The position numbers and the translations under genes were made by a program. Below the pieces are notes generated by a model. The model had not been told where the DNA came from and made no database searches. It saw only the letters and a list, made by a program, of their open reading frames with translations. Shown here one piece after another: positions 1-64,000 of a stretch of 64,000 bases of DNA. The stretch is from assembly GCA_025964695.1 (NCBI GenBank), contig JAOPYK010000155.1, positions 59,785 through 123,784 on the forward strand. The letters are read 5' to 3'. Position 1 is the first letter of the stretch, and the number at the start of each line of letters is the position of its first letter. Source of the DNA: Streptosporangiaceae bacterium. Lineage in GTDB: Bacteria; Actinomycetota; Actinomycetes; Streptosporangiales; Streptosporangiaceae.

Positions 1-98
1 GCTCTGAACTCCGCCGTAATCTGATCGAACGTCATGTACGAAGGCGTGGTGCCTGGGGAAATGCAGGCGTTCTTTATGGTGGTGGTTTCCGGGGCCAT
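1..98 (-). CDS. Partial CDS (5' end only): MAPETTTIKNACISPGTTPSYMTFDQITAEFR..., probable T7SS-locus protein continuing outside the window
   Basis: Open frame on the minus strand from ATG at 98 to the window edge, upstream-adjacent to ESX genes on the same strand. Confidence 0.5.
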   Translation of the reverse strand, partial: MAPETTTIKNACISPGTTPSYMTFDQITAEFR

Positions 99-131
99 GC
101 CCTAACCTCACCTACTTCTTAGAGACAGTTG

Positions 132-713
132 TCATGTGTAAGTCTGCGGCGACGTATATGTGGGAGTCGCGTTGGTCTCGGCCTGCTTGTAATTGCCCAG
201 GGCCGTCCGCAGTCCGTTGGCCACCTCTTGGTAGGAGGCCTGCAACTCGGTGAAATACGTCGTGAAGGCCTTGTGCTGAGCCGACAGGACCTCCTGGAAC
301 AGATCTGTGGCGTCGCCCTGGACACCCACGTTGTAACCGGGCGCGGCCCCATTGGTCTGAACCTTGTCGAGCGCCTTTTTCAGCTCGGCCAGGTCGGCCT
401 CGAGCTCCTTGGCGTGAGTGTCCAACTGGCTCTGGGTGATCTCGACGTGGTCTTTGCGGCCCGTGATCGGGGGCCACTTGCCGGTGTCGGGCTGCTTGCC
501 CGACTGGTGGCTCAACCCGTTGTTCTTACCGGAGCCGTTTGGGTTGTACTCCGTCGACGCGGGCGGCGGCGTCGCCGGCGCTCCGGCTGACGGGTGAGGC
601 ATGAGCGCCGGATAGGAGCTGCTCGTCGTCGGTGTCGGGGTACTCGTCCCGGACGCGGGGTAACCACTGGGGCTGCTCGTCGTCGTGGGGGTGGGGGGGT
701 TCTGGGGTGCCAT
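132..713 (-). CDS. Proline/Thr/Ser-rich N-terminus with WXG100-like helical C-terminus; T7SS-associated
   Basis: Helical C-terminal half ending ...NYKQAETNATP (YxxxE-type signal); adjacent to WXG100 genes. Confidence 0.7.
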   Translation of the reverse strand: MAPQNPPTPTTTSSPSGYPASGTSTPTPTTSSSYPALMPHPSAGAPATPPPASTEYNPNGSGKNNGLSHQSGKQPDTGKWPPITGRKDHVEITQSQLDTHAKELEADLAELKKALDKVQTNGAAPGYNVGVQGDATDLFQEVLSAQHKAFTTYFTELQASYQEVANGLRTALGNYKQAETNATPTYTSPQTYT

Positions 714-809
714 TGGGGTGTTCTCCTCAACTCCTCAACCGGAATGCGACCGCGCCGAGCGGACCAGGCGGTCGCTCGGCGCGGGACACATCCGTTCCGG
801 GCGAGCGGG

Positions 810-1109
810 TCAGGCCCAGATGCCCGTGTTGGCCTTCTCGGCCGCCTGGTAGTTCGCATTTGCCGTACCGATGGCCACACCGAGCTGGCCCACCACGTTC
901 TGCATGTCGTGGGCGGCCGCGTTCCACTGCTTCTGGAACTGCCAGTAGGCGCCCTGCGCGTCGCCGTCCCACTGGGCGAGCTTCGCCCGGAGCTTGGTCT
1001 CCAGGTCGTGGAGCTCGCTCAGCAAGGTTCGCGCGGCCAGGCTGAAGTCGGCCTCGCCGTTGCTCAGCCCGCCGAAATTGGCTCTGGTGTAGCTGCTGTC
1101 ACCACTCAT
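810..1109 (-). CDS. WXG100 family protein (EsxA/EsxB-like)
   Basis: 99 aa, central AQWDGDAQGAYWQFQKQW (WxG), C-terminal YQAAE. Confidence 0.88.
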   Translation of the reverse strand: MSGDSSYTRANFGGLSNGEADFSLAARTLLSELHDLETKLRAKLAQWDGDAQGAYWQFQKQWNAAAHDMQNVVGQLGVAIGTANANYQAAEKANTGIWA

Positions 1110-1156
1110 GATTCCTCCGTCAGGTCACGTACCGGGTCATGTACAGGCGGGCGGGC

Positions 1157-1474
1157 TCAGCCGCCGCTCAGCAGCTGGTGCACGCGGTTGACCGCCTCGT
1201 GCGCCTCCTGCTCCTTCGCCTCATACGTGATCTTGGTGTGCACCAGGGCCTGGTGCATGCCGTCCAGCGCGTTCAGCACCTTCTGGAAGTCGTCGTTGAA
1301 ACGGTTGAAGACCGTCTCGAAGGCCATGGAGGCGTTGCCCTCCCACTGGGAGCGCACCTGGGCCTTGTGTCCCTCGAGCTGCGTCTGCAGGCCTCGGATG
1401 ATGTTCGCGGAGCCATCGATATCCTGTGCGGCCAAGGCCATTGCATGCCTGTCAACAGCGGATTCGCCCGCCAT
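1157..1474 (-). CDS. WXG100 family protein (EsxA/EsxB-like)
   Basis: From internal start MAGESAVDRHAMA...; SQWEGNASMAFE (WxG) and C-terminal YEAKE. Confidence 0.88.
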   Translation of the reverse strand: MAGESAVDRHAMALAAQDIDGSANIIRGLQTQLEGHKAQVRSQWEGNASMAFETVFNRFNDDFQKVLNALDGMHQALVHTKITYEAKEQEAHEAVNRVHQLLSGG

Positions 1475-2227
1475 ACAGCACCTCCTAGCTACTTCGCGGC
1501 GACCACCATGGCCCACCGACACAACCTGTGGCAAACACGTCGTAAGCGCAAATAAACTCTAAGGTCAAGCACTGCGGCATGTCTACGCGGATAAGATGAC
1601 CACGGTGCGTCGCCGGTTCCACCCGAGCGTGGGAAATCAAAACGAAACATGGCGCACCGTCAATGGCTCGAATGGCTATCGGCTTCTGGCCTGCGGGTTC
1701 GCCGCTCCGGACACCCACTACCTGTCCGGCCCTTCCCGCGCGGACGCTGATCCGCCGCCGGAGCCGGTCGGCTGCCTACTGTCAGCCGGATATCGAGCGT
1801 TACGGACGGCCAGATCCGGCCATAGGTACGACACGGGCATTCGGGTCGGCTACGGGCGGCGGAGCGGCAGCGGGTGGTGACGCGACCAGCGCGTCCTTGT
1901 CCTCCTCGTGTTCTCCTCGTCCGAGAGCGCTCCGGCGACTCCGGTTTCCGGCCCGCCCGGGCGGCGCCGAATGCCGGCTCCGACCGCGGGACGGCGACCG
2001 CTCGCACTTGTGCAGCCGGCGTGATGTCAGCGAGGCAGGTCCTTCATCGGCTCCGGTGCGGGACCTCGACTGTAGGAGCTAGTTGAAACTAAAAATGAAT
2101 TCAGCGTCTCCGCACTTCATGAAGACAGACCGATGCCGTTCAGGCCACACCAAGACAGGTCGGGTTCACCGAACATTTCAACCATGGCCGAATGGCTTCT
2201 ATATCGAGCACGACCCCAGGCCCTGGC

Positions 2228-3655
2228 TCACGGGCTGGGCTGGGGGGTGATCTGGCCTCCGGAAATGGGGTTGGCCGCCGCGCCCGGATCGAGCACCGGG
2301 CCGAGGGGGATGAGGCCGAGCACGCTGGCGGGCATCGGGAACGCGTTGGACGTCTGGTCCCCCGTGATCGCGTACCCCAGCTTGGTGGCCACGTCCGCGG
2401 ACTTCAGCGCGTAGCGGTGCCCCTCGGTGACGAGGAAGTACGTGCTCACCGAGGACGGCTTGCCCGGCTCCGGCTCCAGACCGACCAGCGCGCCCCCGCC
2501 CGGCGGGAACACCAGCTGGTCCACTCCGGTCGGAGCGGTCGACGAGGGCGGGGCCGGAAGCCGCCCGCCCAGCGCCAGGTGCCCGGCGGAGTTCCCCGTG
2601 GGGTCGTCGTAGACGGCGCAGAGCGGGGTCGAGTCGGCGTACTGCACCATCTGTGGCGGGCGCCCCGCCAACTCCGGACGGGAGATCACCGTGGGCGACG
2701 CGCGGTAGGCGCTCACCGAAGCCGGGTCGAGCGGGATGGCCTGGAACGGCTGGTTTCCGTACGCCTGGCTGGAAGCCGGATCGGCCCGCAGCAACTCCTT
2801 CTCCAGTGCGCTGATCGGAGCCAGCCCGTCCCGCAGCAGCACGTACCAGGCCGTACCGGACGCGGCGTCGACCTGGAAGACCTGACCCACCTTGGCCGGG
2901 CCACGCGGGCCTGTCACCGCGGTGCCGCGTCCCGGGATGTCCGGCGCCTGGTAGTCCGGCCCCGCCGGCAGCGCGTTGAGCCACTTGGCCGCCACCTGCG
3001 GCGGAAGCGTGGACAGCGTCGACACCGCGTAGTGCGGGACCCGCAGCCGGTGGTTGCGCCAGATCAGCCAGGTCTGGCCGGCCGCCGCCGCGGCCACGGC
3101 CTGGTCGTCGCGCAGCCCTTGACCTCCGACACCGTGACCCGCCACCAGGGTGACCACCGGGGTACGGCCCGTCACGCCGTTGTCGACCGTCCGGACGCAC
3201 ACCGACCAGGGAGTGCGTACCAGCTTCTTGGCGTCGGGGAGCGTGTTGGGCGCACCTGGGATCCCGACCTCCGGTCCGCGGTCGAAGGCGGTCAGTGAGT
3301 TGCGCGAGACCGACTTGCGGTGGCCGTCGTCCGCACCCGCGAGCAGCCGCGCCGACACGTAGTTGGCGACCGGGCACAGCTGCTGGTTCTGGCACCAGAC
3401 GTACCGGGCGCCGGTCTCCTTCTCCACGATGAGCATGCCGCCCTGCTGCAGGCCGGTCGCGCCGCCTGGGTTCAGCAGGCCGTAGATGCCGAACGCCGCC
3501 ATCACCAGCAGGGCCACCATGACACCGCAGAACGCGGCCACGTTGAGCCGGCGCAACGGCAGCTCGGGATTGTCCGGCTCGCCGAGGACCAGGGCGAGCG
3601 CGGCGCGCTGGGTCATCAGGCGATGCGCTTGGAGCAGGTCTTTGCGGGTCTGCAC
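2228..3655 (-). CDS. eccB: Type VII secretion protein EccB
   Basis: N-terminal MQTRKDLLQAHRLMTQRAALALVLGEPD followed by one TM helix; typical EccB architecture; overlaps the ESX cluster. Confidence 0.93.
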   Translation of the reverse strand: MQTRKDLLQAHRLMTQRAALALVLGEPDNPELPLRRLNVAAFCGVMVALLVMAAFGIYGLLNPGGATGLQQGGMLIVEKETGARYVWCQNQQLCPVANYVSARLLAGADDGHRKSVSRNSLTAFDRGPEVGIPGAPNTLPDAKKLVRTPWSVCVRTVDNGVTGRTPVVTLVAGHGVGGQGLRDDQAVAAAAAGQTWLIWRNHRLRVPHYAVSTLSTLPPQVAAKWLNALPAGPDYQAPDIPGRGTAVTGPRGPAKVGQVFQVDAASGTAWYVLLRDGLAPISALEKELLRADPASSQAYGNQPFQAIPLDPASVSAYRASPTVISRPELAGRPPQMVQYADSTPLCAVYDDPTGNSAGHLALGGRLPAPPSSTAPTGVDQLVFPPGGGALVGLEPEPGKPSSVSTYFLVTEGHRYALKSADVATKLGYAITGDQTSNAFPMPASVLGLIPLGPVLDPGAAANPISGGQITPQPSP

Positions 3656-3659
3656 CGGC

Positions 3660-5054
3660 TCAGCCCGTCGCGCCGCGAATGTAGGCGTACAGGCCTGCCA
3701 CGCCGAGCGCCAGCGGGATCAGGCTCAACACGATCAGCAGGTCGAGGATGTCGGCCGCGCGCGGCCAGAACGGCGAGGGTCGGTGATCGGGCAACCAGAG
3801 CCCGGCCGACACCGCGATCCCGGCGCCCAGCATCAGGGGCAGCAGGGATCCCACGACCATGGCGGGCTGTGAGGCCCCGAGGGAGAGCGCGAGGGTGAGC
3901 ATGGCGAGCCCGGCCATGCCCGGCACCATCAGCGCCAGCCGCTGCGTGCGGCCCCGGAACAGACGTGAGCGCAGCAGCAGGGCGAGGGCGATGACGGCGG
4001 AGGTCGTCGGTGCCGCCCAGCCGCCGGCGAACGCCAATGGGATCTGCCCGGCGAAGCCGGTGATGCCGAGGGCGAGTGCGGTGCCGGTGACGAACCGGTC
4101 GGCGCGGGCCGTACGGCGCAGCAACTGCCTGCCGTCGACAGTGAGGGTGTCGCGCCGCAGATCCTCCGCACTGGTCGGTACGGGTGGCAGTGTCACGCGC
4201 GCCAGCCGGAACGAGATCGTGGGGACCAGCGGGGTCAGCGCCAGGGTGACCGCGACGATGATCCCGCTCACCGCGGGCGCGGAGACGCCGTCGAGCACCG
4301 AGGCCCCGGCGCCGATCACGCCCATGAACGCGGCGAGCACGGCGCCCAGGAAGATGGGCAGGCCGTCGGCGATGGCGATCGCCGCGATCGTCCCGACCAG
4401 TACCACCGCCGCGAAGCCCACGAGCAGGTGCGGCGCGCCGAACTGGAAGAGCGGCGTGGACCGGCCGGCGGCGAGCAGCCCCGCGAGGAAGGCGTGCGGC
4501 AGGGCCATGAAACCGAAGACCGCGCCGGCCCCCGAGTCACCGGCCGCCCGGGACAGGCCGACGCCCGTGAGCACCAGGATGAGACTGATCACACCCGCGA
4601 CGATGGCGGGCAGGATCCACGAGGGCCCCGACAACAGCAAGATCGCCGCCGCGACCACGGACGCGCCCGCCGCCGTGCTCAGCGTGAACGCCCGGGTCCA
4701 CTCCGGCCGCCAGCGGTCCGGCAGGTCGTTGATCCCCGTCGCCACCACGTCGGCGACGTCGTCGAAGGCCAGTTCCGGCAGCTGCGACATGCCGGGCCGC
4801 AGATAGAGCAGCTCCCCGTCGCGGAGATTCGCCTGGCCGGGTGTCGTGTCACCGCCGAACGGCGCCTCGTCGAGACGCTGCAGCACCCAGCCCCCGTGCG
4901 CCAGCCCGGCATCGGCCAGATCATCCCCGGAGTAGTGCAGGATCGCCGGGAAGAGCTGGGCGAACGAGACATCGGCCGGCAGCGAGATGTCCACCCGCCG
5001 TTTCGGGCCGACGATCGTGACCCGGCACAGATCCGCTCCAGTGGTCGAACTCAC
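3660..5054 (-). CDS. eccD: Type VII secretion integral membrane protein EccD
   Basis: N-terminal ubiquitin-like domain (CRVTIVGPKRRVDISLPADVSFAQLFP) plus ~11 TM helices. Confidence 0.93.
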   Translation of the reverse strand: MSSTTGADLCRVTIVGPKRRVDISLPADVSFAQLFPAILHYSGDDLADAGLAHGGWVLQRLDEAPFGGDTTPGQANLRDGELLYLRPGMSQLPELAFDDVADVVATGINDLPDRWRPEWTRAFTLSTAAGASVVAAAILLLSGPSWILPAIVAGVISLILVLTGVGLSRAAGDSGAGAVFGFMALPHAFLAGLLAAGRSTPLFQFGAPHLLVGFAAVVLVGTIAAIAIADGLPIFLGAVLAAFMGVIGAGASVLDGVSAPAVSGIIVAVTLALTPLVPTISFRLARVTLPPVPTSAEDLRRDTLTVDGRQLLRRTARADRFVTGTALALGITGFAGQIPLAFAGGWAAPTTSAVIALALLLRSRLFRGRTQRLALMVPGMAGLAMLTLALSLGASQPAMVVGSLLPLMLGAGIAVSAGLWLPDHRPSPFWPRAADILDLLIVLSLIPLALGVAGLYAYIRGATG

Positions 5055-5088
5055 CAGGCTCCTCGCTCGTCGAGTTTGCGGCTGACGG

Positions 5089-5128
5089 CCTCCCTTATGG
5101 GGGGAGAACTTCCCTTATAGCGGGAGAA
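5089..5128. promoter_or_regulatory. Two tandem 20-bp palindromic repeats in the divergent eccD/eccC intergenic region (candidate operators)
   Basis: CCTCCCTTATGGGGGGAGAA and CTTCCCTTATAGCGGGAGAA, 17/20 identical, each with a TCCC...GGGA dyad. Confidence 0.6.
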
Positions 5129-5371
5129 ACCGTTACAACATAGACCGTTGGAAGCTTCGGCATCGAGCAAAGGGGCCGGTCGCGTGAGCAGTGAGCGGCG
5201 CATCAAGGCGGCTGCGCGCCTCGCGGGCAGAGCAAGCGCAATGAACAGTGTGCGGCCGTGCGGTGTTTGCGCACAGAAGCGCGCGAGAACGGGAACCGGG
5301 CGACCACGCGTGACGAGGGAAGACGTCGTATCAAGGCGGCTGCGGGCCGCCGCGCGAGCGGAGCGAGCGCT

Positions 5372-8300
5372 ATGAGCACACTTCTGGTACGGCGTGCGGA
5401 ACGACGCAAGCCTCCGGAGATGCCACGCGGGGAGATCCTGATGGACTCGCCGCCGGAGCTTCCCGAGGTCATTTCCAATACGTTCCAGAACGTGCTGATG
5501 TACCTGCCGATGGCGGCGGGGTCCGGCGCGATGGTGTTCATGTTCATGAACCCCAACGCGAACATGCTGCAGATGGTCGCCGGCGGCATGTTCGCACTGT
5601 CGATGTTCGGGATGATGTTCAGCCAGGTCGGCCAGCGCAGCGGCGAACGCAAGATCAAGCTCAACGGAGCCCGGCGCGACTACCTGCGGTATCTCGGCCA
5701 GGTCCGCAAGAAGGTGCGCAGGGCCGCGTCGATGCAGCGTGAGGCGCTGGAATGGAACAACCCCCGGCCGGACCGCCTGTGGTCGATCGTCATGAGCGCC
5801 CGGATCTGGGAGCGCAGGGCCACCGATCCCGACTTCGGCCAGGTACGGATCGCCACCGGTGCGCAGCGGCTGGCCGTCCAGCTGATCCCGCCGGAGACCA
5901 AGCCGGTGGAGGATCTGGAGCCGATGAGCGCGGGCGCGCTGCGCCGGTTCATGCGCGCGCACTCGACCGTGCCCGAACTCCCGGTCGCGATCCAGCTGAA
6001 GTCGTTCGCTCGGATCGTGCCCAGCGGTGACCCGGAGGCCGTATACGGCATGGTCCGGGCGATGATCATGCAGGTCGCCGCCTTCCATTCCCCCGACGAC
6101 GTACGGATCACGGTGTGCGCCTCACCGGACCGGATGCCGCAATGGGAGTGGATCAAGTGGCTGCCGCACGCCCTGCATCCTGGCGAGTACGACGCCACCG
6201 GCCAGGTGCGGCTGCTGACCCGGACACTGACCGAGCTCGAGTCACTGCTCGGCCCCGAGATCAAGGACCGGGCCCGGTTCGGCTCCGGCCGCTCCGGCGG
6301 GGACCTGCCGTTCCACCTGGTCATCATGGACGGCGGCCAGTCCTCGTACGAATCGCAGATCGCCGCCGACGGGATCGACGGGGTGTGTGTCCTCGACCTC
6401 ACCCAGACCGTCGCGCCGACCCCCGCGGCCACGATGCTGCGCCTGCACGTCACGGCCGACCGGGTACAGATGTTGCAGCGGGACCGTACCGGAAAGGACG
6501 TGCCCACCCCGATCGGGCGCCCGGACGCCGCGGGAGCCGCGCAGGCGGAGGCACTGGCCCGCCAGGTCGCGCCGTTCCGGTCCAGCTCGGCCGGCGAACC
6601 CGAGCTGGACCTGCTCGCCGCCAACACGACGCTCACCTCGCTGCTCGGCCTCCCGGATCCGTACAGCCTCGACGCGTCCGCGCTGTGGCGGCCCAGGGCG
6701 CAGCGCAACCGCTTCCGGGTACCGATCGGCCTGGACTCCGAGGGGCGGCCGATCGAGCTGGACATCAAGGAGTCCGCGCAGGGCGGTGTGGGCCCGCACG
6801 GGCTGTGCATCGGCGCCACCGGATCCGGCAAGTCCGAGCTGCTGCGCACGCTGGTGCTCGGCCTGGCGATGACGCACTCGCCCGAGGTGCTCAACTTCGT
6901 GCTCGTCGACTTCAAGGGCGGTGCGACGTTCCTCGGCATGGAGGGGCTGCAGCACGTGTCCGCCATCATCACCAACCTGGAGGACGAGCTGCCGCTCGTC
7001 GACCGGATGTACGACGCGTTGCACGGCGAGATGGTTCGCCGCCAGGAGTATCTGCGCGCCCAGGGCAACTACGCCTCGCTGCGCGACTACGAGAAGGCCC
7101 GCGTCGAGGGTGCGCCGCTGGCTCCGATGCCGACCCTGTTCCTGGTGCTGGACGAGTTCTCTGAGCTGCTGTCGGCCAAGCCGGACTTCGCCGAGCTGTT
7201 CGTGATGATCGGCCGGCTGGGACGCTCCCTCGGCGTACATCTGCTGCTGGCCTCACAGCGGCTGGAGGAGGGCAAGCTGCGCGGCCTCGACACGCACCTG
7301 TCGTACCGCATCGGCCTGCGCACCTTCTCGGCCATGGAGTCCCGGGTCGTGCTGGGCGTGCCGGACGCCTACGAACTGCCGCCGCAGCCCGGCAACGGCT
7401 ATTTGAAGTTCGCCACCGAGCCGATGATCCGCTTCAAGGCGGCGTACGTCTCCGGACCGGTCGGCGAGGAGGCCGGCCGCCCCGCGGCGACGACCGCGCA
7501 GATCGTGCAGCAGGTCCTGCCGTACGGCGTCGAGTACATCCCGCCGCAGATCATCTCGACGTCCTCGGCCCCCGAGCAGCAGAGCTCTTCGGAAACGCTG
7601 TTCGACGTGGTCGTCCGGCAGCTGGCCGGGCAGGGACCGGCACCGCACCAGATCTGGCTGCCGCCGCTCGACGAGCCGCCCACGCTGGACACGCTGCTGC
7701 CCCCGCTGAGCGAGGGCGAGTTCGGGCTCGCCCCGGCCGGCTGGGAATGGCGTGGCAAGCTGCACGCGGTCGTCGGCATCGTGGACCGGCCGTTCGACCA
7801 GCGGCGCGAGCCGTACTGGCTGGATCTGTCCGCGGCGGCCGGCCACATCGGTGTCGCGGGCGGGCCGCAGACCGGCAAGTCCACCCTGCTGCGGACCGTG
7901 ATCACGTCGCTGGCCCTACAGCACACCCCGGCGGAAGTGCAGTTCTACTGCCTGGACTTCGGTGGCGGCACGCTCAACGCGATCCGGGATCTCCCGCACA
8001 TCGGCGGAGTGGCCTCCCGGATGGACGCCGACCGGGTTCGCCGTACCGTGGCGGAGATCACCACGCTGCTGGAGAGCCGGGAACAGATGTTCGCCGAGCG
8101 CGGTATCGACTCCATGCCGACCTACCGGCGGATGCGCGCCGCGGGCGACTTCCCCGGCGATGGCTTCGGAGACGTCTTCCTCGTCGTGGACAACTGGCTC
8201 ACGCTCCGCCAGGACTACGAGGCGCTGGAGGGCAGCATCACCCAGCTCGCGGCCCGCGGCCTCGGGTACGGCATCCACCTGGTGGCGGCGACCAACAAGT

Positions 8301-9322
8301 GGTCGGAGTTCCGGTCGAACATCAAGGACCTCTTCGGCTCCAAGCTGGAGCTGCGGCTCGGCGACGCCTACGAGTCCGAGGTGGAGCGGCGGCTGGCCGT
8401 CAACGTGCCGGAGGGCCGCCCCGGGCGCGGGCTCTCCCGCGACGGGTTCCACTTCCTCGGCGCCCTGCCCCGGATCGACGGGGACTCCTCGGCCGACTCC
8501 CTCACCGACGGGATCGCCAAGCTCGTCGACGCGATCGGATCCGCCTGGCAGGGACCTCGCGCTCCCGGCGTCCGGATGCTGCCGGACCTGCTGCCGGCCT
8601 CGTCCCTGCCCGAGGTCTCCGAGACCGGTTCGCGGGTACCGATCGGCATCGACGAGGAGACGCTGGCCCCGGTCCTGCTGGACTTCTCCGTCGATCCGCA
8701 CTTCCTGGTGCTCGGCGACTCCGAGTGCGGCAAGTCCAACCTGCTCCGGCACATCACCACCTCGCTGATCTCGCGGTACACCCCGGCGCAGGCGCGGTTC
8801 ATCTTCATCGACTACAGCCGGTCGCTGCTGGACGTCGCGTCGACCGAGCATCAGATCGGTTTCGCGGCGTCCTCGACGGCGGCGGCCGGGCTGGTCAACG
8901 ACATCCATGGGGCGATGGTCGCCCGGCTTCCTCCGGCCGATCTCACGCCCGACCAGCTGCGGTCGCGGTCGTGGTGGACCGGCGCCGATCTGTTCCTCAT
9001 CATCGACGACTACGAGATGGTGGCGACCTCGGACAACCCGCTGAGGCCGCTGGTGGAACTGCTGCCGCAGGCTCGTGACATCGGCATCCACGTCATTCTG
9101 TCGCGCTCCATGGGCGGGGCCGGCCGGGCTCTGTTCGACCCGGTCATCCAGCGCATCAAGGAGATGTCGTCCCCCGGACTGGTGATGTCCGGCAACAAGG
9201 ACGAAGGAGTCCTGCTCGGCAATGTCAAGCCGCACAAACTGCCGGTCGGCCGCGGCTATTTCGTCTCACGCCGCAGCGGCACGCGCCTCATCCAGACCGC
9301 TCTACTGGACGGCGATTCGTGA
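5372..9322 (+). CDS. eccC: Type VII secretion protein EccC (fused EccCa/EccCb, three FtsK/SpoIIIE ATPase domains)
   Basis: Starts MSTLLVRRAERRKPPEMPRGEILMDSPPELPE; Walker A motifs GATGSGKSELL, GGPQTGKSTLL, GDSECGKSNLL. Confidence 0.96.
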   Translation: MSTLLVRRAERRKPPEMPRGEILMDSPPELPEVISNTFQNVLMYLPMAAGSGAMVFMFMNPNANMLQMVAGGMFALSMFGMMFSQVGQRSGERKIKLNGARRDYLRYLGQVRKKVRRAASMQREALEWNNPRPDRLWSIVMSARIWERRATDPDFGQVRIATGAQRLAVQLIPPETKPVEDLEPMSAGALRRFMRAHSTVPELPVAIQLKSFARIVPSGDPEAVYGMVRAMIMQVAAFHSPDDVRITVCASPDRMPQWEWIKWLPHALHPGEYDATGQVRLLTRTLTELESLLGPEIKDRARFGSGRSGGDLPFHLVIMDGGQSSYESQIAADGIDGVCVLDLTQTVAPTPAATMLRLHVTADRVQMLQRDRTGKDVPTPIGRPDAAGAAQAEALARQVAPFRSSSAGEPELDLLAANTTLTSLLGLPDPYSLDASALWRPRAQRNRFRVPIGLDSEGRPIELDIKESAQGGVGPHGLCIGATGSGKSELLRTLVLGLAMTHSPEVLNFVLVDFKGGATFLGMEGLQHVSAIITNLEDELPLVDRMYDALHGEMVRRQEYLRAQGNYASLRDYEKARVEGAPLAPMPTLFLVLDEFSELLSAKPDFAELFVMIGRLGRSLGVHLLLASQRLEEGKLRGLDTHLSYRIGLRTFSAMESRVVLGVPDAYELPPQPGNGYLKFATEPMIRFKAAYVSGPVGEEAGRPAATTAQIVQQVLPYGVEYIPPQIISTSSAPEQQSSSETLFDVVVRQLAGQGPAPHQIWLPPLDEPPTLDTLLPPLSEGEFGLAPAGWEWRGKLHAVVGIVDRPFDQRREPYWLDLSAAAGHIGVAGGPQTGKSTLLRTVITSLALQHTPAEVQFYCLDFGGGTLNAIRDLPHIGGVASRMDADRVRRTVAEITTLLESREQMFAERGIDSMPTYRRMRAAGDFPGDGFGDVFLVVDNWLTLRQDYEALEGSITQLAARGLGYGIHLVAATNKWSEFRSNIKDLFGSKLELRLGDAYESEVERRLAVNVPEGRPGRGLSRDGFHFLGALPRIDGDSSADSLTDGIAKLVDAIGSAWQGPRAPGVRMLPDLLPASSLPEVSETGSRVPIGIDEETLAPVLLDFSVDPHFLVLGDSECGKSNLLRHITTSLISRYTPAQARFIFIDYSRSLLDVASTEHQIGFAASSTAAAGLVNDIHGAMVARLPPADLTPDQLRSRSWWTGADLFLIIDDYEMVATSDNPLRPLVELLPQARDIGIHVILSRSMGGAGRALFDPVIQRIKEMSSPGLVMSGNKDEGVLLGNVKPHKLPVGRGYFVSRRSGTRLIQTALLDGDS

Positions 9323-9732
9323 GGTTAAATCCCGATGTCATGTGGCTGAACGAGGTACAGAACTCGTATGATCGCGACATGGATTTCGCCAAGGACCTAT
9401 TCGAGCAGGCCATGCGTGATGTCGAGTCGCAGCTGGGCTCCTCGAACGGGGTCCTAGAGGAGATCCAGAACCTCGCGGTGGAGGCGGTGAGCGAGGACGA
9501 ACTGATCCGGGCGACCGTGGGCCCACCCGGTTTCCTGCAATCGCTGGAACTTGACCCGCGGGTCAAGCGGCTCGATGTCGAGACGCTCGCCGAACAGATC
9601 ATGGAGATGGTGAACGGCGCCTCCGACCTGCTGCGGACCGAGATGGCCGAGCGCGTACAGGCACTGATGCCCGACCTCGATCCGGCGAAGCTGATGGCGG
9701 AGTTCACCCAGTCCCGCGAGACCGACCACTGA
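9319..9732 (+). CDS. YbaB/EbfC-like protein in T7SS locus
   Basis: Fold-like pattern resembling YbaB; overlaps eccC stop by 4 nt (GTGA). Confidence 0.5.
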   Translation: MRLNPDVMWLNEVQNSYDRDMDFAKDLFEQAMRDVESQLGSSNGVLEEIQNLAVEAVSEDELIRATVGPPGFLQSLELDPRVKRLDVETLAEQIMEMVNGASDLLRTEMAERVQALMPDLDPAKLMAEFTQSRETDH

Positions 9733-9745
9733 CTCTGGAGGCCGC

Positions 9746-10084
9746 GTGGCACCGCCGCACGAATTGAAAGTCGACCCGGCCGAGCTCAAGGCCCAGGCGG
9801 GCAAGCTCGACACCGCCGGCGACGATCTCAATACCAAGCTGGGCAACGCGTTCAAGGCACTGCACGGGCTGGGCGGCTTCTGGGGCGACGACGACACCGG
9901 TCACACGTTCTACAACGGTGACGGGAAGCCCGGATACGGCGCCCAGTACGACAATGCCTCCACCGACATCAACGCGATGATCAAGGGCTACCACGACATC
10001 GCGGGCGGCTTTCAGCAGATGGCCAAGAACATCGATGTGGCCAACTGGAACAGCATCGTGGCGCTTCCCAAGGTGCCGAAGTGA
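9746..10084 (+). CDS. WXG100-like small protein
   Basis: 112 aa, GTG start, KVDPAELKAQAGKLDTAGDDLNTKL...GFWGDDDTG. Confidence 0.65.
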   Translation: MAPPHELKVDPAELKAQAGKLDTAGDDLNTKLGNAFKALHGLGGFWGDDDTGHTFYNGDGKPGYGAQYDNASTDINAMIKGYHDIAGGFQQMAKNIDVANWNSIVALPKVPK

Positions 10085-11031
10085 CCCTCGAGGGCGTCCT
10101 GCTGTGGATCGGCGGGGTCGAGATGCCCAAGGGCGACCCGGGTAAGACCCGGGACGCGGCGAAGATCTGGAATCAGCTGGCCGCCGACCTGGACGCGAAC
10201 ATCAAGACCACCGGGCCGGTGGCGGCCGACGTCTGGGCCAAGAACTCCGGCGACGGGATCGACGCGTTCAAAAAGTTCTGGACGGACGAGTTCGCCCCCT
10301 ATCCGGAAGAGGTCGCCGCCTACTGCAAGCGGGTCGGCGGCGTCTGCGACAATTACGCCCAGATCCTGGACGACATGCGGTTCGCCTACCTCATCCTCGC
10401 CTGGGTCACCTGGATCAACATGCTGATCACCATCGCATGGGGCTGGGTCACGGGTTATGCCGAGCTCGCCGCGCTGCGAGTCGCCTCGTGGATGAGAGCT
10501 CAGGGCATCAAGCGCCTCTACCAGGTCCTGGTCAAGATACTCATCGAGGCCCTCGTCGACAGCGCGGCCTACGCGGTCGTCACGCAACTCGGGCAGTACG
10601 CCACCTTCAAGGTGGCCGAGATGATCACCGGGCGCCATTACAACGACACCATGAAGCACGTTTTCAAGTTCGATCCCTATTCATGGGGCGACAACCTCAG
10701 CCAGGGCCTCCAGACCTTCGTCGCCAACGCCGCATTCGACATCAGCGCCGAACCCATCGGCGCTCTCCAGAAGGCCGGCGGCGGCAAGTGGGCGGGCTTC
10801 TGGGGCGCACATCCGCGGTTCGGCGGCTTCACCAAGCGAATGGGCGCCTCCAACGTCTACACCATCGTGAACAACGAATACGCCAACCTGTTCATGGGCG
10901 GCGACAAATCCGTCCTGCCGACCCTGAACCAGGAGGCCCAGAAGGTCATCTTTCACGGAACCCGGGTGCTCAAGAACCCGAAAAAGGGACCGGTGGGGCA
11001 TCCCGCCCAGATACCTGGGATCCCCCGTTGA
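10081..11031 (+). CDS. T7SS-associated protein with WXG-like N-terminus and membrane-spanning middle region (candidate substrate/effector)
   Basis: 316 aa, translationally coupled to the preceding gene (overlap GTGA); hydrophobic stretch FAYLILAWVTWINMLITIAWGWVTG. Confidence 0.6.
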   Translation: MTLEGVLLWIGGVEMPKGDPGKTRDAAKIWNQLAADLDANIKTTGPVAADVWAKNSGDGIDAFKKFWTDEFAPYPEEVAAYCKRVGGVCDNYAQILDDMRFAYLILAWVTWINMLITIAWGWVTGYAELAALRVASWMRAQGIKRLYQVLVKILIEALVDSAAYAVVTQLGQYATFKVAEMITGRHYNDTMKHVFKFDPYSWGDNLSQGLQTFVANAAFDISAEPIGALQKAGGGKWAGFWGAHPRFGGFTKRMGASNVYTIVNNEYANLFMGGDKSVLPTLNQEAQKVIFHGTRVLKNPKKGPVGHPAQIPGIPR

Positions 11032-11537
11032 CCCTTCGCCGTCCCGCCGTGTTGCTCGGCGGCGCGGTTTTGCTCGTCCTCGCGGGCTGGCTCGCGTACA
11101 CCACGGTGCACACTCTGGACGGGCCGTGGGGACGACCGGGAAGCCCCGGTACGCTCACCCTCACGCGGTGCCGGACCTACAAGGGAGGCGGCGGGGATCC
11201 GCCGACGATGTCCTGCACCGGCACCTTCACCCCCGATCATGGCGGAAGCCCGGTGCCCGGTGTACGGCTGAACCTGGATCGGGTGGGTCCCTGGGCCCCC
11301 GGGGGAATCCGCCGGGTATGGCTTCCCAGCGCGTCCCACACGGCCTACCGGCCGGGCGGCAATGACTGGCTGATCCGGCTCGGCTTCTTCCTGTTCCTGC
11401 TGGGCTGCTCCATAGCCCTCATCGGCACCGCCGACGGGTCCCGCTGGGCCAGGCGAGTGCAGGTCACCGGCGCGGTCGTCGCGATGTCCGCCTTCCCGGT
11501 CCCGCTGCTCGTCTGGCTGATCTCACTGCTCGGCTGA
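11028..11537 (+). CDS. Small membrane protein with three predicted TM helices
   Basis: TTG start overlapping previous stop; hydrophobic segments at both ends of the frame (LTLRRPAVLLGGAVLLVLAGWLAY...WARRVQVTGAVVAMSAFPVPLLVWLISLLG). Confidence 0.6.
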   Translation: MTLRRPAVLLGGAVLLVLAGWLAYTTVHTLDGPWGRPGSPGTLTLTRCRTYKGGGGDPPTMSCTGTFTPDHGGSPVPGVRLNLDRVGPWAPGGIRRVWLPSASHTAYRPGGNDWLIRLGFFLFLLGCSIALIGTADGSRWARRVQVTGAVVAMSAFPVPLLVWLISLLG

Positions 11538-11694
11538 GAGAATCGCGGCCTCGATGACGCGACCTGTGTCACGAGATGTCGAGCGGACTTCTGGACTTTC
11601 CGCTCCGCACAGGACATCCGGCAATGTCTCGGAACAAGCTGCCGAATCCCCTAAAGTGGGCACGTCTCGGCCGAACGGAACGTGAGGATTCCTT

Positions 11695-12129
11695 GTGAAC
11701 GGGTTCGGTGACTTCGCGAACATCGATGTGGACAAGGTCCTGCGCGAGGCTCAGGGCCAGCAGGCCCGCATTCAGCAGATGCAGGAGCGGATCGCGGAGC
11801 TGGTCGGCCGGGCGTCGGACGAATCCGGGCTGGTCACCGCCACGTTCACGGCCGCCGAAGGGCTCGCCGACCTCGAGATCAAGCCGCGTGCGCTCGCCCC
11901 CGGCTCTCAGGAACTGGCCAAGACCATCAAACAGGTCATCCAGGAGGCCAGTGCCGACCTGCAGGCCCAGATGCGCGCGGTCATGCGGGAGGTCTTCCCC
12001 GACCACGAGTCCGCGCTGGACAAGGACGCCGCCATCGCCAAGGCGCAGGAGGCCAAGGACGCCTTCGACCGGGTGATGACCGACGCCATGGGAGAACTCG
12101 AACAGATCCGTAAGCGCCTCGGTCTCTAG
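11695..12129 (+). CDS. YbaB/EbfC family nucleoid-associated-like protein
   Basis: QQARIQQMQERIAELVGRASDESGLVTATFTAAEGLADLEIKPRAL. Confidence 0.75.
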   Translation: MNGFGDFANIDVDKVLREAQGQQARIQQMQERIAELVGRASDESGLVTATFTAAEGLADLEIKPRALAPGSQELAKTIKQVIQEASADLQAQMRAVMREVFPDHESALDKDAAIAKAQEAKDAFDRVMTDAMGELEQIRKRLGL

Positions 12130-12134
12130 CCCGC

Positions 12135-12824
12135 TCAGGCCCCCGCGCCCAGTGTGGGGATCTTCGGCGTGCCCATCATCAGCTCGACCTGCTTGAACAT
12201 GGGCGGTCCGCCGTCCGGGGTCACCATCATCTGCGATGTACCGGTCATTTCTCCGGCGGTGAGAATGGCCATCACCGCCCCGAGCATCACCCGGACGCTG
12301 CCCTGCACGGTGGAGAGCATCGAGGCGATCCAGGCGGCGACGCCGTTCGCCTCACCCTCGAGGCTCGGCACCGCGAGTGCTCCCACGACGGTCGCCGCCG
12401 CAGCGAGGATGATGGCCGCCTGGACGGCCATGATCGTCGCCACGACGAAAGCCATCGCCGCGAGGGCGAAGAAGACCCAGGACACGACGTCCAGCATGTC
12501 GCCGACGCTGCCGTGGTACTGATGCGCCTTGGTCAATTCCTGCTTGTACCGCTGCACGGCGTCATCGAATGCGGCGCGGTCGTGGCCCTGCCACTTGTCC
12601 GGAGGCACCCCGTTCGCCAGGTTCTCCATCTCGTTCTTCAGCGCCTCCACCTGCGAGGCCACCTGTTTCCAGTCACCGGCGGCACCGGCCATCGCACCCG
12701 GGTTGGAAATGATGATGCCGATCTCGATGACGACCATCAGGGTCCCGGGAATGACGCACGAGGCGAAGACCGCCTCGGCCAGCGCGGCCCATCCCATGAA
12801 CTCGCCGGTGTCCCGCACATCCAT
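12135..12824 (-). CDS. WXG100-related protein with C-terminal TM region
   Basis: VPPDKWQGHDRAAFDDAVQRYKQEL (WxG) followed by hydrophobic helices. Confidence 0.65.
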   Translation of the reverse strand: MDVRDTGEFMGWAALAEAVFASCVIPGTLMVVIEIGIIISNPGAMAGAAGDWKQVASQVEALKNEMENLANGVPPDKWQGHDRAAFDDAVQRYKQELTKAHQYHGSVGDMLDVVSWVFFALAAMAFVVATIMAVQAAIILAAAATVVGALAVPSLEGEANGVAAWIASMLSTVQGSVRVMLGAVMAILTAGEMTGTSQMMVTPDGGPPMFKQVELMMGTPKIPTLGAGA

Positions 12825-12865
12825 CTCGCGCTCCCTGTTCCTGGCCGGCCGGTGTCAGGCCTGGT

Positions 12866-14002
12866 TCACGCCGTCGGCAGCGTGCTGTTGTTCTCGGCGC
12901 CGTTCCAGTTCGCCGCGTTCCCGTAGAGCGCCGACTTCCATTTCCTGAGCTGATCGTGGCCGTCGGCGAGGTATCTCACGGCCGACTGGCGGACCGTGTC
13001 GTGCGTCGCGTTCAACGGCAGGCCGAGCACGCCGAAGCTCGGGAAGCCCACATGGATCTGCGAGGTCTTCGAGGCGGCGTCGGTCATCTGCGCTCCGGGC
13101 TGGCTGGCCAGCTTGTCGCCCAGTTGCTTCATCGCGGTCTGATCGGCGTTCTTGGTCTGGTTGTCGCCACCGGATCCCTGCGCCGGGTTGTTCGGAGACG
13201 GCGGGAAGCCGGACGGCATTCCACCACCGCCACCGCCCGAGGGCGGGCCGCCTCCCCCGGACGGGGAGCCTCCGCCGCCGCCGGGGGGAGGGGAAGCTCC
13301 GGCGGGGCCACCGCCGGCGGTTTTCGGCGGCTTGACGGCCTTGGGAACGGCCGGTGCGTCCTTCCCCGGGGTGTCAGGGCCGGCTCCGCCCTGCGGCGGG
13401 GCCGGAAGCGCGTGGACCTTGACGTGGCCGCTCTTGTCCTGGGAGAGGTCCAGCTGTACGTGTTTGCCGGCCGCGACGTGGATGCGGGTGTCGTGCGGGT
13501 GGCCGGGGCCCTTGGGCACAGTGATGTCGAGGCTGCCGTCCTGGTTCTTGTGCACCGTGTACGGCACGTGCTGCTTGCCGCCGGGATCGGTGATGTCGGC
13601 CTGGGCGGCGTTCTTACCGAGTCCCTTGACGTCCTCGACAGGGGCATTGTGCGCGGGCTGGAAGCCGGAACCCTGATGGGCGGGAGGCTTGTGCGCCGGC
13701 TGTTGCGCGGGCTGGAAGCCGGAACCCTGATGGACCGGTGGCCGGTGCGCCGGGATGGTGGGGCCTGCTCCCTGCGACGTGCCGGTGGGGGCGCCGTTAC
13801 CCGCCGTACCGGGGACGGTGGCCGGGGTGAAGCCGGTCGGGGTGATCTCGACGGCGGTCGAGCCGTTCGCGTCCGGCGTCACCTGCCGCCCATCGACGTA
13901 GACCGTCACGTCAGGCGCCGATCCGTTCACCGGACCGCTCCGCGCCGCAACCGTACCGGCGGGATTGAGCAGGGCATCGATGCGCGTTCTGCTGTCACTC
14001 AT
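12866..14002 (-). CDS. Pro/Gly-rich T7SS-associated protein
   Basis: Low-complexity P/G-rich middle, HQGSGFQPA repeats, flanked by WXG100 and mycP. Confidence 0.6.
   Translation of the reverse strand: MSDSRTRIDALLNPAGTVAARSGPVNGSAPDVTVYVDGRQVTPDANGSTAVEITPTGFTPATVPGTAGNGAPTGTSQGAGPTIPAHRPPVHQGSGFQPAQQPAHKPPAHQGSGFQPAHNAPVEDVKGLGKNAAQADITDPGGKQHVPYTVHKNQDGSLDITVPKGPGHPHDTRIHVAAGKHVQLDLSQDKSGHVKVHALPAPPQGGAGPDTPGKDAPAVPKAVKPPKTAGGGPAGASPPPGGGGGSPSGGGGPPSGGGGGGMPSGFPPSPNNPAQGSGGDNQTKNADQTAMKQLGDKLASQPGAQMTDAASKTSQIHVGFPSFGVLGLPLNATHDTVRQSAVRYLADGHDQLRKWKSALYGNAANWNGAENNSTLPTA
13650..13733. repeat. Two perfect 30-nt direct repeats (13650-13679, 13704-13733) inside the Pro-rich CDS
   Basis: tgcgcgggctggaagccggaaccctgatgg present twice. 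Confidence 0.9.
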
Positions 14003-14070
14003 CGGCGGCTCCGTTTCGCGGGCGACTCCGTCATGATCCCACTCGCGGCGCTCTGGGCGATACGCCTTGT

Positions 14071-14121
14071 CCGGAAACTCACGACGTCCGGAAACTCACG
14101 ACGTCTGGAAACTCACGACGT
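14071..14121. repeat. Three tandem 17-bp repeats at the 3' end of mycP
   Basis: ccggaaactcacgacgt x2 followed by ctggaaactcacgacgt. Confidence 0.92.
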
Positions 14122-15441
14122 CCGGCGGCCGGAGCGCCAGTGACGGCGGCGGGCGGCCGGCACGATGGCACCGCCGAGAGCGAGCGCGCCGGCGACGACG
14201 AGGGCCCCGCCCGCCAGCGACAGCCCGAGCGTCCGGGTGAAGGTGTCGGTGGGGCCCGGCCGCACGATGGCCACCGCCGGCGGCCGGGCCGAACTCGGCA
14301 CGGCACCGTTCTCCTCGGGCAGCACCGCGGTGACCGCCTGCAGGGGGTTGACGACCCCGGCGCCGGTACCGGCGACCGTTCCGCCGTCCGCGGTGGCCTC
14401 GATCCGGTGCGCCACCTGCTGGTAGGTGAGCTTCGGGTAGTAGGAGCGGACGAGCGCCGCGACACCCGCCACGAAGGGAGCCGAGAAGCTGGTGCCGCTG
14501 TCTTGGCGGTACAACCCGTCCGCCCAGGTGGAGACGACGTCCTTGCCGGGCGCCACCACGGTGACCCGGGTCTGGATGTTGGAGTGTTCCCAGAGCTGCC
14601 CGTCGCTGCCGATGGCTCCCACGGCGACGACTCCCGGATAGTTCGCCGGGTACGCCGGCGCGGCCGTGGAGGCGTCGGCACCGTCCACGTTGCCGGCCGC
14701 GGCCACGATCAGCGCGTCCTTGCTCTGCGCGAAGGTCACCGCCGACTTGAGCAAACGGCTGTCCGGGGCCCGCGACGACACGTTGATGACCTTGGCCCCT
14801 CTTTTCGCGGCCTCCCGGATCGCGTCGGCGAGGAAGCGGGCGTCACTCTTCTCGGCGGTCGCCTCCTTGACGGAAAGGATGCGGGCCGCTGGTGCCACCC
14901 CCACAAACGGTATCTGCTGGGCGCGGAGATCCTGCGCGCCGATGATGCCGGCCGCCATCGTGCCGTGCCCGAGGCAGTCCCGCGTGGTCGTGCGGGTGAC
15001 GTCCAGAGACTGCACGCGGCCTTGCAGTTGGCGATGCGAGACGTCCACGCCGCTGTCCACGACCCCCACCGTGACGCCGGCGCCGCGCGTCAGCGGCCAC
15101 ACGTCGGTGAACCCGAGTTGCCGCTGCGGCCACGGCTCCACCTTGATCTCCGATGCCGGGCTGCCCGCATACTGCAGCTGACACGACACCGTGGGGGTCG
15201 GCTTCGGCGGCTTCTGGGTCACCGTGACCTTGGCGGTCACCGTCTTGCCGGATCCCGTGGTCGGCTTGGCGGACTTGGTCGGCTTGGTGGTCGGCGCGGC
15301 ACCGGGAGCCGCGAGGGCGGGAGGAAGCAGCACCGCGGAGGCCAGGAGGAGACTTCCGCCCGCACCGGCCAGGCCCATGGTCCACTTTCCGGTCACGGCA
15401 CCGGCTGGTCTCCTGGTTCCCGACAGCACGCTCCAGACCAT
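14113..15441 (-). CDS. mycP: Type VII secretion-associated serine protease mycosin
   Basis: Subtilisin triad VGVVDSGVDVSH / GHGTMAAGII / GTSFSAPFVAG, signal peptide and C-terminal TM helix. Confidence 0.93.
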   Translation of the reverse strand: MVWSVLSGTRRPAGAVTGKWTMGLAGAGGSLLLASAVLLPPALAAPGAAPTTKPTKSAKPTTGSGKTVTAKVTVTQKPPKPTPTVSCQLQYAGSPASEIKVEPWPQRQLGFTDVWPLTRGAGVTVGVVDSGVDVSHRQLQGRVQSLDVTRTTTRDCLGHGTMAAGIIGAQDLRAQQIPFVGVAPAARILSVKEATAEKSDARFLADAIREAAKRGAKVINVSSRAPDSRLLKSAVTFAQSKDALIVAAAGNVDGADASTAAPAYPANYPGVVAVGAIGSDGQLWEHSNIQTRVTVVAPGKDVVSTWADGLYRQDSGTSFSAPFVAGVAALVRSYYPKLTYQQVAHRIEATADGGTVAGTGAGVVNPLQAVTAVLPEENGAVPSSARPPAVAIVRPGPTDTFTRTLGLSLAGGALVVAGALALGGAIVPAARRRHWRSGRRTS

Positions 15442-15502
15442 AGTGGAACGGCCGCTGAGCGTCTAAAGGTGGCAGAAGTCGTGAACCGCTACGATCTGGG
15501 CC

Positions 15503-16096
15503 GTGGAAGAGCCCGTGTCCGGAGGAGAGGAAACACCGCGCCGCCGGCGGACGTCCCTCGCCGTACTGGGTGTGTGCGCGCTCGCCATGGCGGCGGTCTG
15601 GGCGTTCGGCGGCTTCAACGCCACGCCCAGCGGACCGAAGGTGCTCGCCGCCGGTGCCACGGTGGACCAGGGCCGGTTCACCGTCACCTTCGTGTCCGCG
15701 CGGATCGGCATGGCCAAGGGCCAGTTCGGCCTGGGCCTCAAGCGCTCCCTGATCGTACGGGTGAAGGTGACCAACAACAGCAAGGAGACCACCTCGCTGA
15801 GCACCGACCTCGCCGACGGGGTGGCCGGGGAACCGAAACCCGGCAAGTACGTCGCGCCGGACAACGTCATCGGTTATGCCAACGGCAGCGAGACCACGAT
15901 GGTCCAGCCGGGCCTGCCGGTCGAGGCGGAGCTGACGTGGCCGCTGGCCGCCGACGTGAGCCCCGGAAAGATGACCGTCGCACTCTGGCAGTGGGACCAC
16001 TCCGCCGGCTTCACCGATCCGCAGTTCAACTGGAAGGTCGACAAGAAGTACACCCGGGCCTCCGCCAAGGTCACGCTGGCGGTGAATCCTCAATGA
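15503..16096 (+). CDS. Single-TM secreted/membrane-anchored protein (DUF4352-like)
   Basis: RRRRTSLAVLGVCALAMAAVWAFGG TM; beta-rich extracellular domain with VKVTNNSKETTSL. Confidence 0.6.
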   Translation: MEEPVSGGEETPRRRRTSLAVLGVCALAMAAVWAFGGFNATPSGPKVLAAGATVDQGRFTVTFVSARIGMAKGQFGLGLKRSLIVRVKVTNNSKETTSLSTDLADGVAGEPKPGKYVAPDNVIGYANGSETTMVQPGLPVEAELTWPLAADVSPGKMTVALWQWDHSAGFTDPQFNWKVDKKYTRASAKVTLAVNPQ

Positions 16097-16674
16097 TCCG
16101 CCGGATCGGGGTCATCGTCGTCGGTACCGCGCTGCTGGCCGCGGCGATGTGGCTGAAGCAGATCGAGCCGCAGGCACACAGCCATGACACCCAGCCGTTG
16201 CGGAACTCCGGCCGGATCGGCCAGTCAATCTCCAACAGCGCCTTCTCCCTCCGGGTCGATGGGGTGGAGCTCGCCCGTTCCCTCAAGGCGAGCGGCGCGT
16301 CGGCCGGTCGGGCGAACGTCACCACCGACGGTGTCTTCGTCATCGTCCATATCCAGGCCAAGGCCGCCCAGAAGCCGTACCAGATGGACCATGTCCGGCT
16401 GGAGAGCGGCGAATACACCTTCACCGACAACGGCCGCAGCTACTCCCTCAGCACGGCCGACGGGACCTACGAGCCGATGATCTGGCGCAAGGCCGTGGCG
16501 GGTTTCGAGATTCCCAGGAACCGCCTCGCCGGAGCACGGCTGGTGGTCGGTCAGGGCGGGCTGCTCACCCAGCTCAGCGCCGAGACCGCGGTGGATCTCC
16601 TCATCACTCCGGGCAAAGCCGCTGACATGATCGCGCACGCGGTGGACGGTTACGATCCCGGCAGCACGGGATGA
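16093..16674 (+). CDS. Single-TM membrane-anchored protein, beta-rich
   Basis: MIRRIGVIVVGTALLAAAMWL; overlaps upstream stop by 4 nt. Confidence 0.6.
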   Translation: MIRRIGVIVVGTALLAAAMWLKQIEPQAHSHDTQPLRNSGRIGQSISNSAFSLRVDGVELARSLKASGASAGRANVTTDGVFVIVHIQAKAAQKPYQMDHVRLESGEYTFTDNGRSYSLSTADGTYEPMIWRKAVAGFEIPRNRLAGARLVVGQGGLLTQLSAETAVDLLITPGKAADMIAHAVDGYDPGSTG

Positions 16675-17636
16675 CCGGCCGCCACCCGCCGCACGGCGGC
16701 CACCAGGGCAGCGGGCCCCCGCCCGGGCCGTACGGGCCGTACCATCGACCGCCGGGGCCGTACGGCCCGCCGCAGAACCCCTATCCCCCGGGGCACCGCC
16801 CATCGGGACCCTCCTCGCTGCCTCCCCCCGGACCGCCCCCCGGGCTGCCGCCGCCCATGCCCGCGCCGGCGCCTGCGCCGCCCGCGCCACCGCGGCCCGG
16901 TCGGTACGGTCCGCCGGGTCCGCAGGCCCCGCAGGGCCCGTACGGGCCGCCCGCGCCCGCCCGGCAGCCGTACGGCCGGCCGGGCGCGGAACCGCCACCT
17001 CCGTGGGAGCGGCAGCTGGATCAGCCGCCCCGGGAACAGGAGCCGCAGCCGGCCGGCCCGCCCGCCGGCGAGCCACCGGACACGGGACAGGCGGCACCCG
17101 GCGAACGCCGCCGGCGGCTGAGCCCCGCGGCACGCCGCCTGGTCGAGGCCGGCGCCCTGCTGATACTGCTGCCGGTCACGCTCGGGCTGCACTGGTACGA
17201 CGACGACCACACGCTGGGACATCAGCTACGCCGCGACGAACACGTCACCACGGTGGCGCGCGGTGCCTCGGCCACGCTGGGGCACGCGACCTGGCGGATG
17301 ATCGGGAGACAGCAGGGCGGCACCGGGCGCCTGCGGAGCACGACTCCGGGCGCCGAGATGCTGGTGCTGACGCTGGAGATGCGCCCGCTCGACGCACAGG
17401 GGGTCAAGGACGCCTCGGGGAGCGGGCTGGCCTACCGGATCCGGGACCGGGAGGGCCACGTGTGGACCGGCGCGGCAGAGGTGCCCGAGGGCCTGAGTGC
17501 GGGGCGGCCCGTTCAGGTCAAGGTGTCGGCCATCGTGCCCACCGAGAAGGTCACCTCGGTAGTGCTCGAGCTGCTTCCCACGACGGTTGAGGTGAAGCCG
17601 GGGATGACTGTTCCGGTGCTGCGCTTCGCCCACTGA
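16671..17636 (+). CDS. Proline-rich cytosolic N-terminus, single TM, beta-rich domain
   Basis: GPYGPYHRPPGPYGPP low complexity followed by TM (LVEAGALLILLPVTLGLHW); coupled to previous gene. Confidence 0.6.
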   Translation: MTGRHPPHGGHQGSGPPPGPYGPYHRPPGPYGPPQNPYPPGHRPSGPSSLPPPGPPPGLPPPMPAPAPAPPAPPRPGRYGPPGPQAPQGPYGPPAPARQPYGRPGAEPPPPWERQLDQPPREQEPQPAGPPAGEPPDTGQAAPGERRRRLSPAARRLVEAGALLILLPVTLGLHWYDDDHTLGHQLRRDEHVTTVARGASATLGHATWRMIGRQQGGTGRLRSTTPGAEMLVLTLEMRPLDAQGVKDASGSGLAYRIRDREGHVWTGAAEVPEGLSAGRPVQVKVSAIVPTEKVTSVVLELLPTTVEVKPGMTVPVLRFAH

Positions 17637-18834
17637 CCCGTGCCACCACCAGGTTGAACGCGGCGGCGAGCAGGCAGATCCGCAGCATCTGGAAGACCAG
17701 CCCCGTCCCGAACTCGACGAAGTTCAGCCGGGTGCTCCACCAGGCGATCGGATGCGGGCCGATCAGGTAGTAGACCCCGCGGCGGGTGAGGTCCTCCGCC
17801 ACGTCGAGCCCCACGAACAGTGCGCAGAAGGTCCCGAACAGCACCAGCCCGGCGCGCTTGACCAGCCGCATGCCGAACCAGGTGGGCAGCCACTTCTCGC
17901 GGAGCTCCCGGGTCATCACCTCGTGCGGAGTGTGCTCGCGGTCGATGCCGCTGGCCCGGACCAGTCCGCGTGCGGCCCGGCCCTCGCCGAAGGCGGCATG
18001 CTCATCGGCCGCGTCCACACCGAGGATCACGCCGGCGATCACCAGCCAGACCAGAGAGCCCAGCACCGCGTCCTTGAACAGCGGCCAGTAGTGCAGAGCG
18101 GGCCCCAGGCTTCCGCCGATCCAGCCCCAGAACTCCCTGCCGACGATCCAGTCGCTGGCCTTCCCGCGCAGCACGTCGATCGTGAAGACGCCGTACAGGG
18201 TCCAGTTCACCTCCAGCAGGGCGTTGAGCAGGCTGCCGGACCGGGGCACCCGGGGCTGGAGATACCGCTCGCAGATGAACTTGGCGATGAAGAAGACGAC
18301 GGTCAGCCCGATGGCGATGTAGAGATGCTGCTGCAGGTCGATGAGCATCCGCTGGCCCCTGAGCTGCCCTTCGAGCCCGCCCTCGGCGAAGCCCCGTCCT
18401 TCCGCGGCGTCGACGAAGGCGCGGGCGTCCCGGGAGTACCACCCCCATGCCAGGTAGAAGATCATGAAGGGCAGCAGGGCCCGGCCCAGCGCGTCGTAGA
18501 CCCTCTCGTCCTCGGCCACCGACCAGGAGGCCAGCGCGCCGCCTTCGTCGCGCGCCTTGATGGCCGACAGACCGTCGCGGACGCTGTGCATCATCGCCAG
18601 GGAGACGCCCAGCGACACCATGACGAGCAGGCTGAGCGTAGCGACCGGAATCGCGCTGTTGTGCAGACCTAGCTTGTAACCGCCCCACATGATCACGAAG
18701 CGCAGCAACTGGCCCAGGGTGTACCACAGCGTGAGGGGCACGGCGAAACGCGCGGTCAGCTTGAGGGTCGCCCACGGGAGAGTGAGCGGCGACAGCGACA
18801 TTCCGGGCATCGAGGAGATGGTATCGGGATTCAC
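17551..18834 (-). CDS. Polytopic membrane protein of unknown function
   Basis: 427 aa, multiple hydrophobic helices. Confidence 0.6.
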   Translation of the reverse strand: MNPDTISSMPGMSLSPLTLPWATLKLTARFAVPLTLWYTLGQLLRFVIMWGGYKLGLHNSAIPVATLSLLVMVSLGVSLAMMHSVRDGLSAIKARDEGGALASWSVAEDERVYDALGRALLPFMIFYLAWGWYSRDARAFVDAAEGRGFAEGGLEGQLRGQRMLIDLQQHLYIAIGLTVVFFIAKFICERYLQPRVPRSGSLLNALLEVNWTLYGVFTIDVLRGKASDWIVGREFWGWIGGSLGPALHYWPLFKDAVLGSLVWLVIAGVILGVDAADEHAAFGEGRAARGLVRASGIDREHTPHEVMTRELREKWLPTWFGMRLVKRAGLVLFGTFCALFVGLDVAEDLTRRGVYYLIGPHPIAWWSTRLNFVEFGTGLVFQMLRICLLAAAFNLVVARVSGRSAAPEQSSPASPQPSWEAARALPR

Positions 18835-18888
18835 CCGATCACTTTCCAGATCACCGGTATCCCCAGGGGGACGCGAGAGCCCAACGTG

Positions 18889-18923
18889 AGAGCCCGCCCG
18901 CGGACGTTCCGCGGGCGGGCTCT
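18889..18923 (-). terminator. Strong hairpin downstream of DUF1416 gene
   Basis: AGAGCCCGCCCGCGGA-cgt-TCCGCGGGCGGGCTCT, 16-bp perfect stem. Confidence 0.8.
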
Positions 18924-18936
18924 GGGGTGTCTCAGG

Positions 18937-19245
18937 TCAGATCGAGACCTCGAGGGCGGCGACCTCACCGAGTGCGGCGGTCACCGTGTGGTCGACGCTC
19001 ACCCCACCGGCGGCGAGCACGCGGATGGTCCAGTCGCCGGGAGCGGCGAAGAACCGGAAGATACCCTCGTCACCGGTCACGACCTCGCCGGTGAACTCAC
19101 CGGTCGAGTCGAGTAGGCGGGCATAGGCGCTGGACACCGGGTTACCGTCACGAGTGACGGTGCCCTGGATGACAGCCTCGTTGGCCAGGTCGACGGTCGC
19201 CGGGATGTGCGCCGTCTGCGCGGGCGCTGCGCAGCCCTGAGTCAT
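18937..19245 (-). CDS. DUF1416 family protein (SseC-like)
   Basis: MTQGCAAPAQTAHIPATVDLANEAVIQGTVTRDGNPVSSAYARLLDSTGEFTGEV; downstream of thiosulfate sulfurtransferase. Confidence 0.88.
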   Translation of the reverse strand: MTQGCAAPAQTAHIPATVDLANEAVIQGTVTRDGNPVSSAYARLLDSTGEFTGEVVTGDEGIFRFFAAPGDWTIRVLAAGGVSVDHTVTAALGEVAALEVSI

Positions 19246-19301
19246 GTGGTGCTCTCCAATCTCCGTGGACGGCGGACAGATCCGCCGGCGGGCGGTGTTC
19301 G

Positions 19302-20141
19302 TTACTTCGCGGCGCCGAGCTCGATCGGGACCCCGACGAGCGAGCCGTACTCCGTCCAGGAGCCGTCGTAGTTCTTCACGTCCGGCAGGTCGAGCAGCTC
19401 GCGGAGCGCGAACCACGTGTGTGACGAACGCTCACCGATGCGGCAGTAGGCGATGATCGGCTTGCTCAGGTCGACGCCGGCCTCGGTGTAGATCTCCCGA
19501 AGCTCGTCGTCGGACCTGAAGGTGCCATCGTCGTTGGCGGCCTTGGACCAGGGGATGTTGCGCGCGGTCGGCACGTGACCGGCGCGCTGCGCCTGCTCCT
19601 GTGGAAGGTGCGCCGGGGCGAGCAGCTTGCCGCTGAACTCGTCCGGCGAGCGCACGTCGATGAGGCCCTTGGTGCCGATGGCCTCGACGGTCTCGTCACG
19701 GAAGGCACGGATGGCCTGGTCCTGGTCCTGGGCCTTGTAGTCCGTGGTGGGACGGGTCGGGACGTCGGTCACCAGCTCGCGGGAGTCCAGCTCCCACTTC
19801 TTGCGGCCACCGTCGAGAAGCTTGACGTTGCCGTGGCCGTACAGCTTGAAGTACCAGTAGGCGTAGGCCGCGAACCAGTTGTTGTTGCCGCCGTAGAGGA
19901 TCACCAGGTCGTCGTTGGCGATGCCCTTGCTGGAGAGCAGCTGCTCGAAACCGGTCTTGTCCACGAAGTCGCGGCGGACCGGGTCCTGCAGCTCGGTCTT
20001 CCAGTCGATCTTCACGGCGCCACGGATGTGGCCCTTGTCGTAGGCGGAGACGTCTTCGTCGACCTCGACGAGAACGAGACCCGGGTCATCGAGGTGTTCC
20101 TCGACCCATGCGGATTCCACCAGAACGTCGGAACGGCTCAT
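19302..20141 (-). CDS. Thiosulfate sulfurtransferase (rhodanese)
   Basis: MSRSDVLVESAWVEEHLDDPGLVLVEVDEDVSAYDKGHIRGAVKIDW; active-site loop IAYCRIGERSSH. Confidence 0.93.
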   Translation of the reverse strand: MSRSDVLVESAWVEEHLDDPGLVLVEVDEDVSAYDKGHIRGAVKIDWKTELQDPVRRDFVDKTGFEQLLSSKGIANDDLVILYGGNNNWFAAYAYWYFKLYGHGNVKLLDGGRKKWELDSRELVTDVPTRPTTDYKAQDQDQAIRAFRDETVEAIGTKGLIDVRSPDEFSGKLLAPAHLPQEQAQRAGHVPTARNIPWSKAANDDGTFRSDDELREIYTEAGVDLSKPIIAYCRIGERSSHTWFALRELLDLPDVKNYDGSWTEYGSLVGVPIELGAAK

Positions 20142-20611
20142 GCGGGAACCTCCCTGTCGGAGTTTGCTTTGGACTTGTCCGGGGGGCGGAGCCCCCCGAG
20201 TAGACGCTGGATCAGCAGATACATTTCACAACCGAGGCAGAATCCGAACGCGGCGTTCAGGAATGCGGCTCCCAGTGCGAAAGCGGTGGCGAGGATACCG
20301 AGCCAGGTGATTCCCCAACTGTTCCCGAATGCGTACCCGACCACTCCCACCAGGGCGAACGCTAGGCCCACCCCCTGGGCGAACCGGGGCGGCCCCTCAG
20401 CTTCGAGTTCCTGGGGCGGACCGATGCGGGGCCGTACGAACGTCTTGAAGACCAGTCCGTACGGTGCGTAGCGCAGCCCGAGAATGGTGCCGAGGGCGAA
20501 GACCACGGCCTGAGCGGCGAGCAACACCCAGCTTCCCGTCACGAGGACCACGATGAGGACGGCCGTGGTCAGGGCCGCACCGAAGCGCTGCCCTCGAGGA
20601 TCGACCTGCAT
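20138..20611 (-). CDS. DUF4395 membrane protein
   Basis: MQVDPRGQRFGAALTTAVLIVVLVTGSW...GFCLGCEMYLLIQRL; coupled to thiosulfate sulfurtransferase gene. Confidence 0.85.
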   Translation of the reverse strand: MQVDPRGQRFGAALTTAVLIVVLVTGSWVLLAAQAVVFALGTILGLRYAPYGLVFKTFVRPRIGPPQELEAEGPPRFAQGVGLAFALVGVVGYAFGNSWGITWLGILATAFALGAAFLNAAFGFCLGCEMYLLIQRLLGGLRPPDKSKANSDREVPA

Positions 20612-20713
20612 GGTGGGAGCTCCTGAATCGGAGAGCAGAGTGCGTGCGAGCCGAGAAGGCTCGGGGTTGTGGGGGCGTGGCCTCCACAAGCGGTCAGAGA
20701 AGGGCTCGTTGCC

Positions 20714-20800
20714 TCAGGCCACGCGACAGAGCGCGGTGGAGACGCGGCAGAAGTCGACCGCGCGACGCTTCGTCAGAAGCTGCTCTGTCCAGTAACGCAC
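20714..20800 (-). CDS. Leaderless Cys-containing leader peptide VRYWTEQLLTKRRAVDFCRVSTALCRVA (Ms5788A-type)
   Basis: 28-codon GTG-started ORF with two Cys codons; start lies 7 nt after a TAGCAT -10 box; precedes the DUF4395-sulfurtransferase operon. Confidence 0.78.
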   Translation of the reverse strand: MRYWTEQLLTKRRAVDFCRVSTALCRVA

Positions 20801-20807
20801 GGACACG

Positions 20808-20836
20808 ATGCTAGGCGCGGACCGGGCCGTTGTCAC
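20808..20836 (-). promoter_or_regulatory. Housekeeping-type promoter of the leader ORF
   Basis: Minus strand GTGACA-17 nt (ACGGCCCGGTCCGCGCC)-TAGCAT, then 7 nt to GTG. Confidence 0.7.
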
Positions 20837-20936
20837 ATCTGTCTCGCCTTGCGAGACGGTGACAACTATCTCCACGCAGGTCAGCGGGTTTCTTTCCACC
20901 GTGGGGGCCGGTTGGACCGGTCCGAAACCCGGACCG

Positions 20937-21407
20937 TCAGGGGATCGCATGGCCCAGCGCCGCTATCACGTCGGCCTTGCGCGGCTGGCCGATGGCCTTG
21001 CGCACTACCCGGCCGGTGCCGTCCAGGACCAGCACCGTGGGGGTGCGGACGATGCCCAGCCGGCGGACCAGATCGAGGTGGGTCTCGGCGTCGATCTCCA
21101 CGTGGGCCACTCCGTCGACCATGTCGGTGACCTCGCCGAGGATCCGCTTGGTCGCCCTGCAGGGAGCACAGAAGGCGGTGGAGAACTGCACGAGCGTGGC
21201 CCGGGGGCCGAGCTCGACTCCCAGCTCGGCGCCGTCCAGGGCCGCTTCGCCCCCGGCCGCGGACGCACCGCCTTCTTGCCCCCGCATCATGCCGTCTCCC
21301 GCCGTGTCCGCTGAGACCGGGCGCAGCACACCGTCCCGGCGCCGCCTCACCAGGCCGAACACCGTTGCAACGAGCAGCACCACGGCTGCGACGACCACAC
21401 CGACCAT
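20937..21407 (-). CDS. Membrane-anchored thioredoxin-like protein
   Basis: N-terminal TM and VQFSTAFCAPCRATKRILGEV (CxxC). Confidence 0.85.
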   Translation of the reverse strand: MVGVVVAAVVLLVATVFGLVRRRRDGVLRPVSADTAGDGMMRGQEGGASAAGGEAALDGAELGVELGPRATLVQFSTAFCAPCRATKRILGEVTDMVDGVAHVEIDAETHLDLVRRLGIVRTPTVLVLDGTGRVVRKAIGQPRKADVIAALGHAIP

Positions 21408-21452
21408 GTCCGTCCCAACCTACGGGACCGCCCGGTGATTCCCGCGCGGCCG

Positions 21453-22238
21453 CTACGCGCCGACCGGGACCTTGACGAGGGTGCGGCCGTCGACGGTGTC
21501 CACCTCGAACGACTTGAGCTGGTGGCGCGGGATCATCGTGGAGCCGTAGAAGTCCCCGTATCCCTCGGCCTCGATCCGCCAACCGGCCGCGACGTCGCGG
21601 TGCCCGTTCTTGGCCACGGCGTACAGATGGCAGCGGGTCCCCGGCGGAGCGCCCTCGATCCGTACCGTCAGCGCGGTGCCCCATTCCTTGGTGGCCAGCC
21701 CGATCCGGGCCCGTACGTGGGTGCGTGGATCGGTCCAAGTGACCTGGTCTGCGGCGGGCACGGCGGTCGGCTGCGGCGCGGCGGAGGTGGCGGGCGGGGC
21801 GGCGACGCCGCGGGAAGGACCATCGCCACCGCCGATCAGGAGGCCGCCGAGGAGCATCCCGGCCATCAGCACGACCGCCGCGGCGACGGCGAACGTCGGC
21901 CAGCGCCGCCGGCGCGCCCGTCGTGTGCGCAGCTCGACCAGCTCCTGTTCGGCCCGCTCCGCCTGGTCCCGTTCGGATCGGCGCTGGGTCGCGGCCTTGA
22001 CGAGCAGGGAGTCGAGCAGTTCCACCGGCGGTCCCGCGACGTGCTCTATCTGAGGTTCACTGACCCGGCCGAGCAGCGCGGGGAGCCCGGCGAGCCCGGC
22101 CAGCTCGTCGCGACAGCTCGGGCACATGCTCAGATGAGCGTCGACCTGGCTCCGCTCGGCCGGCTCGATCGCGCCGAGCACATAGACGCCCAGAGCCGCC
22201 CGCACCTGCGGGCAGGGACCCATGATGGACGAGTTCAC
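21453..22238 (-). CDS. Zinc-finger anti-sigma factor with anchored extracellular domain
   Basis: GTG start overlapping sigma stop; HLSMCPSC (HxxxCxxC ZAS motif), TM AVAAAVVLMAGMLLGGLLIG. Confidence 0.88.
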   Translation of the reverse strand: MNSSIMGPCPQVRAALGVYVLGAIEPAERSQVDAHLSMCPSCRDELAGLAGLPALLGRVSEPQIEHVAGPPVELLDSLLVKAATQRRSERDQAERAEQELVELRTRRARRRRWPTFAVAAAVVLMAGMLLGGLLIGGGDGPSRGVAAPPATSAAPQPTAVPAADQVTWTDPRTHVRARIGLATKEWGTALTVRIEGAPPGTRCHLYAVAKNGHRDVAAGWRIEAEGYGDFYGSTMIPRHQLKSFEVDTVDGRTLVKVPVGA

Positions 22239-22792
22239 GGCGCCAACCCCCGTTCCTCCAATGCCAGTTTGAGCGCCCGGAGCGCGTAGTAGGTCCTGGA
22301 CTTGACCGTGCCCGGCGGAATGCCGAGCATGGCCGCGGCCTCGGCCACCGAGCAGCCCCGGTAGTAGGTCTCGATGATCACCGCGCGGTGCTGGGGGCTG
22401 AGATCCGCCATGGCCTCGGCGACGGTCCACGACTCAAGAGCCCGGTCGATGTCGTCGGCGGCGGGCATCGCCGCCAGTGAGGAATCACCGGCTTCGGCGG
22501 GCCGTGCCTGGCGAGCCCGGTGCGCGTCGACGACCAGATTGCGGGCCACCGTGAACAGCCACGGCCGGACCGGGCGGCCGGTCAGCGCCTCCGGGTGCCG
22601 CCAGGCGCGCAGCAGCGTCTCCTGGACGATGTCCTCGGCCTGCTGGCGATCGCCCCCGGTCAGCCGGAGGGCGTAGCCGAGCAGCGGTCCACCGTGGTCG
22701 GTGTACATCGCGCGCAGTAGCTGCTCATCAGCGGTAGGCCCCACACTTACGACACGTACGCCACCGCCCCGCGGTTCACAAGCCTGCGTCAA
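22235..22792 (-). CDS. ECF-type RNA polymerase sigma factor
   Basis: Region 2 AEDIVQETLLRAWRHPE, region 4 CSVAEAAAMLGIPPGTVKSRTYYALRAL. Confidence 0.92.
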   Translation of the reverse strand: MTQACEPRGGGVRVVSVGPTADEQLLRAMYTDHGGPLLGYALRLTGGDRQQAEDIVQETLLRAWRHPEALTGRPVRPWLFTVARNLVVDAHRARQARPAEAGDSSLAAMPAADDIDRALESWTVAEAMADLSPQHRAVIIETYYRGCSVAEAAAMLGIPPGTVKSRTYYALRALKLALEERGLAP

Positions 22793-22822
22793 TTCGGGGT
22801 CGACGTCACTGACGGCGTGAAA

Positions 22823-23521
22823 TCAGGCTTTCGGCAGGTCGTTGAACTTCACGTTGTCCGCGGTGGCCGCGACCAGGAGGCCGTTCGGAGTGACCTCGAC
22901 CTTGCTGATCCGGGACCCGATCGGCAGGTTCTGCACCGGGACGGTGAAAGTCAGCCGCTGCTGCAGGATCGAGATCGGGATCGCGGCTCCCCCCGTCTGC
23001 ACGGAGTCCGGCGTGATCGCGATGCCCTGCCGGGTGGCCTTGACCGCGACGACCATGGTCACATCGGTGTTGAAGCCGAGGAAGGCGAAGGTCCCCCGGA
23101 GCCGGAGATCCTTCCCCTGGGCGGAGATCTCCTTGACGCCCTGCGGTGCTCGCTTCTTGATGACGTCGTAAGGGACGATCGCCGAGGCGGTGGCGGTACG
23201 GGCGGCCATGCGCGAGTTGTCGCCGTTCAGGACGTCCATCAGCGGTGCCTTCAGCCCGGAGAGCTGGATCTTCAGATCGCTGACCGTGATGTCCTGCTGG
23301 GTCCAGTTCCCGATGTTCACGTCGATCTGGTCGTACTGCCCGCCGATCGCCTGGGTGAGGAACGGAAAGCCGTGAATGTTCACCGTGGGCTTGCGGGGGA
23401 GGTTGTACTGGGCCGCGATCTGCTTGGCGATCTCGTTCTGGGCGACGCGGACGCCGATCCGGTCGGCCGCGATGACGCCTCCGACCAGAAGGATCACCAA
23501 TACGAGTAGTACCTTCCGCAT
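22823..23521 (-). CDS. DUF2993 (LmeA-like) lipid-binding exported protein
   Basis: MRKVLLVLVILLVGGVIAADRIGVRVAQNEIAKQI...NIHGFPFLTQ. Confidence 0.88.
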   Translation of the reverse strand: MRKVLLVLVILLVGGVIAADRIGVRVAQNEIAKQIAAQYNLPRKPTVNIHGFPFLTQAIGGQYDQIDVNIGNWTQQDITVSDLKIQLSGLKAPLMDVLNGDNSRMAARTATASAIVPYDVIKKRAPQGVKEISAQGKDLRLRGTFAFLGFNTDVTMVVAVKATRQGIAITPDSVQTGGAAIPISILQQRLTFTVPVQNLPIGSRISKVEVTPNGLLVAATADNVKFNDLPKA

Positions 23522-23697
23522 TTCTCTCCTCGGGCGCAGTGCCATCCAGGGGGCGACCCCCCGTACCGAGGGCGTCGGGCGGCCTTACATTAGCGATGGC
23601 GGCCCGTCGGGGCAGTCACTCCCCATGGTGAGATCCGGGAGAGGGGGTCATTCGAGAGGGCTATGGCGGCCGGTCGAGTGTGACCTCTGACACATGG

Positions 23698-23952
23698 TCA
23701 GCCGCCCGCGAATGGCGGCAGCACCTCTACCGTGGCACCTTCGGGCAACCTCACGGTGTCGTGCGGCCGGGTGCCGACCGGGTCACCGTCGATCAGGAAC
23801 GAACTACGCGCGACGACCCTGGAGAACTCCGCATCCCTTGTCCCCCGGGCGGTTTCGAGGGCCTGCGCCAGCGTCGCGGCGTCGAATGGCTCCTCGTCGA
23901 CGCCGGCGGCGGACCGCGCCGCGGCCCAGTATCTGATCACGCCTTTGCCCAT
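23698..23952 (-). CDS. MoaD/ThiS family sulfur carrier protein
   Basis: 84 aa, [18 protein letters not shown] with C-terminal GG. Confidence 0.88.
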
Positions 23953-24109
23953 CTCGTCATGGTCTCATTCGCGCAACGTCGGCAATCCGTCCGTAGCCGC
24001 CCATTGCCGGGAAGTCGTGGTCGGATATCCTCGAACCAGGGATCCGGGCGATGAGGCCTCCGGGTCCTTGACGTCTTTTAGGGGCTGGTCGGAGACGAGG
24101 AGGCGGCAT

Positions 24110-24823
24110 TTGAGCAGCTTGCTGTTGCTCACCAACGCGCTAGAGCCGTCCGATGAGGTGCTCCCCGCGCTGGGGTTGCTGTTGCATTCGATTCGCGTCG
24201 CACCCGCGGAGGCTTCCGCGCTGATCGACGCACCACCCGCCGACGTGATCCTCGTCGACGCCCGCCGTGACCTCGTACAGGCCAAGAGCCTGTGCCGGCT
24301 GCTGCGGACGACCGGCCTGGACTGTCCGCTGCTGGCGATCGTGACGGAGGGCGGCCTGGCCGCGTTGAGCCCCGAATGGGGTCTCGACGACGTCCTGCTG
24401 CAGGGCTCCGGGCCTGCCGAGGTGGAGGCGCGATTGCGGCTGGCGGTCGGCCGGGTGTCCATCGGGGAGCCCGACGACGTGCCGGGCGAGATTCGCAGCG
24501 GTGATCTCACGATCGACGAGGCGACCTACACGGCGCGGCTGCGCGGGCGGGTGCTGGATCTGACGTTCAAGGAGTTCGAACTCCTCAAGTACCTCGCACA
24601 GCATCCGGGCCGGGTCTTCACCCGCGCCCAGCTGCTGCAGGAGGTGTGGGGGTACGACTACTTCGGCGGCACGCGGACCGTGGACGTGCACGTACGACGG
24701 CTGCGGGCCAAGCTCGGCGCGGAGTACGAGTCGCTCATCGGCACGGTGCGTAACGTGGGCTACCGGTTCGTCCCGGATCACCGTCCGGGTGACAACGAAG
24801 CGATGGTGGCCGTCGGCACCTGA
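24110..24823 (+). CDS. glnR: OmpR-family transcriptional regulator, GlnR
   Basis: Winged-helix [54 protein letters not shown]; GlnR-like receiver; next to mshD as in mycobacteria. Confidence 0.85.
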
Positions 24824-24934
24824 AATTGGAACGCTCTGTTTCGTTGACCCGGAGGTCACCGCCGCCCCCCGGGCCGACGGGACGGACACGGCCCGCGTGG
24901 CGGGTACCGGTCGTCCCGGCATAGGCTGACGATC

Positions 24935-25846
24935 ATGGCTGAGCGGGATGTGGTCGTACGAGAGCGGCCGACCGGGCAAGAGATCGACCAGGTTCTGCGG
25001 CTGGCCGAGGACGCCACCGTGCGCGACGGCGTACGACCGCTCTCCGAGCACTCGCTGCTGGCGCTGCGTCACGGCGGCAAGGGGCGGTCACTGAGCCTGC
25101 TGATGCTGGCGGCGGGGTCCGTGGTCGGCTACGGCCATCTCGATCCGCCCACCGAGACCGAGTCCGCCGCGGCGGAACTGGTCGTCCATCCGGACCATCG
25201 GCGGAACGGGCACGGCCGGGCCCTGGCCGAAGCCCTGCTGGCCCAGGCCGGGAGCCTGCGGGTGTGGGCACATGGCGACCTGCCCGCCGCCGGGGCGCTG
25301 GCGGATTCGCTCGGCTTCGCCAGGATGCGCGCGCTGCTGCAACTGCGGCGCCCGCTGGCCGAGCCGCTGCCCGAGGTGAGAATGCCCCCGGGCGTACGGA
25401 TCCGGACGTTCCAGCCGGGGCAGGACGAGCAGGCCTGGATCGGCGTCAACGCACGGGCCTTCTCGCACCATCCCGAGCAGGGCTCCTGGACCGTCGATGA
25501 CCTGCAGGACCGGGCGGCCGAGTCCTGGTTCGACCCGGCAGGCTTCTTCCTGGCCGAACGGGACGGCCGGCTCGCCGGGTTCCACTGGACCAAGGTCCAC
25601 CCGGGGGACCCGCCCATCGGGGAGGTCTACGTGGTGGGCGTTGACCCCGGCGAGCAGGGCACCGGGCTCGGCCGGGCGCTGACCCTGACCGGGCTGCACC
25701 ATCTGCGCTCGCTGGGCCTGTCGCACGTCATGCTGTACGTCGACGAGGACAACGCCGCCGCCGTGCGACTGTACGAGTCCCTGGGATTCACCCGCTGGAA
25801 CACCGATGTGATGTACGGCAACGCCCGAAGGACCGCCGCGCCTTGA
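24935..25846 (+). CDS. mshD: Mycothiol synthase (two GNAT domains)
   Basis: HPEQGSWTVDDLQDRAAESWFDPAGFFLAERDGRLAGFHWTKVH...YVVGVDPGEQGTGLGRALT. Confidence 0.93.
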   Translation: MAERDVVVRERPTGQEIDQVLRLAEDATVRDGVRPLSEHSLLALRHGGKGRSLSLLMLAAGSVVGYGHLDPPTETESAAAELVVHPDHRRNGHGRALAEALLAQAGSLRVWAHGDLPAAGALADSLGFARMRALLQLRRPLAEPLPEVRMPPGVRIRTFQPGQDEQAWIGVNARAFSHHPEQGSWTVDDLQDRAAESWFDPAGFFLAERDGRLAGFHWTKVHPGDPPIGEVYVVGVDPGEQGTGLGRALTLTGLHHLRSLGLSHVMLYVDEDNAAAVRLYESLGFTRWNTDVMYGNARRTAAP

Positions 25847-25918
25847 CCATCACCTGGGAACCTGTTCACCTGGCGTCAATATCAAATCGAGACATTCTTC
25901 CTGGCGCCGCCCAATCCA

Positions 25919-25940
25919 GTTCACCTTCCGTTCACCTGGA
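25919..25940 (+). promoter_or_regulatory. PHO box upstream of pstS
   Basis: Two adjacent 11-bp direct repeats GTTCACCTTCC GTTCACCTGGA; further GTTCACCTGGC at 25864-25874. Confidence 0.75.
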
Positions 25941-26049
25941 TCAGGGTGCTTGGACACCTCTCCTGCCTAGGTTCATGCCTGACGGTGGCCCCACTGCCTG
26001 GACAAACACGGGGATACCACCGCCCACCAACTCAGGAGGAGAATTCCCC

Positions 26050-27156
26050 GTGAAGAACGGCACTCGGTTCGCCGCGCTCGGCGGCGTAGTCGTTGCGGGT
26101 GCGCTCGCACTCTCTGCGTGCGGGTCTGACAACAACACCAGCGGCTCGACGAGTTCCGCTCCCGCCGCGTCCTCGAGCGACTGCGCCAAGGGCACCGTCA
26201 ACGCCGCCGGCTCCAGCGCCCAGAAGAACGCGATCGAGGAGTGGTCGAAGGGTTACAGCGCAGGTTGCGCCGGTGCCACCCTCAACTACAACCCGAGCGG
26301 CTCTGGCGCCGGCGTGCAGGCCTTCACGGCCGGCCAGGTCGCCTTCGCGGGCTCGGACTCGGCGCTGAAGCCCGAGGAACACGCCCCGGCCGACGCGCGC
26401 TGCAAGACCGGCAAGGCCATCGACCTGCCCATGGTCGTCGGCCCGATCGCGGTCGCCTACAACCTCAAGGGCGTCACCGGCCTCCAGCTCTCGCCGGCCA
26501 CCACCGCGGGCATCTTCGCCGGGACCATCAAGACCTGGAACGACCCCGCGATCAAGAAGGACAACCCAAGCGCCACGCTGCCGTCCACGCCGATCAAGAC
26601 GCTGCACCGCTCAGACGACTCGGGTACGACGGACAACTTCACCAAGTACCTCACCGCCACCGCCCCCGACATCTGGAAGTTCGCCGGCGGCAAGAAGTGG
26701 ACCGCTCCGGGCGGTCAGGGCCTCAAGGGCTCGGACGGTGTCTCCACCGCACTGAAGCAGACCGACGGATCCGTCGGCTACGTCGAGATGTCGTTCGCGA
26801 CCAACAACAGCCTCTCGACCGCCAAGGTCAAGAACGGCGCCGGTGAGTACGTCGACCTGACCCCCGAGAACGCCGGCAAGTCCGTCGCCAGCGCCGCCCC
26901 TGTCGGCACCGGCAACGACCTGGCACTGAAGATCGACTACAAGACCACCGCCGCGGGTGCCTACCCGATCGTCCTGGTCACGTACGAGATCGTCTGTGAG
27001 AAGGGCCTCCCGACCGAGCAGGCCAACTTCGTCAAGGCCTTCCTGACCTACACCTCGGGCTCCGCAGGACAGTCCGCGCTCACCAAGCTCGGCTACGCCC
27101 CGCTTCCCGACAGTGTTCTCACCAAGGTTCAGACCGCTGTGAAGGCGCTGTCCTGA
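26050..27156 (+). CDS. pstS: Phosphate ABC transporter substrate-binding lipoprotein PstS
   Basis: Lipobox LALSAC; NAAGSSAQKNAIEEWSKGY, KTLHRSDDSGTTDNFTKYL. Confidence 0.95.
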   Translation: MKNGTRFAALGGVVVAGALALSACGSDNNTSGSTSSAPAASSSDCAKGTVNAAGSSAQKNAIEEWSKGYSAGCAGATLNYNPSGSGAGVQAFTAGQVAFAGSDSALKPEEHAPADARCKTGKAIDLPMVVGPIAVAYNLKGVTGLQLSPATTAGIFAGTIKTWNDPAIKKDNPSATLPSTPIKTLHRSDDSGTTDNFTKYLTATAPDIWKFAGGKKWTAPGGQGLKGSDGVSTALKQTDGSVGYVEMSFATNNSLSTAKVKNGAGEYVDLTPENAGKSVASAAPVGTGNDLALKIDYKTTAAGAYPIVLVTYEIVCEKGLPTEQANFVKAFLTYTSGSAGQSALTKLGYAPLPDSVLTKVQTAVKALS

Positions 27157-27171
27157 CCAGGAAGAACAACC

Positions 27172-27202
27172 GCCCCGCCACCGAGGATCTCGGTGGCGGG
27201 GC
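27172..27202 (+). terminator. Hairpin between pstS and pstC
   Basis: GCCCCGCCACCGAG-gat-CTCGGTGGCGGGGC, 14-bp perfect stem. Confidence 0.75.
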
Positions 27203-27281
27203 ACGTTCTGTCCCTGGGGAGGGTTCGGGGCCGACCCCCCGCGCCGTCCCCGGTCCCCCGGACTTTGAGGGAGGCAACCCC

Positions 27282-28265
27282 GTGACCAGCGAGACGCGCG
27301 TCGACCAGGCGGTCGCGACTGGAGCTCAGCACCGTGGCGGCCGCAGGATGAGCACCGGACGGCTGGGCGACCGGCTCTTCGCGGGTGCCGCCCGTGGTTC
27401 CGGGATCACGATCCTGGCCATCATGGCGGCGATCGCCGCGTTCCTGATCTGGAAGGCGATCCCCGCCCTCCAGGCCGACAAGTCGAACTTCCTGACCGCC
27501 CAGGAATGGAATCCGGACGGCACCCCTGCCAGCTTCGGCATCGCGCAGCTGGCCTTCGGCACGGTGCTGTCATCGTTCCTGGCACTGATCATCGCGACGC
27601 CGGTGGCGATCGGCATCGCGCTGTTCATCTCGTTCTACGCGCCCAAGCGGCTCGCGAGCGGGCTCGGCTACGTCGTCGACCTCCTGGCGGCCGTGCCCAG
27701 CATCGTGTACGGCCTGTGGGGCCTGAACTTCCTCGTGACGAGGATGACCTCGATCTCGGGCTTCCTCAACGACTACTTCGGCTGGATCCCGCTCTTCGGC
27801 GGCGGCAACCCCGGAGGCAGGTCGATCTTCACCGCCTCCGTCGTGCTGGCCATCATGATCCTGCCGATCATCTCCGCCATTTCCCGTGAGGTCTTCCTGC
27901 AGGTGCCACGGACCAACGTGGAGGCCGCGCTGGCACTGGGCGCGACCCGCTGGGAGATGATCCGGATGGCCGTCCTGCCGTTCGGCCGCTCCGGTGTGAT
28001 CAGCGCCGCGATGCTCGGCCTGGGCCGGGCGATGGGCGAGACGATCGCCGTCGCGATGGTGCTGTCGGTCACCCCGGGGATCAACTGGCACATCCTGCAG
28101 GACGGCGGCAACACCTTCGCCGCCAACATCGCCAACACCTTCGGAATGGCCGCCCCGGTCGGGAAGAACGCCCTCATCGCCTCCGGTCTCGTGCTCTTCG
28201 TCATCACCCTGCTGGTCAACATGGGCGCCCGGTGGGTCGTCGCCAGGCGCAAGGAGTTCGTGTGA
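27282..28265 (+). CDS. pstC: Phosphate ABC transporter permease PstC
   Basis: MetI-like permease; SREVFLQVPRTNVEAALALGATRWEMIRMAVLP. Confidence 0.95.
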   Translation: MTSETRVDQAVATGAQHRGGRRMSTGRLGDRLFAGAARGSGITILAIMAAIAAFLIWKAIPALQADKSNFLTAQEWNPDGTPASFGIAQLAFGTVLSSFLALIIATPVAIGIALFISFYAPKRLASGLGYVVDLLAAVPSIVYGLWGLNFLVTRMTSISGFLNDYFGWIPLFGGGNPGGRSIFTASVVLAIMILPIISAISREVFLQVPRTNVEAALALGATRWEMIRMAVLPFGRSGVISAAMLGLGRAMGETIAVAMVLSVTPGINWHILQDGGNTFAANIANTFGMAAPVGKNALIASGLVLFVITLLVNMGARWVVARRKEFV

Positions 28266-29158
28266 GCGCCATCACTTCCAGGCAGATCCCGTCGCTGACC
28301 CAGGTCTCACCCGTCCGCAAGATCAAGGACCGGGTCGTCCAGGGACTGGTCTACCTGTCCTTCATATTGGCGCTGATCCCGCTGGTGTCTGTGCTGTGGA
28401 CCGTGGTCAGCAACGGCATTGGCCGGCTGGACGCCACCTTCCTCACCCACTCCATGAACGCGGTGTCCGGCAAGGACCCCGGGGGCGGCGCCTATCACGC
28501 AATCGTCGGCACGCTGGAGCAGGTCGGCCTGGCAGCCCTGATCGCCGTACCTCTCGGCCTGTTCACCGCCATCTACCTGGTGGAGTACTCCAGGAACGGT
28601 CGGCTCTCCAAGACGGTCAGCTTCTTCGTGGACGTCATGACCGGTGTCCCGTCGATCGTCGCGGGCCTGTTCGTGCTGGCCTTCTGGCTGCTCGGGCTGG
28701 GTTTCGACTTCTCCGGCTTCGCCGGGGCGATGGCGCTGGCGATCCTGATGACCCCCACAGTGGTGCGTACCACCGAGGAGATGCTCAAACTGGTCCCGAA
28801 CGACCTGCGCGAGGCCTCCTTCGCGCTGGGCGTACCGCGCTGGCGGACCATCATGTTCGTCGTGCTGCCGACCGCGCTCACCGGCATCCTGTCCGGTGTC
28901 ATGCTCGCGGTGGCCCGGGTCATGGGTGAGACGGCCCCGCTGCTGCTCACCATCTTCGTCACCAAAGCGATCAACACCGATCCGTTCAACGGACCGCAGG
29001 GCTCGCTGCCGACCTTCATCTGGGACCAGTCGACCGACCCGAACCACAATGCGGTCGACCGAGCCTGGGCCGGCGCCCTCTTGCTGATCCTTATCATCAT
29101 GCTGCTCAACCTGGTGGCTCGGCTGATCGCCTGGCTGCGTAAGCCTGCTACCCGCTAA
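28262..29158 (+). CDS. pstA: Phosphate ABC transporter permease PstA
   Basis: [34 protein letters not shown]; overlaps pstC stop. Confidence 0.95.
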
Positions 29159-29171
29159 GGAGTCCCATCCC

Positions 29172-29948
29172 ATGGCCAAGCGGATCGAAGTCTCCGGACT
29201 CAACGCCTACTACGGTCAGGTCCACGCCATCGAGGACGTCTCGATGACCGTTGAGCCGCGCTCGGTCACGGCCTTCATCGGCCCGTCCGGCTGTGGCAAG
29301 TCGACCCTCCTGCGCACCCTCAACCGGATGCACGAGGTGATCCCGGGCACGCGGGTCGAAGGCAAGGTGTTCCTCGACGACGAGGACCTCTACGCTCCGT
29401 CGGTCGACCCGGTGGCGGTCCGGCGGGTCGTCGGCATGGTCTTCCAGCGCCCCAACCCGTTCCCGACCATGTCCATCTACGACAACGTGGCTGCGGGGCT
29501 CAAACTCAACGGGGTGCGGCGCAAGGCCCAGCTCGATGAGATCGTCGAGCGGTCCCTGAAGCACTCGAACCTGTGGAACGAGGTCAAGGACCGGCTCGCC
29601 AAGCCGGGCGCCGGCCTGTCCGGTGGTCAGCAGCAGCGGCTCTGCATCGCCCGGGCCATCGCGGTGGAGCCGCAGGTGCTGCTGATGGACGAGCCGTGCT
29701 CGGCTCTCGACCCGATCTCGACGCTGGCGATCGAGGATCTGGTGTCCCAGCTCAAGACGCAGTACACCATCGTCATCGTCACCCACAACATGCAACAGGC
29801 CGCCCGGGTGAGCGACCGTACGGCCTTTTTCAATATCGCGGGGGCCGGCAAGCCCGGCCGGCTGGTGGAGATCGACGACACCAGCAAGATCTTCACCAAC
29901 CCCACCGAGAAGGCGACCGAGGACTACATCACCGGCCGCTTCGGCTGA
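29172..29948 (+). CDS. pstB: Phosphate ABC transporter ATP-binding protein PstB
   Basis: [37 protein letters not shown]. Confidence 0.96.
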
Positions 29949-29973
29949 TCCTCGCCAGCCCGGCACTCACCCC

Positions 29974-30022
29974 TGTGGTGATATCGCGGTTCGTGCCGAC
30001 CCCGAACCGCGAGATCACCACA
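29974..30022. repeat. Palindromic repeat, copy 1 (47-nt core 29975-30021), bidirectional terminator-like
   Basis: TGTGGTGATATCGCGGTTCG...CGAACCGCGAGATCACCACA; arms match 19/20. Confidence 0.8.
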
Positions 30023-30029
30023 TGGTTCT

Positions 30030-30233
30030 TCAGTCCTGGATGTCGTAACCCGCCTGGTCGATGGCCGCGCGCAGAGCCGGGTCGTACAGGTCCTCGCCCC
30101 GGACCGTGACCACCTTGGCGGTGACGTCGACCGCCACCTCTGCCACCCCGGGCACCTGGCGGACCTCACCGGTGATCGCGTTCACGCAGTGGTCACAGCT
30201 GATCGCGGGCACGCTGTAGCGGACCTCGGTCAT
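30030..30233 (-). CDS. Heavy-metal-associated (HMA, CopZ-like) protein
   Basis: 67 aa, MTEVRYSVPAISCDHCVNAITGEV with CxxC. Confidence 0.9.
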   Translation of the reverse strand: MTEVRYSVPAISCDHCVNAITGEVRQVPGVAEVAVDVTAKVVTVRGEDLYDPALRAAIDQAGYDIQD

Positions 30234-30543
30234 GTGCTTCTCCTGTGGTGATTGTCACTCAACACTCCGCTGACCGCCGCCGCGGCCTAGCCCTGCCGAT
30301 CGACCGTACGGCATCGGCGTCCCCCGAATCGACTGTGGGAGCGGGGATCCGGCAAGCGAGTCGGATGTGGCCGCCGTCGCGCAGCGGTGACCGGCGTTTC
30401 CACGGCGAGTGGCGCCCGGGCCAGGGGCAACGTGGAGGTGAGAGGATGGTGGACCTCTTCCAAAGTCGGAGCGAAGGTTCTTTTTCACTCCGGTTACGCC
30501 TACCATCCTCTGCGGATCGTTTCCCGCTCTTCAGGAGTACGCC

Positions 30544-31161
30544 GTGCGATTGCGTCTCACGCCGCGTGAGGACAGTTTCTACGACCTGTTCACGGACTCC
30601 GCGAACAACCTGGTCACCGGTGCCAGATTGCTCGTGGAACTCATCGCCGACGGCACCGATAGGGAAGCCGCCGCGGAAAAGCTCCGCGCCTGTGAACACG
30701 CGGGCGACGAGCTGACTCATGCGATCATGCGCCGGCTGAACGAAAGCTTCATCACCCCGTTCGACCGGGAGGACATCTACCGGCTCGCCTCGCTGCTCGA
30801 CGACGTCATGGACTACATGGAGGAGGCGGCCGACCTGGTCGTCCTCTACAAGATCGATGAGCTTCCCAAGGACATCGTCGGCCAGGTCGAGGTTTTGGAA
30901 CGTGCCGCTGAGCTGACAGCCGACGCCATGCCCCGGCTGCGGTCGATGAAGGAGCTCAATGAGTACTGGATCGAGATCAACCGGCTGGAGAACCAGGGCG
31001 ACCAGGTCTACCGGCGGCTGCTGGCCAAGCTTTTCGGCGGCGACTACGATGCGCTGACCGTGATGAAGCTCAAGCAGGTGATCGACTGTCTGGAGGAGGC
31101 CGCCGACGCCTTCGAGCACGTGGCCAACACCATCGAGACCATCGCGGTCAAGGAGTCCTGA
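30544..31161 (+). CDS. DUF47 family (PhoU-like) PiT accessory protein
   Basis: All-helical, REDSFYDLFTDSANNLVTGARLLVEL; adjacent to PiT permease. Confidence 0.9.
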   Translation: MRLRLTPREDSFYDLFTDSANNLVTGARLLVELIADGTDREAAAEKLRACEHAGDELTHAIMRRLNESFITPFDREDIYRLASLLDDVMDYMEEAADLVVLYKIDELPKDIVGQVEVLERAAELTADAMPRLRSMKELNEYWIEINRLENQGDQVYRRLLAKLFGGDYDALTVMKLKQVIDCLEEAADAFEHVANTIETIAVKES

Positions 31162-31254
31162 GCAGGTGACGAGCCGCCAGGCGCGGAACCGGGCGAATCA
31201 CGCTGCACCGCGCGACCGTGAAGACGTCTCCGTCCCATCGGGTGAGGAGACGCC

Positions 31255-32385
31255 ATGAGTAGTACGCTCGCCAAGTCCCCGGCCCCGCAGGGCGAGGCCC
31301 CCACTTCCCGAGGGCACGGCAGGGCCGCGCTCATCCTGCTGACCGGCGTGGTGCTGGTCTCCCTGGCGGCGCTGATCGGCCGACGCACCGGCTCCGAGTC
31401 GACGGTGCTCATCCTGGTCATCTTGGTGGCGCTCGCCTTCGAGTACACCAACGGCTTTCACGACGCGGCCAACGCGATCGCCACCTCGGTCTCCACCCGG
31501 GCGCTGACGCCCCGTGCCGCTCTGCTGATGGCCGCCGCCATGAACCTGCTGGGCGCGTTCCTCGGCCAGCAGGTGGCCAAGACCATCAGCAGCGTGATCA
31601 CTCCCCCTTCCGGGGTGGCCGGGCTGATGGTGGTGGCGGCCGGAGTGCTCGGAGCGATCAGCTGGAACCTCATCACCTGGTATTTCGGGCTGCCGTCCTC
31701 GTCTTCGCACGCGCTCATCGGAGGCACGGTCGGCGCCGGTCTCGCCGCCTCGGTGACGGTCAACTGGAGCACGGTGGTCGACAAGGTCGTCATCCCGATG
31801 GTGGTCTCACCGCTCGTCGGTTTCTTCGTCGCCTACCTGGTGATGGTCGCCATTCTGTGGATCTTCCGCCGGGCGAACCCCGCGCGGGTGGGCCGCGGCT
31901 TCCGGATCGCGCAGACGCTGTCCGCCGCCTCGATGGCGCTCGGCCACGGTCTGCAGGACGCGCAGAAGACCATGGGCATCATCGTCCTGGCCCTGGTCGC
32001 CACCGGGCACTCGGACGGCAAGTCGATCCCGGTCTGGGTGGTCATCTCCTGCGCCGGGATCCTTTCCCTGGGCACCTACGCCGGCGGCTGGCGGATCATG
32101 CGCACGCTGGGCCGCAAGGTGATCGAACTCGATCCGCCCAAGGGTTTCGCGGCCGAGGCCACGGCCTCCGCGATCCTCTACGCGGCCGCCTACATCTGGA
32201 AGGCGCCGATCTCCACGACCCATGTCATCACCGCGTCCGTCATGGGCGTGGGTTCGACCAAGCGGCTCTCGGCGGTGCGCTGGGGGGTGGCCGGCAACAT
32301 CGTGCTGGCCTGGATCTTCACGATTCCGATGGCCGGCCTGGTCGCCGCGGTCGTGTACGGGCTCATCCATCTGTTCAGCGGCTGA
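31255..32385 (+). CDS. Inorganic phosphate transporter, PiT family
   Basis: EYTNGFHDAANAIATSVSTRALTPRAAL; GLPSSSSHALIGG. Confidence 0.95.
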   Translation: MSSTLAKSPAPQGEAPTSRGHGRAALILLTGVVLVSLAALIGRRTGSESTVLILVILVALAFEYTNGFHDAANAIATSVSTRALTPRAALLMAAAMNLLGAFLGQQVAKTISSVITPPSGVAGLMVVAAGVLGAISWNLITWYFGLPSSSSHALIGGTVGAGLAASVTVNWSTVVDKVVIPMVVSPLVGFFVAYLVMVAILWIFRRANPARVGRGFRIAQTLSAASMALGHGLQDAQKTMGIIVLALVATGHSDGKSIPVWVVISCAGILSLGTYAGGWRIMRTLGRKVIELDPPKGFAAEATASAILYAAAYIWKAPISTTHVITASVMGVGSTKRLSAVRWGVAGNIVLAWIFTIPMAGLVAAVVYGLIHLFSG

Positions 32386-32394
32386 GGACGCCGG

Positions 32395-32426
32395 TGGGGA
32401 GCGGTTCCGTCCCGAACCGCTCCCCA
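32395..32426 (+). terminator. Hairpin after PiT gene
   Basis: TGGGGAGCGGTTC-cgtccc-GAACCGCTCCCCA. Confidence 0.8.
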
Positions 32427-32433
32427 GCGATGA

Positions 32434-32628
32434 CTATTCCTGTGGCACACATTCGCGACGACTAGTTGCGGAACGTACCCCGAGCACAATGTCGATCTCC
32501 GCCGTGGTCAGCGACCGATCGGTCGTCGCCACGGCACTCAGGATCTCGGAATAGAGCTCGATCTCGTCCAGTGCAACACGGTCGTGAACGCGCAGATCGA
32601 CTTCCTGCTGGCGCAGCATCGCGTCCAC
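32434..32628 (-). CDS. Small hypothetical protein
   Basis: 64-aa ORF in a gap with no competing frame. Confidence 0.4.
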   Translation of the reverse strand: MDAMLRQQEVDLRVHDRVALDEIELYSEILSAVATTDRSLTTAEIDIVLGVRSATSRRECVPQE

Positions 32629-32814
32629 CTCCGTTCATCCCACACCCGTGAACAGGCTACGCGCCGCACCCCTCGGGGCGTATGACCCAAGAGGGCCATT
32701 CGAAGGCCATCCTCACCACCGTCCATACGGACACAAGGCGCGCGGCACGGGCACCTGACCAGGCCTCTCGGGCGTGGCCGGCGGGTAAGAGCAGGTCCGG
32801 ACGGGTCCGTGGGA

Positions 32815-35800
32815 TCAGCCTGGATTGTTCTGATGCAGATCGCCGAGCATCCGCTCCAGCGCGGACTCGGGCAGGTCACGGGCGCTGAGCCGGGCGACGG
32901 TCGCGGCGGTCACTTCCTGCCCGGCCAGCCGTGCCGCCTGCCGGGCCACCGACTGCTCGAAGATCTCCCGGACCGTCCGGCCGTTGGCGAAACTCTCGTC
33001 GTCACGGGTCCGGGCGAAGCGTGCCATCAGCTCGACCCGAAGCTCCTCGTCGAGCATGTAGAGGTCCCGTTCGGCGAACCGCTGGAACAGCTGGACGAGC
33101 TCCCGGTCGGTGAAGTCGGCGAACTCCACGACCTCCCCGAACAGTTCCCGGAAGGCCGGGCTGTTCGCCAGGAAGCCGTCCATCTCCGGGGCCGAGCTCG
33201 TACAGATGACGATGAACCGGCCGCGCCGCTCCTCCATGTAACGCAGCAGCTCGGTCACCACGTCGGGCGAGCGTTCCAGCCGGTAGGCCTCCTGGATGAG
33301 GAGCACCCCGCCCAGGGCCTGCTCGACCATGGCGTACACCCGGTTCTCGGTGTCGATGAGGTCGCGACCGGCCAGATGGACCGGGCGGCAGGCGACGATG
33401 TGACCCGAGTCGAGCAGCCCCAGCGCGGCGTAGATGCCTCCGACCAGCCCGGCCACGGTCATCTTCCCGGTGCCGGGACGGCCCACGAAGATCAGATTTC
33501 GGATGGTCCCCGCGCCGCCGCGGGCCTCCTCGGCCAGCCCGTGCACCGTCTCCTTCACGTGGTCGAGGCCGATCATCTGATCGAGCCGGCGCAGGAAACC
33601 GTCGACGTCACCGGGCGGGCGGAGCGAGGGCTCGATCTCCGCGGCGACCCCGGTGAAGTCCTCCGGGGTGAGCACCAGGCGGTCCCGTGACCCACCCGCA
33701 CGTCCGACGTGCCGCTGACAGGCCCGTTCCAGATACGCCTCCACCAGCCGCGAGTTGACCAGCTCGCCCGGGCCCCGCAATCGGGACAGATCCTCGCTTA
33801 CCACGTCGAGGGCGGCGGAGTCGACCGTGGCCCTGCGTTCGTCGGCCAGCACGTGCAGGACCGCCAGCCGGGTCGCCAGATCGCTGAGATCGGGCAGCCG
33901 GAACACCCGGAAGGCCGCCAGCAGCTCCGGGAAGTCCTGGGCCAGCCGGCGGTGGGCACGCGGGTTGCAGGTGGCGACCAACGCCGTCCGCGTGGGCCGG
34001 TCCGCCCGCGCCGTCCGTACGGCTTCGGCCATCGCCGCCGGGTCCGGCGACTCCATGATCGCCGCATCCAGCCGCTCGAACAGCATGGCCGCGCCGGCTC
34101 CGCCGCCGGGTTCGAACACGGACTGGATCCGCTCGGGCGGGACACCTCGCACGTCGTCGGCGTCGGCGATGCGGACCGCACCGTCGCCCGCGCCCGCGTC
34201 GGCCAGGGTGAGCGCGATCATCCGGGCCAGCCGCCGCTGACCGGTGTGCGCCTCACCGATGAGCAGCACGCTGGGCGGCACCGCCCTGCTCTGCGCTGCG
34301 GGCTCCACAATGCCCTGCGCCCAGCCCGCCCCGCTGTGGAGTTCGTCGAGCAGTACGGCGGGGTCCCGCTCCCCCTCCGGCTCCTCCCCCACCCGGGAGA
34401 CGAAACGGACGCCGAATCGCTCAGTGATCGGGCGCGGCTCCTCCTCCACCGGCGGCTCGATGTCCTCGACCCGCTGGTCGGGCAGCGGAGCGTAGTCCAG
34501 GATGTCGCCGACCATGGTCTCGGACATGACCCGGGTGCCCGGGTTGTCACCGGCCGCACCGGGCCGGGGCGGTACCGGCCCCGGTACCGGCCCCGGTCCG
34601 TGCCCGTACCTGCCCGCGGGGTCGGGCGAGGTCTGTTCCGCGCCCAGCACCCGCGTATGAGGCGGCCCCTCAGCACCGGGCACCGCCGGCCGCCCGGCGC
34701 CGGGAACTCCGGGGCCGTCCATCCGGGTCGCCATGGGATCGTCGCTGGACATCGGTGGCGGCGACCATTGCTGATCCGGAGCCTGCTGGGGGCCCTGGTC
34801 CGGGGCTTGGCCCGCGAACTGCCCGCGAGACTCCGCCTCGGGCGGCCCGTAGAGCGGGCCGGCCGGGCCCTGCGGCGGCGCGAACGGGTCCTGGGGTCCG
34901 TACGGGTCTTGGGGCGCACCCGGGCCTTGCGTGCCGCCGGGAGCCGGCCGGCCCTGGCCGGGGCCGAAACCGAGCGCGGCGTAGGGCACCGCGAAGTCGT
35001 CCTTGCGCTCCGGCTGCGCACCGGTGGGGCCGGGCACCGGTGGCTGTGTCGGGCCCGGATCGGCCGGGTCCTGGCCGTACCGGCCGGGTTCCTGACCGGG
35101 CATCCCGAACGCGGCCGGCCGTGCGGGATCGCCCCACTGGCCGCCGGGCTGGGCATCCGGCCCGTCCCCGGGTTGCATCCCGGGTTGCATCGGCTGCCGG
35201 CCGCCGGGCTGCATGGGTTGGCCACCGGGCTGTGCGGGCGACTGGGCGCCCCACGGCATGCCCGGCACGTCGAGCGGGGGCTGGATCGGCGGCAGGCCAC
35301 CCGGAAGTCCGAAACCCGCTCCCCACTGCTGCGCGGCCGGATCCGCAGGGGTCTGCGGTAGTTCAGCGGCGGGCGGCTGACCGGGCGTCTGGCCGGGTGA
35401 GCCCACCGGGGAGGGTGCGAAGGCGCCCGCGCCCCAGCCGGGCTGGGCGGGGGCACCCTGCTGCGCGCCGCCGGGAGGGTACTGCTGGGCCAGCGGCGCG
35501 ACCCCCGGCGGGGACGTGATCGGCGCGGCCGCGGCCGCGGCGCGAGCCCGGTCCACCCCGATGAGCTCGGTGATGATGGCGGTGGGCACCGGAAAGCCGC
35601 GGGGCCGGGCGGGCATCCCTCCGGCGAGCCGGCACCAGGCCAGATCGACGTCGTAGACGGCGGCGAGCAGGGACTCGGTGCGATCCCCGAGTGCGGCCCG
35701 CAGCTGTTCCGGCAGCCGGTTGTCCACCGGCCAGAGCCTGCGCAGCGGGTGTCCGTTCTGGCTGAGGACCGCCTGCACCGTGTAACGGATCTCCGGGTCC

Positions 35801-36927
35801 AGCCAGGGGACGACCTGCTCGACCTTGTCGCGCTTGGTGACGGCCAGGTCCGCGGCGACGAGCGCGGCCGCCACCAGGCGTGGCTCCAGATAGGACGGCT
35901 CGGCCGGATCGCCCATGACCGGGGTGACGGCCTTGGCCAGGTCGTAGTAGGCGTGCCGGAAGTTGTCGCCGGGCGAGCTCTCGATCCGCATCGCCGGCGC
36001 CAGGTTGGGCGGGACCCTGGTGACCCACTGCTGCACCAGCGCCTGGTCGCCGTACGGCAGCGCGCCGTAGTCGACGGTGGGATTGCTGAGGGTCGCGCCC
36101 ACGACCGCGATCAGTGCGTCGGCGCGGGCACGGAACCGAACGTCCTCGCGCAGCGCGCTGGCGACAGCCCACATGGTGCGCAGCACGACCACGGCGGCGT
36201 CGACGCGGCCGGCGCGCAGCCGCTCCGCGTACAGCCCGACGAGGGCCTCCAGCGGAGGCGCGGTAAGCCAGCGCGGCCCGTCGACCACGGGCAGCGGCTT
36301 GGCCCGGTACGGCGTCCAGATGCCGAGCATGTCGTCGTCCAGCCGGGAGTCGAAGACCGGCGCGGCGGCACACCACAGCATGACGCCCCAGGAGACGGCC
36401 ACGGTGCTCGGCGCCGAAGAGGAGAACAGCGCCCACCAGTGCGGATAGTCCTGTGCGGGCAGCGCCGCGGCCGACTCGACGGTGGCCCGGACCCGGGCGG
36501 ACAGCTCCGGCGAGAGGTCCTGGCCGACGAACGGCAGCGGTTCGGGGATGTCGTAGTCGAAGTCGGGCCCGGCGGGCACCACGTGCGGCGGCAGTGCGGG
36601 GACGCCCTGACCTTGCTGGACCGGGCGCGCGGACTGCCGGGTGGCCACCGACTGCGGCGGCGGGCAGAGGTACCACTGGCCGTCGGAGGGATGCCAGCGA
36701 TACCAGCGCGCCCAGGCGCCGAAGATCCACCAGGTGCCGTCGGGAAGTGCGAGAACACGCCCGGCCACCGCGTGCTGGCGCTGCTGAGGGGGAGCCGCCG
36801 GCCACCAGGCCGCGGACACCATCGCCCTGGTGTCGTGCTCCGCCGCGGTGAACGGATCCAGCGCGGGCTGCTGCGGCATGGCGCCATAACCGCCGCCGCT
36901 GCCAACTCCCCATGCCACGAAGCTCAT
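32815..36927 (-). CDS. Large multidomain AAA (EccA/CbxX-like) protein with Pro/Gln-rich linker; both ATPase modules appear degenerate
   Basis: C-terminal LIFVGRPGTGKMTVAGLVGGIYAALG... GGVLLIQEAYRLE...; upstream module PPSVLLIGEAHTGQRRLARMIA; ~370 aa P/Q-rich linker. Confidence 0.8.
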   Translation of the reverse strand: MSFVAWGVGSGGGYGAMPQQPALDPFTAAEHDTRAMVSAAWWPAAPPQQRQHAVAGRVLALPDGTWWIFGAWARWYRWHPSDGQWYLCPPPQSVATRQSARPVQQGQGVPALPPHVVPAGPDFDYDIPEPLPFVGQDLSPELSARVRATVESAAALPAQDYPHWWALFSSSAPSTVAVSWGVMLWCAAAPVFDSRLDDDMLGIWTPYRAKPLPVVDGPRWLTAPPLEALVGLYAERLRAGRVDAAVVVLRTMWAVASALREDVRFRARADALIAVVGATLSNPTVDYGALPYGDQALVQQWVTRVPPNLAPAMRIESSPGDNFRHAYYDLAKAVTPVMGDPAEPSYLEPRLVAAALVAADLAVTKRDKVEQVVPWLDPEIRYTVQAVLSQNGHPLRRLWPVDNRLPEQLRAALGDRTESLLAAVYDVDLAWCRLAGGMPARPRGFPVPTAIITELIGVDRARAAAAAAPITSPPGVAPLAQQYPPGGAQQGAPAQPGWGAGAFAPSPVGSPGQTPGQPPAAELPQTPADPAAQQWGAGFGLPGGLPPIQPPLDVPGMPWGAQSPAQPGGQPMQPGGRQPMQPGMQPGDGPDAQPGGQWGDPARPAAFGMPGQEPGRYGQDPADPGPTQPPVPGPTGAQPERKDDFAVPYAALGFGPGQGRPAPGGTQGPGAPQDPYGPQDPFAPPQGPAGPLYGPPEAESRGQFAGQAPDQGPQQAPDQQWSPPPMSSDDPMATRMDGPGVPGAGRPAVPGAEGPPHTRVLGAEQTSPDPAGRYGHGPGPVPGPVPPRPGAAGDNPGTRVMSETMVGDILDYAPLPDQRVEDIEPPVEEEPRPITERFGVRFVSRVGEEPEGERDPAVLLDELHSGAGWAQGIVEPAAQSRAVPPSVLLIGEAHTGQRRLARMIALTLADAGAGDGAVRIADADDVRGVPPERIQSVFEPGGGAGAAMLFERLDAAIMESPDPAAMAEAVRTARADRPTRTALVATCNPRAHRRLAQDFPELLAAFRVFRLPDLSDLATRLAVLHVLADERRATVDSAALDVVSEDLSRLRGPGELVNSRLVEAYLERACQRHVGRAGGSRDRLVLTPEDFTGVAAEIEPSLRPPGDVDGFLRRLDQMIGLDHVKETVHGLAEEARGGAGTIRNLIFVGRPGTGKMTVAGLVGGIYAALGLLDSGHIVACRPVHLAGRDLIDTENRVYAMVEQALGGVLLIQEAYRLERSPDVVTELLRYMEERRGRFIVICTSSAPEMDGFLANSPAFRELFGEVVEFADFTDRELVQLFQRFAERDLYMLDEELRVELMARFARTRDDESFANGRTVREIFEQSVARQAARLAGQEVTAATVARLSARDLPESALERMLGDLHQNNPG

Positions 36928-37037
36928 GCTAACGGCCCACCGCGTGACGTTGGCTCGCGAAAATGCCGTACCGACCATTTGTGGTTAGTTCGTAGCTCGT
37001 TGTCGCGAAAGCGAAAACTGCTCCTACGGCCCCGCGG

Positions 37038-37562
37038 TCAGGAGTTCCACTCGGCCGTGCGGTGACGCTGTGCCTTCTCCACATAGGTCTTCGAGGTGTA
37101 CGCGAGTACGGCGCGGTCGTCGTCGGTCAGCTCGCGGACCACCTTGCCCGGCACTCCCGCGACGAGCACTCCGGAGGGGATCTTCTTTCCCGGGGGCACC
37201 AGGGCGCCGGCCGCGACGAGCGTGCCCGCGCCGATCCTGGCCCCGCCGAGCACGATCGCGCCGATCCCGATGAGGGAGCCGGTCTCGACATGCGCTCCGT
37301 GCACCATCGCCTTGTGGCCCAGGCTCACCCGGTCCTCGAGGATCGTCGGCTGGCCGGGGTCGCAGTGCAGGCAGCACATGTCCTGGATGTTCACCTCGTC
37401 GCCGACCACGACCTCTTCGTCGTCGGCTCGCAGCACCGAGCCGTACCAGACGCTGGAGTGGCGGCCCAGCGTCACCTTGCCGACCACCACCGCCCCCGGC
37501 GCTATCCACGCGTCCGGATGGATCGTCGGCCTGTCCGTGCCCAGCACACCCACGTAGCTCAT
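37038..37562 (-). CDS. Gamma-class carbonic anhydrase-like protein (left-handed beta-helix)
   Basis: HPDAWIAPGAVVVGKVTLGRHSSVWYGSVLRAD...VSLGHKAMVHGAHVETGSLIGIGAIV. Confidence 0.9.
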   Translation of the reverse strand: MSYVGVLGTDRPTIHPDAWIAPGAVVVGKVTLGRHSSVWYGSVLRADDEEVVVGDEVNIQDMCCLHCDPGQPTILEDRVSLGHKAMVHGAHVETGSLIGIGAIVLGGARIGAGTLVAAGALVPPGKKIPSGVLVAGVPGKVVRELTDDDRAVLAYTSKTYVEKAQRHRTAEWNS

Positions 37563-37909
37563 GCACACCATGGTGCCCTGCGCGAAGGGCGGCCAGAAGA
37601 CGGGGGCCCGAGACCACCGGTGACCTGCGGCCGGGCGAAGTGGCGGCGACTGGCCGTACGGTGCTATGGCGAAGTCGCTGCCTGCGAAGATGTTCGGCGG
37701 CGCCGCCGAGGCCGGGCGCTCCGGGCCTGCTTTCGGTCTCACCGCATGCCCGCTCGTGGGAGCAATGGAACGGATATTTCGTGATATGACGCAACGCGTG
37801 GGCCAGTGTTAGGTCACAGAATCGCACCAGGTACAAGCGTTCCGGTTGCGCGAATGGGGTGGATCGGACGAGAGTCGATTCTTGACGACCCTCCGACCCC
37901 CTTAGGCTC

Positions 37910-38929
37910 ATGAGCAACGAAACTGAGATCCTCCCGAACCTCCTCCGGGACGAGTCCTTCGAGATCGTGATGCGCGGCTACAACCGCCGTCAGGTCGACG
38001 ACGCCCTCGCCCGCACCCAGACCCAGATCCGCGACCTCGAGACCCGGCTCGCCCGCGCCCTCGATGACGTCGAACGGACCCGCCGCGAGATGGCCGAGGT
38101 CCGTGAGGCGCGCAAGCCCACGGGCGACGACCTTAGTGACCGACTGCGTCAGATCATCAACCTTGCCGAGGACGAGGCCAAAGACAAGCTGGCCGAAGCC
38201 GAGGACCGTGGCATCCAGATCCGCAAGGAAGCCGACACCGAGGCCAAGCGGATCGTCGATGACGCCCGCAGCCACGCCGACCATGACGTCGCGACCGCGC
38301 AGGAGAAGGCCAATCAAGTTCTCGGCGCGGCCAAGAAGGAGTCCGACAGCGTCCTGACGCTGGCCAAGCAGGAGGCCGAGCAGACCGTGACGAGCGCCCG
38401 GCTCGAAGCCGAGCGCACGCTCACGGCGGCCGAGCGCCGCGCAAGCGTCATCAACGAAGGCGCGACACAGCGACTGGCCTTCCTCACCAAGAACCACACG
38501 CAGGCGTTGCAGCGGCTCACCGAGATCAGTGACACGCTCAACACCCTGCTGAAGGGTGAGGCGGACGCCGGCCCGCTGGAGAAGATGATCGACGACGCGG
38601 TCGCCAAGCAGGTGCCGCGCAAGCACGCCGCCCCCACCGGCGCCCCGGTCAAGTCGCCTGCGCACGCGGCTCAGGCCCCGGCCCCGGTGGCCAAGCCTGC
38701 TCCCATGGCCAAGCCCGCCCCTGTCGCCCCTGCCCAGCAGATCCCCAAGCCGGCTGTATCCGCGCCGTTCGCCTCGCATGACGCGACCGGCTCGGAGTCC
38801 GCCACCGCCAAGCCCGCCACCCCGGCGGAGCCCTCTGAGCCGAAGGCACCCGCCATCTCGGAAAACGAATCCACCCGGCAGATGCACACCCCGGCCCCCA
38901 GGCCGGCCGATCCCGGCATTCCCTCGTAG
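37910..38929 (+). CDS. DivIVA-domain coiled-coil protein
   Basis: SFEIVMRGYNRRQVDDALARTQTQI then long coiled coil and Pro/Ala-rich tail. Confidence 0.82.
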   Translation: MSNETEILPNLLRDESFEIVMRGYNRRQVDDALARTQTQIRDLETRLARALDDVERTRREMAEVREARKPTGDDLSDRLRQIINLAEDEAKDKLAEAEDRGIQIRKEADTEAKRIVDDARSHADHDVATAQEKANQVLGAAKKESDSVLTLAKQEAEQTVTSARLEAERTLTAAERRASVINEGATQRLAFLTKNHTQALQRLTEISDTLNTLLKGEADAGPLEKMIDDAVAKQVPRKHAAPTGAPVKSPAHAAQAPAPVAKPAPMAKPAPVAPAQQIPKPAVSAPFASHDATGSESATAKPATPAEPSEPKAPAISENESTRQMHTPAPRPADPGIPS

Positions 38930-39000
38930 GCCGCAAGGCCGCCTGAGGGTCAGGGCCCGGCGGAAGGGCGTTCATTCACCCGCGGCTCTGAACATGTCAA

Positions 39001-39042
39001 CGGCGTCGCTCCCCCCGCATTCGTCCTCGGGGAGCGGCGCCG
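39001..39042 (+). terminator. Hairpin after DivIVA-like gene
   Basis: CGCTCCCC...GGGGAGCG inverted repeat. Confidence 0.6.
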
Positions 39043-39174
39043 TCGACGTAGCCGGGACACACCCACGGGCGCGACCACGGGTCCGGAGAAGCTTCAGCCG
39101 GTGAATCCCTTGTCAGCACCTAGACCGGACAGGATTCATCCTGACCGAAATTGCCGATCGACCGGCCCTGAAAA

Positions 39175-39600
39175 TCAGACGTCAGGGCGGGAGCGCATCT
39201 GCTTGGTCGTGGAGCGGCGGCGTTTGCTGTCCAGCCTGCGTTCGTTCATGCCGCGGCTGGGCTTGGTGGGGCGCCGGCTCTTGGGGAGCGGACCGGTGGC
39301 GGCACGCATGAGGTCGGCCAGCCGGGCCAGTGCGGCCTGCCGGTTGCGCCACTGGGACCGGTGCTCCTCCGCCCGGATGGTGACCACGCCGTCGATCAGC
39401 CGGCTGGACAGCCGCTCCAGGGCGCGCAGTTTGAGCGGCTCGGGGATCGCCGTGGAGGCGGCTAGGTCGAAGGAGAGCTCGACCGCGGTGGAGACCTTGT
39501 TGACGTTCTGCCCGCCCGGCCCCGAAGCCCGGGTGAAACGCCACTGAAGCTCGGTCACCGGGATGGTGATCGAGCCGCGGACGTGCACCGGAGAGGACAT
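39175..39600 (-). CDS. arfB: Alternative ribosome-rescue peptidyl-tRNA hydrolase ArfB
   Basis: FTRASGPGGQNVNKVSTAVEL (GGQ motif) and basic C-terminal tail KRRRSTTKQMRSR. Confidence 0.93.
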   Translation of the reverse strand: MSSPVHVRGSITIPVTELQWRFTRASGPGGQNVNKVSTAVELSFDLAASTAIPEPLKLRALERLSSRLIDGVVTIRAEEHRSQWRNRQAALARLADLMRAATGPLPKSRRPTKPSRGMNERRLDSKRRRSTTKQMRSRPDV

Positions 39601-39881
39601 ACTTCCGATTATCCCAGGCTTCGCGGATCATGTCGCCCCCATTTTCCGGTGCCCCGCCAACACCTCAGCGCGACGCGCCGGATCCTGGCCGAACGGAACA
39701 ACCCCCCGCCCGGGGCTCCGTACCCTCGACGACCTGACGGCGCCCGGCCGACGCGGGAAGGGCGCGGGAAAGCGACAGGCCGGTCGCCCCCACCCCCCAA
39801 GGTAGAGCGACCGGCCCGCCGTGCGGAGCCGGAGGCTCATCGGCCTCCCCTAGCCCCCGATGAGTCCCCCGGCTGGTCTGG

Positions 39882-40868
39882 TCAGGCGGCCCCGGTGCTG
39901 CCGACGCGGTTGATGATGTCGTCGGCGGCCTTCTTGGCGTCGTTGATCGAAATCGCGAATCCGACGCCGATGCTGCCCGAACCGCCGCTGGTCGTGGCGA
40001 TGGCGGTGTTGATGCCGATGACCTGGCCCGTTCCATTGACCAGCGCGCCACCGGAGTTGCCGGGGTTGATCGAGGCGTCGGTCTGGATGGCGTTGGCGAT
40101 CGACGTGCTCCGCTGCGGTGCGGACCGCCCGCTGAACGGATCGGCGTTCGGGTCGCCGCTCCCCTCCTCGATCGTACGGCCGAGTGCGCTCACGATGCCG
40201 GACGTCACCGAACCGTCCAGTCCAAGTGGACTGCCGACCGCCAGCACCGTGTCGCCCACCGCCAGCCGGCCGCTGTCGCCCAGCGTGGCGGGCTTGAGTC
40301 CGGACACTCCGGAGGCCTTGATCACGGCGATGTCCTTCGAGCTGTCGCTGCCGAGCACCTTGGCCGGGGCGGTCCTGCCATCGCTGAACTTCACTCGAAC
40401 CTGGTCGGCACCGCTCACCACGTGGGCATTGGTCATGATCACACCATCGGAGCGCAGGATCACGCCGGAACCCGTGCTCTGCGCGTAGGAGGAGGTGGCG
40501 GTGATGGACACCACGGTGGGCTGCACGGCCGCCGCCACCTGCGCGGTGCTGCTCTGGCCCGAACCGCTGGAGACCGCGGACACCGAGGTCGGGCTGGCGA
40601 AGACCGTGGTCGGCCCCGCCAGAGCCATCGCCCCGGCCGCTCCGGCCCCGCCGGCGGCGGCCGCCACGACCACTGCCGCGCTGACGGCCGTCACCTTGCG
40701 CCGCACGGTCCACCAGACCGGCGGGTGGCGCGGGTCGCCCGTCGGGTCGGCGACTACGTCCGGTGACGAATGCTCTGACGGGGCCGGCTCGACGGAGTCG
40801 TGCGGCACGTGGGCGGTGCGGTTCGGGTCGACCGGCCACATCGGACCGGCGGGATCCTCGGCGTTCAT
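39882..40868 (-). CDS. Membrane-anchored trypsin-like serine protease (HtrA-like, no PDZ domain seen)
   Basis: TNAHVV, SSKDIAVIK, NPGNSGGALVNGTGQVIGIN triad; N-terminal TM; ends right after protease domain. Confidence 0.9.
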   Translation of the reverse strand: MNAEDPAGPMWPVDPNRTAHVPHDSVEPAPSEHSSPDVVADPTGDPRHPPVWWTVRRKVTAVSAAVVVAAAAGGAGAAGAMALAGPTTVFASPTSVSAVSSGSGQSSTAQVAAAVQPTVVSITATSSYAQSTGSGVILRSDGVIMTNAHVVSGADQVRVKFSDGRTAPAKVLGSDSSKDIAVIKASGVSGLKPATLGDSGRLAVGDTVLAVGSPLGLDGSVTSGIVSALGRTIEEGSGDPNADPFSGRSAPQRSTSIANAIQTDASINPGNSGGALVNGTGQVIGINTAIATTSGGSGSIGVGFAISINDAKKAADDIINRVGSTGAA

Positions 40869-41270
40869 GGTGTCCCCCTTTTGTTGACACCATCAGCTTC
40901 GGCAACGGCCCTGCACCGTCCCTGTAGCCGACCTCCAAGTTCCCTGAACGCCCCGTACCGCCACCGGTTCACCGATATTTCGAGCGTCAGCGCAGCGCGA
41001 AGCCGAGGCGCTGGGCAGCCGGCCGGCGGGGAAAAAAGTGCGCCCGGGGGATCTGGCGATCCGTCCCGGGCGGCACTCACGTTGGCCAGGGCGCGCTTCC
41101 CCGGCCCGCCGCAGCGGCCACAGAGGGCACCCTGGATTCACTACTCAAGCCCTCCGCGTCTGCCATGTCCATAATTCGAACCTAAAAGTTGTCTTGAAAT
41201 GTGCTGTGGGCACCCTGGCTCGCCGGACCACCGCCCTTCACACGTTGCCGCAGGTGGCAGCGGCAGGCTT

Positions 41271-42944
41271 CTAATCGGGGGCGAGCGGAAGCGCGATCCG
41301 GAAGGTCGCTCCCCGACCGGGTTCGGTGTCGACCTCGACGGTGCCGCCGTGCGCGGCGACCAGTGCCGCGACGATGGCCAGCCCCAGCCCGGTGCCGCCT
41401 TCTGAGCGTGCGGCGTCGGCCCGGTAGAACCGCTCGAAGATCCGGCCGACCTCGTCCGGGGAAAGCCCGGGGCCTTGATCGGCGACCTCGCAGATCACCG
41501 CTGGGATCTCCGCGGAGCCGACCCCTGCGGCGTCCGGCCCTGGTATGTCCTCGGCGGTGACGCTGGGACCCGGTACGCCCTGGGCGCCTGCCCGGGACGC
41601 CGGTACGCCCTCGGAAACGACCACCGGGGTCTCGGCGGAAGCGCCTGGAAGCGGTACACCCGAGGCGGGAAGAGTCCCGGTGGCGAGCCGTACCTCGACC
41701 GGTGTTCCGTCTGGGGTATGGGTGATCGCGTTGGTGAGCAGGTTGCCGAGCACCTGGCGCAGCCGTGGCTCGTCACCGAGCACCTGGTAGGCCACGCCGC
41801 CGCGCACCGACAACTCCACGTTCCGGCCGGGCGCCATCACCCGGGCCTCCTGTACGGCGTCGGCGGCCAGCGCGAGCAGGTCCACCGGCCGCCGCTCCAA
41901 AGAGCGCTGGCGATCCATCCGGGCGAGCAGCAGCAGATCCTCGACCAGCAGGCCCATCCGGGAGGCCGAGTCCTCGATCCGGCGAAGCAGCCGGTCGGTC
42001 TCGGCCGGAGAGCGGGCCGCGCCCTGGCGGTAGAACTCGGCGAATCCGCGGATCGCGGTCAGCGGGGTTCGCAGTTCGTGGCTGGCGTCCGCGACGAAGC
42101 GCCGCATCCGCTCCTCCGAGTTCCGGGCGCTCTCCTCGGAACTGCGGGCGGCCGCCTCGGACCGGCGGGCCGCCTCCTCCGACTCGGCCCGGGACCGGAA
42201 GGCGGTCTCGATCTGGCCCAGCATGCCGTTGAGCGAGCGGCCCAGCCGGCCCACCTCGGTGCGCGGGTGCCGTTCGGGGACCCGGCGGGACAGGTCGCCC
42301 TCTGCGATGGCCTCGGCGGTGTCCTCGATCTCGTCGAGCGGCCGCAGGCTGGTCCGGACGATCCAGACCCCCGCGGCGGCCAGCACGAGCACGACCATGC
42401 CGCCGACCAGCAGATCCACCGTCGTCAGCCGGTGGACGGTCCGGTCGACCTCCTTGAGGTTGAGGGCGAGCGTGACGGTGCCGCCGCCGGAGAGGTCGAG
42501 CACGAGCACGCGCCATCGATCTCCGTCACCATTGGCCGCGGACGTGCTGAAGGGCCGGCCGGCCCGCTGGGACACATCGCCGGTCAGCGCCGGGCCGGCG
42601 GTGTCGCCGGCTGATCGATCCATGGAAAGGACGCTCTGGAGCAAGGTGCCCCGGGCGTCGCGGAGCTGGACGACGACTCCGTACGGCGGGGCCAGAATGA
42701 TCTTTCCGTCCGGTCCGCGCGGCGCCCGGCCCCCTTCGACCTGCTGGACGAGCTGGCGAGCCGCGTCGCCCAGCTGGGCGTCGGCGCGGGTCACCAGATA
42801 GCTGCGCATGACGTACACGGTGGCCACGCTGATCACGGCCAGGGCCAGCACGACGAGGAGCAGCACCGCGGCGATGAGCTTGATCCGCAGCGGTGTCCGG
42901 TCCGAGCACTCCCGCAGCCGGCGAAATGGGGTGAGCCCGGCCAT
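41271..42944 (-). CDS. Sensor histidine kinase (HAMP, HisKA, HATPase)
   Basis: FVADASHELRTPLTAIRGFAEFYRQGA; VADQGPGLSPDEVGRIFERFYR; GGTGLGLAIV. Confidence 0.94.
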   Translation of the reverse strand: MAGLTPFRRLRECSDRTPLRIKLIAAVLLLVVLALAVISVATVYVMRSYLVTRADAQLGDAARQLVQQVEGGRAPRGPDGKIILAPPYGVVVQLRDARGTLLQSVLSMDRSAGDTAGPALTGDVSQRAGRPFSTSAANGDGDRWRVLVLDLSGGGTVTLALNLKEVDRTVHRLTTVDLLVGGMVVLVLAAAGVWIVRTSLRPLDEIEDTAEAIAEGDLSRRVPERHPRTEVGRLGRSLNGMLGQIETAFRSRAESEEAARRSEAAARSSEESARNSEERMRRFVADASHELRTPLTAIRGFAEFYRQGAARSPAETDRLLRRIEDSASRMGLLVEDLLLLARMDRQRSLERRPVDLLALAADAVQEARVMAPGRNVELSVRGGVAYQVLGDEPRLRQVLGNLLTNAITHTPDGTPVEVRLATGTLPASGVPLPGASAETPVVVSEGVPASRAGAQGVPGPSVTAEDIPGPDAAGVGSAEIPAVICEVADQGPGLSPDEVGRIFERFYRADAARSEGGTGLGLAIVAALVAAHGGTVEVDTEPGRGATFRIALPLAPD

Positions 42945-43651
42945 CAGCCGGGCGGCAGCCGCAGCACGTAACCCACCCCGCGCAGCGTGTGGATGAGCCG
43001 CGGCTCGGTGTTGTCGATCTTGCGGCGGAGTGCGGAGATGTAGGACTCGACGATTCCGACGTCGCCCCGGAAGTCGTAGTTCCACACGTGATCGAGGATC
43101 TGGGCCTTCGACAGGACCCGCCCCGAGTTGGCCATGAAGTAACGCAGCAGCTTGAACTCGGTGGGCGACAGCTGGATGTAGGTGCCGTCGCGCCAGACCT
43201 CGTGGCTGTCCTCGTCCAGCTCGATATCGGCGAAGGCCAGCCGTGGCGGCGGCTCTGCCGAGGGCCCCCCGGCCCGCCGCCGGACCGCCCTGATCCGGGC
43301 GACCAGCTCCTCCAGGCTGAACGGCTTGGTGACGTAGTCGTCGCCGCCGAGGGTGAGTCCCCGGATCCGGTCCTCGACGGCGTCCCTGGCGGTGAGGAAC
43401 ACCACCGGCGTGTGCGTCCCCCCCGACCGCAGCCGGCGCACCACGTCGAAGCCGTCGATGTCGGGCAGCATCACGTCGAGCACGATCAGATCGGGGCGGT
43501 GCCGCTGGGCCGCCTGTACGGCGTCGTTGCCGTTGGTGGAGACGACCACCTCGAAACCGGCGAAGCGCAGGCTGCCTGCCAGTAGTTCCAGGATGTTCGG
43601 CTCGTCCTCGACCACCAGCAGCCGGGCCTCCGGGATGGTGTCCTCAGCCAT
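42944..43651 (-). CDS. OmpR-family response regulator
   Basis: LLVVEDEPNILELLAGSLRF...LIVLDVMLPDIDGFDVVRRLR; winged helix; ATG/stop overlap with kinase. Confidence 0.95.
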   Translation of the reverse strand: MAEDTIPEARLLVVEDEPNILELLAGSLRFAGFEVVVSTNGNDAVQAAQRHRPDLIVLDVMLPDIDGFDVVRRLRSGGTHTPVVFLTARDAVEDRIRGLTLGGDDYVTKPFSLEELVARIRAVRRRAGGPSAEPPPRLAFADIELDEDSHEVWRDGTYIQLSPTEFKLLRYFMANSGRVLSKAQILDHVWNYDFRGDVGIVESYISALRRKIDNTEPRLIHTLRGVGYVLRLPPG

Positions 43652-43802
43652 CGTTCTCCTCCCCCGCTCTGCGGCCGTGGTGCCGGCCGTCGTCGTGGTG
43701 CCGGTCCCGGCCCCCTGCATGGTGATCCGATGGTCTCCGCGAGCGTACGTGCGGGGACGGACGACGGCGAAATCGGTGCCGCCGGTCGGGACGGCTGCCG
43801 GC

Positions 43803-44246
43803 TCAGGAGACATGGGCCTGGTCCAGGGCCGCCTGCAGGGACTGAAGGTACCCCTCACTGGTCACGGTCGCGCCGGACACCATGTCGATCTGCGCGCTCT
43901 GCGCGTTGAGGGCGGCGCTGCGCAGGAGGGGCAGCGCCACCGAGTTGATCTCCTGGTCACGGGGGTTGCCGTTCGGGAACTGCACGGCCTCGACGTCGGT
44001 GAGCCGCCCGTTCCGCATGCTGACCCGTACCTGGACCGGCCCCCACCGGGTCTGCACGACCGGGCCGGTGACCTTCTGTGCCCCGGAAGTGCCCGAACCG
44101 CCGGACGTTCCGGAACTCGCGGCGGTGCTCCGCGGGGCGCTCTGGGCGGCGGCCGGGGTGCCGATCTGCCGGGACGTCGTCTTGTAGCCGAGCAGCAGCA
44201 CCAGCACCGCCACGGTGGAAACGAGCGCGAGGCCCACTCTGCGCAT
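43803..44246 (-). CDS. Exported FMN-binding domain protein
   Basis: N-terminal TM; IDMVSGATVTSEGYLQSLQAAL (flavinylation-type SGAT motif). Confidence 0.88.
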   Translation of the reverse strand: MRRVGLALVSTVAVLVLLLGYKTTSRQIGTPAAAQSAPRSTAASSGTSGGSGTSGAQKVTGPVVQTRWGPVQVRVSMRNGRLTDVEAVQFPNGNPRDQEINSVALPLLRSAALNAQSAQIDMVSGATVTSEGYLQSLQAALDQAHVS

Positions 44247-44257
44247 GGAGTCTCCTC

Positions 44258-45613
44258 TCAGATCTGGAAGGGGTCGACGTGAATCTGCCGTTTGGGCACC
44301 TTCAGCTTCCGCAGCGAGCCGAGCACCGACTCGACCATGCCGGGCGGACCGCAGACGTAGACGTCACGGCGGCCGGCATCGGGAACGAGGGAGGCCAGGC
44401 CCCGGGCGGACAGCGCCTGCCGGTTGGCCCCGCCGGGCAGATAGACCACCCGGGTGCCGGTCTGGGCGGCGATGGCGTCCAGTTCGCCTTTGAGCACCAG
44501 ATCCTTTGGGCGGCGAGCGCGGTACAGGACGACCGCACGGCCGAAGGGAAGATCGTCGAGCAGCGCCCGGATGGGCGCGATGCCGATCCCGCCGGCGATG
44601 AGGAGCACGTCGTCGTGGTGCCGGCGGTCCGCGGTGAAGGTGCCGTACGGGCCCTCGGCCAGCACCCCGATCCCGGGCCGCAACCGCCGCAGATCGGCGG
44701 TGTGGTCGCCGAGCGCCTTGACGGTGATCCGCATCGTCGTCGCGTCGGGCGCGGCGGACAGCGAGAAGGGATGGGCCTGCCACCAGCCGTCCCGGGTCAG
44801 GAATCGCCAGCGGAAGAACTGGCCCGGCCTGGCGTTCAGTTCGGCCAGCCGGCGCCCGGAGACGTACACCGAGACCACCCCGGGCCCTTCGCGTACGACA
44901 TGCGTCACCCGCAAGCGGTGCGTGAGGTTGAGCCGGAGCGGCGCCCAGACACGGCCGTGGAGCAGGGCGGCGATCACGGCGACGTGCAGGATGCTCCAGA
45001 AGACCCGGGCGGGCAGGCTGGCGGCGAACTCCTGGCCGTCCGCGAACTGGTGGGCGAACCCGAGGCCCAGCCCCAGGTACACATAGAGGTGCAGGTAGTA
45101 CCAGGTCTCATAGGCGAGGCGGGTGCGGATGGCCCGGATGGAGATCACGCCGATCCCGAGGAACAGGATCAGGCCCACGTAGGCCATGAGCACGTCGGGG
45201 TACTCGCGGAGCAGCGCCCAGGTCTCGGCGATGGGGCCGCGGCGGTCCGCGTACCCGAGCGTGATGAAGAGTGTGTGCGCCGTCAGCATCAGGACGGTGA
45301 GAGCGCCGAGGTCGCGGTGCCAGGAGCTGAGGTCCTGCGCCCCGATCGTGTGATCGAGCCAGCGCAGCCTGCTCATCAGCAGCAGCTGGACCAGGATCAG
45401 ATAGGCGCCGCTCAGCCCGGTGAGCCGGCCGATGGCGGTGAATTGATCCGCCAGGCTCGGGGTCAGCGACGGGGTGTTATGCCACCACAGCCAGATGACG
45501 GCAGCCTGGCCGAGCAGCAGAACGCCGACCACGGCGTACCTGCCCCAGGCGGCGGCTTTGGGCGGCACCACGGCGGCACGGCGCATGGGGTTGCCGGGCA
45601 ACGTCTGATGCAT
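44258..45613 (-). CDS. Ferric reductase-like transmembrane oxidoreductase with FAD/NAD-binding domains
   Basis: Multi-TM N-terminus, PFSLSAAPDATTMRITVKALGDHT, LLIAGGIGIAPIRALL, VYVCGPPGMVESV. Confidence 0.93.
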   Translation of the reverse strand: MHQTLPGNPMRRAAVVPPKAAAWGRYAVVGVLLLGQAAVIWLWWHNTPSLTPSLADQFTAIGRLTGLSGAYLILVQLLLMSRLRWLDHTIGAQDLSSWHRDLGALTVLMLTAHTLFITLGYADRRGPIAETWALLREYPDVLMAYVGLILFLGIGVISIRAIRTRLAYETWYYLHLYVYLGLGLGFAHQFADGQEFAASLPARVFWSILHVAVIAALLHGRVWAPLRLNLTHRLRVTHVVREGPGVVSVYVSGRRLAELNARPGQFFRWRFLTRDGWWQAHPFSLSAAPDATTMRITVKALGDHTADLRRLRPGIGVLAEGPYGTFTADRRHHDDVLLIAGGIGIAPIRALLDDLPFGRAVVLYRARRPKDLVLKGELDAIAAQTGTRVVYLPGGANRQALSARGLASLVPDAGRRDVYVCGPPGMVESVLGSLRKLKVPKRQIHVDPFQI

Positions 45614-45685
45614 GGCCCTCAGCCTGGGGCCCCGAGCTGAAAGTCAGCTGAATGCTTGCTTCAACCCTGCTCAACGTGCCCGCTC

Positions 45686-45732
45686 GTGGTGATCTCGCAG
45701 TGCGGGACCGGCCCGGACCACGAGATCACCAC
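45686..45732. repeat. 47-nt palindromic repeat, copy 2
   Basis: GTGGTGATCTCG...CGAGATCACCAC; 37/47 identical to 29975-30021. Confidence 0.75.
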
Positions 45733-45744
45733 GGGAGTGCAGGG

Positions 45745-46509
45745 TTACTCGCCGGTCCAGACCGGCTTGCGCTTCTGCGCGAAGGCGGCGGGGCCCTCCT
45801 GCGCGTCCTTCGAGACGAAGACGGGGCCCATGATGGCGTTCTGCCGGTCCCAGGCCTCGTCGGCCGGCCACTCGGTCGATCCGACAATGATCTTCTTGGT
45901 CGCCGCAAGGGCCAGCGGAGCGTTCTCGGCGATCTTGGAGGCGAGTTCCTTCGCCGCCGTGAGCGCCGATCCCGGCTCGGCGAGCCGGTTGATGAAGCCC
46001 AGCTCCGCCATCCGCTCCGCGGAGTAGTGATCGCCGGTGAGGGCGATCTCCATCGCGATGTGGAACGGGATGCGCTGCGGAAGGCGCAACAGGCCGCCCG
46101 CGCCCGCGACCAGACCGCGCTTGGGCTCGGGCAGCCCGAACTTGGCCTCCCGGGAAGCGACGATCATGTCGCAGCACAGCGCGATCTCACAGCCGCCCGC
46201 CAGGGCGTATCCCTCGACCGCGGCGATGAGCGGAGTCGCCGGGGGCTGCTGCGCGATGCCCGCGAAACCACGGCCCTCGACGAACGTGTTCTCGCCCTTC
46301 AGAAACCCCTTGAGGTCCATGCCGGCGCAGAAGGTACCGCCGGCGCCGGTGAGAATGCCCACCGCCAGATCCTTGCGGGAGTCCAGCTCCTCAAGCGCCG
46401 CCGCGATGCCCTGGGCCACGGCCGCGTTGACGGCGTTCCTGGCCTCGGGCCGGTTGATCGTGATGACGAGAACGCCGCCATCTTCTTCGGTGAGAACCGC
46501 GTCAGACAT
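45745..46509 (-). CDS. Crotonase/enoyl-CoA hydratase family protein
   Basis: ILTGAGGTFCAGMDLKGFLKGE; AAVEGYALAGGCEIALCCDMIVAS. Confidence 0.93.
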   Translation of the reverse strand: MSDAVLTEEDGGVLVITINRPEARNAVNAAVAQGIAAALEELDSRKDLAVGILTGAGGTFCAGMDLKGFLKGENTFVEGRGFAGIAQQPPATPLIAAVEGYALAGGCEIALCCDMIVASREAKFGLPEPKRGLVAGAGGLLRLPQRIPFHIAMEIALTGDHYSAERMAELGFINRLAEPGSALTAAKELASKIAENAPLALAATKKIIVGSTEWPADEAWDRQNAIMGPVFVSKDAQEGPAAFAQKRKPVWTGE

Positions 46510-46520
46510 GTGTGCTCCGT

Positions 46521-47294
46521 TTACTTGGGCTGGAAACGGATGCCACCGTCGAAACGGACGGTCTCGCCGTTCATGTAGTCGTTCTCGACGAGGGCCCGCA
46601 CCAGGTGCGCGAACTCCGACGCCTTGCCCATGCGCTTGGGGAAGGGTACCGGCTTGGACAGCGTCGCCTTGAACGCCTCGGCGGCCTCGCCCTCACCGTA
46701 GATGGGGGTGTCGATGATGCCGGGGCAGATCGTGTTGACGCGGACGCCGATGGCGGCCAGGTCACGCGCGGCCGGCAGGGTCATGCCGACGATGCCGCCC
46801 TTGGAGGCGGAGTAGGCGATCTGACCGGTCTGGCCCTCGAGGGCCGCGACCGACGCGGTGTTGATGACGACACCACGCAGCCCGTCGGTGTCGGACGGCT
46901 CCGTCTTGGCGATGGCGGCCGCGCCGATGCGCATGAGGTTGAAGGTGCCGATCAGGTTGATCCTGATGACCCGCTCGAACGAGGCCAGGTCGTGCGGCGT
47001 GCCGTCACGGCCGACGGTGCGCGAGGCCCAGCCGATGCCGGCACTGTTGATGATCACCCGGAGCGGGGCACCGGTGTCGACGGCGGCCTGGACGGCGGCC
47101 GCCACCTGAGTCTCGTCGGAGACGTCGGTCTTGACGAACACGCCACCGAGCTCGTCGGCCAGAGCCTTGCCCTTGTCCTCGTTGAGGTCGGCGACGACTA
47201 CTTTTGCGCCGTGGGCGGCCAGGTCACGGGCGGTGGCCTCGCCGAGACCGCTCGCACCGCCTGACACGACGGCGGAAACACCATTCAGGTCCAT
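46521..47294 (-). CDS. SDR family 3-hydroxyacyl-CoA dehydrogenase-like
   Basis: [44 protein letters not shown]. Confidence 0.92.
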
Positions 47295-47656
47295 GAAGAG
47301 CACCTTACTGGAGAGAACCGAATGCGGTTCGGGTGATGTTACTCACGCGTCACTTTAACGGGAACGTCACGCCCAGACCTACCCACCCATCCGGTAGGAG
47401 TGTGTCCACCCACACAAAACTCTTCGTTCCCGGACCGGCCTCAGCCGGTGACCGGCACCTCGGTCCGCGCGTCCTGGAGATCCACTTTCGGGGTGCGGGG
47501 ACCGTCTTGTCCCCCGACCATGAGGGAGGTGGGGAGTGGTTCGATCTCACGCCGCCGGAGCACCCTCGCCCACCTCTCCAATTGCCTTGTATTGATCAGG
47601 AATCCGCCCCCTCAAAGAGGGCAAATGTTTCGGACCTCAGCACTACTGTGTCGGCC

Positions 47657-48514
47657 ATGGACGCGCACGACCTCGAGCCGCACGTTCTCGGGGCGCACGA
47701 GATCGGGCGCCGCGAGGCGCTGGGGCTCAGCGTGCTCGGCGCACTCGGGGTCAGCCTGGGTTCGGGGCTTCTGGTCGGCGACTCGGGTCCGGTTCCCCGG
47801 TACCGGGCCGTGCGCACCCGGGCCAAGGGCCCGCCGCCGGCGCACCTTCCCGCCCAGAAGGCGACGCCGACTCCTGCACACCCGGTCGGGGCGACCGGGC
47901 CGGTGGCCGCCTGGCGCAAGCCCGCCCGCTCCGTCCACGATGTCCGGCCGGACGCCCCCAAGAACGCGGTCGCGCTCACCATCGACGACGGCCCGCACCC
48001 CGAGTGGACGCCCAGGGTGCTCGAACTGCTCGCCAAGCATGAGGTCAAGGCGACTTTCTGCCTGATCGGCGAGCAGGTGCGGGACAACTACAAGCTGGTC
48101 CAGCTGATGGTCGAGGCGGGTCACGAAGTGGCCAACCACACCTGGCGGCATCCGATCAACATCAACCGGCTGCCCGCCGGCCGGGTGGAAAACGAGATCG
48201 TCAAGACCCGGCAGGTCATCGTCGAGGTCACCGGCACCACCCCCCGGCTGTTCCGCGCCCCCGGCGGCAACTGGTCCCCCACCGTCTTCAAGGCCGTGGC
48301 CCGCCATGGCATGTTCCCGATCGACTGGGACATCGATCCGCGGGACTGGTCGCGACCGGGTGTCCCGCACGTCACCCGGGAACTGCTGAGAGGCAAGGCC
48401 GGCGACATCCTGCTCTGTCACGACGGCGGCGGCGACCGCTCACAGACCCTGAAGTCACTGAAGACGGTCCTGCCCAAGCTGAAGAGCCGGGGTCTGGTGT
48501 TCGTCACCCTCTGA
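47657..48514 (+). CDS. Polysaccharide deacetylase (NodB domain), Tat-like signal
   Basis: VALTIDDGPHPEWTPRVLELL, HEVANHTWRHP; N-terminal GRREALGLSVLGALGVSLGSG. Confidence 0.9.
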   Translation: MDAHDLEPHVLGAHEIGRREALGLSVLGALGVSLGSGLLVGDSGPVPRYRAVRTRAKGPPPAHLPAQKATPTPAHPVGATGPVAAWRKPARSVHDVRPDAPKNAVALTIDDGPHPEWTPRVLELLAKHEVKATFCLIGEQVRDNYKLVQLMVEAGHEVANHTWRHPININRLPAGRVENEIVKTRQVIVEVTGTTPRLFRAPGGNWSPTVFKAVARHGMFPIDWDIDPRDWSRPGVPHVTRELLRGKAGDILLCHDGGGDRSQTLKSLKTVLPKLKSRGLVFVTL

Positions 48515-48751
48515 CGCACAGCACGTCACCTCAGTCACGGCTGCCTGACGGGCCACAAATGTGACCTACTTCACTTTCGCCCGGCCGGCAACGCTTCCAG
48601 CAGGCATGTCAAGAGTTACATCCCGTTTTCATGGCATTGAGAGGTAACTCTCAGGCTTGCCATAGTTTGCTGATTCTTGACCGACGTGGCTAGGTTATGG
48701 CCCGAGCGGCAACGGGGTCGCTCGCAAAACAGAACATCGCGTCATCGTGAT

Positions 48752-48945
48752 TCGACGGCACTCAGCCCTGCCGTCCGAGGGGATCGCGGTTGGCGTGCCG
48801 CGTCCATGCGGTCAGGAGCATGGAGCCGGGGAACCCAGGAAGCCCGATGTGTTTCCGGGCCAGGGTGAATTGACAGTGAGCGCCGGGGGATTCGCATTTT
48901 TCCAAGGTGTCGTGCTGCCCCGGTAGGCGTCGGTAACGACGTTAG
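48752..48945 (+). ncRNA. Probable c-di-AMP (ydaO/yuaA-type) riboswitch
   Basis: Core-like GGAGCCGGGGAACCCAGG ... GGGTGAATTG ... CCGGTAGGCG immediately upstream of a secreted NlpC/P60 gene. Confidence 0.75.
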
Positions 48946-48989
48946 GAACTGTCCTGTATACCCCCCAGAACATCCTCTCGACTCGTGCG

Positions 48990-49496
48990 TTGAAGCTGTC
49001 CGTCGCGGGAACCGCGCTGGGCGCGATGACCTCGCTCGGCATCGTGGCGGCTCCGGCCGCATCGGCCGGTACCACCCAGGTCGCCACGGTCGTCCAGGCA
49101 GCACCCGCGAAGAAGACGGTCAAGCTCACCCAGAAGCAGAAGGCGGCACGCGCGGTCAAGTTCGCGTACGCGCACATCGGTGACTGGTACCGCTACGGCG
49201 GCATCGGCCCCCACCGGTGGGACTGCTCCGGTCTCGCCGGCGGCGCCTGGAAGTACGGCGGCGTCAAGCTGCCCCGGGTGACCAACGCGATCTTCCGGGG
49301 CGTTCACACGAAGGTGCGCTGGAGCAACCTTCGCCCCGGTGATCTGGTGTTCTTCTATCGCCTTGGTCACGTCGGCATCTATGTCGGCAACGGGTACATG
49401 ATCCACGCTCCGCACACCGGGCAGAAGGTCAAACGGGTCAAGCTCAACCGCTATTTCCGGCAGCAGTTCGCCGGAGCCGTCCGCCCCGGGGCCTGA
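48990..49496 (+). CDS. Secreted NlpC/P60 peptidoglycan hydrolase
   Basis: Signal peptide; RWDCSGLAGGAWKYGGVKLPR, GHVGIYVGNGYMIHAPH. Confidence 0.92.
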   Translation: MKLSVAGTALGAMTSLGIVAAPAASAGTTQVATVVQAAPAKKTVKLTQKQKAARAVKFAYAHIGDWYRYGGIGPHRWDCSGLAGGAWKYGGVKLPRVTNAIFRGVHTKVRWSNLRPGDLVFFYRLGHVGIYVGNGYMIHAPHTGQKVKRVKLNRYFRQQFAGAVRPGA

Positions 49497-49569
49497 CCGG
49501 TCCCTTGGCGCGGGGACGCACTGACCCACAGCGGGAAGGCCAGGGTGTCCCCGCTCCACTTATGCGTCA

Positions 49570-49612
49570 CCCGTCGCCGGGTGCGGTCGATTCGACCGCA
49601 CCCGGCGACGGG
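49570..49612. terminator. 43-nt near-perfect palindrome after the NlpC/P60 gene
   Basis: CCCGTCGCCGGGTGCGGTCGA-t-TCGACCGCACCCGGCGACGGG, 21-bp arms. Confidence 0.75.
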
Positions 49613-49898
49613 CGTTTCCGGCCGGGCCGCGGTCGCCGGCCCGTCGCACCACGGCCACCAGGCAGAGCGCTCACTCGCTCCGCCGCCGTACGATCTCCAC
49701 GCTCCCCCTCGTCACCGCCCGGCGGCTCGCCGCCCCATGATCATGTCCAGTATGCCGGGCCCGTTCCGGGGGCCGGCATGCCTGCCCGGTTCCCCGTCGG
49801 GCGGCGTATTCACCTGACACCTCTTACTGATGCGTTTCCTTTACTTGACCCCACTAAGGTCCTGTTTCTGATGAGCGATCTGAGGTTGGAAGGGCACG

Positions 49899-50654
49899 AT
49901 GAGGATGAAGACGAAAACCGCCGCGCTGGGGCTCGCCGCCGTGCTGGTGGGGACTCCGCTCGCCACCGTCTCCCTGGCGTCGACCGCGACGGCCGCGACG
50001 GTCCCGGCGACCGCGACGGCATTCGTCCCCGCCTCCGCATCGGCCGCGGCCGGGCGGCCCACGCTGAACAAGGGCGCGAAGGGCCCCGATGTCAGCTATC
50101 TGCAGAGCCGGCTGAAGGCGTTGCACTATGACCCGGGTGCGCTCGACGGGAAATACGGCACCAACACCGTCTACGCGGTCTGGGCCTTCCAGAAGGTCAA
50201 CGGCCTCAAGCCGAGCAGCACGGTCGGCGCCGGCACCTGGAAGGCGCTGGCCAGGCCCAAGACCCCCAAGGCGCTCATCCGCGGCGGCGCGGCGAGCCGG
50301 ATCGAGATCAATCTGAGGACGCAGCTGCTGGTCTTCTACAAGAGCGGCAAGATCAGGCTGATCAGCCACATCTCGTCCGGGTCCGGCAAGCGCTACTACT
50401 CGCAGGGCAAGTGGCACACGGCCACCACGCCGACCGGGAACTTCAAGATCTTCCGCCGGATCAAGGGCTGGCACCGCTCGGCGCTGGGCCTGCTCTACAA
50501 CCCGGTCTACTTCTCCGGGGGCGTCGCGGTGCACGGCGAGGGCAGCGTCCCGCTGTACCCGGCCTCGCACGGCTGCGTGCGGATCCCGGTGCACACCGGT
50601 GACCTCGTCTATCCGCTCGCCAGCATGGGAACCCGGGTCTACGTGAGGCGCTGA
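49899..50654 (+). CDS. Secreted L,D-transpeptidase with peptidoglycan-binding domain
   Basis: DVSYLQSRLKALHYDPGALDGKYG; YkuD motif HGEGSVPLYPASHGCVRIP. Confidence 0.92.
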   Translation: MRMKTKTAALGLAAVLVGTPLATVSLASTATAATVPATATAFVPASASAAAGRPTLNKGAKGPDVSYLQSRLKALHYDPGALDGKYGTNTVYAVWAFQKVNGLKPSSTVGAGTWKALARPKTPKALIRGGAASRIEINLRTQLLVFYKSGKIRLISHISSGSGKRYYSQGKWHTATTPTGNFKIFRRIKGWHRSALGLLYNPVYFSGGVAVHGEGSVPLYPASHGCVRIPVHTGDLVYPLASMGTRVYVRR

Positions 50655-50725
50655 TTCGCCGCTTAACAGGGTCTTTACGGAGGAGATTCGTATTCTGGGA
50701 GGACTCTTCCAGGAAGGCCGCCCGC

Positions 50726-52402
50726 GTGCCGCTGCACTATCGCTCGGTATTCCAGGTTCGCGACGCGAACCCGGCCGACGTCGCGCGCGAACAGTTCGCC
50801 GGCTGGCTGGAGGAGCTGGGCAACCAGGAGGTGGACCTCTCCCCCGGCCGCCGGACCCTCGCCGAGGGCGTCGAGCTGGCGGTCGCGGAAGGCCCTGACA
50901 CCGCACGGTTCCGGCTTCGCAACTCGGGCTATCCGGTGCGGCTGATGACCACGCTGACCGCGCACTGCGAGCCGGGCGGGGCGGCGTGGCTCTGGCTGGA
51001 GCAGGAGTACGAGGCGTCGGCGACCAACGTCGAGCCGCTCAAGCTTCGCCCGCCCGGCCTGATCCGGGGCATCCTGCAATGCGTCGACGGGTACGACGGC
51101 CTCGCCGTGCTGACCGAGGAGCCGCAGCGGGTCACCGCGACCGGGCTGGACGTGCTGATCGACGTGCTCTGCGATGACGAGCACCAGGTGCCGGTGGTGG
51201 TGGCCAGCACGCATCCCTGGCGCAACACCGCCGAGTGGACGGAGACCGCCCGCGACCTGACCGCCAACCTGACCGGCACGGCGGCGGTCTACATCCTGGA
51301 CCGGGAGGCCACCGACCTGCTCGACGGCATGGCGGCGTTCGAGGACCACAAGGTCTACGGCGGCGCGGTCCGCACCTACCTGCCCGGTGTCGACCCGGCC
51401 AGCCCGTCGGACGCCTCCCGGCACCGGGTGCTCCCGCAGGCGCGGATCGTGGAGAGCCCGGGCCGGGCCAAGATGCTACTGACCATGCTTCCGTGGCAGC
51501 AGGCCCGAACCCGCCCGCTGCCCGAGGCGCTGCGGCGCATCGACGCGGGCGGCTTCGAGAGCGGGACCAAGACCGACGTCGCGCGGCTCCTCCGCGAGCC
51601 GGCGGTGGTCGCCCACGCCGACCCGGCCGCCGAGGGCCTGACGCTGCGGCTGTCGGCGGCGCTGCAGGAGGCGCTCAACCGGATCGGGCACTACGAGCAG
51701 CAGGTACGCGAGGCCAACGCGCGCCGCCGGGTCGCGGAGGACCAGGCGTACGAGGCGGAGCGGCAGGCGGAAAAGGAGATCCTCGACCATGACGCCACCC
51801 GCACCGAGCTGGACTCCGCGCTCGATCAGGTGCGGTGGCTCCAGTCGGAGCTGCTCGGCTCGGGGCTGGTCGAGCGCGCGTACGCTCCCGTACCGTCCGA
51901 TCAGCGCACGCCGCAGCTGCTGTCGGTGGGCGAGCTGCGCCACCATGTGCGGCGGCTGCGCCGGGTGAGCGTGGCCGTCGACTGGGAGGTCGCCGAGCGG
52001 CTCGACGAGAGCTTCAAGGCCGCCACCTGGGCCGCCAAGGCCTGGCGTGCGCTACGGGCACTGGACGACTATGCCGAGGCCCGTGCCAACCGCGAGTTCG
52101 ACCGGGACTTCTACGCCTACTGCCAGCAGCCGCCACCGGGACGCACCGGCATCTCCGCCAACGTGGTGGCGATGACCGAGAGCGACGACACCAGAGGCAA
52201 CCGGAGATTCGCCGCGGCCCGGCAGTTCACCGTCCCCACCAAGGTGAATCCGGAGGGGCGGCTGCACATGTGGGCGCACGTCAAACTCGACTCCACCGGG
52301 CGGACCGCACCGCGCATGCACTTCTACGACGACACCGCCGGGCCGACCACCCGCATCCACGTCGGCTACATCGGCCCGCATCTGCCCAACAAGCAGAGCT
52401 GA
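50726..52402 (+). CDS. Conserved-looking coiled-coil protein of unknown function
   Basis: 558 aa, long clean ORF; coiled coil NARRRVAEDQAYEAERQAEKEILDHDATRTELDSALDQV. Confidence 0.7.
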   Translation: MPLHYRSVFQVRDANPADVAREQFAGWLEELGNQEVDLSPGRRTLAEGVELAVAEGPDTARFRLRNSGYPVRLMTTLTAHCEPGGAAWLWLEQEYEASATNVEPLKLRPPGLIRGILQCVDGYDGLAVLTEEPQRVTATGLDVLIDVLCDDEHQVPVVVASTHPWRNTAEWTETARDLTANLTGTAAVYILDREATDLLDGMAAFEDHKVYGGAVRTYLPGVDPASPSDASRHRVLPQARIVESPGRAKMLLTMLPWQQARTRPLPEALRRIDAGGFESGTKTDVARLLREPAVVAHADPAAEGLTLRLSAALQEALNRIGHYEQQVREANARRRVAEDQAYEAERQAEKEILDHDATRTELDSALDQVRWLQSELLGSGLVERAYAPVPSDQRTPQLLSVGELRHHVRRLRRVSVAVDWEVAERLDESFKAATWAAKAWRALRALDDYAEARANREFDRDFYAYCQQPPPGRTGISANVVAMTESDDTRGNRRFAAARQFTVPTKVNPEGRLHMWAHVKLDSTGRTAPRMHFYDDTAGPTTRIHVGYIGPHLPNKQS

Positions 52403-52417
52403 CCGCCGGGCCCGCGG

Positions 52418-54148
52418 TCACCCGGAGGGTATCGCCGGAGAGCCGGTGGCCGCCGTCACCAGCCCGCGTACATGCTCGGCGGCCTCGCTCACCGGGACGG
52501 TCACGGTCTCGCGGGTCGCCCGGGTGGTGACCTCCACGGTGCCGCCGGCCAGCCCGCGGGAGCCGACGGTGATCCGGTACGGGATGCCGACCAGCTCGAC
52601 GTCCTTGAACTTGGCCCCGGGGCGTTCGTCACGGTCGTCGAGGATGACCTCGACCCGGTCCGCGGTGAGCCTGCCGTAAATCTCCTCGGCGACGGTCCGG
52701 GACCGCTCGTCATCGCCGTTGAGCAGCACCACGGCCACCTCGAACGGGGCGACCCGGAGCGGCCAGACGATCCCGGCGTCATCGTGGTGGGTCTCGACGA
52801 TGGCGGCCATCGCCCGCTCCACCCCGATGCCGTACGAGCCCATGATCGGTGTCACCCGCTCGCCGGAGGGGCCGAGGACGTTCACCCCGAGGGCCTCGGT
52901 GTACTTGCGTCCGAGCTTGAAGATGTGCCCGACCTCGATCGTCCGGATCACCTCCAGCGGCTTGCCGCACCGTACGCACGCCTCACCGGCGCTGACCTCC
53001 CGCAGGTCCGCCCAGGTGCCGACGGCGATGTCGCGGCCGACGTCCACGCCGCGCAGGTGCACCGCGTCGGTGTTGGCCCCGGTGGTCATCGCCCGCCTGC
53101 CGCGCAGCGCCTCGTCGGCGATGATCGGCAGGTCCGTGACGCCGACCGCGCCCAGGCTGCCGGCCGAGGCCCCGAGCGCCTCGACGATCTCCTCCGGATG
53201 GGCGGGCCGCAGCATCGCCGCACCGGTGACGTCGAGGAGCTTCTGCTCGGCCAGGGCGTGGTCGCCGCGCATCAGCACCAGCGTGACGGCGTCATCGACC
53301 ACGTACAGCAGGGACTTGATCTGGGCGTCGGCCGGTACGCCGTGCTGCCGGGTCAGTTCGTCGATGGTGCGGGCGTCCGGGGTGTCGAACCGCTCGGGTG
53401 CGGGCAGCCCCTCGCCGTCACGCACCGGCGGCAGCCCCGACGTCGCCTTCTCGACGTTGGCGGCGTACCCGCAGGCCACGCATCGTACGACCAGGTCCTC
53501 CCCCGAGTCGGACGGGCACATGAACTCGACCGACGTGCTGCCGCCCATGCTTCCGCTGGAGGCCTGCACCGGGATCGCGGGGATGCCGAGCCGGGCGAAG
53601 ATCCGCTCATAGGCCTCGTGATGGCGGTCGAACGCCGCGTCGAGCCCGGCGGCGTCCAAATCGAAGCTGTAGGAGTCCTTCATGGTGAACTCCCGCACCC
53701 GCAGCAGCCCGCTCTTGGGGCGCGGCTCGTCGCGGAACTTGGTCTGGAACTGGTACCAGACCTGCGGCAGCCGCCGGTAGGAGCTCAGCTCCTGCGCCAG
53801 CGTGGTGAAGATCTCCTCATGCGTCATGCCGAGCGCGAGGTCGGCGCCCTTGCGGTCCTGGAGACGGAACATCTCCTCGCCCATGACGTCCCAGCGGCCG
53901 CTCTTGCGCCAAATCTCGGCCGGGTGCATCGTCGGCAGCACGAACTCCTGGCCGCCGATCAAGGTCATCTCCTCGCGGATCACCTCGATGACCTTGGCGC
54001 GTACCCGTACCGCGAGCGGAAGCAGAGAGTAATGGCCGGCCATCAGCTGGCGGATGAATCCGGCGCGCAGCAGCAGCCGGTGGCTGACCGCATCGGCCTC
54101 CGCGGGGTTCTCGCGGAGCGTGGGCGCGTACAGCTGGGACCAGCGCAT
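52418..54148 (-). CDS. proS: Prolyl-tRNA synthetase
   Basis: MRWSQLYAPTLRENPAEADAVSHRLLLRAGFIRQLMAGHYSLLPLAVRV; class II motifs; anticodon-binding C-terminus. Confidence 0.96.
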   Translation of the reverse strand: MRWSQLYAPTLRENPAEADAVSHRLLLRAGFIRQLMAGHYSLLPLAVRVRAKVIEVIREEMTLIGGQEFVLPTMHPAEIWRKSGRWDVMGEEMFRLQDRKGADLALGMTHEEIFTTLAQELSSYRRLPQVWYQFQTKFRDEPRPKSGLLRVREFTMKDSYSFDLDAAGLDAAFDRHHEAYERIFARLGIPAIPVQASSGSMGGSTSVEFMCPSDSGEDLVVRCVACGYAANVEKATSGLPPVRDGEGLPAPERFDTPDARTIDELTRQHGVPADAQIKSLLYVVDDAVTLVLMRGDHALAEQKLLDVTGAAMLRPAHPEEIVEALGASAGSLGAVGVTDLPIIADEALRGRRAMTTGANTDAVHLRGVDVGRDIAVGTWADLREVSAGEACVRCGKPLEVIRTIEVGHIFKLGRKYTEALGVNVLGPSGERVTPIMGSYGIGVERAMAAIVETHHDDAGIVWPLRVAPFEVAVVLLNGDDERSRTVAEEIYGRLTADRVEVILDDRDERPGAKFKDVELVGIPYRITVGSRGLAGGTVEVTTRATRETVTVPVSEAAEHVRGLVTAATGSPAIPSG

Positions 54149-54350
54149 GGGTGGCGACCTAACTTATCGGCGATGTCCGGATAACCGCGTCCGCGAAGAC
54201 ACGGGTAGAGGACGCATTGTAAGCACTCCGCCACCGTTCCCCGGCCGAACCTGGTACGTAGGAAAGGGAAGCGGGTTCCCTCTCAGTGTGGATGACGCAT
54301 ACGTATGCCTGTGTAACGCTTGGCTGCTGATCATGCCCAAATGGAGGAGT

Positions 54351-55421
54351 GTGTCCGTGTTCGGTCCGCAAAGCATCCTGCTTCTCGTGCTGCTGGTGAC
54401 TGGATTCGCCGGACTGGCCTACGTACTGGCCCGGCCGGGGATGCTTACGCTGCGTATCGGAGCCGGTGTTCTGTCGTTCGTGGTCGCCGCGGTGTTCGGG
54501 ACCGCCTGCGTCAACCGGTTCTACGGCTACTACCAGTCGTGGACCGACCTGTTCAACGATGTCGCCGGTCAGCAGCCGGGGGTCGTCGCCCTGCCGCCCG
54601 AAGGCGGCAGGCTGCTCAGCGCGGGAAGTGACCGGGCCAGGAACGGGCTGCTCGTCGACACCCAGCTGGGCGGGGCGCAGAGCGCCATCATCCGCAATGG
54701 CCTGGTCTATCTGCCGCCGCAGTACTTCCAGCCGCAGTTCGCGAAAACGACCTTTCCCGTCCTCGAACTGCTGCACGGCTCCCCCGGTCATCCTTCCGAC
54801 TGGCAGACGGGGCTGCACCTGACCGAGACCTATCAGCGGCTCCTCACCCGGCATCAGGCCAGGCCGGCGCTCCTGGTCCTGCCCGACATCAACGGCTCCC
54901 AAGGGGGCCGGACCGGCTCGCAGTGCCTCGACCTGCCCAAGGGTCCGCAGGACGACACTTATCTCTCCAAGGACGTTCCGTCCGATATCGTGCAGCGCTT
55001 CCGGGCCGACCCCATCGGGCCGCACTGGGGCGTCGCCGGATTCTCCGAAGGCGGTTTCTGCGCCGCGAACCTCGCACTCCGGCACCCACGGACATACGGG
55101 CTCGCCGGGTCGATGAGTGGCTACTTCCAGCCGCTGCCCGAGCACGGTGCCGACCCCTTCCTCGGAGACGCCCAGCTCAGGCTGGCCAACGACCCGCTGT
55201 GGCTGGCCTCCAGGATCACACCGTACGAGCAGGTGCCCGGCTTCTGGCTGATGGCCGGGGCCTCGGACCGGGGCGACGTGGACAGCGCCCGGACCTTCCA
55301 GTCAGTGCTCAACCGACACGAGCAGACACAGCTGGTGATGATTGCCCGGGCCCGGCACACCTTCGCGGCCTGGAACCCCGCATTGCCCAAGCTGCTCACC
55401 TGGGCCACCGACCGCCTCTGA
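54351..55421 (+). CDS. Membrane-anchored alpha/beta-hydrolase-fold (esterase/mycolyltransferase-like) protein
   Basis: N-terminal TM helices; FPVLELLHGSPGHPSDW, GFSEGGFCAANLALRHP; GTG preceded by GGAGG. Confidence 0.85.
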   Translation: MSVFGPQSILLLVLLVTGFAGLAYVLARPGMLTLRIGAGVLSFVVAAVFGTACVNRFYGYYQSWTDLFNDVAGQQPGVVALPPEGGRLLSAGSDRARNGLLVDTQLGGAQSAIIRNGLVYLPPQYFQPQFAKTTFPVLELLHGSPGHPSDWQTGLHLTETYQRLLTRHQARPALLVLPDINGSQGGRTGSQCLDLPKGPQDDTYLSKDVPSDIVQRFRADPIGPHWGVAGFSEGGFCAANLALRHPRTYGLAGSMSGYFQPLPEHGADPFLGDAQLRLANDPLWLASRITPYEQVPGFWLMAGASDRGDVDSARTFQSVLNRHEQTQLVMIARARHTFAAWNPALPKLLTWATDRL

Positions 55422-55649
55422 CCCGGACGGCCCCGTCGGCGGCTCCTCGGCGAGCGCGAGGTCGTGAACCACGACCGGTCCTTCCGGCCGTCCCCACGCG
55501 GTAGAAGAACACCAGCCGTGATCGTTGTACCGACACCCGGTGCCACGATCACGCGCTGATTTACCGGGTCTATGCCTGGATGAGGGATCCGTAGGGCGGC
55601 AGGTCGGGGACACGAGGTCACGAGACCTCATGTCACCGGAAGGGCCACC

Positions 55650-55886
55650 ATGGGCATCGACCTCCAGGACAGCCTGAGCCCGAAGGCTCAGGAGCTGATC
55701 AGCTACCTGGCCCGGCATGAGGGCGGCCCCGAGGCGGCCGAAGAGAACATCCTCGCCGCGCTATGGCCCGAGACCGACGCCCGCGGTTCCCGGCCACTGT
55801 TCCTGCAGGCCGTGCACGAGATCGTGATGACCTTCAAAGCGGCCATCGAGGAGCCCGCCGCCGAACGCCGCCGGCTCGCAGGCTAG
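55650..55886 (+). CDS. Small hypothetical protein
   Basis: 78-aa ORF in otherwise empty interval. Confidence 0.5.
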   Translation: MGIDLQDSLSPKAQELISYLARHEGGPEAAEENILAALWPETDARGSRPLFLQAVHEIVMTFKAAIEEPAAERRRLAG

Positions 55887-55966
55887 ATTTCCGCGCCGCG
55901 TACCGGGATTCCATATCGCGCCAAGGCGATGGCGGCACCGACCGTGGCTCAGTAACGTTACCGAAC

Positions 55967-56158
55967 GTGAGCGACGATACCCCGGACCAGGCCCGTCAGG
56001 CCTGGGAGACCGCGCGAGACGAGCTACGGAAGGTGACCGCCGGGATGCCGCTCCGGGACACCGATCGGGACAGGCTGGTGGCCGCCCAGGCGATGTATCA
56101 CGCGACGCTCACAGCGTGGTTGCTGGATCTCCGCCAATCGGCGAGCCCGGACAGATAA
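55967..56158 (+). CDS. Small hypothetical protein
   Basis: GTG-started 63-aa helical ORF. Confidence 0.4.
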   Translation: MSDDTPDQARQAWETARDELRKVTAGMPLRDTDRDRLVAAQAMYHATLTAWLLDLRQSASPDR

Positions 56159-56521
56159 GCTCCAGGACCGGCCATCGGGATTGACTGTCGGCTGCGCGTA
56201 TGGGCCATAATCGAGCACAGTCGCTCATGACGGCCGCCGGATGTCCCGCCTCGCTGGTCGGGCGGAATTCGACCGAGGCCGCGCGCGAGTGTGGGAGCAC
56301 GAGCCGGCCGCGGCCGTCAACGATGACGAAACGGCCATGCGGCCGACCCTGCAAGCGACCGTCCACAGCAGTTGTAGATTAGTGTCATAACTTTTTTGAC
56401 CCAACTAAGAATGTTACAGACGAATGCCCGAGCAGAATAAGATTGAGCACCCGTCGGAGTGCCGAAAATTTGTTCCGGCCGGGCCCTCACTCTTGCCAAT
56501 GGGAAACACGGAGGGGTAATA

Positions 56522-56887
56522 GTGGCGACGAAGGTCATCACTGTCGATGACATCGATGGCTACGACGGACAGGACGTGGCCAAGCGCGAGTTCGAGGTCG
56601 GCGACACCAGGTTCGCCATCGACCTCGGCGACGGGAACTTCAAGAAGCTTCAGGAGTTGCTGGACGCGCTGGCCCCCTATCTGGAGAAGGCCGCCGAGGT
56701 CAAACAGGCCGGCCGTGCCCGCAAGAGCGCCACTGACGCAACCACTCGTCTGCAGGGCTACACCAACACCGACGTTCGCGCCTGGGCCAGCCAGGAAGGC
56801 GTGGACGTCAGTGCCCGCGGCAAGATCGCCGATGAGGTCTACGAGAAATTCATAGCGGCCCACCCGGACGCCAGGCCTCGTGACTAA
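56522..56887 (+). CDS. Lsr2-family nucleoid-associated protein (paralog 1)
   Basis: N-terminal dimerisation-like ...VTVDDIDG-type fold; C-terminal DVRAWASQEGVDVSARGKIADEVYEKF. Confidence 0.88.
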   Translation: MATKVITVDDIDGYDGQDVAKREFEVGDTRFAIDLGDGNFKKLQELLDALAPYLEKAAEVKQAGRARKSATDATTRLQGYTNTDVRAWASQEGVDVSARGKIADEVYEKFIAAHPDARPRD

Positions 56888-56913
56888 CCGATAACCAGCA
56901 TCAGGAGAAACCC

Positions 56914-57312
56914 ATGGCACAAAGAACGGTCGTCGAACTCATCGACGACATCGATGGGAAGCAGGCGGACGAGACGGTCTCGTTCTCGATCGATGGCGTC
57001 ACCTACGAGATCGATCTCAGCAAGGCCAACGCGAGCAAGCTCCGCACGAACTTTTCCCGATACGTCCAGAAGGCGCGCAAGGCAGGAACCGCCAAGCCCG
57101 GTCGCAAGGCCGGTGCTCCCCGCACGGTCAATAGCCGGGAGCGGTCATCGGACATCCGGTCGTGGGCCAAGCAGCACGGCATCACCGTCAACGACCGCGG
57201 CCGTATCCCCGCTCAGGTCATCGAGGCCTACGAGAGCAACGACCCCCGCAAGGCCAAGGAACCGGCTGCGAAGATCCCCCAGACCACTTTCAAGGCGGTC
57301 AGCAACCCCTGA
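56914..57312 (+). CDS. lsr2: Lsr2-family nucleoid-associated protein (paralog 2)
   Basis: MAQRTVVELIDDIDGKQADETVSFSIDGVTYEIDLSKANASKLR; C-terminal DIRSWAKQHGITVNDRGRIPAQVIEAY. Confidence 0.93.
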   Translation: MAQRTVVELIDDIDGKQADETVSFSIDGVTYEIDLSKANASKLRTNFSRYVQKARKAGTAKPGRKAGAPRTVNSRERSSDIRSWAKQHGITVNDRGRIPAQVIEAYESNDPRKAKEPAAKIPQTTFKAVSNP

Positions 57313-57510
57313 GGGAAGACCCCGATCACCACGGACCCGGTGGTACGCCTCAAACGCGGATCGGGGCACCAGAACTCGCCCTGGGAGAGCCGAGTGCCTC
57401 CTTGGACAAAGCCGGTGACAAGGCCGGTACGGAATCCCGTCGACCACTCGGGTAGCATTCCGGCGTTCCGACGCGCAAGGTGTGCATGACGCCGAGCGTG
57501 GAGGTACCTC

Positions 57511-58839
57511 GTGTACGACGGGCTGGAACTTGCGGGCCGCTATCGGCTGAATGAGAAACTGGGCCGCGGCGGCATGGGCGAGGTGTGGCGAGGCACCGAT
57601 CTGCGACTGCGGCGAACGGTCGCCGTCAAACTGCTGCCCCTGCACGCGGACTCCGACCCCGCCGGAGCGGCACGGTTCCGGCGGGAGGCCGAGATCACCG
57701 CGGCATTCCAGCATCCGACCATCACGGCGCTCTATGACATGGACGAGCACCGGGCCGACGCCGGCCAGGACCTCCTTTTCCTGATCATGGAAATGCTGGA
57801 CGGCGAGGATCTCCGCAAGGTGATGGACCGGGAGCCGCTCGGCCTGCCCATCGACGAGACCCTCGCGCTGACCACCCAGGTGTCCGACGGACTCGCCACC
57901 GCGCATTCCCGGGGCGTGGTGCACCGTGACATCAAGCCCGCCAATCTGGTCCGGCTGCGCGACGGCAAGGTCAAGATTTGCGACTTCGGGATCGCGCGGC
58001 TCGCGGAATCGACCGCCGGATTGACCCACGGGCTGCTCGGTACACCCGCGTACATGGCCCCAGAGCAGTTCAACGGAGGGACCATCGATGGACGCACCGA
58101 CCTTTACGCGCTGGGATGTGTGCTCTACGTAATGCTCACCGGCCGCCCTCCGTTCCCATCCGACGTGAGCGTCGCCGAGCACATGTACCACCACCTCAAC
58201 ACCGTTCCGGACGGGCCCAGGTCGCTGCGGCCCGATACCCCCGAAGAACTCGATGAGCTGGTACTGGAGTTGCTGGCGAAAGACGCCTCCCATCGGCCCG
58301 CCTCAGCCGGGCACGTCACCGATCGGCTCCGGGAGATCACCGACCTGAGCGGTACCGGCCGCCGGCTCCCCGCCGATTCGGGTTTCTCCGGGCCCGCGGA
58401 AAGGCTCGTCGAATACCTGACCCTCTATGTCGTCAACGGATTTCGTCGCGGCCATGACCGCCACACGGTCTACGGCTATCTAGCACGTTCCGATATCGCC
58501 TGGTCCGTGGAGATCGCCCGTCGCGTCGTCGCCAGGGTACGGCCCGCACTGGTCCGGGTCGGTGCCGATCAGAAGACGGCCGACGAGTGGTCACAGGGGT
58601 TCGCTGACCTGCTCTCGGCGGGGGAGTTCGGCACGGAACTCGGTGCGGGCTTCCGCCGAGAGGTGCGGCACTCCGTTCCGAACGTGGTGGAGTTCGAACT
58701 TCAGCTGCTGAACAGCGCGGGGCGAGGGGGCGAAACCGGTCCGCTCCTGCTGACCGAACGTGACCGAGACCGCCTCCAGCGAATCGGCAAGTACACCGGC
58801 TGGCTGTTGGCGGAGTCCCAGCGCCCGATGCCCGGCTGA
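57511..58839 (+). CDS. Serine/threonine protein kinase without obvious TM sensor
   Basis: LGRGGMGEVWRG, VAVKLLP, VVHRDIKPANLV, ICDFGIARL. Confidence 0.95.
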   Translation: MYDGLELAGRYRLNEKLGRGGMGEVWRGTDLRLRRTVAVKLLPLHADSDPAGAARFRREAEITAAFQHPTITALYDMDEHRADAGQDLLFLIMEMLDGEDLRKVMDREPLGLPIDETLALTTQVSDGLATAHSRGVVHRDIKPANLVRLRDGKVKICDFGIARLAESTAGLTHGLLGTPAYMAPEQFNGGTIDGRTDLYALGCVLYVMLTGRPPFPSDVSVAEHMYHHLNTVPDGPRSLRPDTPEELDELVLELLAKDASHRPASAGHVTDRLREITDLSGTGRRLPADSGFSGPAERLVEYLTLYVVNGFRRGHDRHTVYGYLARSDIAWSVEIARRVVARVRPALVRVGADQKTADEWSQGFADLLSAGEFGTELGAGFRREVRHSVPNVVEFELQLLNSAGRGGETGPLLLTERDRDRLQRIGKYTGWLLAESQRPMPG

Positions 58840-58944
58840 GCCTTCGGAACTCGGCGGGCCGGACGGCCTCGGCCAACGAGTCTTGGACCGAGCCCATCCC
58901 CGCTACCTTTGCCTTGACCCGTCATCCATGAGAGGCAGGCATCC

Positions 58945-59166
58945 GTGTCCGCAGGTTTCACAAAGTCAGAGGCGCAGGAAGCGTTCACCGTGGTCGACCT
59001 GGACCACGACGGGATGATCACACCGGCGGAGCTTCAGCATTTGTGGAAGCGCCTCGGCGATCCGATCTCGGAACAGCAGCTCGCGGAGATCTTCGCCAAG
59101 GCCGACATCAATCAGGATGGCCTCATCTCCCTGGAGGAGTTCGTCGTGCTGGTAACGGCGACCTGA
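58945..59166 (+). CDS. EF-hand Ca2+-binding protein
   Basis: Two EF loops DLDHDGMITPAE and DINQDGLISLEE in 73 aa. Confidence 0.93.
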   Translation: MSAGFTKSEAQEAFTVVDLDHDGMITPAELQHLWKRLGDPISEQQLAEIFAKADINQDGLISLEEFVVLVTAT

Positions 59167-59379
59167 GGAAAGCGAACCGGGGCGCTGGGGTGCTCGGTCC
59201 GCGGCGAGTGCCTCGGCCGTCGCGCCCGAGGACGCTATTTGACGACCCGGAACCTCAGATGGGTGGCGTTCGGAGACTCGATCACCCTGATTCTCTGTCG
59301 CACGGACGCTGTCGTTGTCGTGACGGGACGGTCAGCGGTTGGTGCGCGGATGGTCAGCGCCTTCGTCGATGCTCCGGGC

Positions 59380-60963
59380 ATGAACAACATAGAAGCCAAA
59401 GCCGGCCGGAAAGAGTGGATCGGCCTCGCCGTACTCGTGCTGCCCTGCCTGCTCATCTCCATGGACATGAGCGTGCTGCTGTTCGCGCTGCCGTTCCTGA
59501 GCGCGGATCTGGCGCCGTCGGCGACCCAGCAGTTGTGGATCATGGACATGTACGGATTCGTACTGGCCGGGATGCTGGTCACCATGGGCGCACTGGGCGA
59601 CCGGATCGGCCGCCGCAAACTGCTGATGTTCGGCGCGGCGGCGTTCGGCCTCGCGTCGGTGTGCGCGGCGTACTCCTCCAGCGCGGAGATGCTGATCCTC
59701 ACTCGAGCGGTTCTGGGGCTGGCGGGGGCGACGCTGATGCCGTCCACGCTGGCGCTGGTCCGCAACATGTTCCACGACGCCGGGCAGCGCAAGACGGCCG
59801 TCGCGGTATGGACCGGTGGGATGACCGGCGGCGTCACCGTCGGTCCGATCGTGGGCGGGTTCCTGCTGGACCACTTCTGGTGGGGCTCGGTGTTCCTGAT
59901 CAATCTGCCGGCCATGGTGCTGCTGCTGATCCTCGGGCCGATGCTGCTGCCGGAATACCGTGACCCGAAGCCCGGCCGGTTCGATCTGCTCTCCGCCGGT
60001 CTGTCCCTGGCCACCGTGCTGCCGATCATCTACGGGATCAAGCAGTTGGCCGTCGACGGGTTCGCCGTGCTCCCGGTCGTGGCCATCGTGGCCGGTCTGG
60101 CGATGGCCATCGCGTTCGTCCGCCGCCAGCAGACACTGCCCGACCCACTGATCGACCTGCGCCTGTTCCGCTACCGCACGTTCAGCGCCGCGGTGAGCGT
60201 GAACATGGTGACCAGCTTCGCCCTGCTCGGATTCAGCCTGTACACCATGCAGTACCTCCAGGTGGTGCAGGGCATGAGCCCCTTCACCGCGTCCCTGTGG
60301 TCCCTGTCGGTGATGCCGGCGATCATGGCAGCGATGGCGGCGGCGGGCATCGCGGCCAAAACGGTACGTCCCGCCTACATCATCGGTACCGGTCTGCTGA
60401 TCTCCGCCGCTGGGCTCACCGTGATGACCCAGGCGCACGTCCACCAGTCACTGATCGTCGTGATGGTCGGCGCCGGGCTGCTGGCCGCCGGAATGCTGGT
60501 GGCCACGACCCTGACCGCCGACATGATTCTGACCGCCGCGCCGCCGGAGCGAGCCGGTTCGGCGTCGGCTGTCTCCGAGACGGGCAGCGAACTCGGCGGC
60601 GCCCTGGGATTCGCCCTGCTGGGCAGCGTCGGCACCGCCGTCTACCACCACCAGATGGCGGGCGTGGCGCCGGCCGGGATCTCGCCGCAAGCACAGCAGG
60701 CCGCCCAGGACACCCTGGGCAGCGCCTCCTCGGTGGCCGCGCAACTCCCAAGGCAGGCGGGCGCGGTGCTCCTGGACACTGCACGCGAGGCCTTCACCCA
60801 GGGGATGAACCTCACCGGTCTGACCGGCGCCATCGTGCTGCTCGTGACCGCGGTCGCCGCCACCGTCTACCTCCGCCAGATCCCGGTCACGGCCCCGGCT
60901 CCGGCCACCGCTCCGGCCGGCGAGGAGGCAACGGGTGACACGGCCCGGACCGTGACCGCGTAG
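59380..60963 (+). CDS. MFS drug transporter, DHA2-like
   Basis: MNNIEAKAGRKEWIGLAVLVLPCLLISMDMSVLLFALPFLSADL, GALGDRIGRRKLLMFG, 14-TM-like length. Confidence 0.92.
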   Translation: MNNIEAKAGRKEWIGLAVLVLPCLLISMDMSVLLFALPFLSADLAPSATQQLWIMDMYGFVLAGMLVTMGALGDRIGRRKLLMFGAAAFGLASVCAAYSSSAEMLILTRAVLGLAGATLMPSTLALVRNMFHDAGQRKTAVAVWTGGMTGGVTVGPIVGGFLLDHFWWGSVFLINLPAMVLLLILGPMLLPEYRDPKPGRFDLLSAGLSLATVLPIIYGIKQLAVDGFAVLPVVAIVAGLAMAIAFVRRQQTLPDPLIDLRLFRYRTFSAAVSVNMVTSFALLGFSLYTMQYLQVVQGMSPFTASLWSLSVMPAIMAAMAAAGIAAKTVRPAYIIGTGLLISAAGLTVMTQAHVHQSLIVVMVGAGLLAAGMLVATTLTADMILTAAPPERAGSASAVSETGSELGGALGFALLGSVGTAVYHHQMAGVAPAGISPQAQQAAQDTLGSASSVAAQLPRQAGAVLLDTAREAFTQGMNLTGLTGAIVLLVTAVAATVYLRQIPVTAPAPATAPAGEEATGDTARTVTA

Positions 60964-61250
60964 CCGCACGATGGCGGGTCCGCTGCCCTGGAATGAGCCT
61001 CGCCGGCGAGAGACGGGCGTGGTCGTCGGATCGACGACCGCGCCCGCGCCGGTCGTGCCGATGTCGCGGCCGGCCGCCTCCGACAGGAACCAGCAGTTCC
61101 AGCACCTCATGGAAGATCTCCACCTTGTGCCGGTGTTCGGCCGGCCTGGTGTTCGGTTTCTTCGGCCGAGCGGCGATAAATGTCCTACCTCACCGTTACT
61201 GTGCGTTTCATGAACACACACCACACCAGTCATGATGAGACGACCCTGGC

Positions 61251-61502
61251 ATGAGCCGCTACCGGGGGTCGGCCACCCTGATCAGCAGCGATGGAGCCGA
61301 GGTCGAGGTTCACGTCGACCTGCGCAGCAAGCAGCGGGAGTGGTCTGGGACCGCGACCATCGGCGACTTGGACGCCACCGATCTGCGCGACCGGACGCTG
61401 CGGCTTCCGGACGGGCGCGAGGCACAGGTCACGCTCGGCGGTTCGGCCGGCTGGTCTGACGTCATCTCGCTGGTCGGGAGCGGGCCACCGCCCTTCGCCT
61501 GA
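61251..61502 (+). CDS. Small hypothetical protein (beta-rich)
   Basis: 83-aa ORF, MSRYRGSATLISSDGAEVEVHVDLRSKQREWSGTATIGDL. Confidence 0.6.
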   Translation: MSRYRGSATLISSDGAEVEVHVDLRSKQREWSGTATIGDLDATDLRDRTLRLPDGREAQVTLGGSAGWSDVISLVGSGPPPFA

Positions 61503-61611
61503 GCCGTCCCGGCCAGGTGACGCATTCACACACCACATTCACACACCACCGGCCGCGAGTTCATCAAGGCTGCCGCCGGCAGATGTCAGGGGTGGAATTC
61601 CGTTCGAGGCG

Positions 61612-61722
61612 GAACTGCCTCCGAGCCGGCTTCATGATCTGCGGCACGGGGGGCCACCCTGATGCTTGCCGGCGATGCGGACATGAAGCTCATCAAGGCG
61701 CTGATGCGGCACTCGTCGATCC
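61612..61722 (+). pseudogene. Tyrosine recombinase (integrase) C-terminal remnant, frameshifted
   Basis: LPPSRLHDLRHGG in one frame, ATLMLAGDADMKLIKALMRHSSI in the next, break at a G6 run; no C-terminal Tyr segment. Confidence 0.75.
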
Positions 61723-61813
61723 ACGCTCCCGCGCAGGCCACCAGCCACGGGCCGGTCCCGGGCCGGGTGGCCTGGAACAGCCGGCTCAGGCGCGTTGGCC
61801 GAGCCGAACAGGG

Positions 61814-61885
61814 TGGGCCGCCTGGGACTCGAACCCAGAACCAACGGATTAAAAGTCCGGAGCTCTGCCATTGAGCTAACGGCCC
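61814..61885 (-). tRNA. tRNA-Lys (anticodon TTT)
   Basis: GGGCCGTTAGCTCAATGGCAGAGCTCCGGACTTTTAATCCGTTGGTTCTGGGTTCGAGTCCCAGGCGGCCCA; anticodon loop CTTTTAA, GGTTCGAGTCC T arm. Confidence 0.96.
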
Positions 61886-62582
61886 GTCACCTGAGCATAT
61901 CGAGATCACAGGGCCAGTAACGACTGGGTTTTGGCCATTCGGACCCACGATGCCGTCCTCGTCAACCTAGCCCGTGGACGCCGCTCGGCGGCCTAGATCC
62001 TACTCGCTCGCCGCAGACGTGTGGTCGCGGGCCCTGCCGGTGCCCTCATCGTCGCCGTCCAGCAGAGCGATCCGCCTCCTCGATGACTCGATGCGGAAGG
62101 CGTCGTGAAGGCCGAGTCTCAAGGTGCGTAATACGAGGTGACCGCCGGCCGGCCGGTGTAGTTCGGGCCGGCGTGGTCGTCGGCTCCCAAGTAGCGGAAC
62201 GGCAGCTCGACCAGCCGCCGTCCACGGCAGAGGATCCGACGGCGCCGCGCGTCGTACTCCAGCCCTGGCTTCCCTGATCGTGTTCACGAACGCATGGAGC
62301 TGGATCTGTGCTCTGGTAGCAGGCGGCCCTGGCCGAAGCGGCTCCGGTACGAGAACCCCGTGAACCGCTTCTGGGCAGCCGTGCGGGCGTACATCGAAAC
62401 GTTCAAGGAGATGCCCAGCCGGCGTCGGTCGACGCATGGAAGGCGTAGGCCGAACCGAGCCGGGACACGCGCAGGTCACGGCCACGAAAGTACCGGCCTT
62501 TACTGACCGTCAGCAGGTTGCCGACCGCGGATCGGATCCCCCACCCGCGCGGCCATTCGGCTCCGAAACGATGTGACCGCGT

Positions 62583-63701
62583 TCAGCTCGGCGGGACGAC
62601 GAGGATCTTGTCGTCGCGCGGCCGCGGCGAGCCTCGGCCGTCACGGTTGCTGGTGGTGATCCACAGGGATCCGTCCGGGGCCCGGACGGCCGCGCGCAAC
62701 CGCCCGTACGTGCCCTGGTAGTGGGCGACCGGCCGGCCGGCCCTGCCGTCCAGGCCGAGCGGCACCTGCCACAGGCGTTCTCCACGCAGCGCCGCGGCCC
62801 ACAGCGAACCGCCCGCGTACGCCAGCCCGGACGGTGACGCCTCCGACGTGGCCCAGGTCAGCAGCGGGTCGGTGTACGTGCTGTTGCCGCCGACGCCCTC
62901 CACCTCGGGCCAGCCGTAGTTGTGGCCCCGCTCGATCCGGTTGATCTCGTCGAAGCGGTTCTGGCCGAACTCGGTGGCGTACATCCGCCCCTGGTCGTCC
63001 CAGGCCAGGCCCTGCACGTTGCGGTGGCCGTAGCTCCAGACGCGTGAGCCGAACGGGTTGCCGGGCGCGGGCTTGCCATCCGGGGTCATCCGCAGGATCT
63101 TGCCGGCCGGCGAGCCGCGGTCCTGGGCCAACCCGCGTTCGCCGGTCTCGCCCGTCCCGGCGTAGAGCATGTTGTCCGGACCGAACGCCAGCCGCCCGCC
63201 GTTGTGGATGCCGCCGTGCGGGATGCCGGTGACCAGGTTCTCCAGCCGTCCGACGCCCGTGCCGGTGTAGGCGAAGCGGACGATCCGGTTGTCCGAGCCG
63301 CTGGTGAAGTAGAGATAGACGTAGTGGTCGGCGGTGAACGTGGGCGACACCGCGACCCCGAGCAGGCCGCCTTCGCCGCCGGCCGCCACCCCGGGCACGG
63401 TGCCGAGCGAGCGGACCGCGCCCTGCGGAGTCACCCGCAGCAGCCGGGCACTGTCGCGCTCGGTGACCAGCGCGTCTCCGCCCGGCAGGAACGCCACCGC
63501 CCACGGCACCTGGAGCCCGGTGGCCAGTTCCCTCGGCTGCCCGAGCCGGGCGGTGCCGGTCTGCGCGGTCGTGCCGGGCCGCGCGGTCGTACTGGGCAGC
63601 GGATCCGGTGTCCGCGCACCGCTGGTGGATCCGGACGGCGAACAGCCGGCGGCCAACAGCATCACGCCGGTCGCGGTGGCGATGATCGAGCGTCGTCTCA
63701 T
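62583..63701 (-). CDS. PQQ-dependent sugar (glucose/sorbosone) dehydrogenase lipoprotein
   Basis: Lipobox LLAAGC; LATGLQVPWAVAFLPGGDALVTERDSARLLRV; HRNVQGLAWDDQGRMYATEFGQNRFDEINRI. Confidence 0.94.
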   Translation of the reverse strand: MRRRSIIATATGVMLLAAGCSPSGSTSGARTPDPLPSTTARPGTTAQTGTARLGQPRELATGLQVPWAVAFLPGGDALVTERDSARLLRVTPQGAVRSLGTVPGVAAGGEGGLLGVAVSPTFTADHYVYLYFTSGSDNRIVRFAYTGTGVGRLENLVTGIPHGGIHNGGRLAFGPDNMLYAGTGETGERGLAQDRGSPAGKILRMTPDGKPAPGNPFGSRVWSYGHRNVQGLAWDDQGRMYATEFGQNRFDEINRIERGHNYGWPEVEGVGGNSTYTDPLLTWATSEASPSGLAYAGGSLWAAALRGERLWQVPLGLDGRAGRPVAHYQGTYGRLRAAVRAPDGSLWITTSNRDGRGSPRPRDDKILVVPPS

Positions 63702-63727
63702 GTGAACACCCCAAGCAGTCCGTAGGA

Positions 63728-64000
63728 CTAGTTCACGGAGGCCGGATCGGTCTGGCGGTCATACGCGCTGACGATGGCGTCGAGGAGGCCGGGAAAGCGG
63801 GCATCGAGATCTTGGAGGCGAAGCGTTGTCCAGCGGCGGTTGCCATCCTCGCGCTGGCGGATCACGCCGGCCTCACGAAGCACCCGGAAGTGGTGGGTGA
63901 GTGTGGACGGCGCGACGTCGACCGGGAAGGTGCCGCAGGCTCGTTCGGGATCGGCGCGCAGTGTCTGCACGATGGTCATCCGGGTGGGGTCGGACAGAGC
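63728..64000 (-). CDS. ArsR-family HTH regulator, 5' end beyond the window
   Basis: ...LSDPTRMTIVQTLRADPERACGTFPVDVAPSTLTHHFRVLREAGVIRQREDGNRRW; frame open to window edge. Confidence 0.9.
   Translation of the reverse strand, partial: ALSDPTRMTIVQTLRADPERACGTFPVDVAPSTLTHHFRVLREAGVIRQREDGNRRWTTLRLQDLDARFPGLLDAIVSAYDRQTDPASVN

What the first reader, a model, noticed from the sequence alone, without database searches (positions are those of the whole stretch)
32815..36927. EccA/CbxX-like protein with two apparently dead AAA modules
Seen: the C-terminal module keeps the CbxX/EccA outline, but Walker A reads GRPGTGK-M-T (Mg-coordinating T/S replaced by Met), Walker B reads VLLI-Q-EAY (expected D-E), and the expected arginine-finger-like SRF segment reads SPAFRELF. 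The upstream module has GEAHTG-Q-RRL instead of GxxxxGK[ST], and AMLFERLDA where a Walker B would be. Established: these residues are needed for hydrolysis in AAA+ proteins. Inference: this is a pseudo-ATPase scaffold. Its ~370-aa Pro/Gln-rich linker and the T7SS locus ~15 kb away suggest a structural or chaperone role in type VII secretion, or a new role altogether.
Basis: partly seen in the sequence, partly recalled or inferred. Interest (0 to 1): 0.75.

Follow-up and report, generated by a model that had tools for sequence, protein, structure and literature searches.

The report
Protein with a degenerate AAA pair
A large actinomycete protein carries two motor-like AAA domains whose ATP-burning parts have been lost, and stayed lost, across dozens of related species; they are attached to a conserved, unclassified front domain that stands alone in other relatives, so it is probably a scaffold or regulator rather than a motor, and there is no good reason to tie it to type VII secretion.

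Summary
The 1370-1387 aa protein (window 32815-36927/36978, minus strand) has two CbbX/EccA/SpoVK-type AAA modules with the stated substitutions.

69 orthologs, from Thermomonosporaceae-type actinomycetes, separate old losses from recent ones.
- Module 1: pseudo-P-loop GxxH[ST]GQRR, Lys replaced in 69/69. A paralog keeps this module and nearly always ends right after it.
- Module 2: Walker A Lys kept in 68/69, Ser/Thr in 56/69; the Met is confined to this lineage and a sister MAG. Walker B Asp is absent in 69/69 (Gln 63, Glu 6), the catalytic Glu mostly remains, the second arginine is mostly lost.

Both modules are under purifying selection. Module 1 is an ancient pseudo-AAA; module 2 probably still binds nucleotide in most species but hydrolyses poorly or not at all.

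The T7SS link is weak: the gene persists where eccB is absent.

New here: the N-terminal ~440 aa is the best conserved part, matches no Pfam or PDB entry, and stands alone at the same locus in other Streptosporangiales. A third paralog sits inside the Pup-proteasome cluster. The linker carries strongly enriched TR[VML] motifs.

Most likely: a partner-binding adaptor whose degenerate AAA pair serves as an oligomerisation or nucleotide-gated scaffold.

The parts
32815..36927 (-). The whole gene (longest reading to 36978, 1387 aa; likely start near 36918-36927)
35539..36870 (-). N-terminal domain (residues 37-480): Trp-rich beta segment plus helical array; most conserved part; no Pfam or PDB match
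34327..35538 (-). Pro/Gly/Ala/Gln-rich linker (residues 481-884), length 244-1320 aa in orthologs
34714..34728 (-). Linker motif TRMDG (residues 751-755)
   Evidence: TR[VML] 156 observed against 3.1 in shuffles over 61 linkers
34642..34656 (-). Linker motif TRVLG (residues 775-779)
34522..34536 (-). Linker motif TRVMS (residues 815-819), continuing ETMVGDI
33643..34326 (-). Module 1, pseudo-AAA (residues 885-1112)
   Evidence: predicted AAA fold; motifs
34231..34257 (-). Module 1 pseudo-P-loop GEAHTGQRR (residues 908-916)
   Evidence: Q in 68/69 orthologs, next residue R in 69/69
34063..34089 (-). Module 1 Walker B position AMLFERLDA (residues 964-972)
   Evidence: mostly hhhFERLD in orthologs; LLLE/LLLD in paralogs
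32863..33597 (-). Module 2, CbbX/EccA/SpoVK-clade AAA module with AAA_lid_6 (residues 1128-1372)
33457..33483 (-). Module 2 Walker A GRPGTGKMT (residues 1166-1174)
33283..33306 (-). Module 2 Walker B VLLIQEAY (residues 1225-1232)
   Evidence: Asp 0/69, Gln 63/69, Glu 6/69
33139..33162 (-). Module 2 arginine-finger segment SPAFRELF (residues 1273-1280)
   Evidence: first R kept in 58/69; second R in 7/69 orthologs
32968..32991 (-). Module 2 sensor-2 segment FANGRTVR (residues 1330-1337), Arg kept
   Evidence: Arg in 63/69
37038..37742 (-). Upstream hexapeptide-repeat (gamma-carbonic-anhydrase-like) gene, conserved syntenic marker of this locus
37910..38929 (+). DivIVA-domain gene, conserved syntenic marker

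Best explanation
The protein is an adaptor or scaffold, not a motor. Its conserved N-terminal domain does the specific partner binding; that domain is the ancestral, self-sufficient part. A long flexible linker carries repeated TR[VML] docking motifs. A degenerate AAA pair of the CbbX/EccA/SpoVK clade provides assembly. Module 1 is an ancient nucleotide-independent pseudo-AAA that serves as a structural or protein-contact surface. Module 2 most likely still binds nucleotide in most species and uses it as a slow or non-hydrolysing switch for oligomerisation; in this lineage (GKM) even Mg-nucleotide binding is probably weakened. Shown: conservation of the losses, predicted AAA fold, purifying selection, modular history, motif enrichment. 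Inferred: nucleotide state, oligomerisation, docking, and the adaptor role.
For: Module 1 Lys and Thr replaced in 69/69 orthologs. The same GQRR occurs in the form-B paralog, where module 1 is the C-terminal end of the protein in all 13 sampled copies outside this genome. Module 2 Walker B Asp absent in 69/69, while Walker A Lys is kept in 68/69 and sensor-2 Arg in 63/69. The predicted C-terminal structure aligns with CbbX (E 7e-14) and across both modules with ClpC and p97 tandems. dN/dS well below 1 in both modules in close pairs (0.08-0.37) and lowest in the N-domain (0.10-0.17). Stand-alone N-domain proteins at the same syntenic locus in other genera, so the AAA pair is an accessory part. 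TR[VML] enriched about 50-fold in type-A linkers and absent from paralog linkers. Characterised members of this AAA clade are dedicated chaperones with variable partner-recruiting N-termini (PMC10659427).
Against: No biochemical data. Module 2 keeps the P-loop, the catalytic Glu (59/69) and sensor 2 in most orthologs, so residual hydrolysis is possible; Gln at Walker B is not proof of inactivity. Relative placement of the two modules in the model is uncertain (pTM 0.57). Partner and ligand are unknown, and the TR[VML] reading is inference.
Confidence: 0.6

Rival explanations
1. Module 2 is a working though atypical ATPase in most orthologs, with Gln taking over the Walker B Asp role, and only this genome and a few relatives have lost it; the protein is then a chaperone like CbbX or EccA.
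For: GK[TS] in 56/69, Walker A Lys in 68/69, Walker B Glu in 59/69, first arginine and sensor 2 mostly kept.
Against: Walker B Asp 0/69; second arginine in only 7/69; the sensor-1 GY Tyr that marks the clade in 0/69; Walker A Ser/Thr state changed at least 5 times on the tree.
Confidence: 0.25
2. A type VII secretion accessory (an EccA substitute): the genome has no EccA above the curated cut-off, and the protein would present WXG100 substrates to EccC.
For: Distant similarity to EccA; gene and eccB within about 25-60 kb in nine Thermomonosporaceae-type genomes; no TIGR03922 hit over cut-off in this genome.
Against: Not in the T7SS cluster; no T7SS gene within 6 kb of orthologs. Present without eccB in G178; stand-alone N-domain homologues in G016, G061 and G191 without eccB and 1.7-1.8 Mb from it in G070 and G050. 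Another tandem CbxX protein with canonical motifs (contig C124, 300 bits) is a better EccA candidate.
Confidence: 0.08
3. The AAA pair is decaying and without function; the C-terminus is evolutionary debris behind a working N-domain.
For: Recurrent further losses in module 2; module 2 gone in most form-B paralogs.
Against: Nearly all orthologs are single open frames through both modules (L039 is split over two frames); purifying selection on both modules; GQRR kept across two paralogous lineages.
Confidence: 0.07

Closest known systems
SpoVK / CbbX / EccA clade of AAA+ chaperones (PMC10659427)
   Same: Module 2 resembles it by sequence and predicted fold; variable N-terminal recruiting domain joined to the AAA part; AAA_lid_6.
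   Different: Walker B Asp lost in all orthologs, GY signature lost, second arginine mostly lost; a preceding pseudo-AAA module; unclassified N-domain; long low-complexity linker.
EccA (type VII secretion cytosolic ATPase; TIGR03922)
   Same: Helical N-terminal array plus a C-terminal CbbX-like AAA domain.
   Different: Scores 106.8 bits against a cut-off of 466.65; N-domain shows only insignificant similarity to TPR structures; not in a T7SS operon; degenerate catalytic residues.
Tandem AAA machines with one weak ring (p97, NSF/Sec18, Pex1/Pex6, ClpC)
   Same: Two AAA modules in one chain; Foldseek aligns both modules; degenerate rings that keep assembly are known there.
   Different: Here neither module has a full catalytic set and module 2 is of the CbbX-type clade.
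Degenerate ATPase (DUF) domain of EccC (PMC11154593)
   Same: A conserved pseudo-ATPase domain used structurally in an actinobacterial machine.
   Different: EccC is an FtsK/SpoIIIE-type translocase and a core T7SS part; this protein is neither.

Membership tests
SpoVK/CbbX/EccA clade (module 2) | Sequence similarity to the clade | tested here: met
   SpoVK 3.7e-38, EccA 1.1e-30, CbbX 5.3e-29; CbbX structures 2.5e-42 by profile
SpoVK/CbbX/EccA clade (module 2) | GY signature with Tyr in sensor 1 (PMC10659427) | tested here: not met
   Tyr in 0/69; window reads CTSSAPEM
SpoVK/CbbX/EccA clade (module 2) | Asn four residues before the first arginine finger (PMC10659427) | tested here: inconclusive
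   Asn in 51/69 orthologs, Ser in the window
SpoVK/CbbX/EccA clade (module 2) | Second arginine finger (sensor 2) (PMC10659427) | tested here: met
   Arg 1334 in the window; Arg in 63/69 orthologs
Active AAA+ ATPase | Walker A GxxxxGK[ST] | tested here: not met
   Window: module 1 GQR, module 2 GKM. Orthologs: module 1 never, module 2 in 56/69
Active AAA+ ATPase | Walker B Asp and following Glu | tested here: not met
   Module 2 Asp 0/69, Glu 59/69; module 1 reads FER or similar
Active AAA+ ATPase | ATP hydrolysis | not testable with these tools
   needs purified protein
EccA (T7SS) | Score above the curated EccA cut-off | tested here: not met
   106.8 bits against 466.65
EccA (T7SS) | Encoded in a T7SS cluster and found only with T7SS | tested here: not met
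   17.4 kb from the cluster here; present without eccB in G178
EccA (T7SS) | N-terminal TPR domain | tested here: inconclusive
   Helical array in the model, but all PDB fold hits have E above 0.5; the EccA5 TPR domain at E 3.6

The most novel reading that the evidence does not exclude
The N-domain defines a new actinobacterial protein family that works with intracellular protein quality control: one paralog is embedded between prcB and pup in the Pup-proteasome cluster, and the window's form has acquired a catalytically silent AAA pair to make a non-hydrolysing, phospho-dockable adaptor (TRV motifs as FHA-type sites), a bacterial counterpart of pseudo-AAA adaptors.
Probability: 0.15. Interest if true: 0.75.

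Novelty: new variant of a known kind. Interest (0 to 1): 0.5.

Why it matters
Conserved pseudo-AAA modules are well known in eukaryotic machines but rarely traced through a whole bacterial lineage. Here the losses can be ordered: module 1 before a gene duplication, module 2 Walker B before the radiation of the orthologs, module 2 Walker A repeatedly. The family also exposes a widespread, conserved domain with no Pfam name, no matching solved fold and a paralog inside the proteasome cluster, which makes its function testable.

Tried and rejected
Sequencing error or decay: rejected, because the sister MAG L018 shares GKM and IQEA and selection is purifying. T7SS dedication: tested by distance and by absence of eccB; rejected. 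Anti-phage defence: no PADLOC match. Known N-domain family: none in Pfam across 29 members, and no PDB match by sequence or fold. Module 1 outside this family: its profile found nothing in 296 class genomes except the two that carry forms A and B. N-domain outside the window's GTDB family: none among 395 class genomes. Dead ends: alignment A3 used two wrong reading frames and is not relied on; A4 replaces it. Several early genome-search runs failed. A literature search for this clade found one directly relevant comparative study and nothing on this protein family.

Full report
Observation. The quoted motifs are all there. The C-terminal module is a clear but distant relative of the SpoVK/EccA/CbbX group, well below the equivalog cut-offs. 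The upstream module has almost no sequence match to known AAA families (AAA_lid_6 and AAA at E 0.006-0.1). The structure predicted from 28 sequences (mean pLDDT 77.5, pTM 0.57) is nevertheless a tandem AAA: best PDB matches are CbbX (E 7e-14), then ClpC and p97 chains aligned over both modules. The first strand and helix of module 1 flank the GEAHTGQRR segment as they would a P-loop.

Orthologs. A genome scan gave about 60 loci, nearly all in Actinomadura, Actinoallomurus, Thermomonospora and Spirillospora. With copies from whole genomes, 69 distinct orthologs were compared (the paralog L003 and a second copy of the window's own sequence, L157, are left out of the counts). Module 1: the P-loop Lys is Gln in 68 and Glu in one; the next residue is Arg in all; the Walker B position reads hhhFERLD or close. 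Module 2: Lys kept in 68; Ser/Thr in 56, with Ala in 9, Met in 2 (window and its sister MAG L018) and Arg in 2; Walker B Asp never (Gln 63, Glu 6); the following Glu in 59; first arginine in 58; second arginine in 7; sensor-1 Tyr never; sensor-2 Arg in 63. On a tree built without these columns, the Walker A Ser/Thr state changes at least five times (polarity unsure), while the Walker B Asp state changes once, between the paralog and all orthologs.

Selection. In close pairs dN/dS is 0.10-0.17 for the N-domain, 0.08-0.37 for module 1, 0.13-0.26 for module 2 and 0.22-0.37 for the linker (simple Nei-Gojobori counts in GC-rich DNA, so only the order of magnitude is meant). Both modules are maintained.

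The wider family. The N-terminal domain (residues about 37-480) is the best conserved part. A profile of it matches 132 of 200 genomes of the order and, in a class-wide sample, only genomes of the window's own GTDB family. Four forms exist. Form S: N-domain alone, about 460-550 aa, at the same locus next to the hexapeptide and DivIVA genes in other genera (five of five examined). Form A: the window's architecture. Form B: N-domain, linker and module 1; in 13 sampled genomes it ends after module 1, in the window's genome it keeps a module 2 with GGPGSGKS and IDRA. Form C: N-domain without AAA, lying between prcB and pup in the Pup-proteasome cluster in the window's genome and two others; the neighbours were confirmed by Pfam as Pup ligase/Dop, proteasome subunits, proteasomal ATPase and Pup. 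The simplest history is an AAA-less ancestor at this locus that gained a linker and an AAA pair; loss in the other genera is not excluded. That form B exists with module 1 alone is the strongest sign that the pseudo-module has a use of its own. The N-domain model is confident (pLDDT 86) but matches nothing in the PDB (best E 0.54), so a new fold or a very divergent helical repeat is possible.

Linker. Type-A linkers are 244-1320 aa long. They contain 156 TR[VML] motifs in 61 sequences, against 3.1 in shuffled ones (the sequences are related, so the count overstates independent events, but the motifs sit in variable sequence). Form B, C and S proteins lack them in their linkers. The pattern (A/G/E)TRV(D/L/M)(G/S) resembles pT-x-x-D and pT-x-x-L ligands of FHA domains (PMC3146460), an inference only.

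T7SS. The cluster in the window (eccB, eccD, eccC, mycosin-like subtilase) ends 17.4 kb away. In nine genomes with form A, eccB lies about 25-60 kb off, a real but loose synteny. One single-contig genome (G178) has form A and no eccB; G016, G061 and G191 have form S and no eccB; in G070 and G050 the two are 1.7-1.8 Mb apart. Dependence on T7SS is therefore rejected; a loose neighbourhood remains. The window's genome has no EccA above cut-off, but a canonical tandem CbxX protein on another contig is the better candidate.

Mechanism. Established knowledge: the P-loop and the Walker B Asp bind the triphosphate and Mg, and the residue after it activates water in AAA+ proteins (PMC9599734); EccA AAA domains both hydrolyse ATP and oligomerise (PMC9118679); [quoted passage not shown] Applied here, module 1 should not bind ATP in the normal way, and module 2 should bind it in most species but hydrolyse poorly. 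The best reading is an adaptor whose N-domain binds the partner and whose AAA pair gives assembly, perhaps switched by nucleotide occupancy. The partner is unknown; the form-C locus points to protein quality control and is the lead most worth testing.

Noticed in passing
L076:8093-9733; L115:8833-10944; L118:8866-10431: A paralog of the N-domain lies between prcB and pup inside the Pup-proteasome gene cluster, in opposite orientation.
   Followed up: partly
L116, L117, L119, L127-L136: Second long paralog ends right after the pseudo-AAA module 1 in 13 sampled genomes; only the window's genome keeps a module 2 (L077:8516-11956).
   Followed up: yes
window 34522-34728: Enriched TR[VML][DLME][GS] short motifs in the linker, specific to this form of the protein; possible phosphothreonine docking sites.
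   Followed up: partly
L005/L007/L072/L074 (own genome contig C31, 1212 aa): Triple CbxX-type AAA protein whose first two modules deviate (GTGKG with VVDDLD, GTGKTK with VIEDAH) while the third has a canonical Walker B.
   Followed up: no
own genome contig C124:52267-54012 (L070, L071): 861-aa protein with two canonical CbxX modules, the best EccA-like candidate in a genome without an EccA above cut-off.
   Followed up: no
L062:5254-12162: The Actinoallomurus iriomotensis form of the protein is an open frame of 2303 aa, with a linker of over 1000 residues.
   Followed up: no
window 23732-32385: Phosphate genes (ABC-type, DUF47 and PiT transporter) next to the gene; the DUF47 and PiT genes are conserved beside nearly all orthologs (54 loci).
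   Followed up: partly
window 2228-15441: Type VII secretion cluster with EccB, EccD, EccC, WXG100/PPE-type proteins, a YbaB-like protein and a mycosin-like subtilase.
   Followed up: partly
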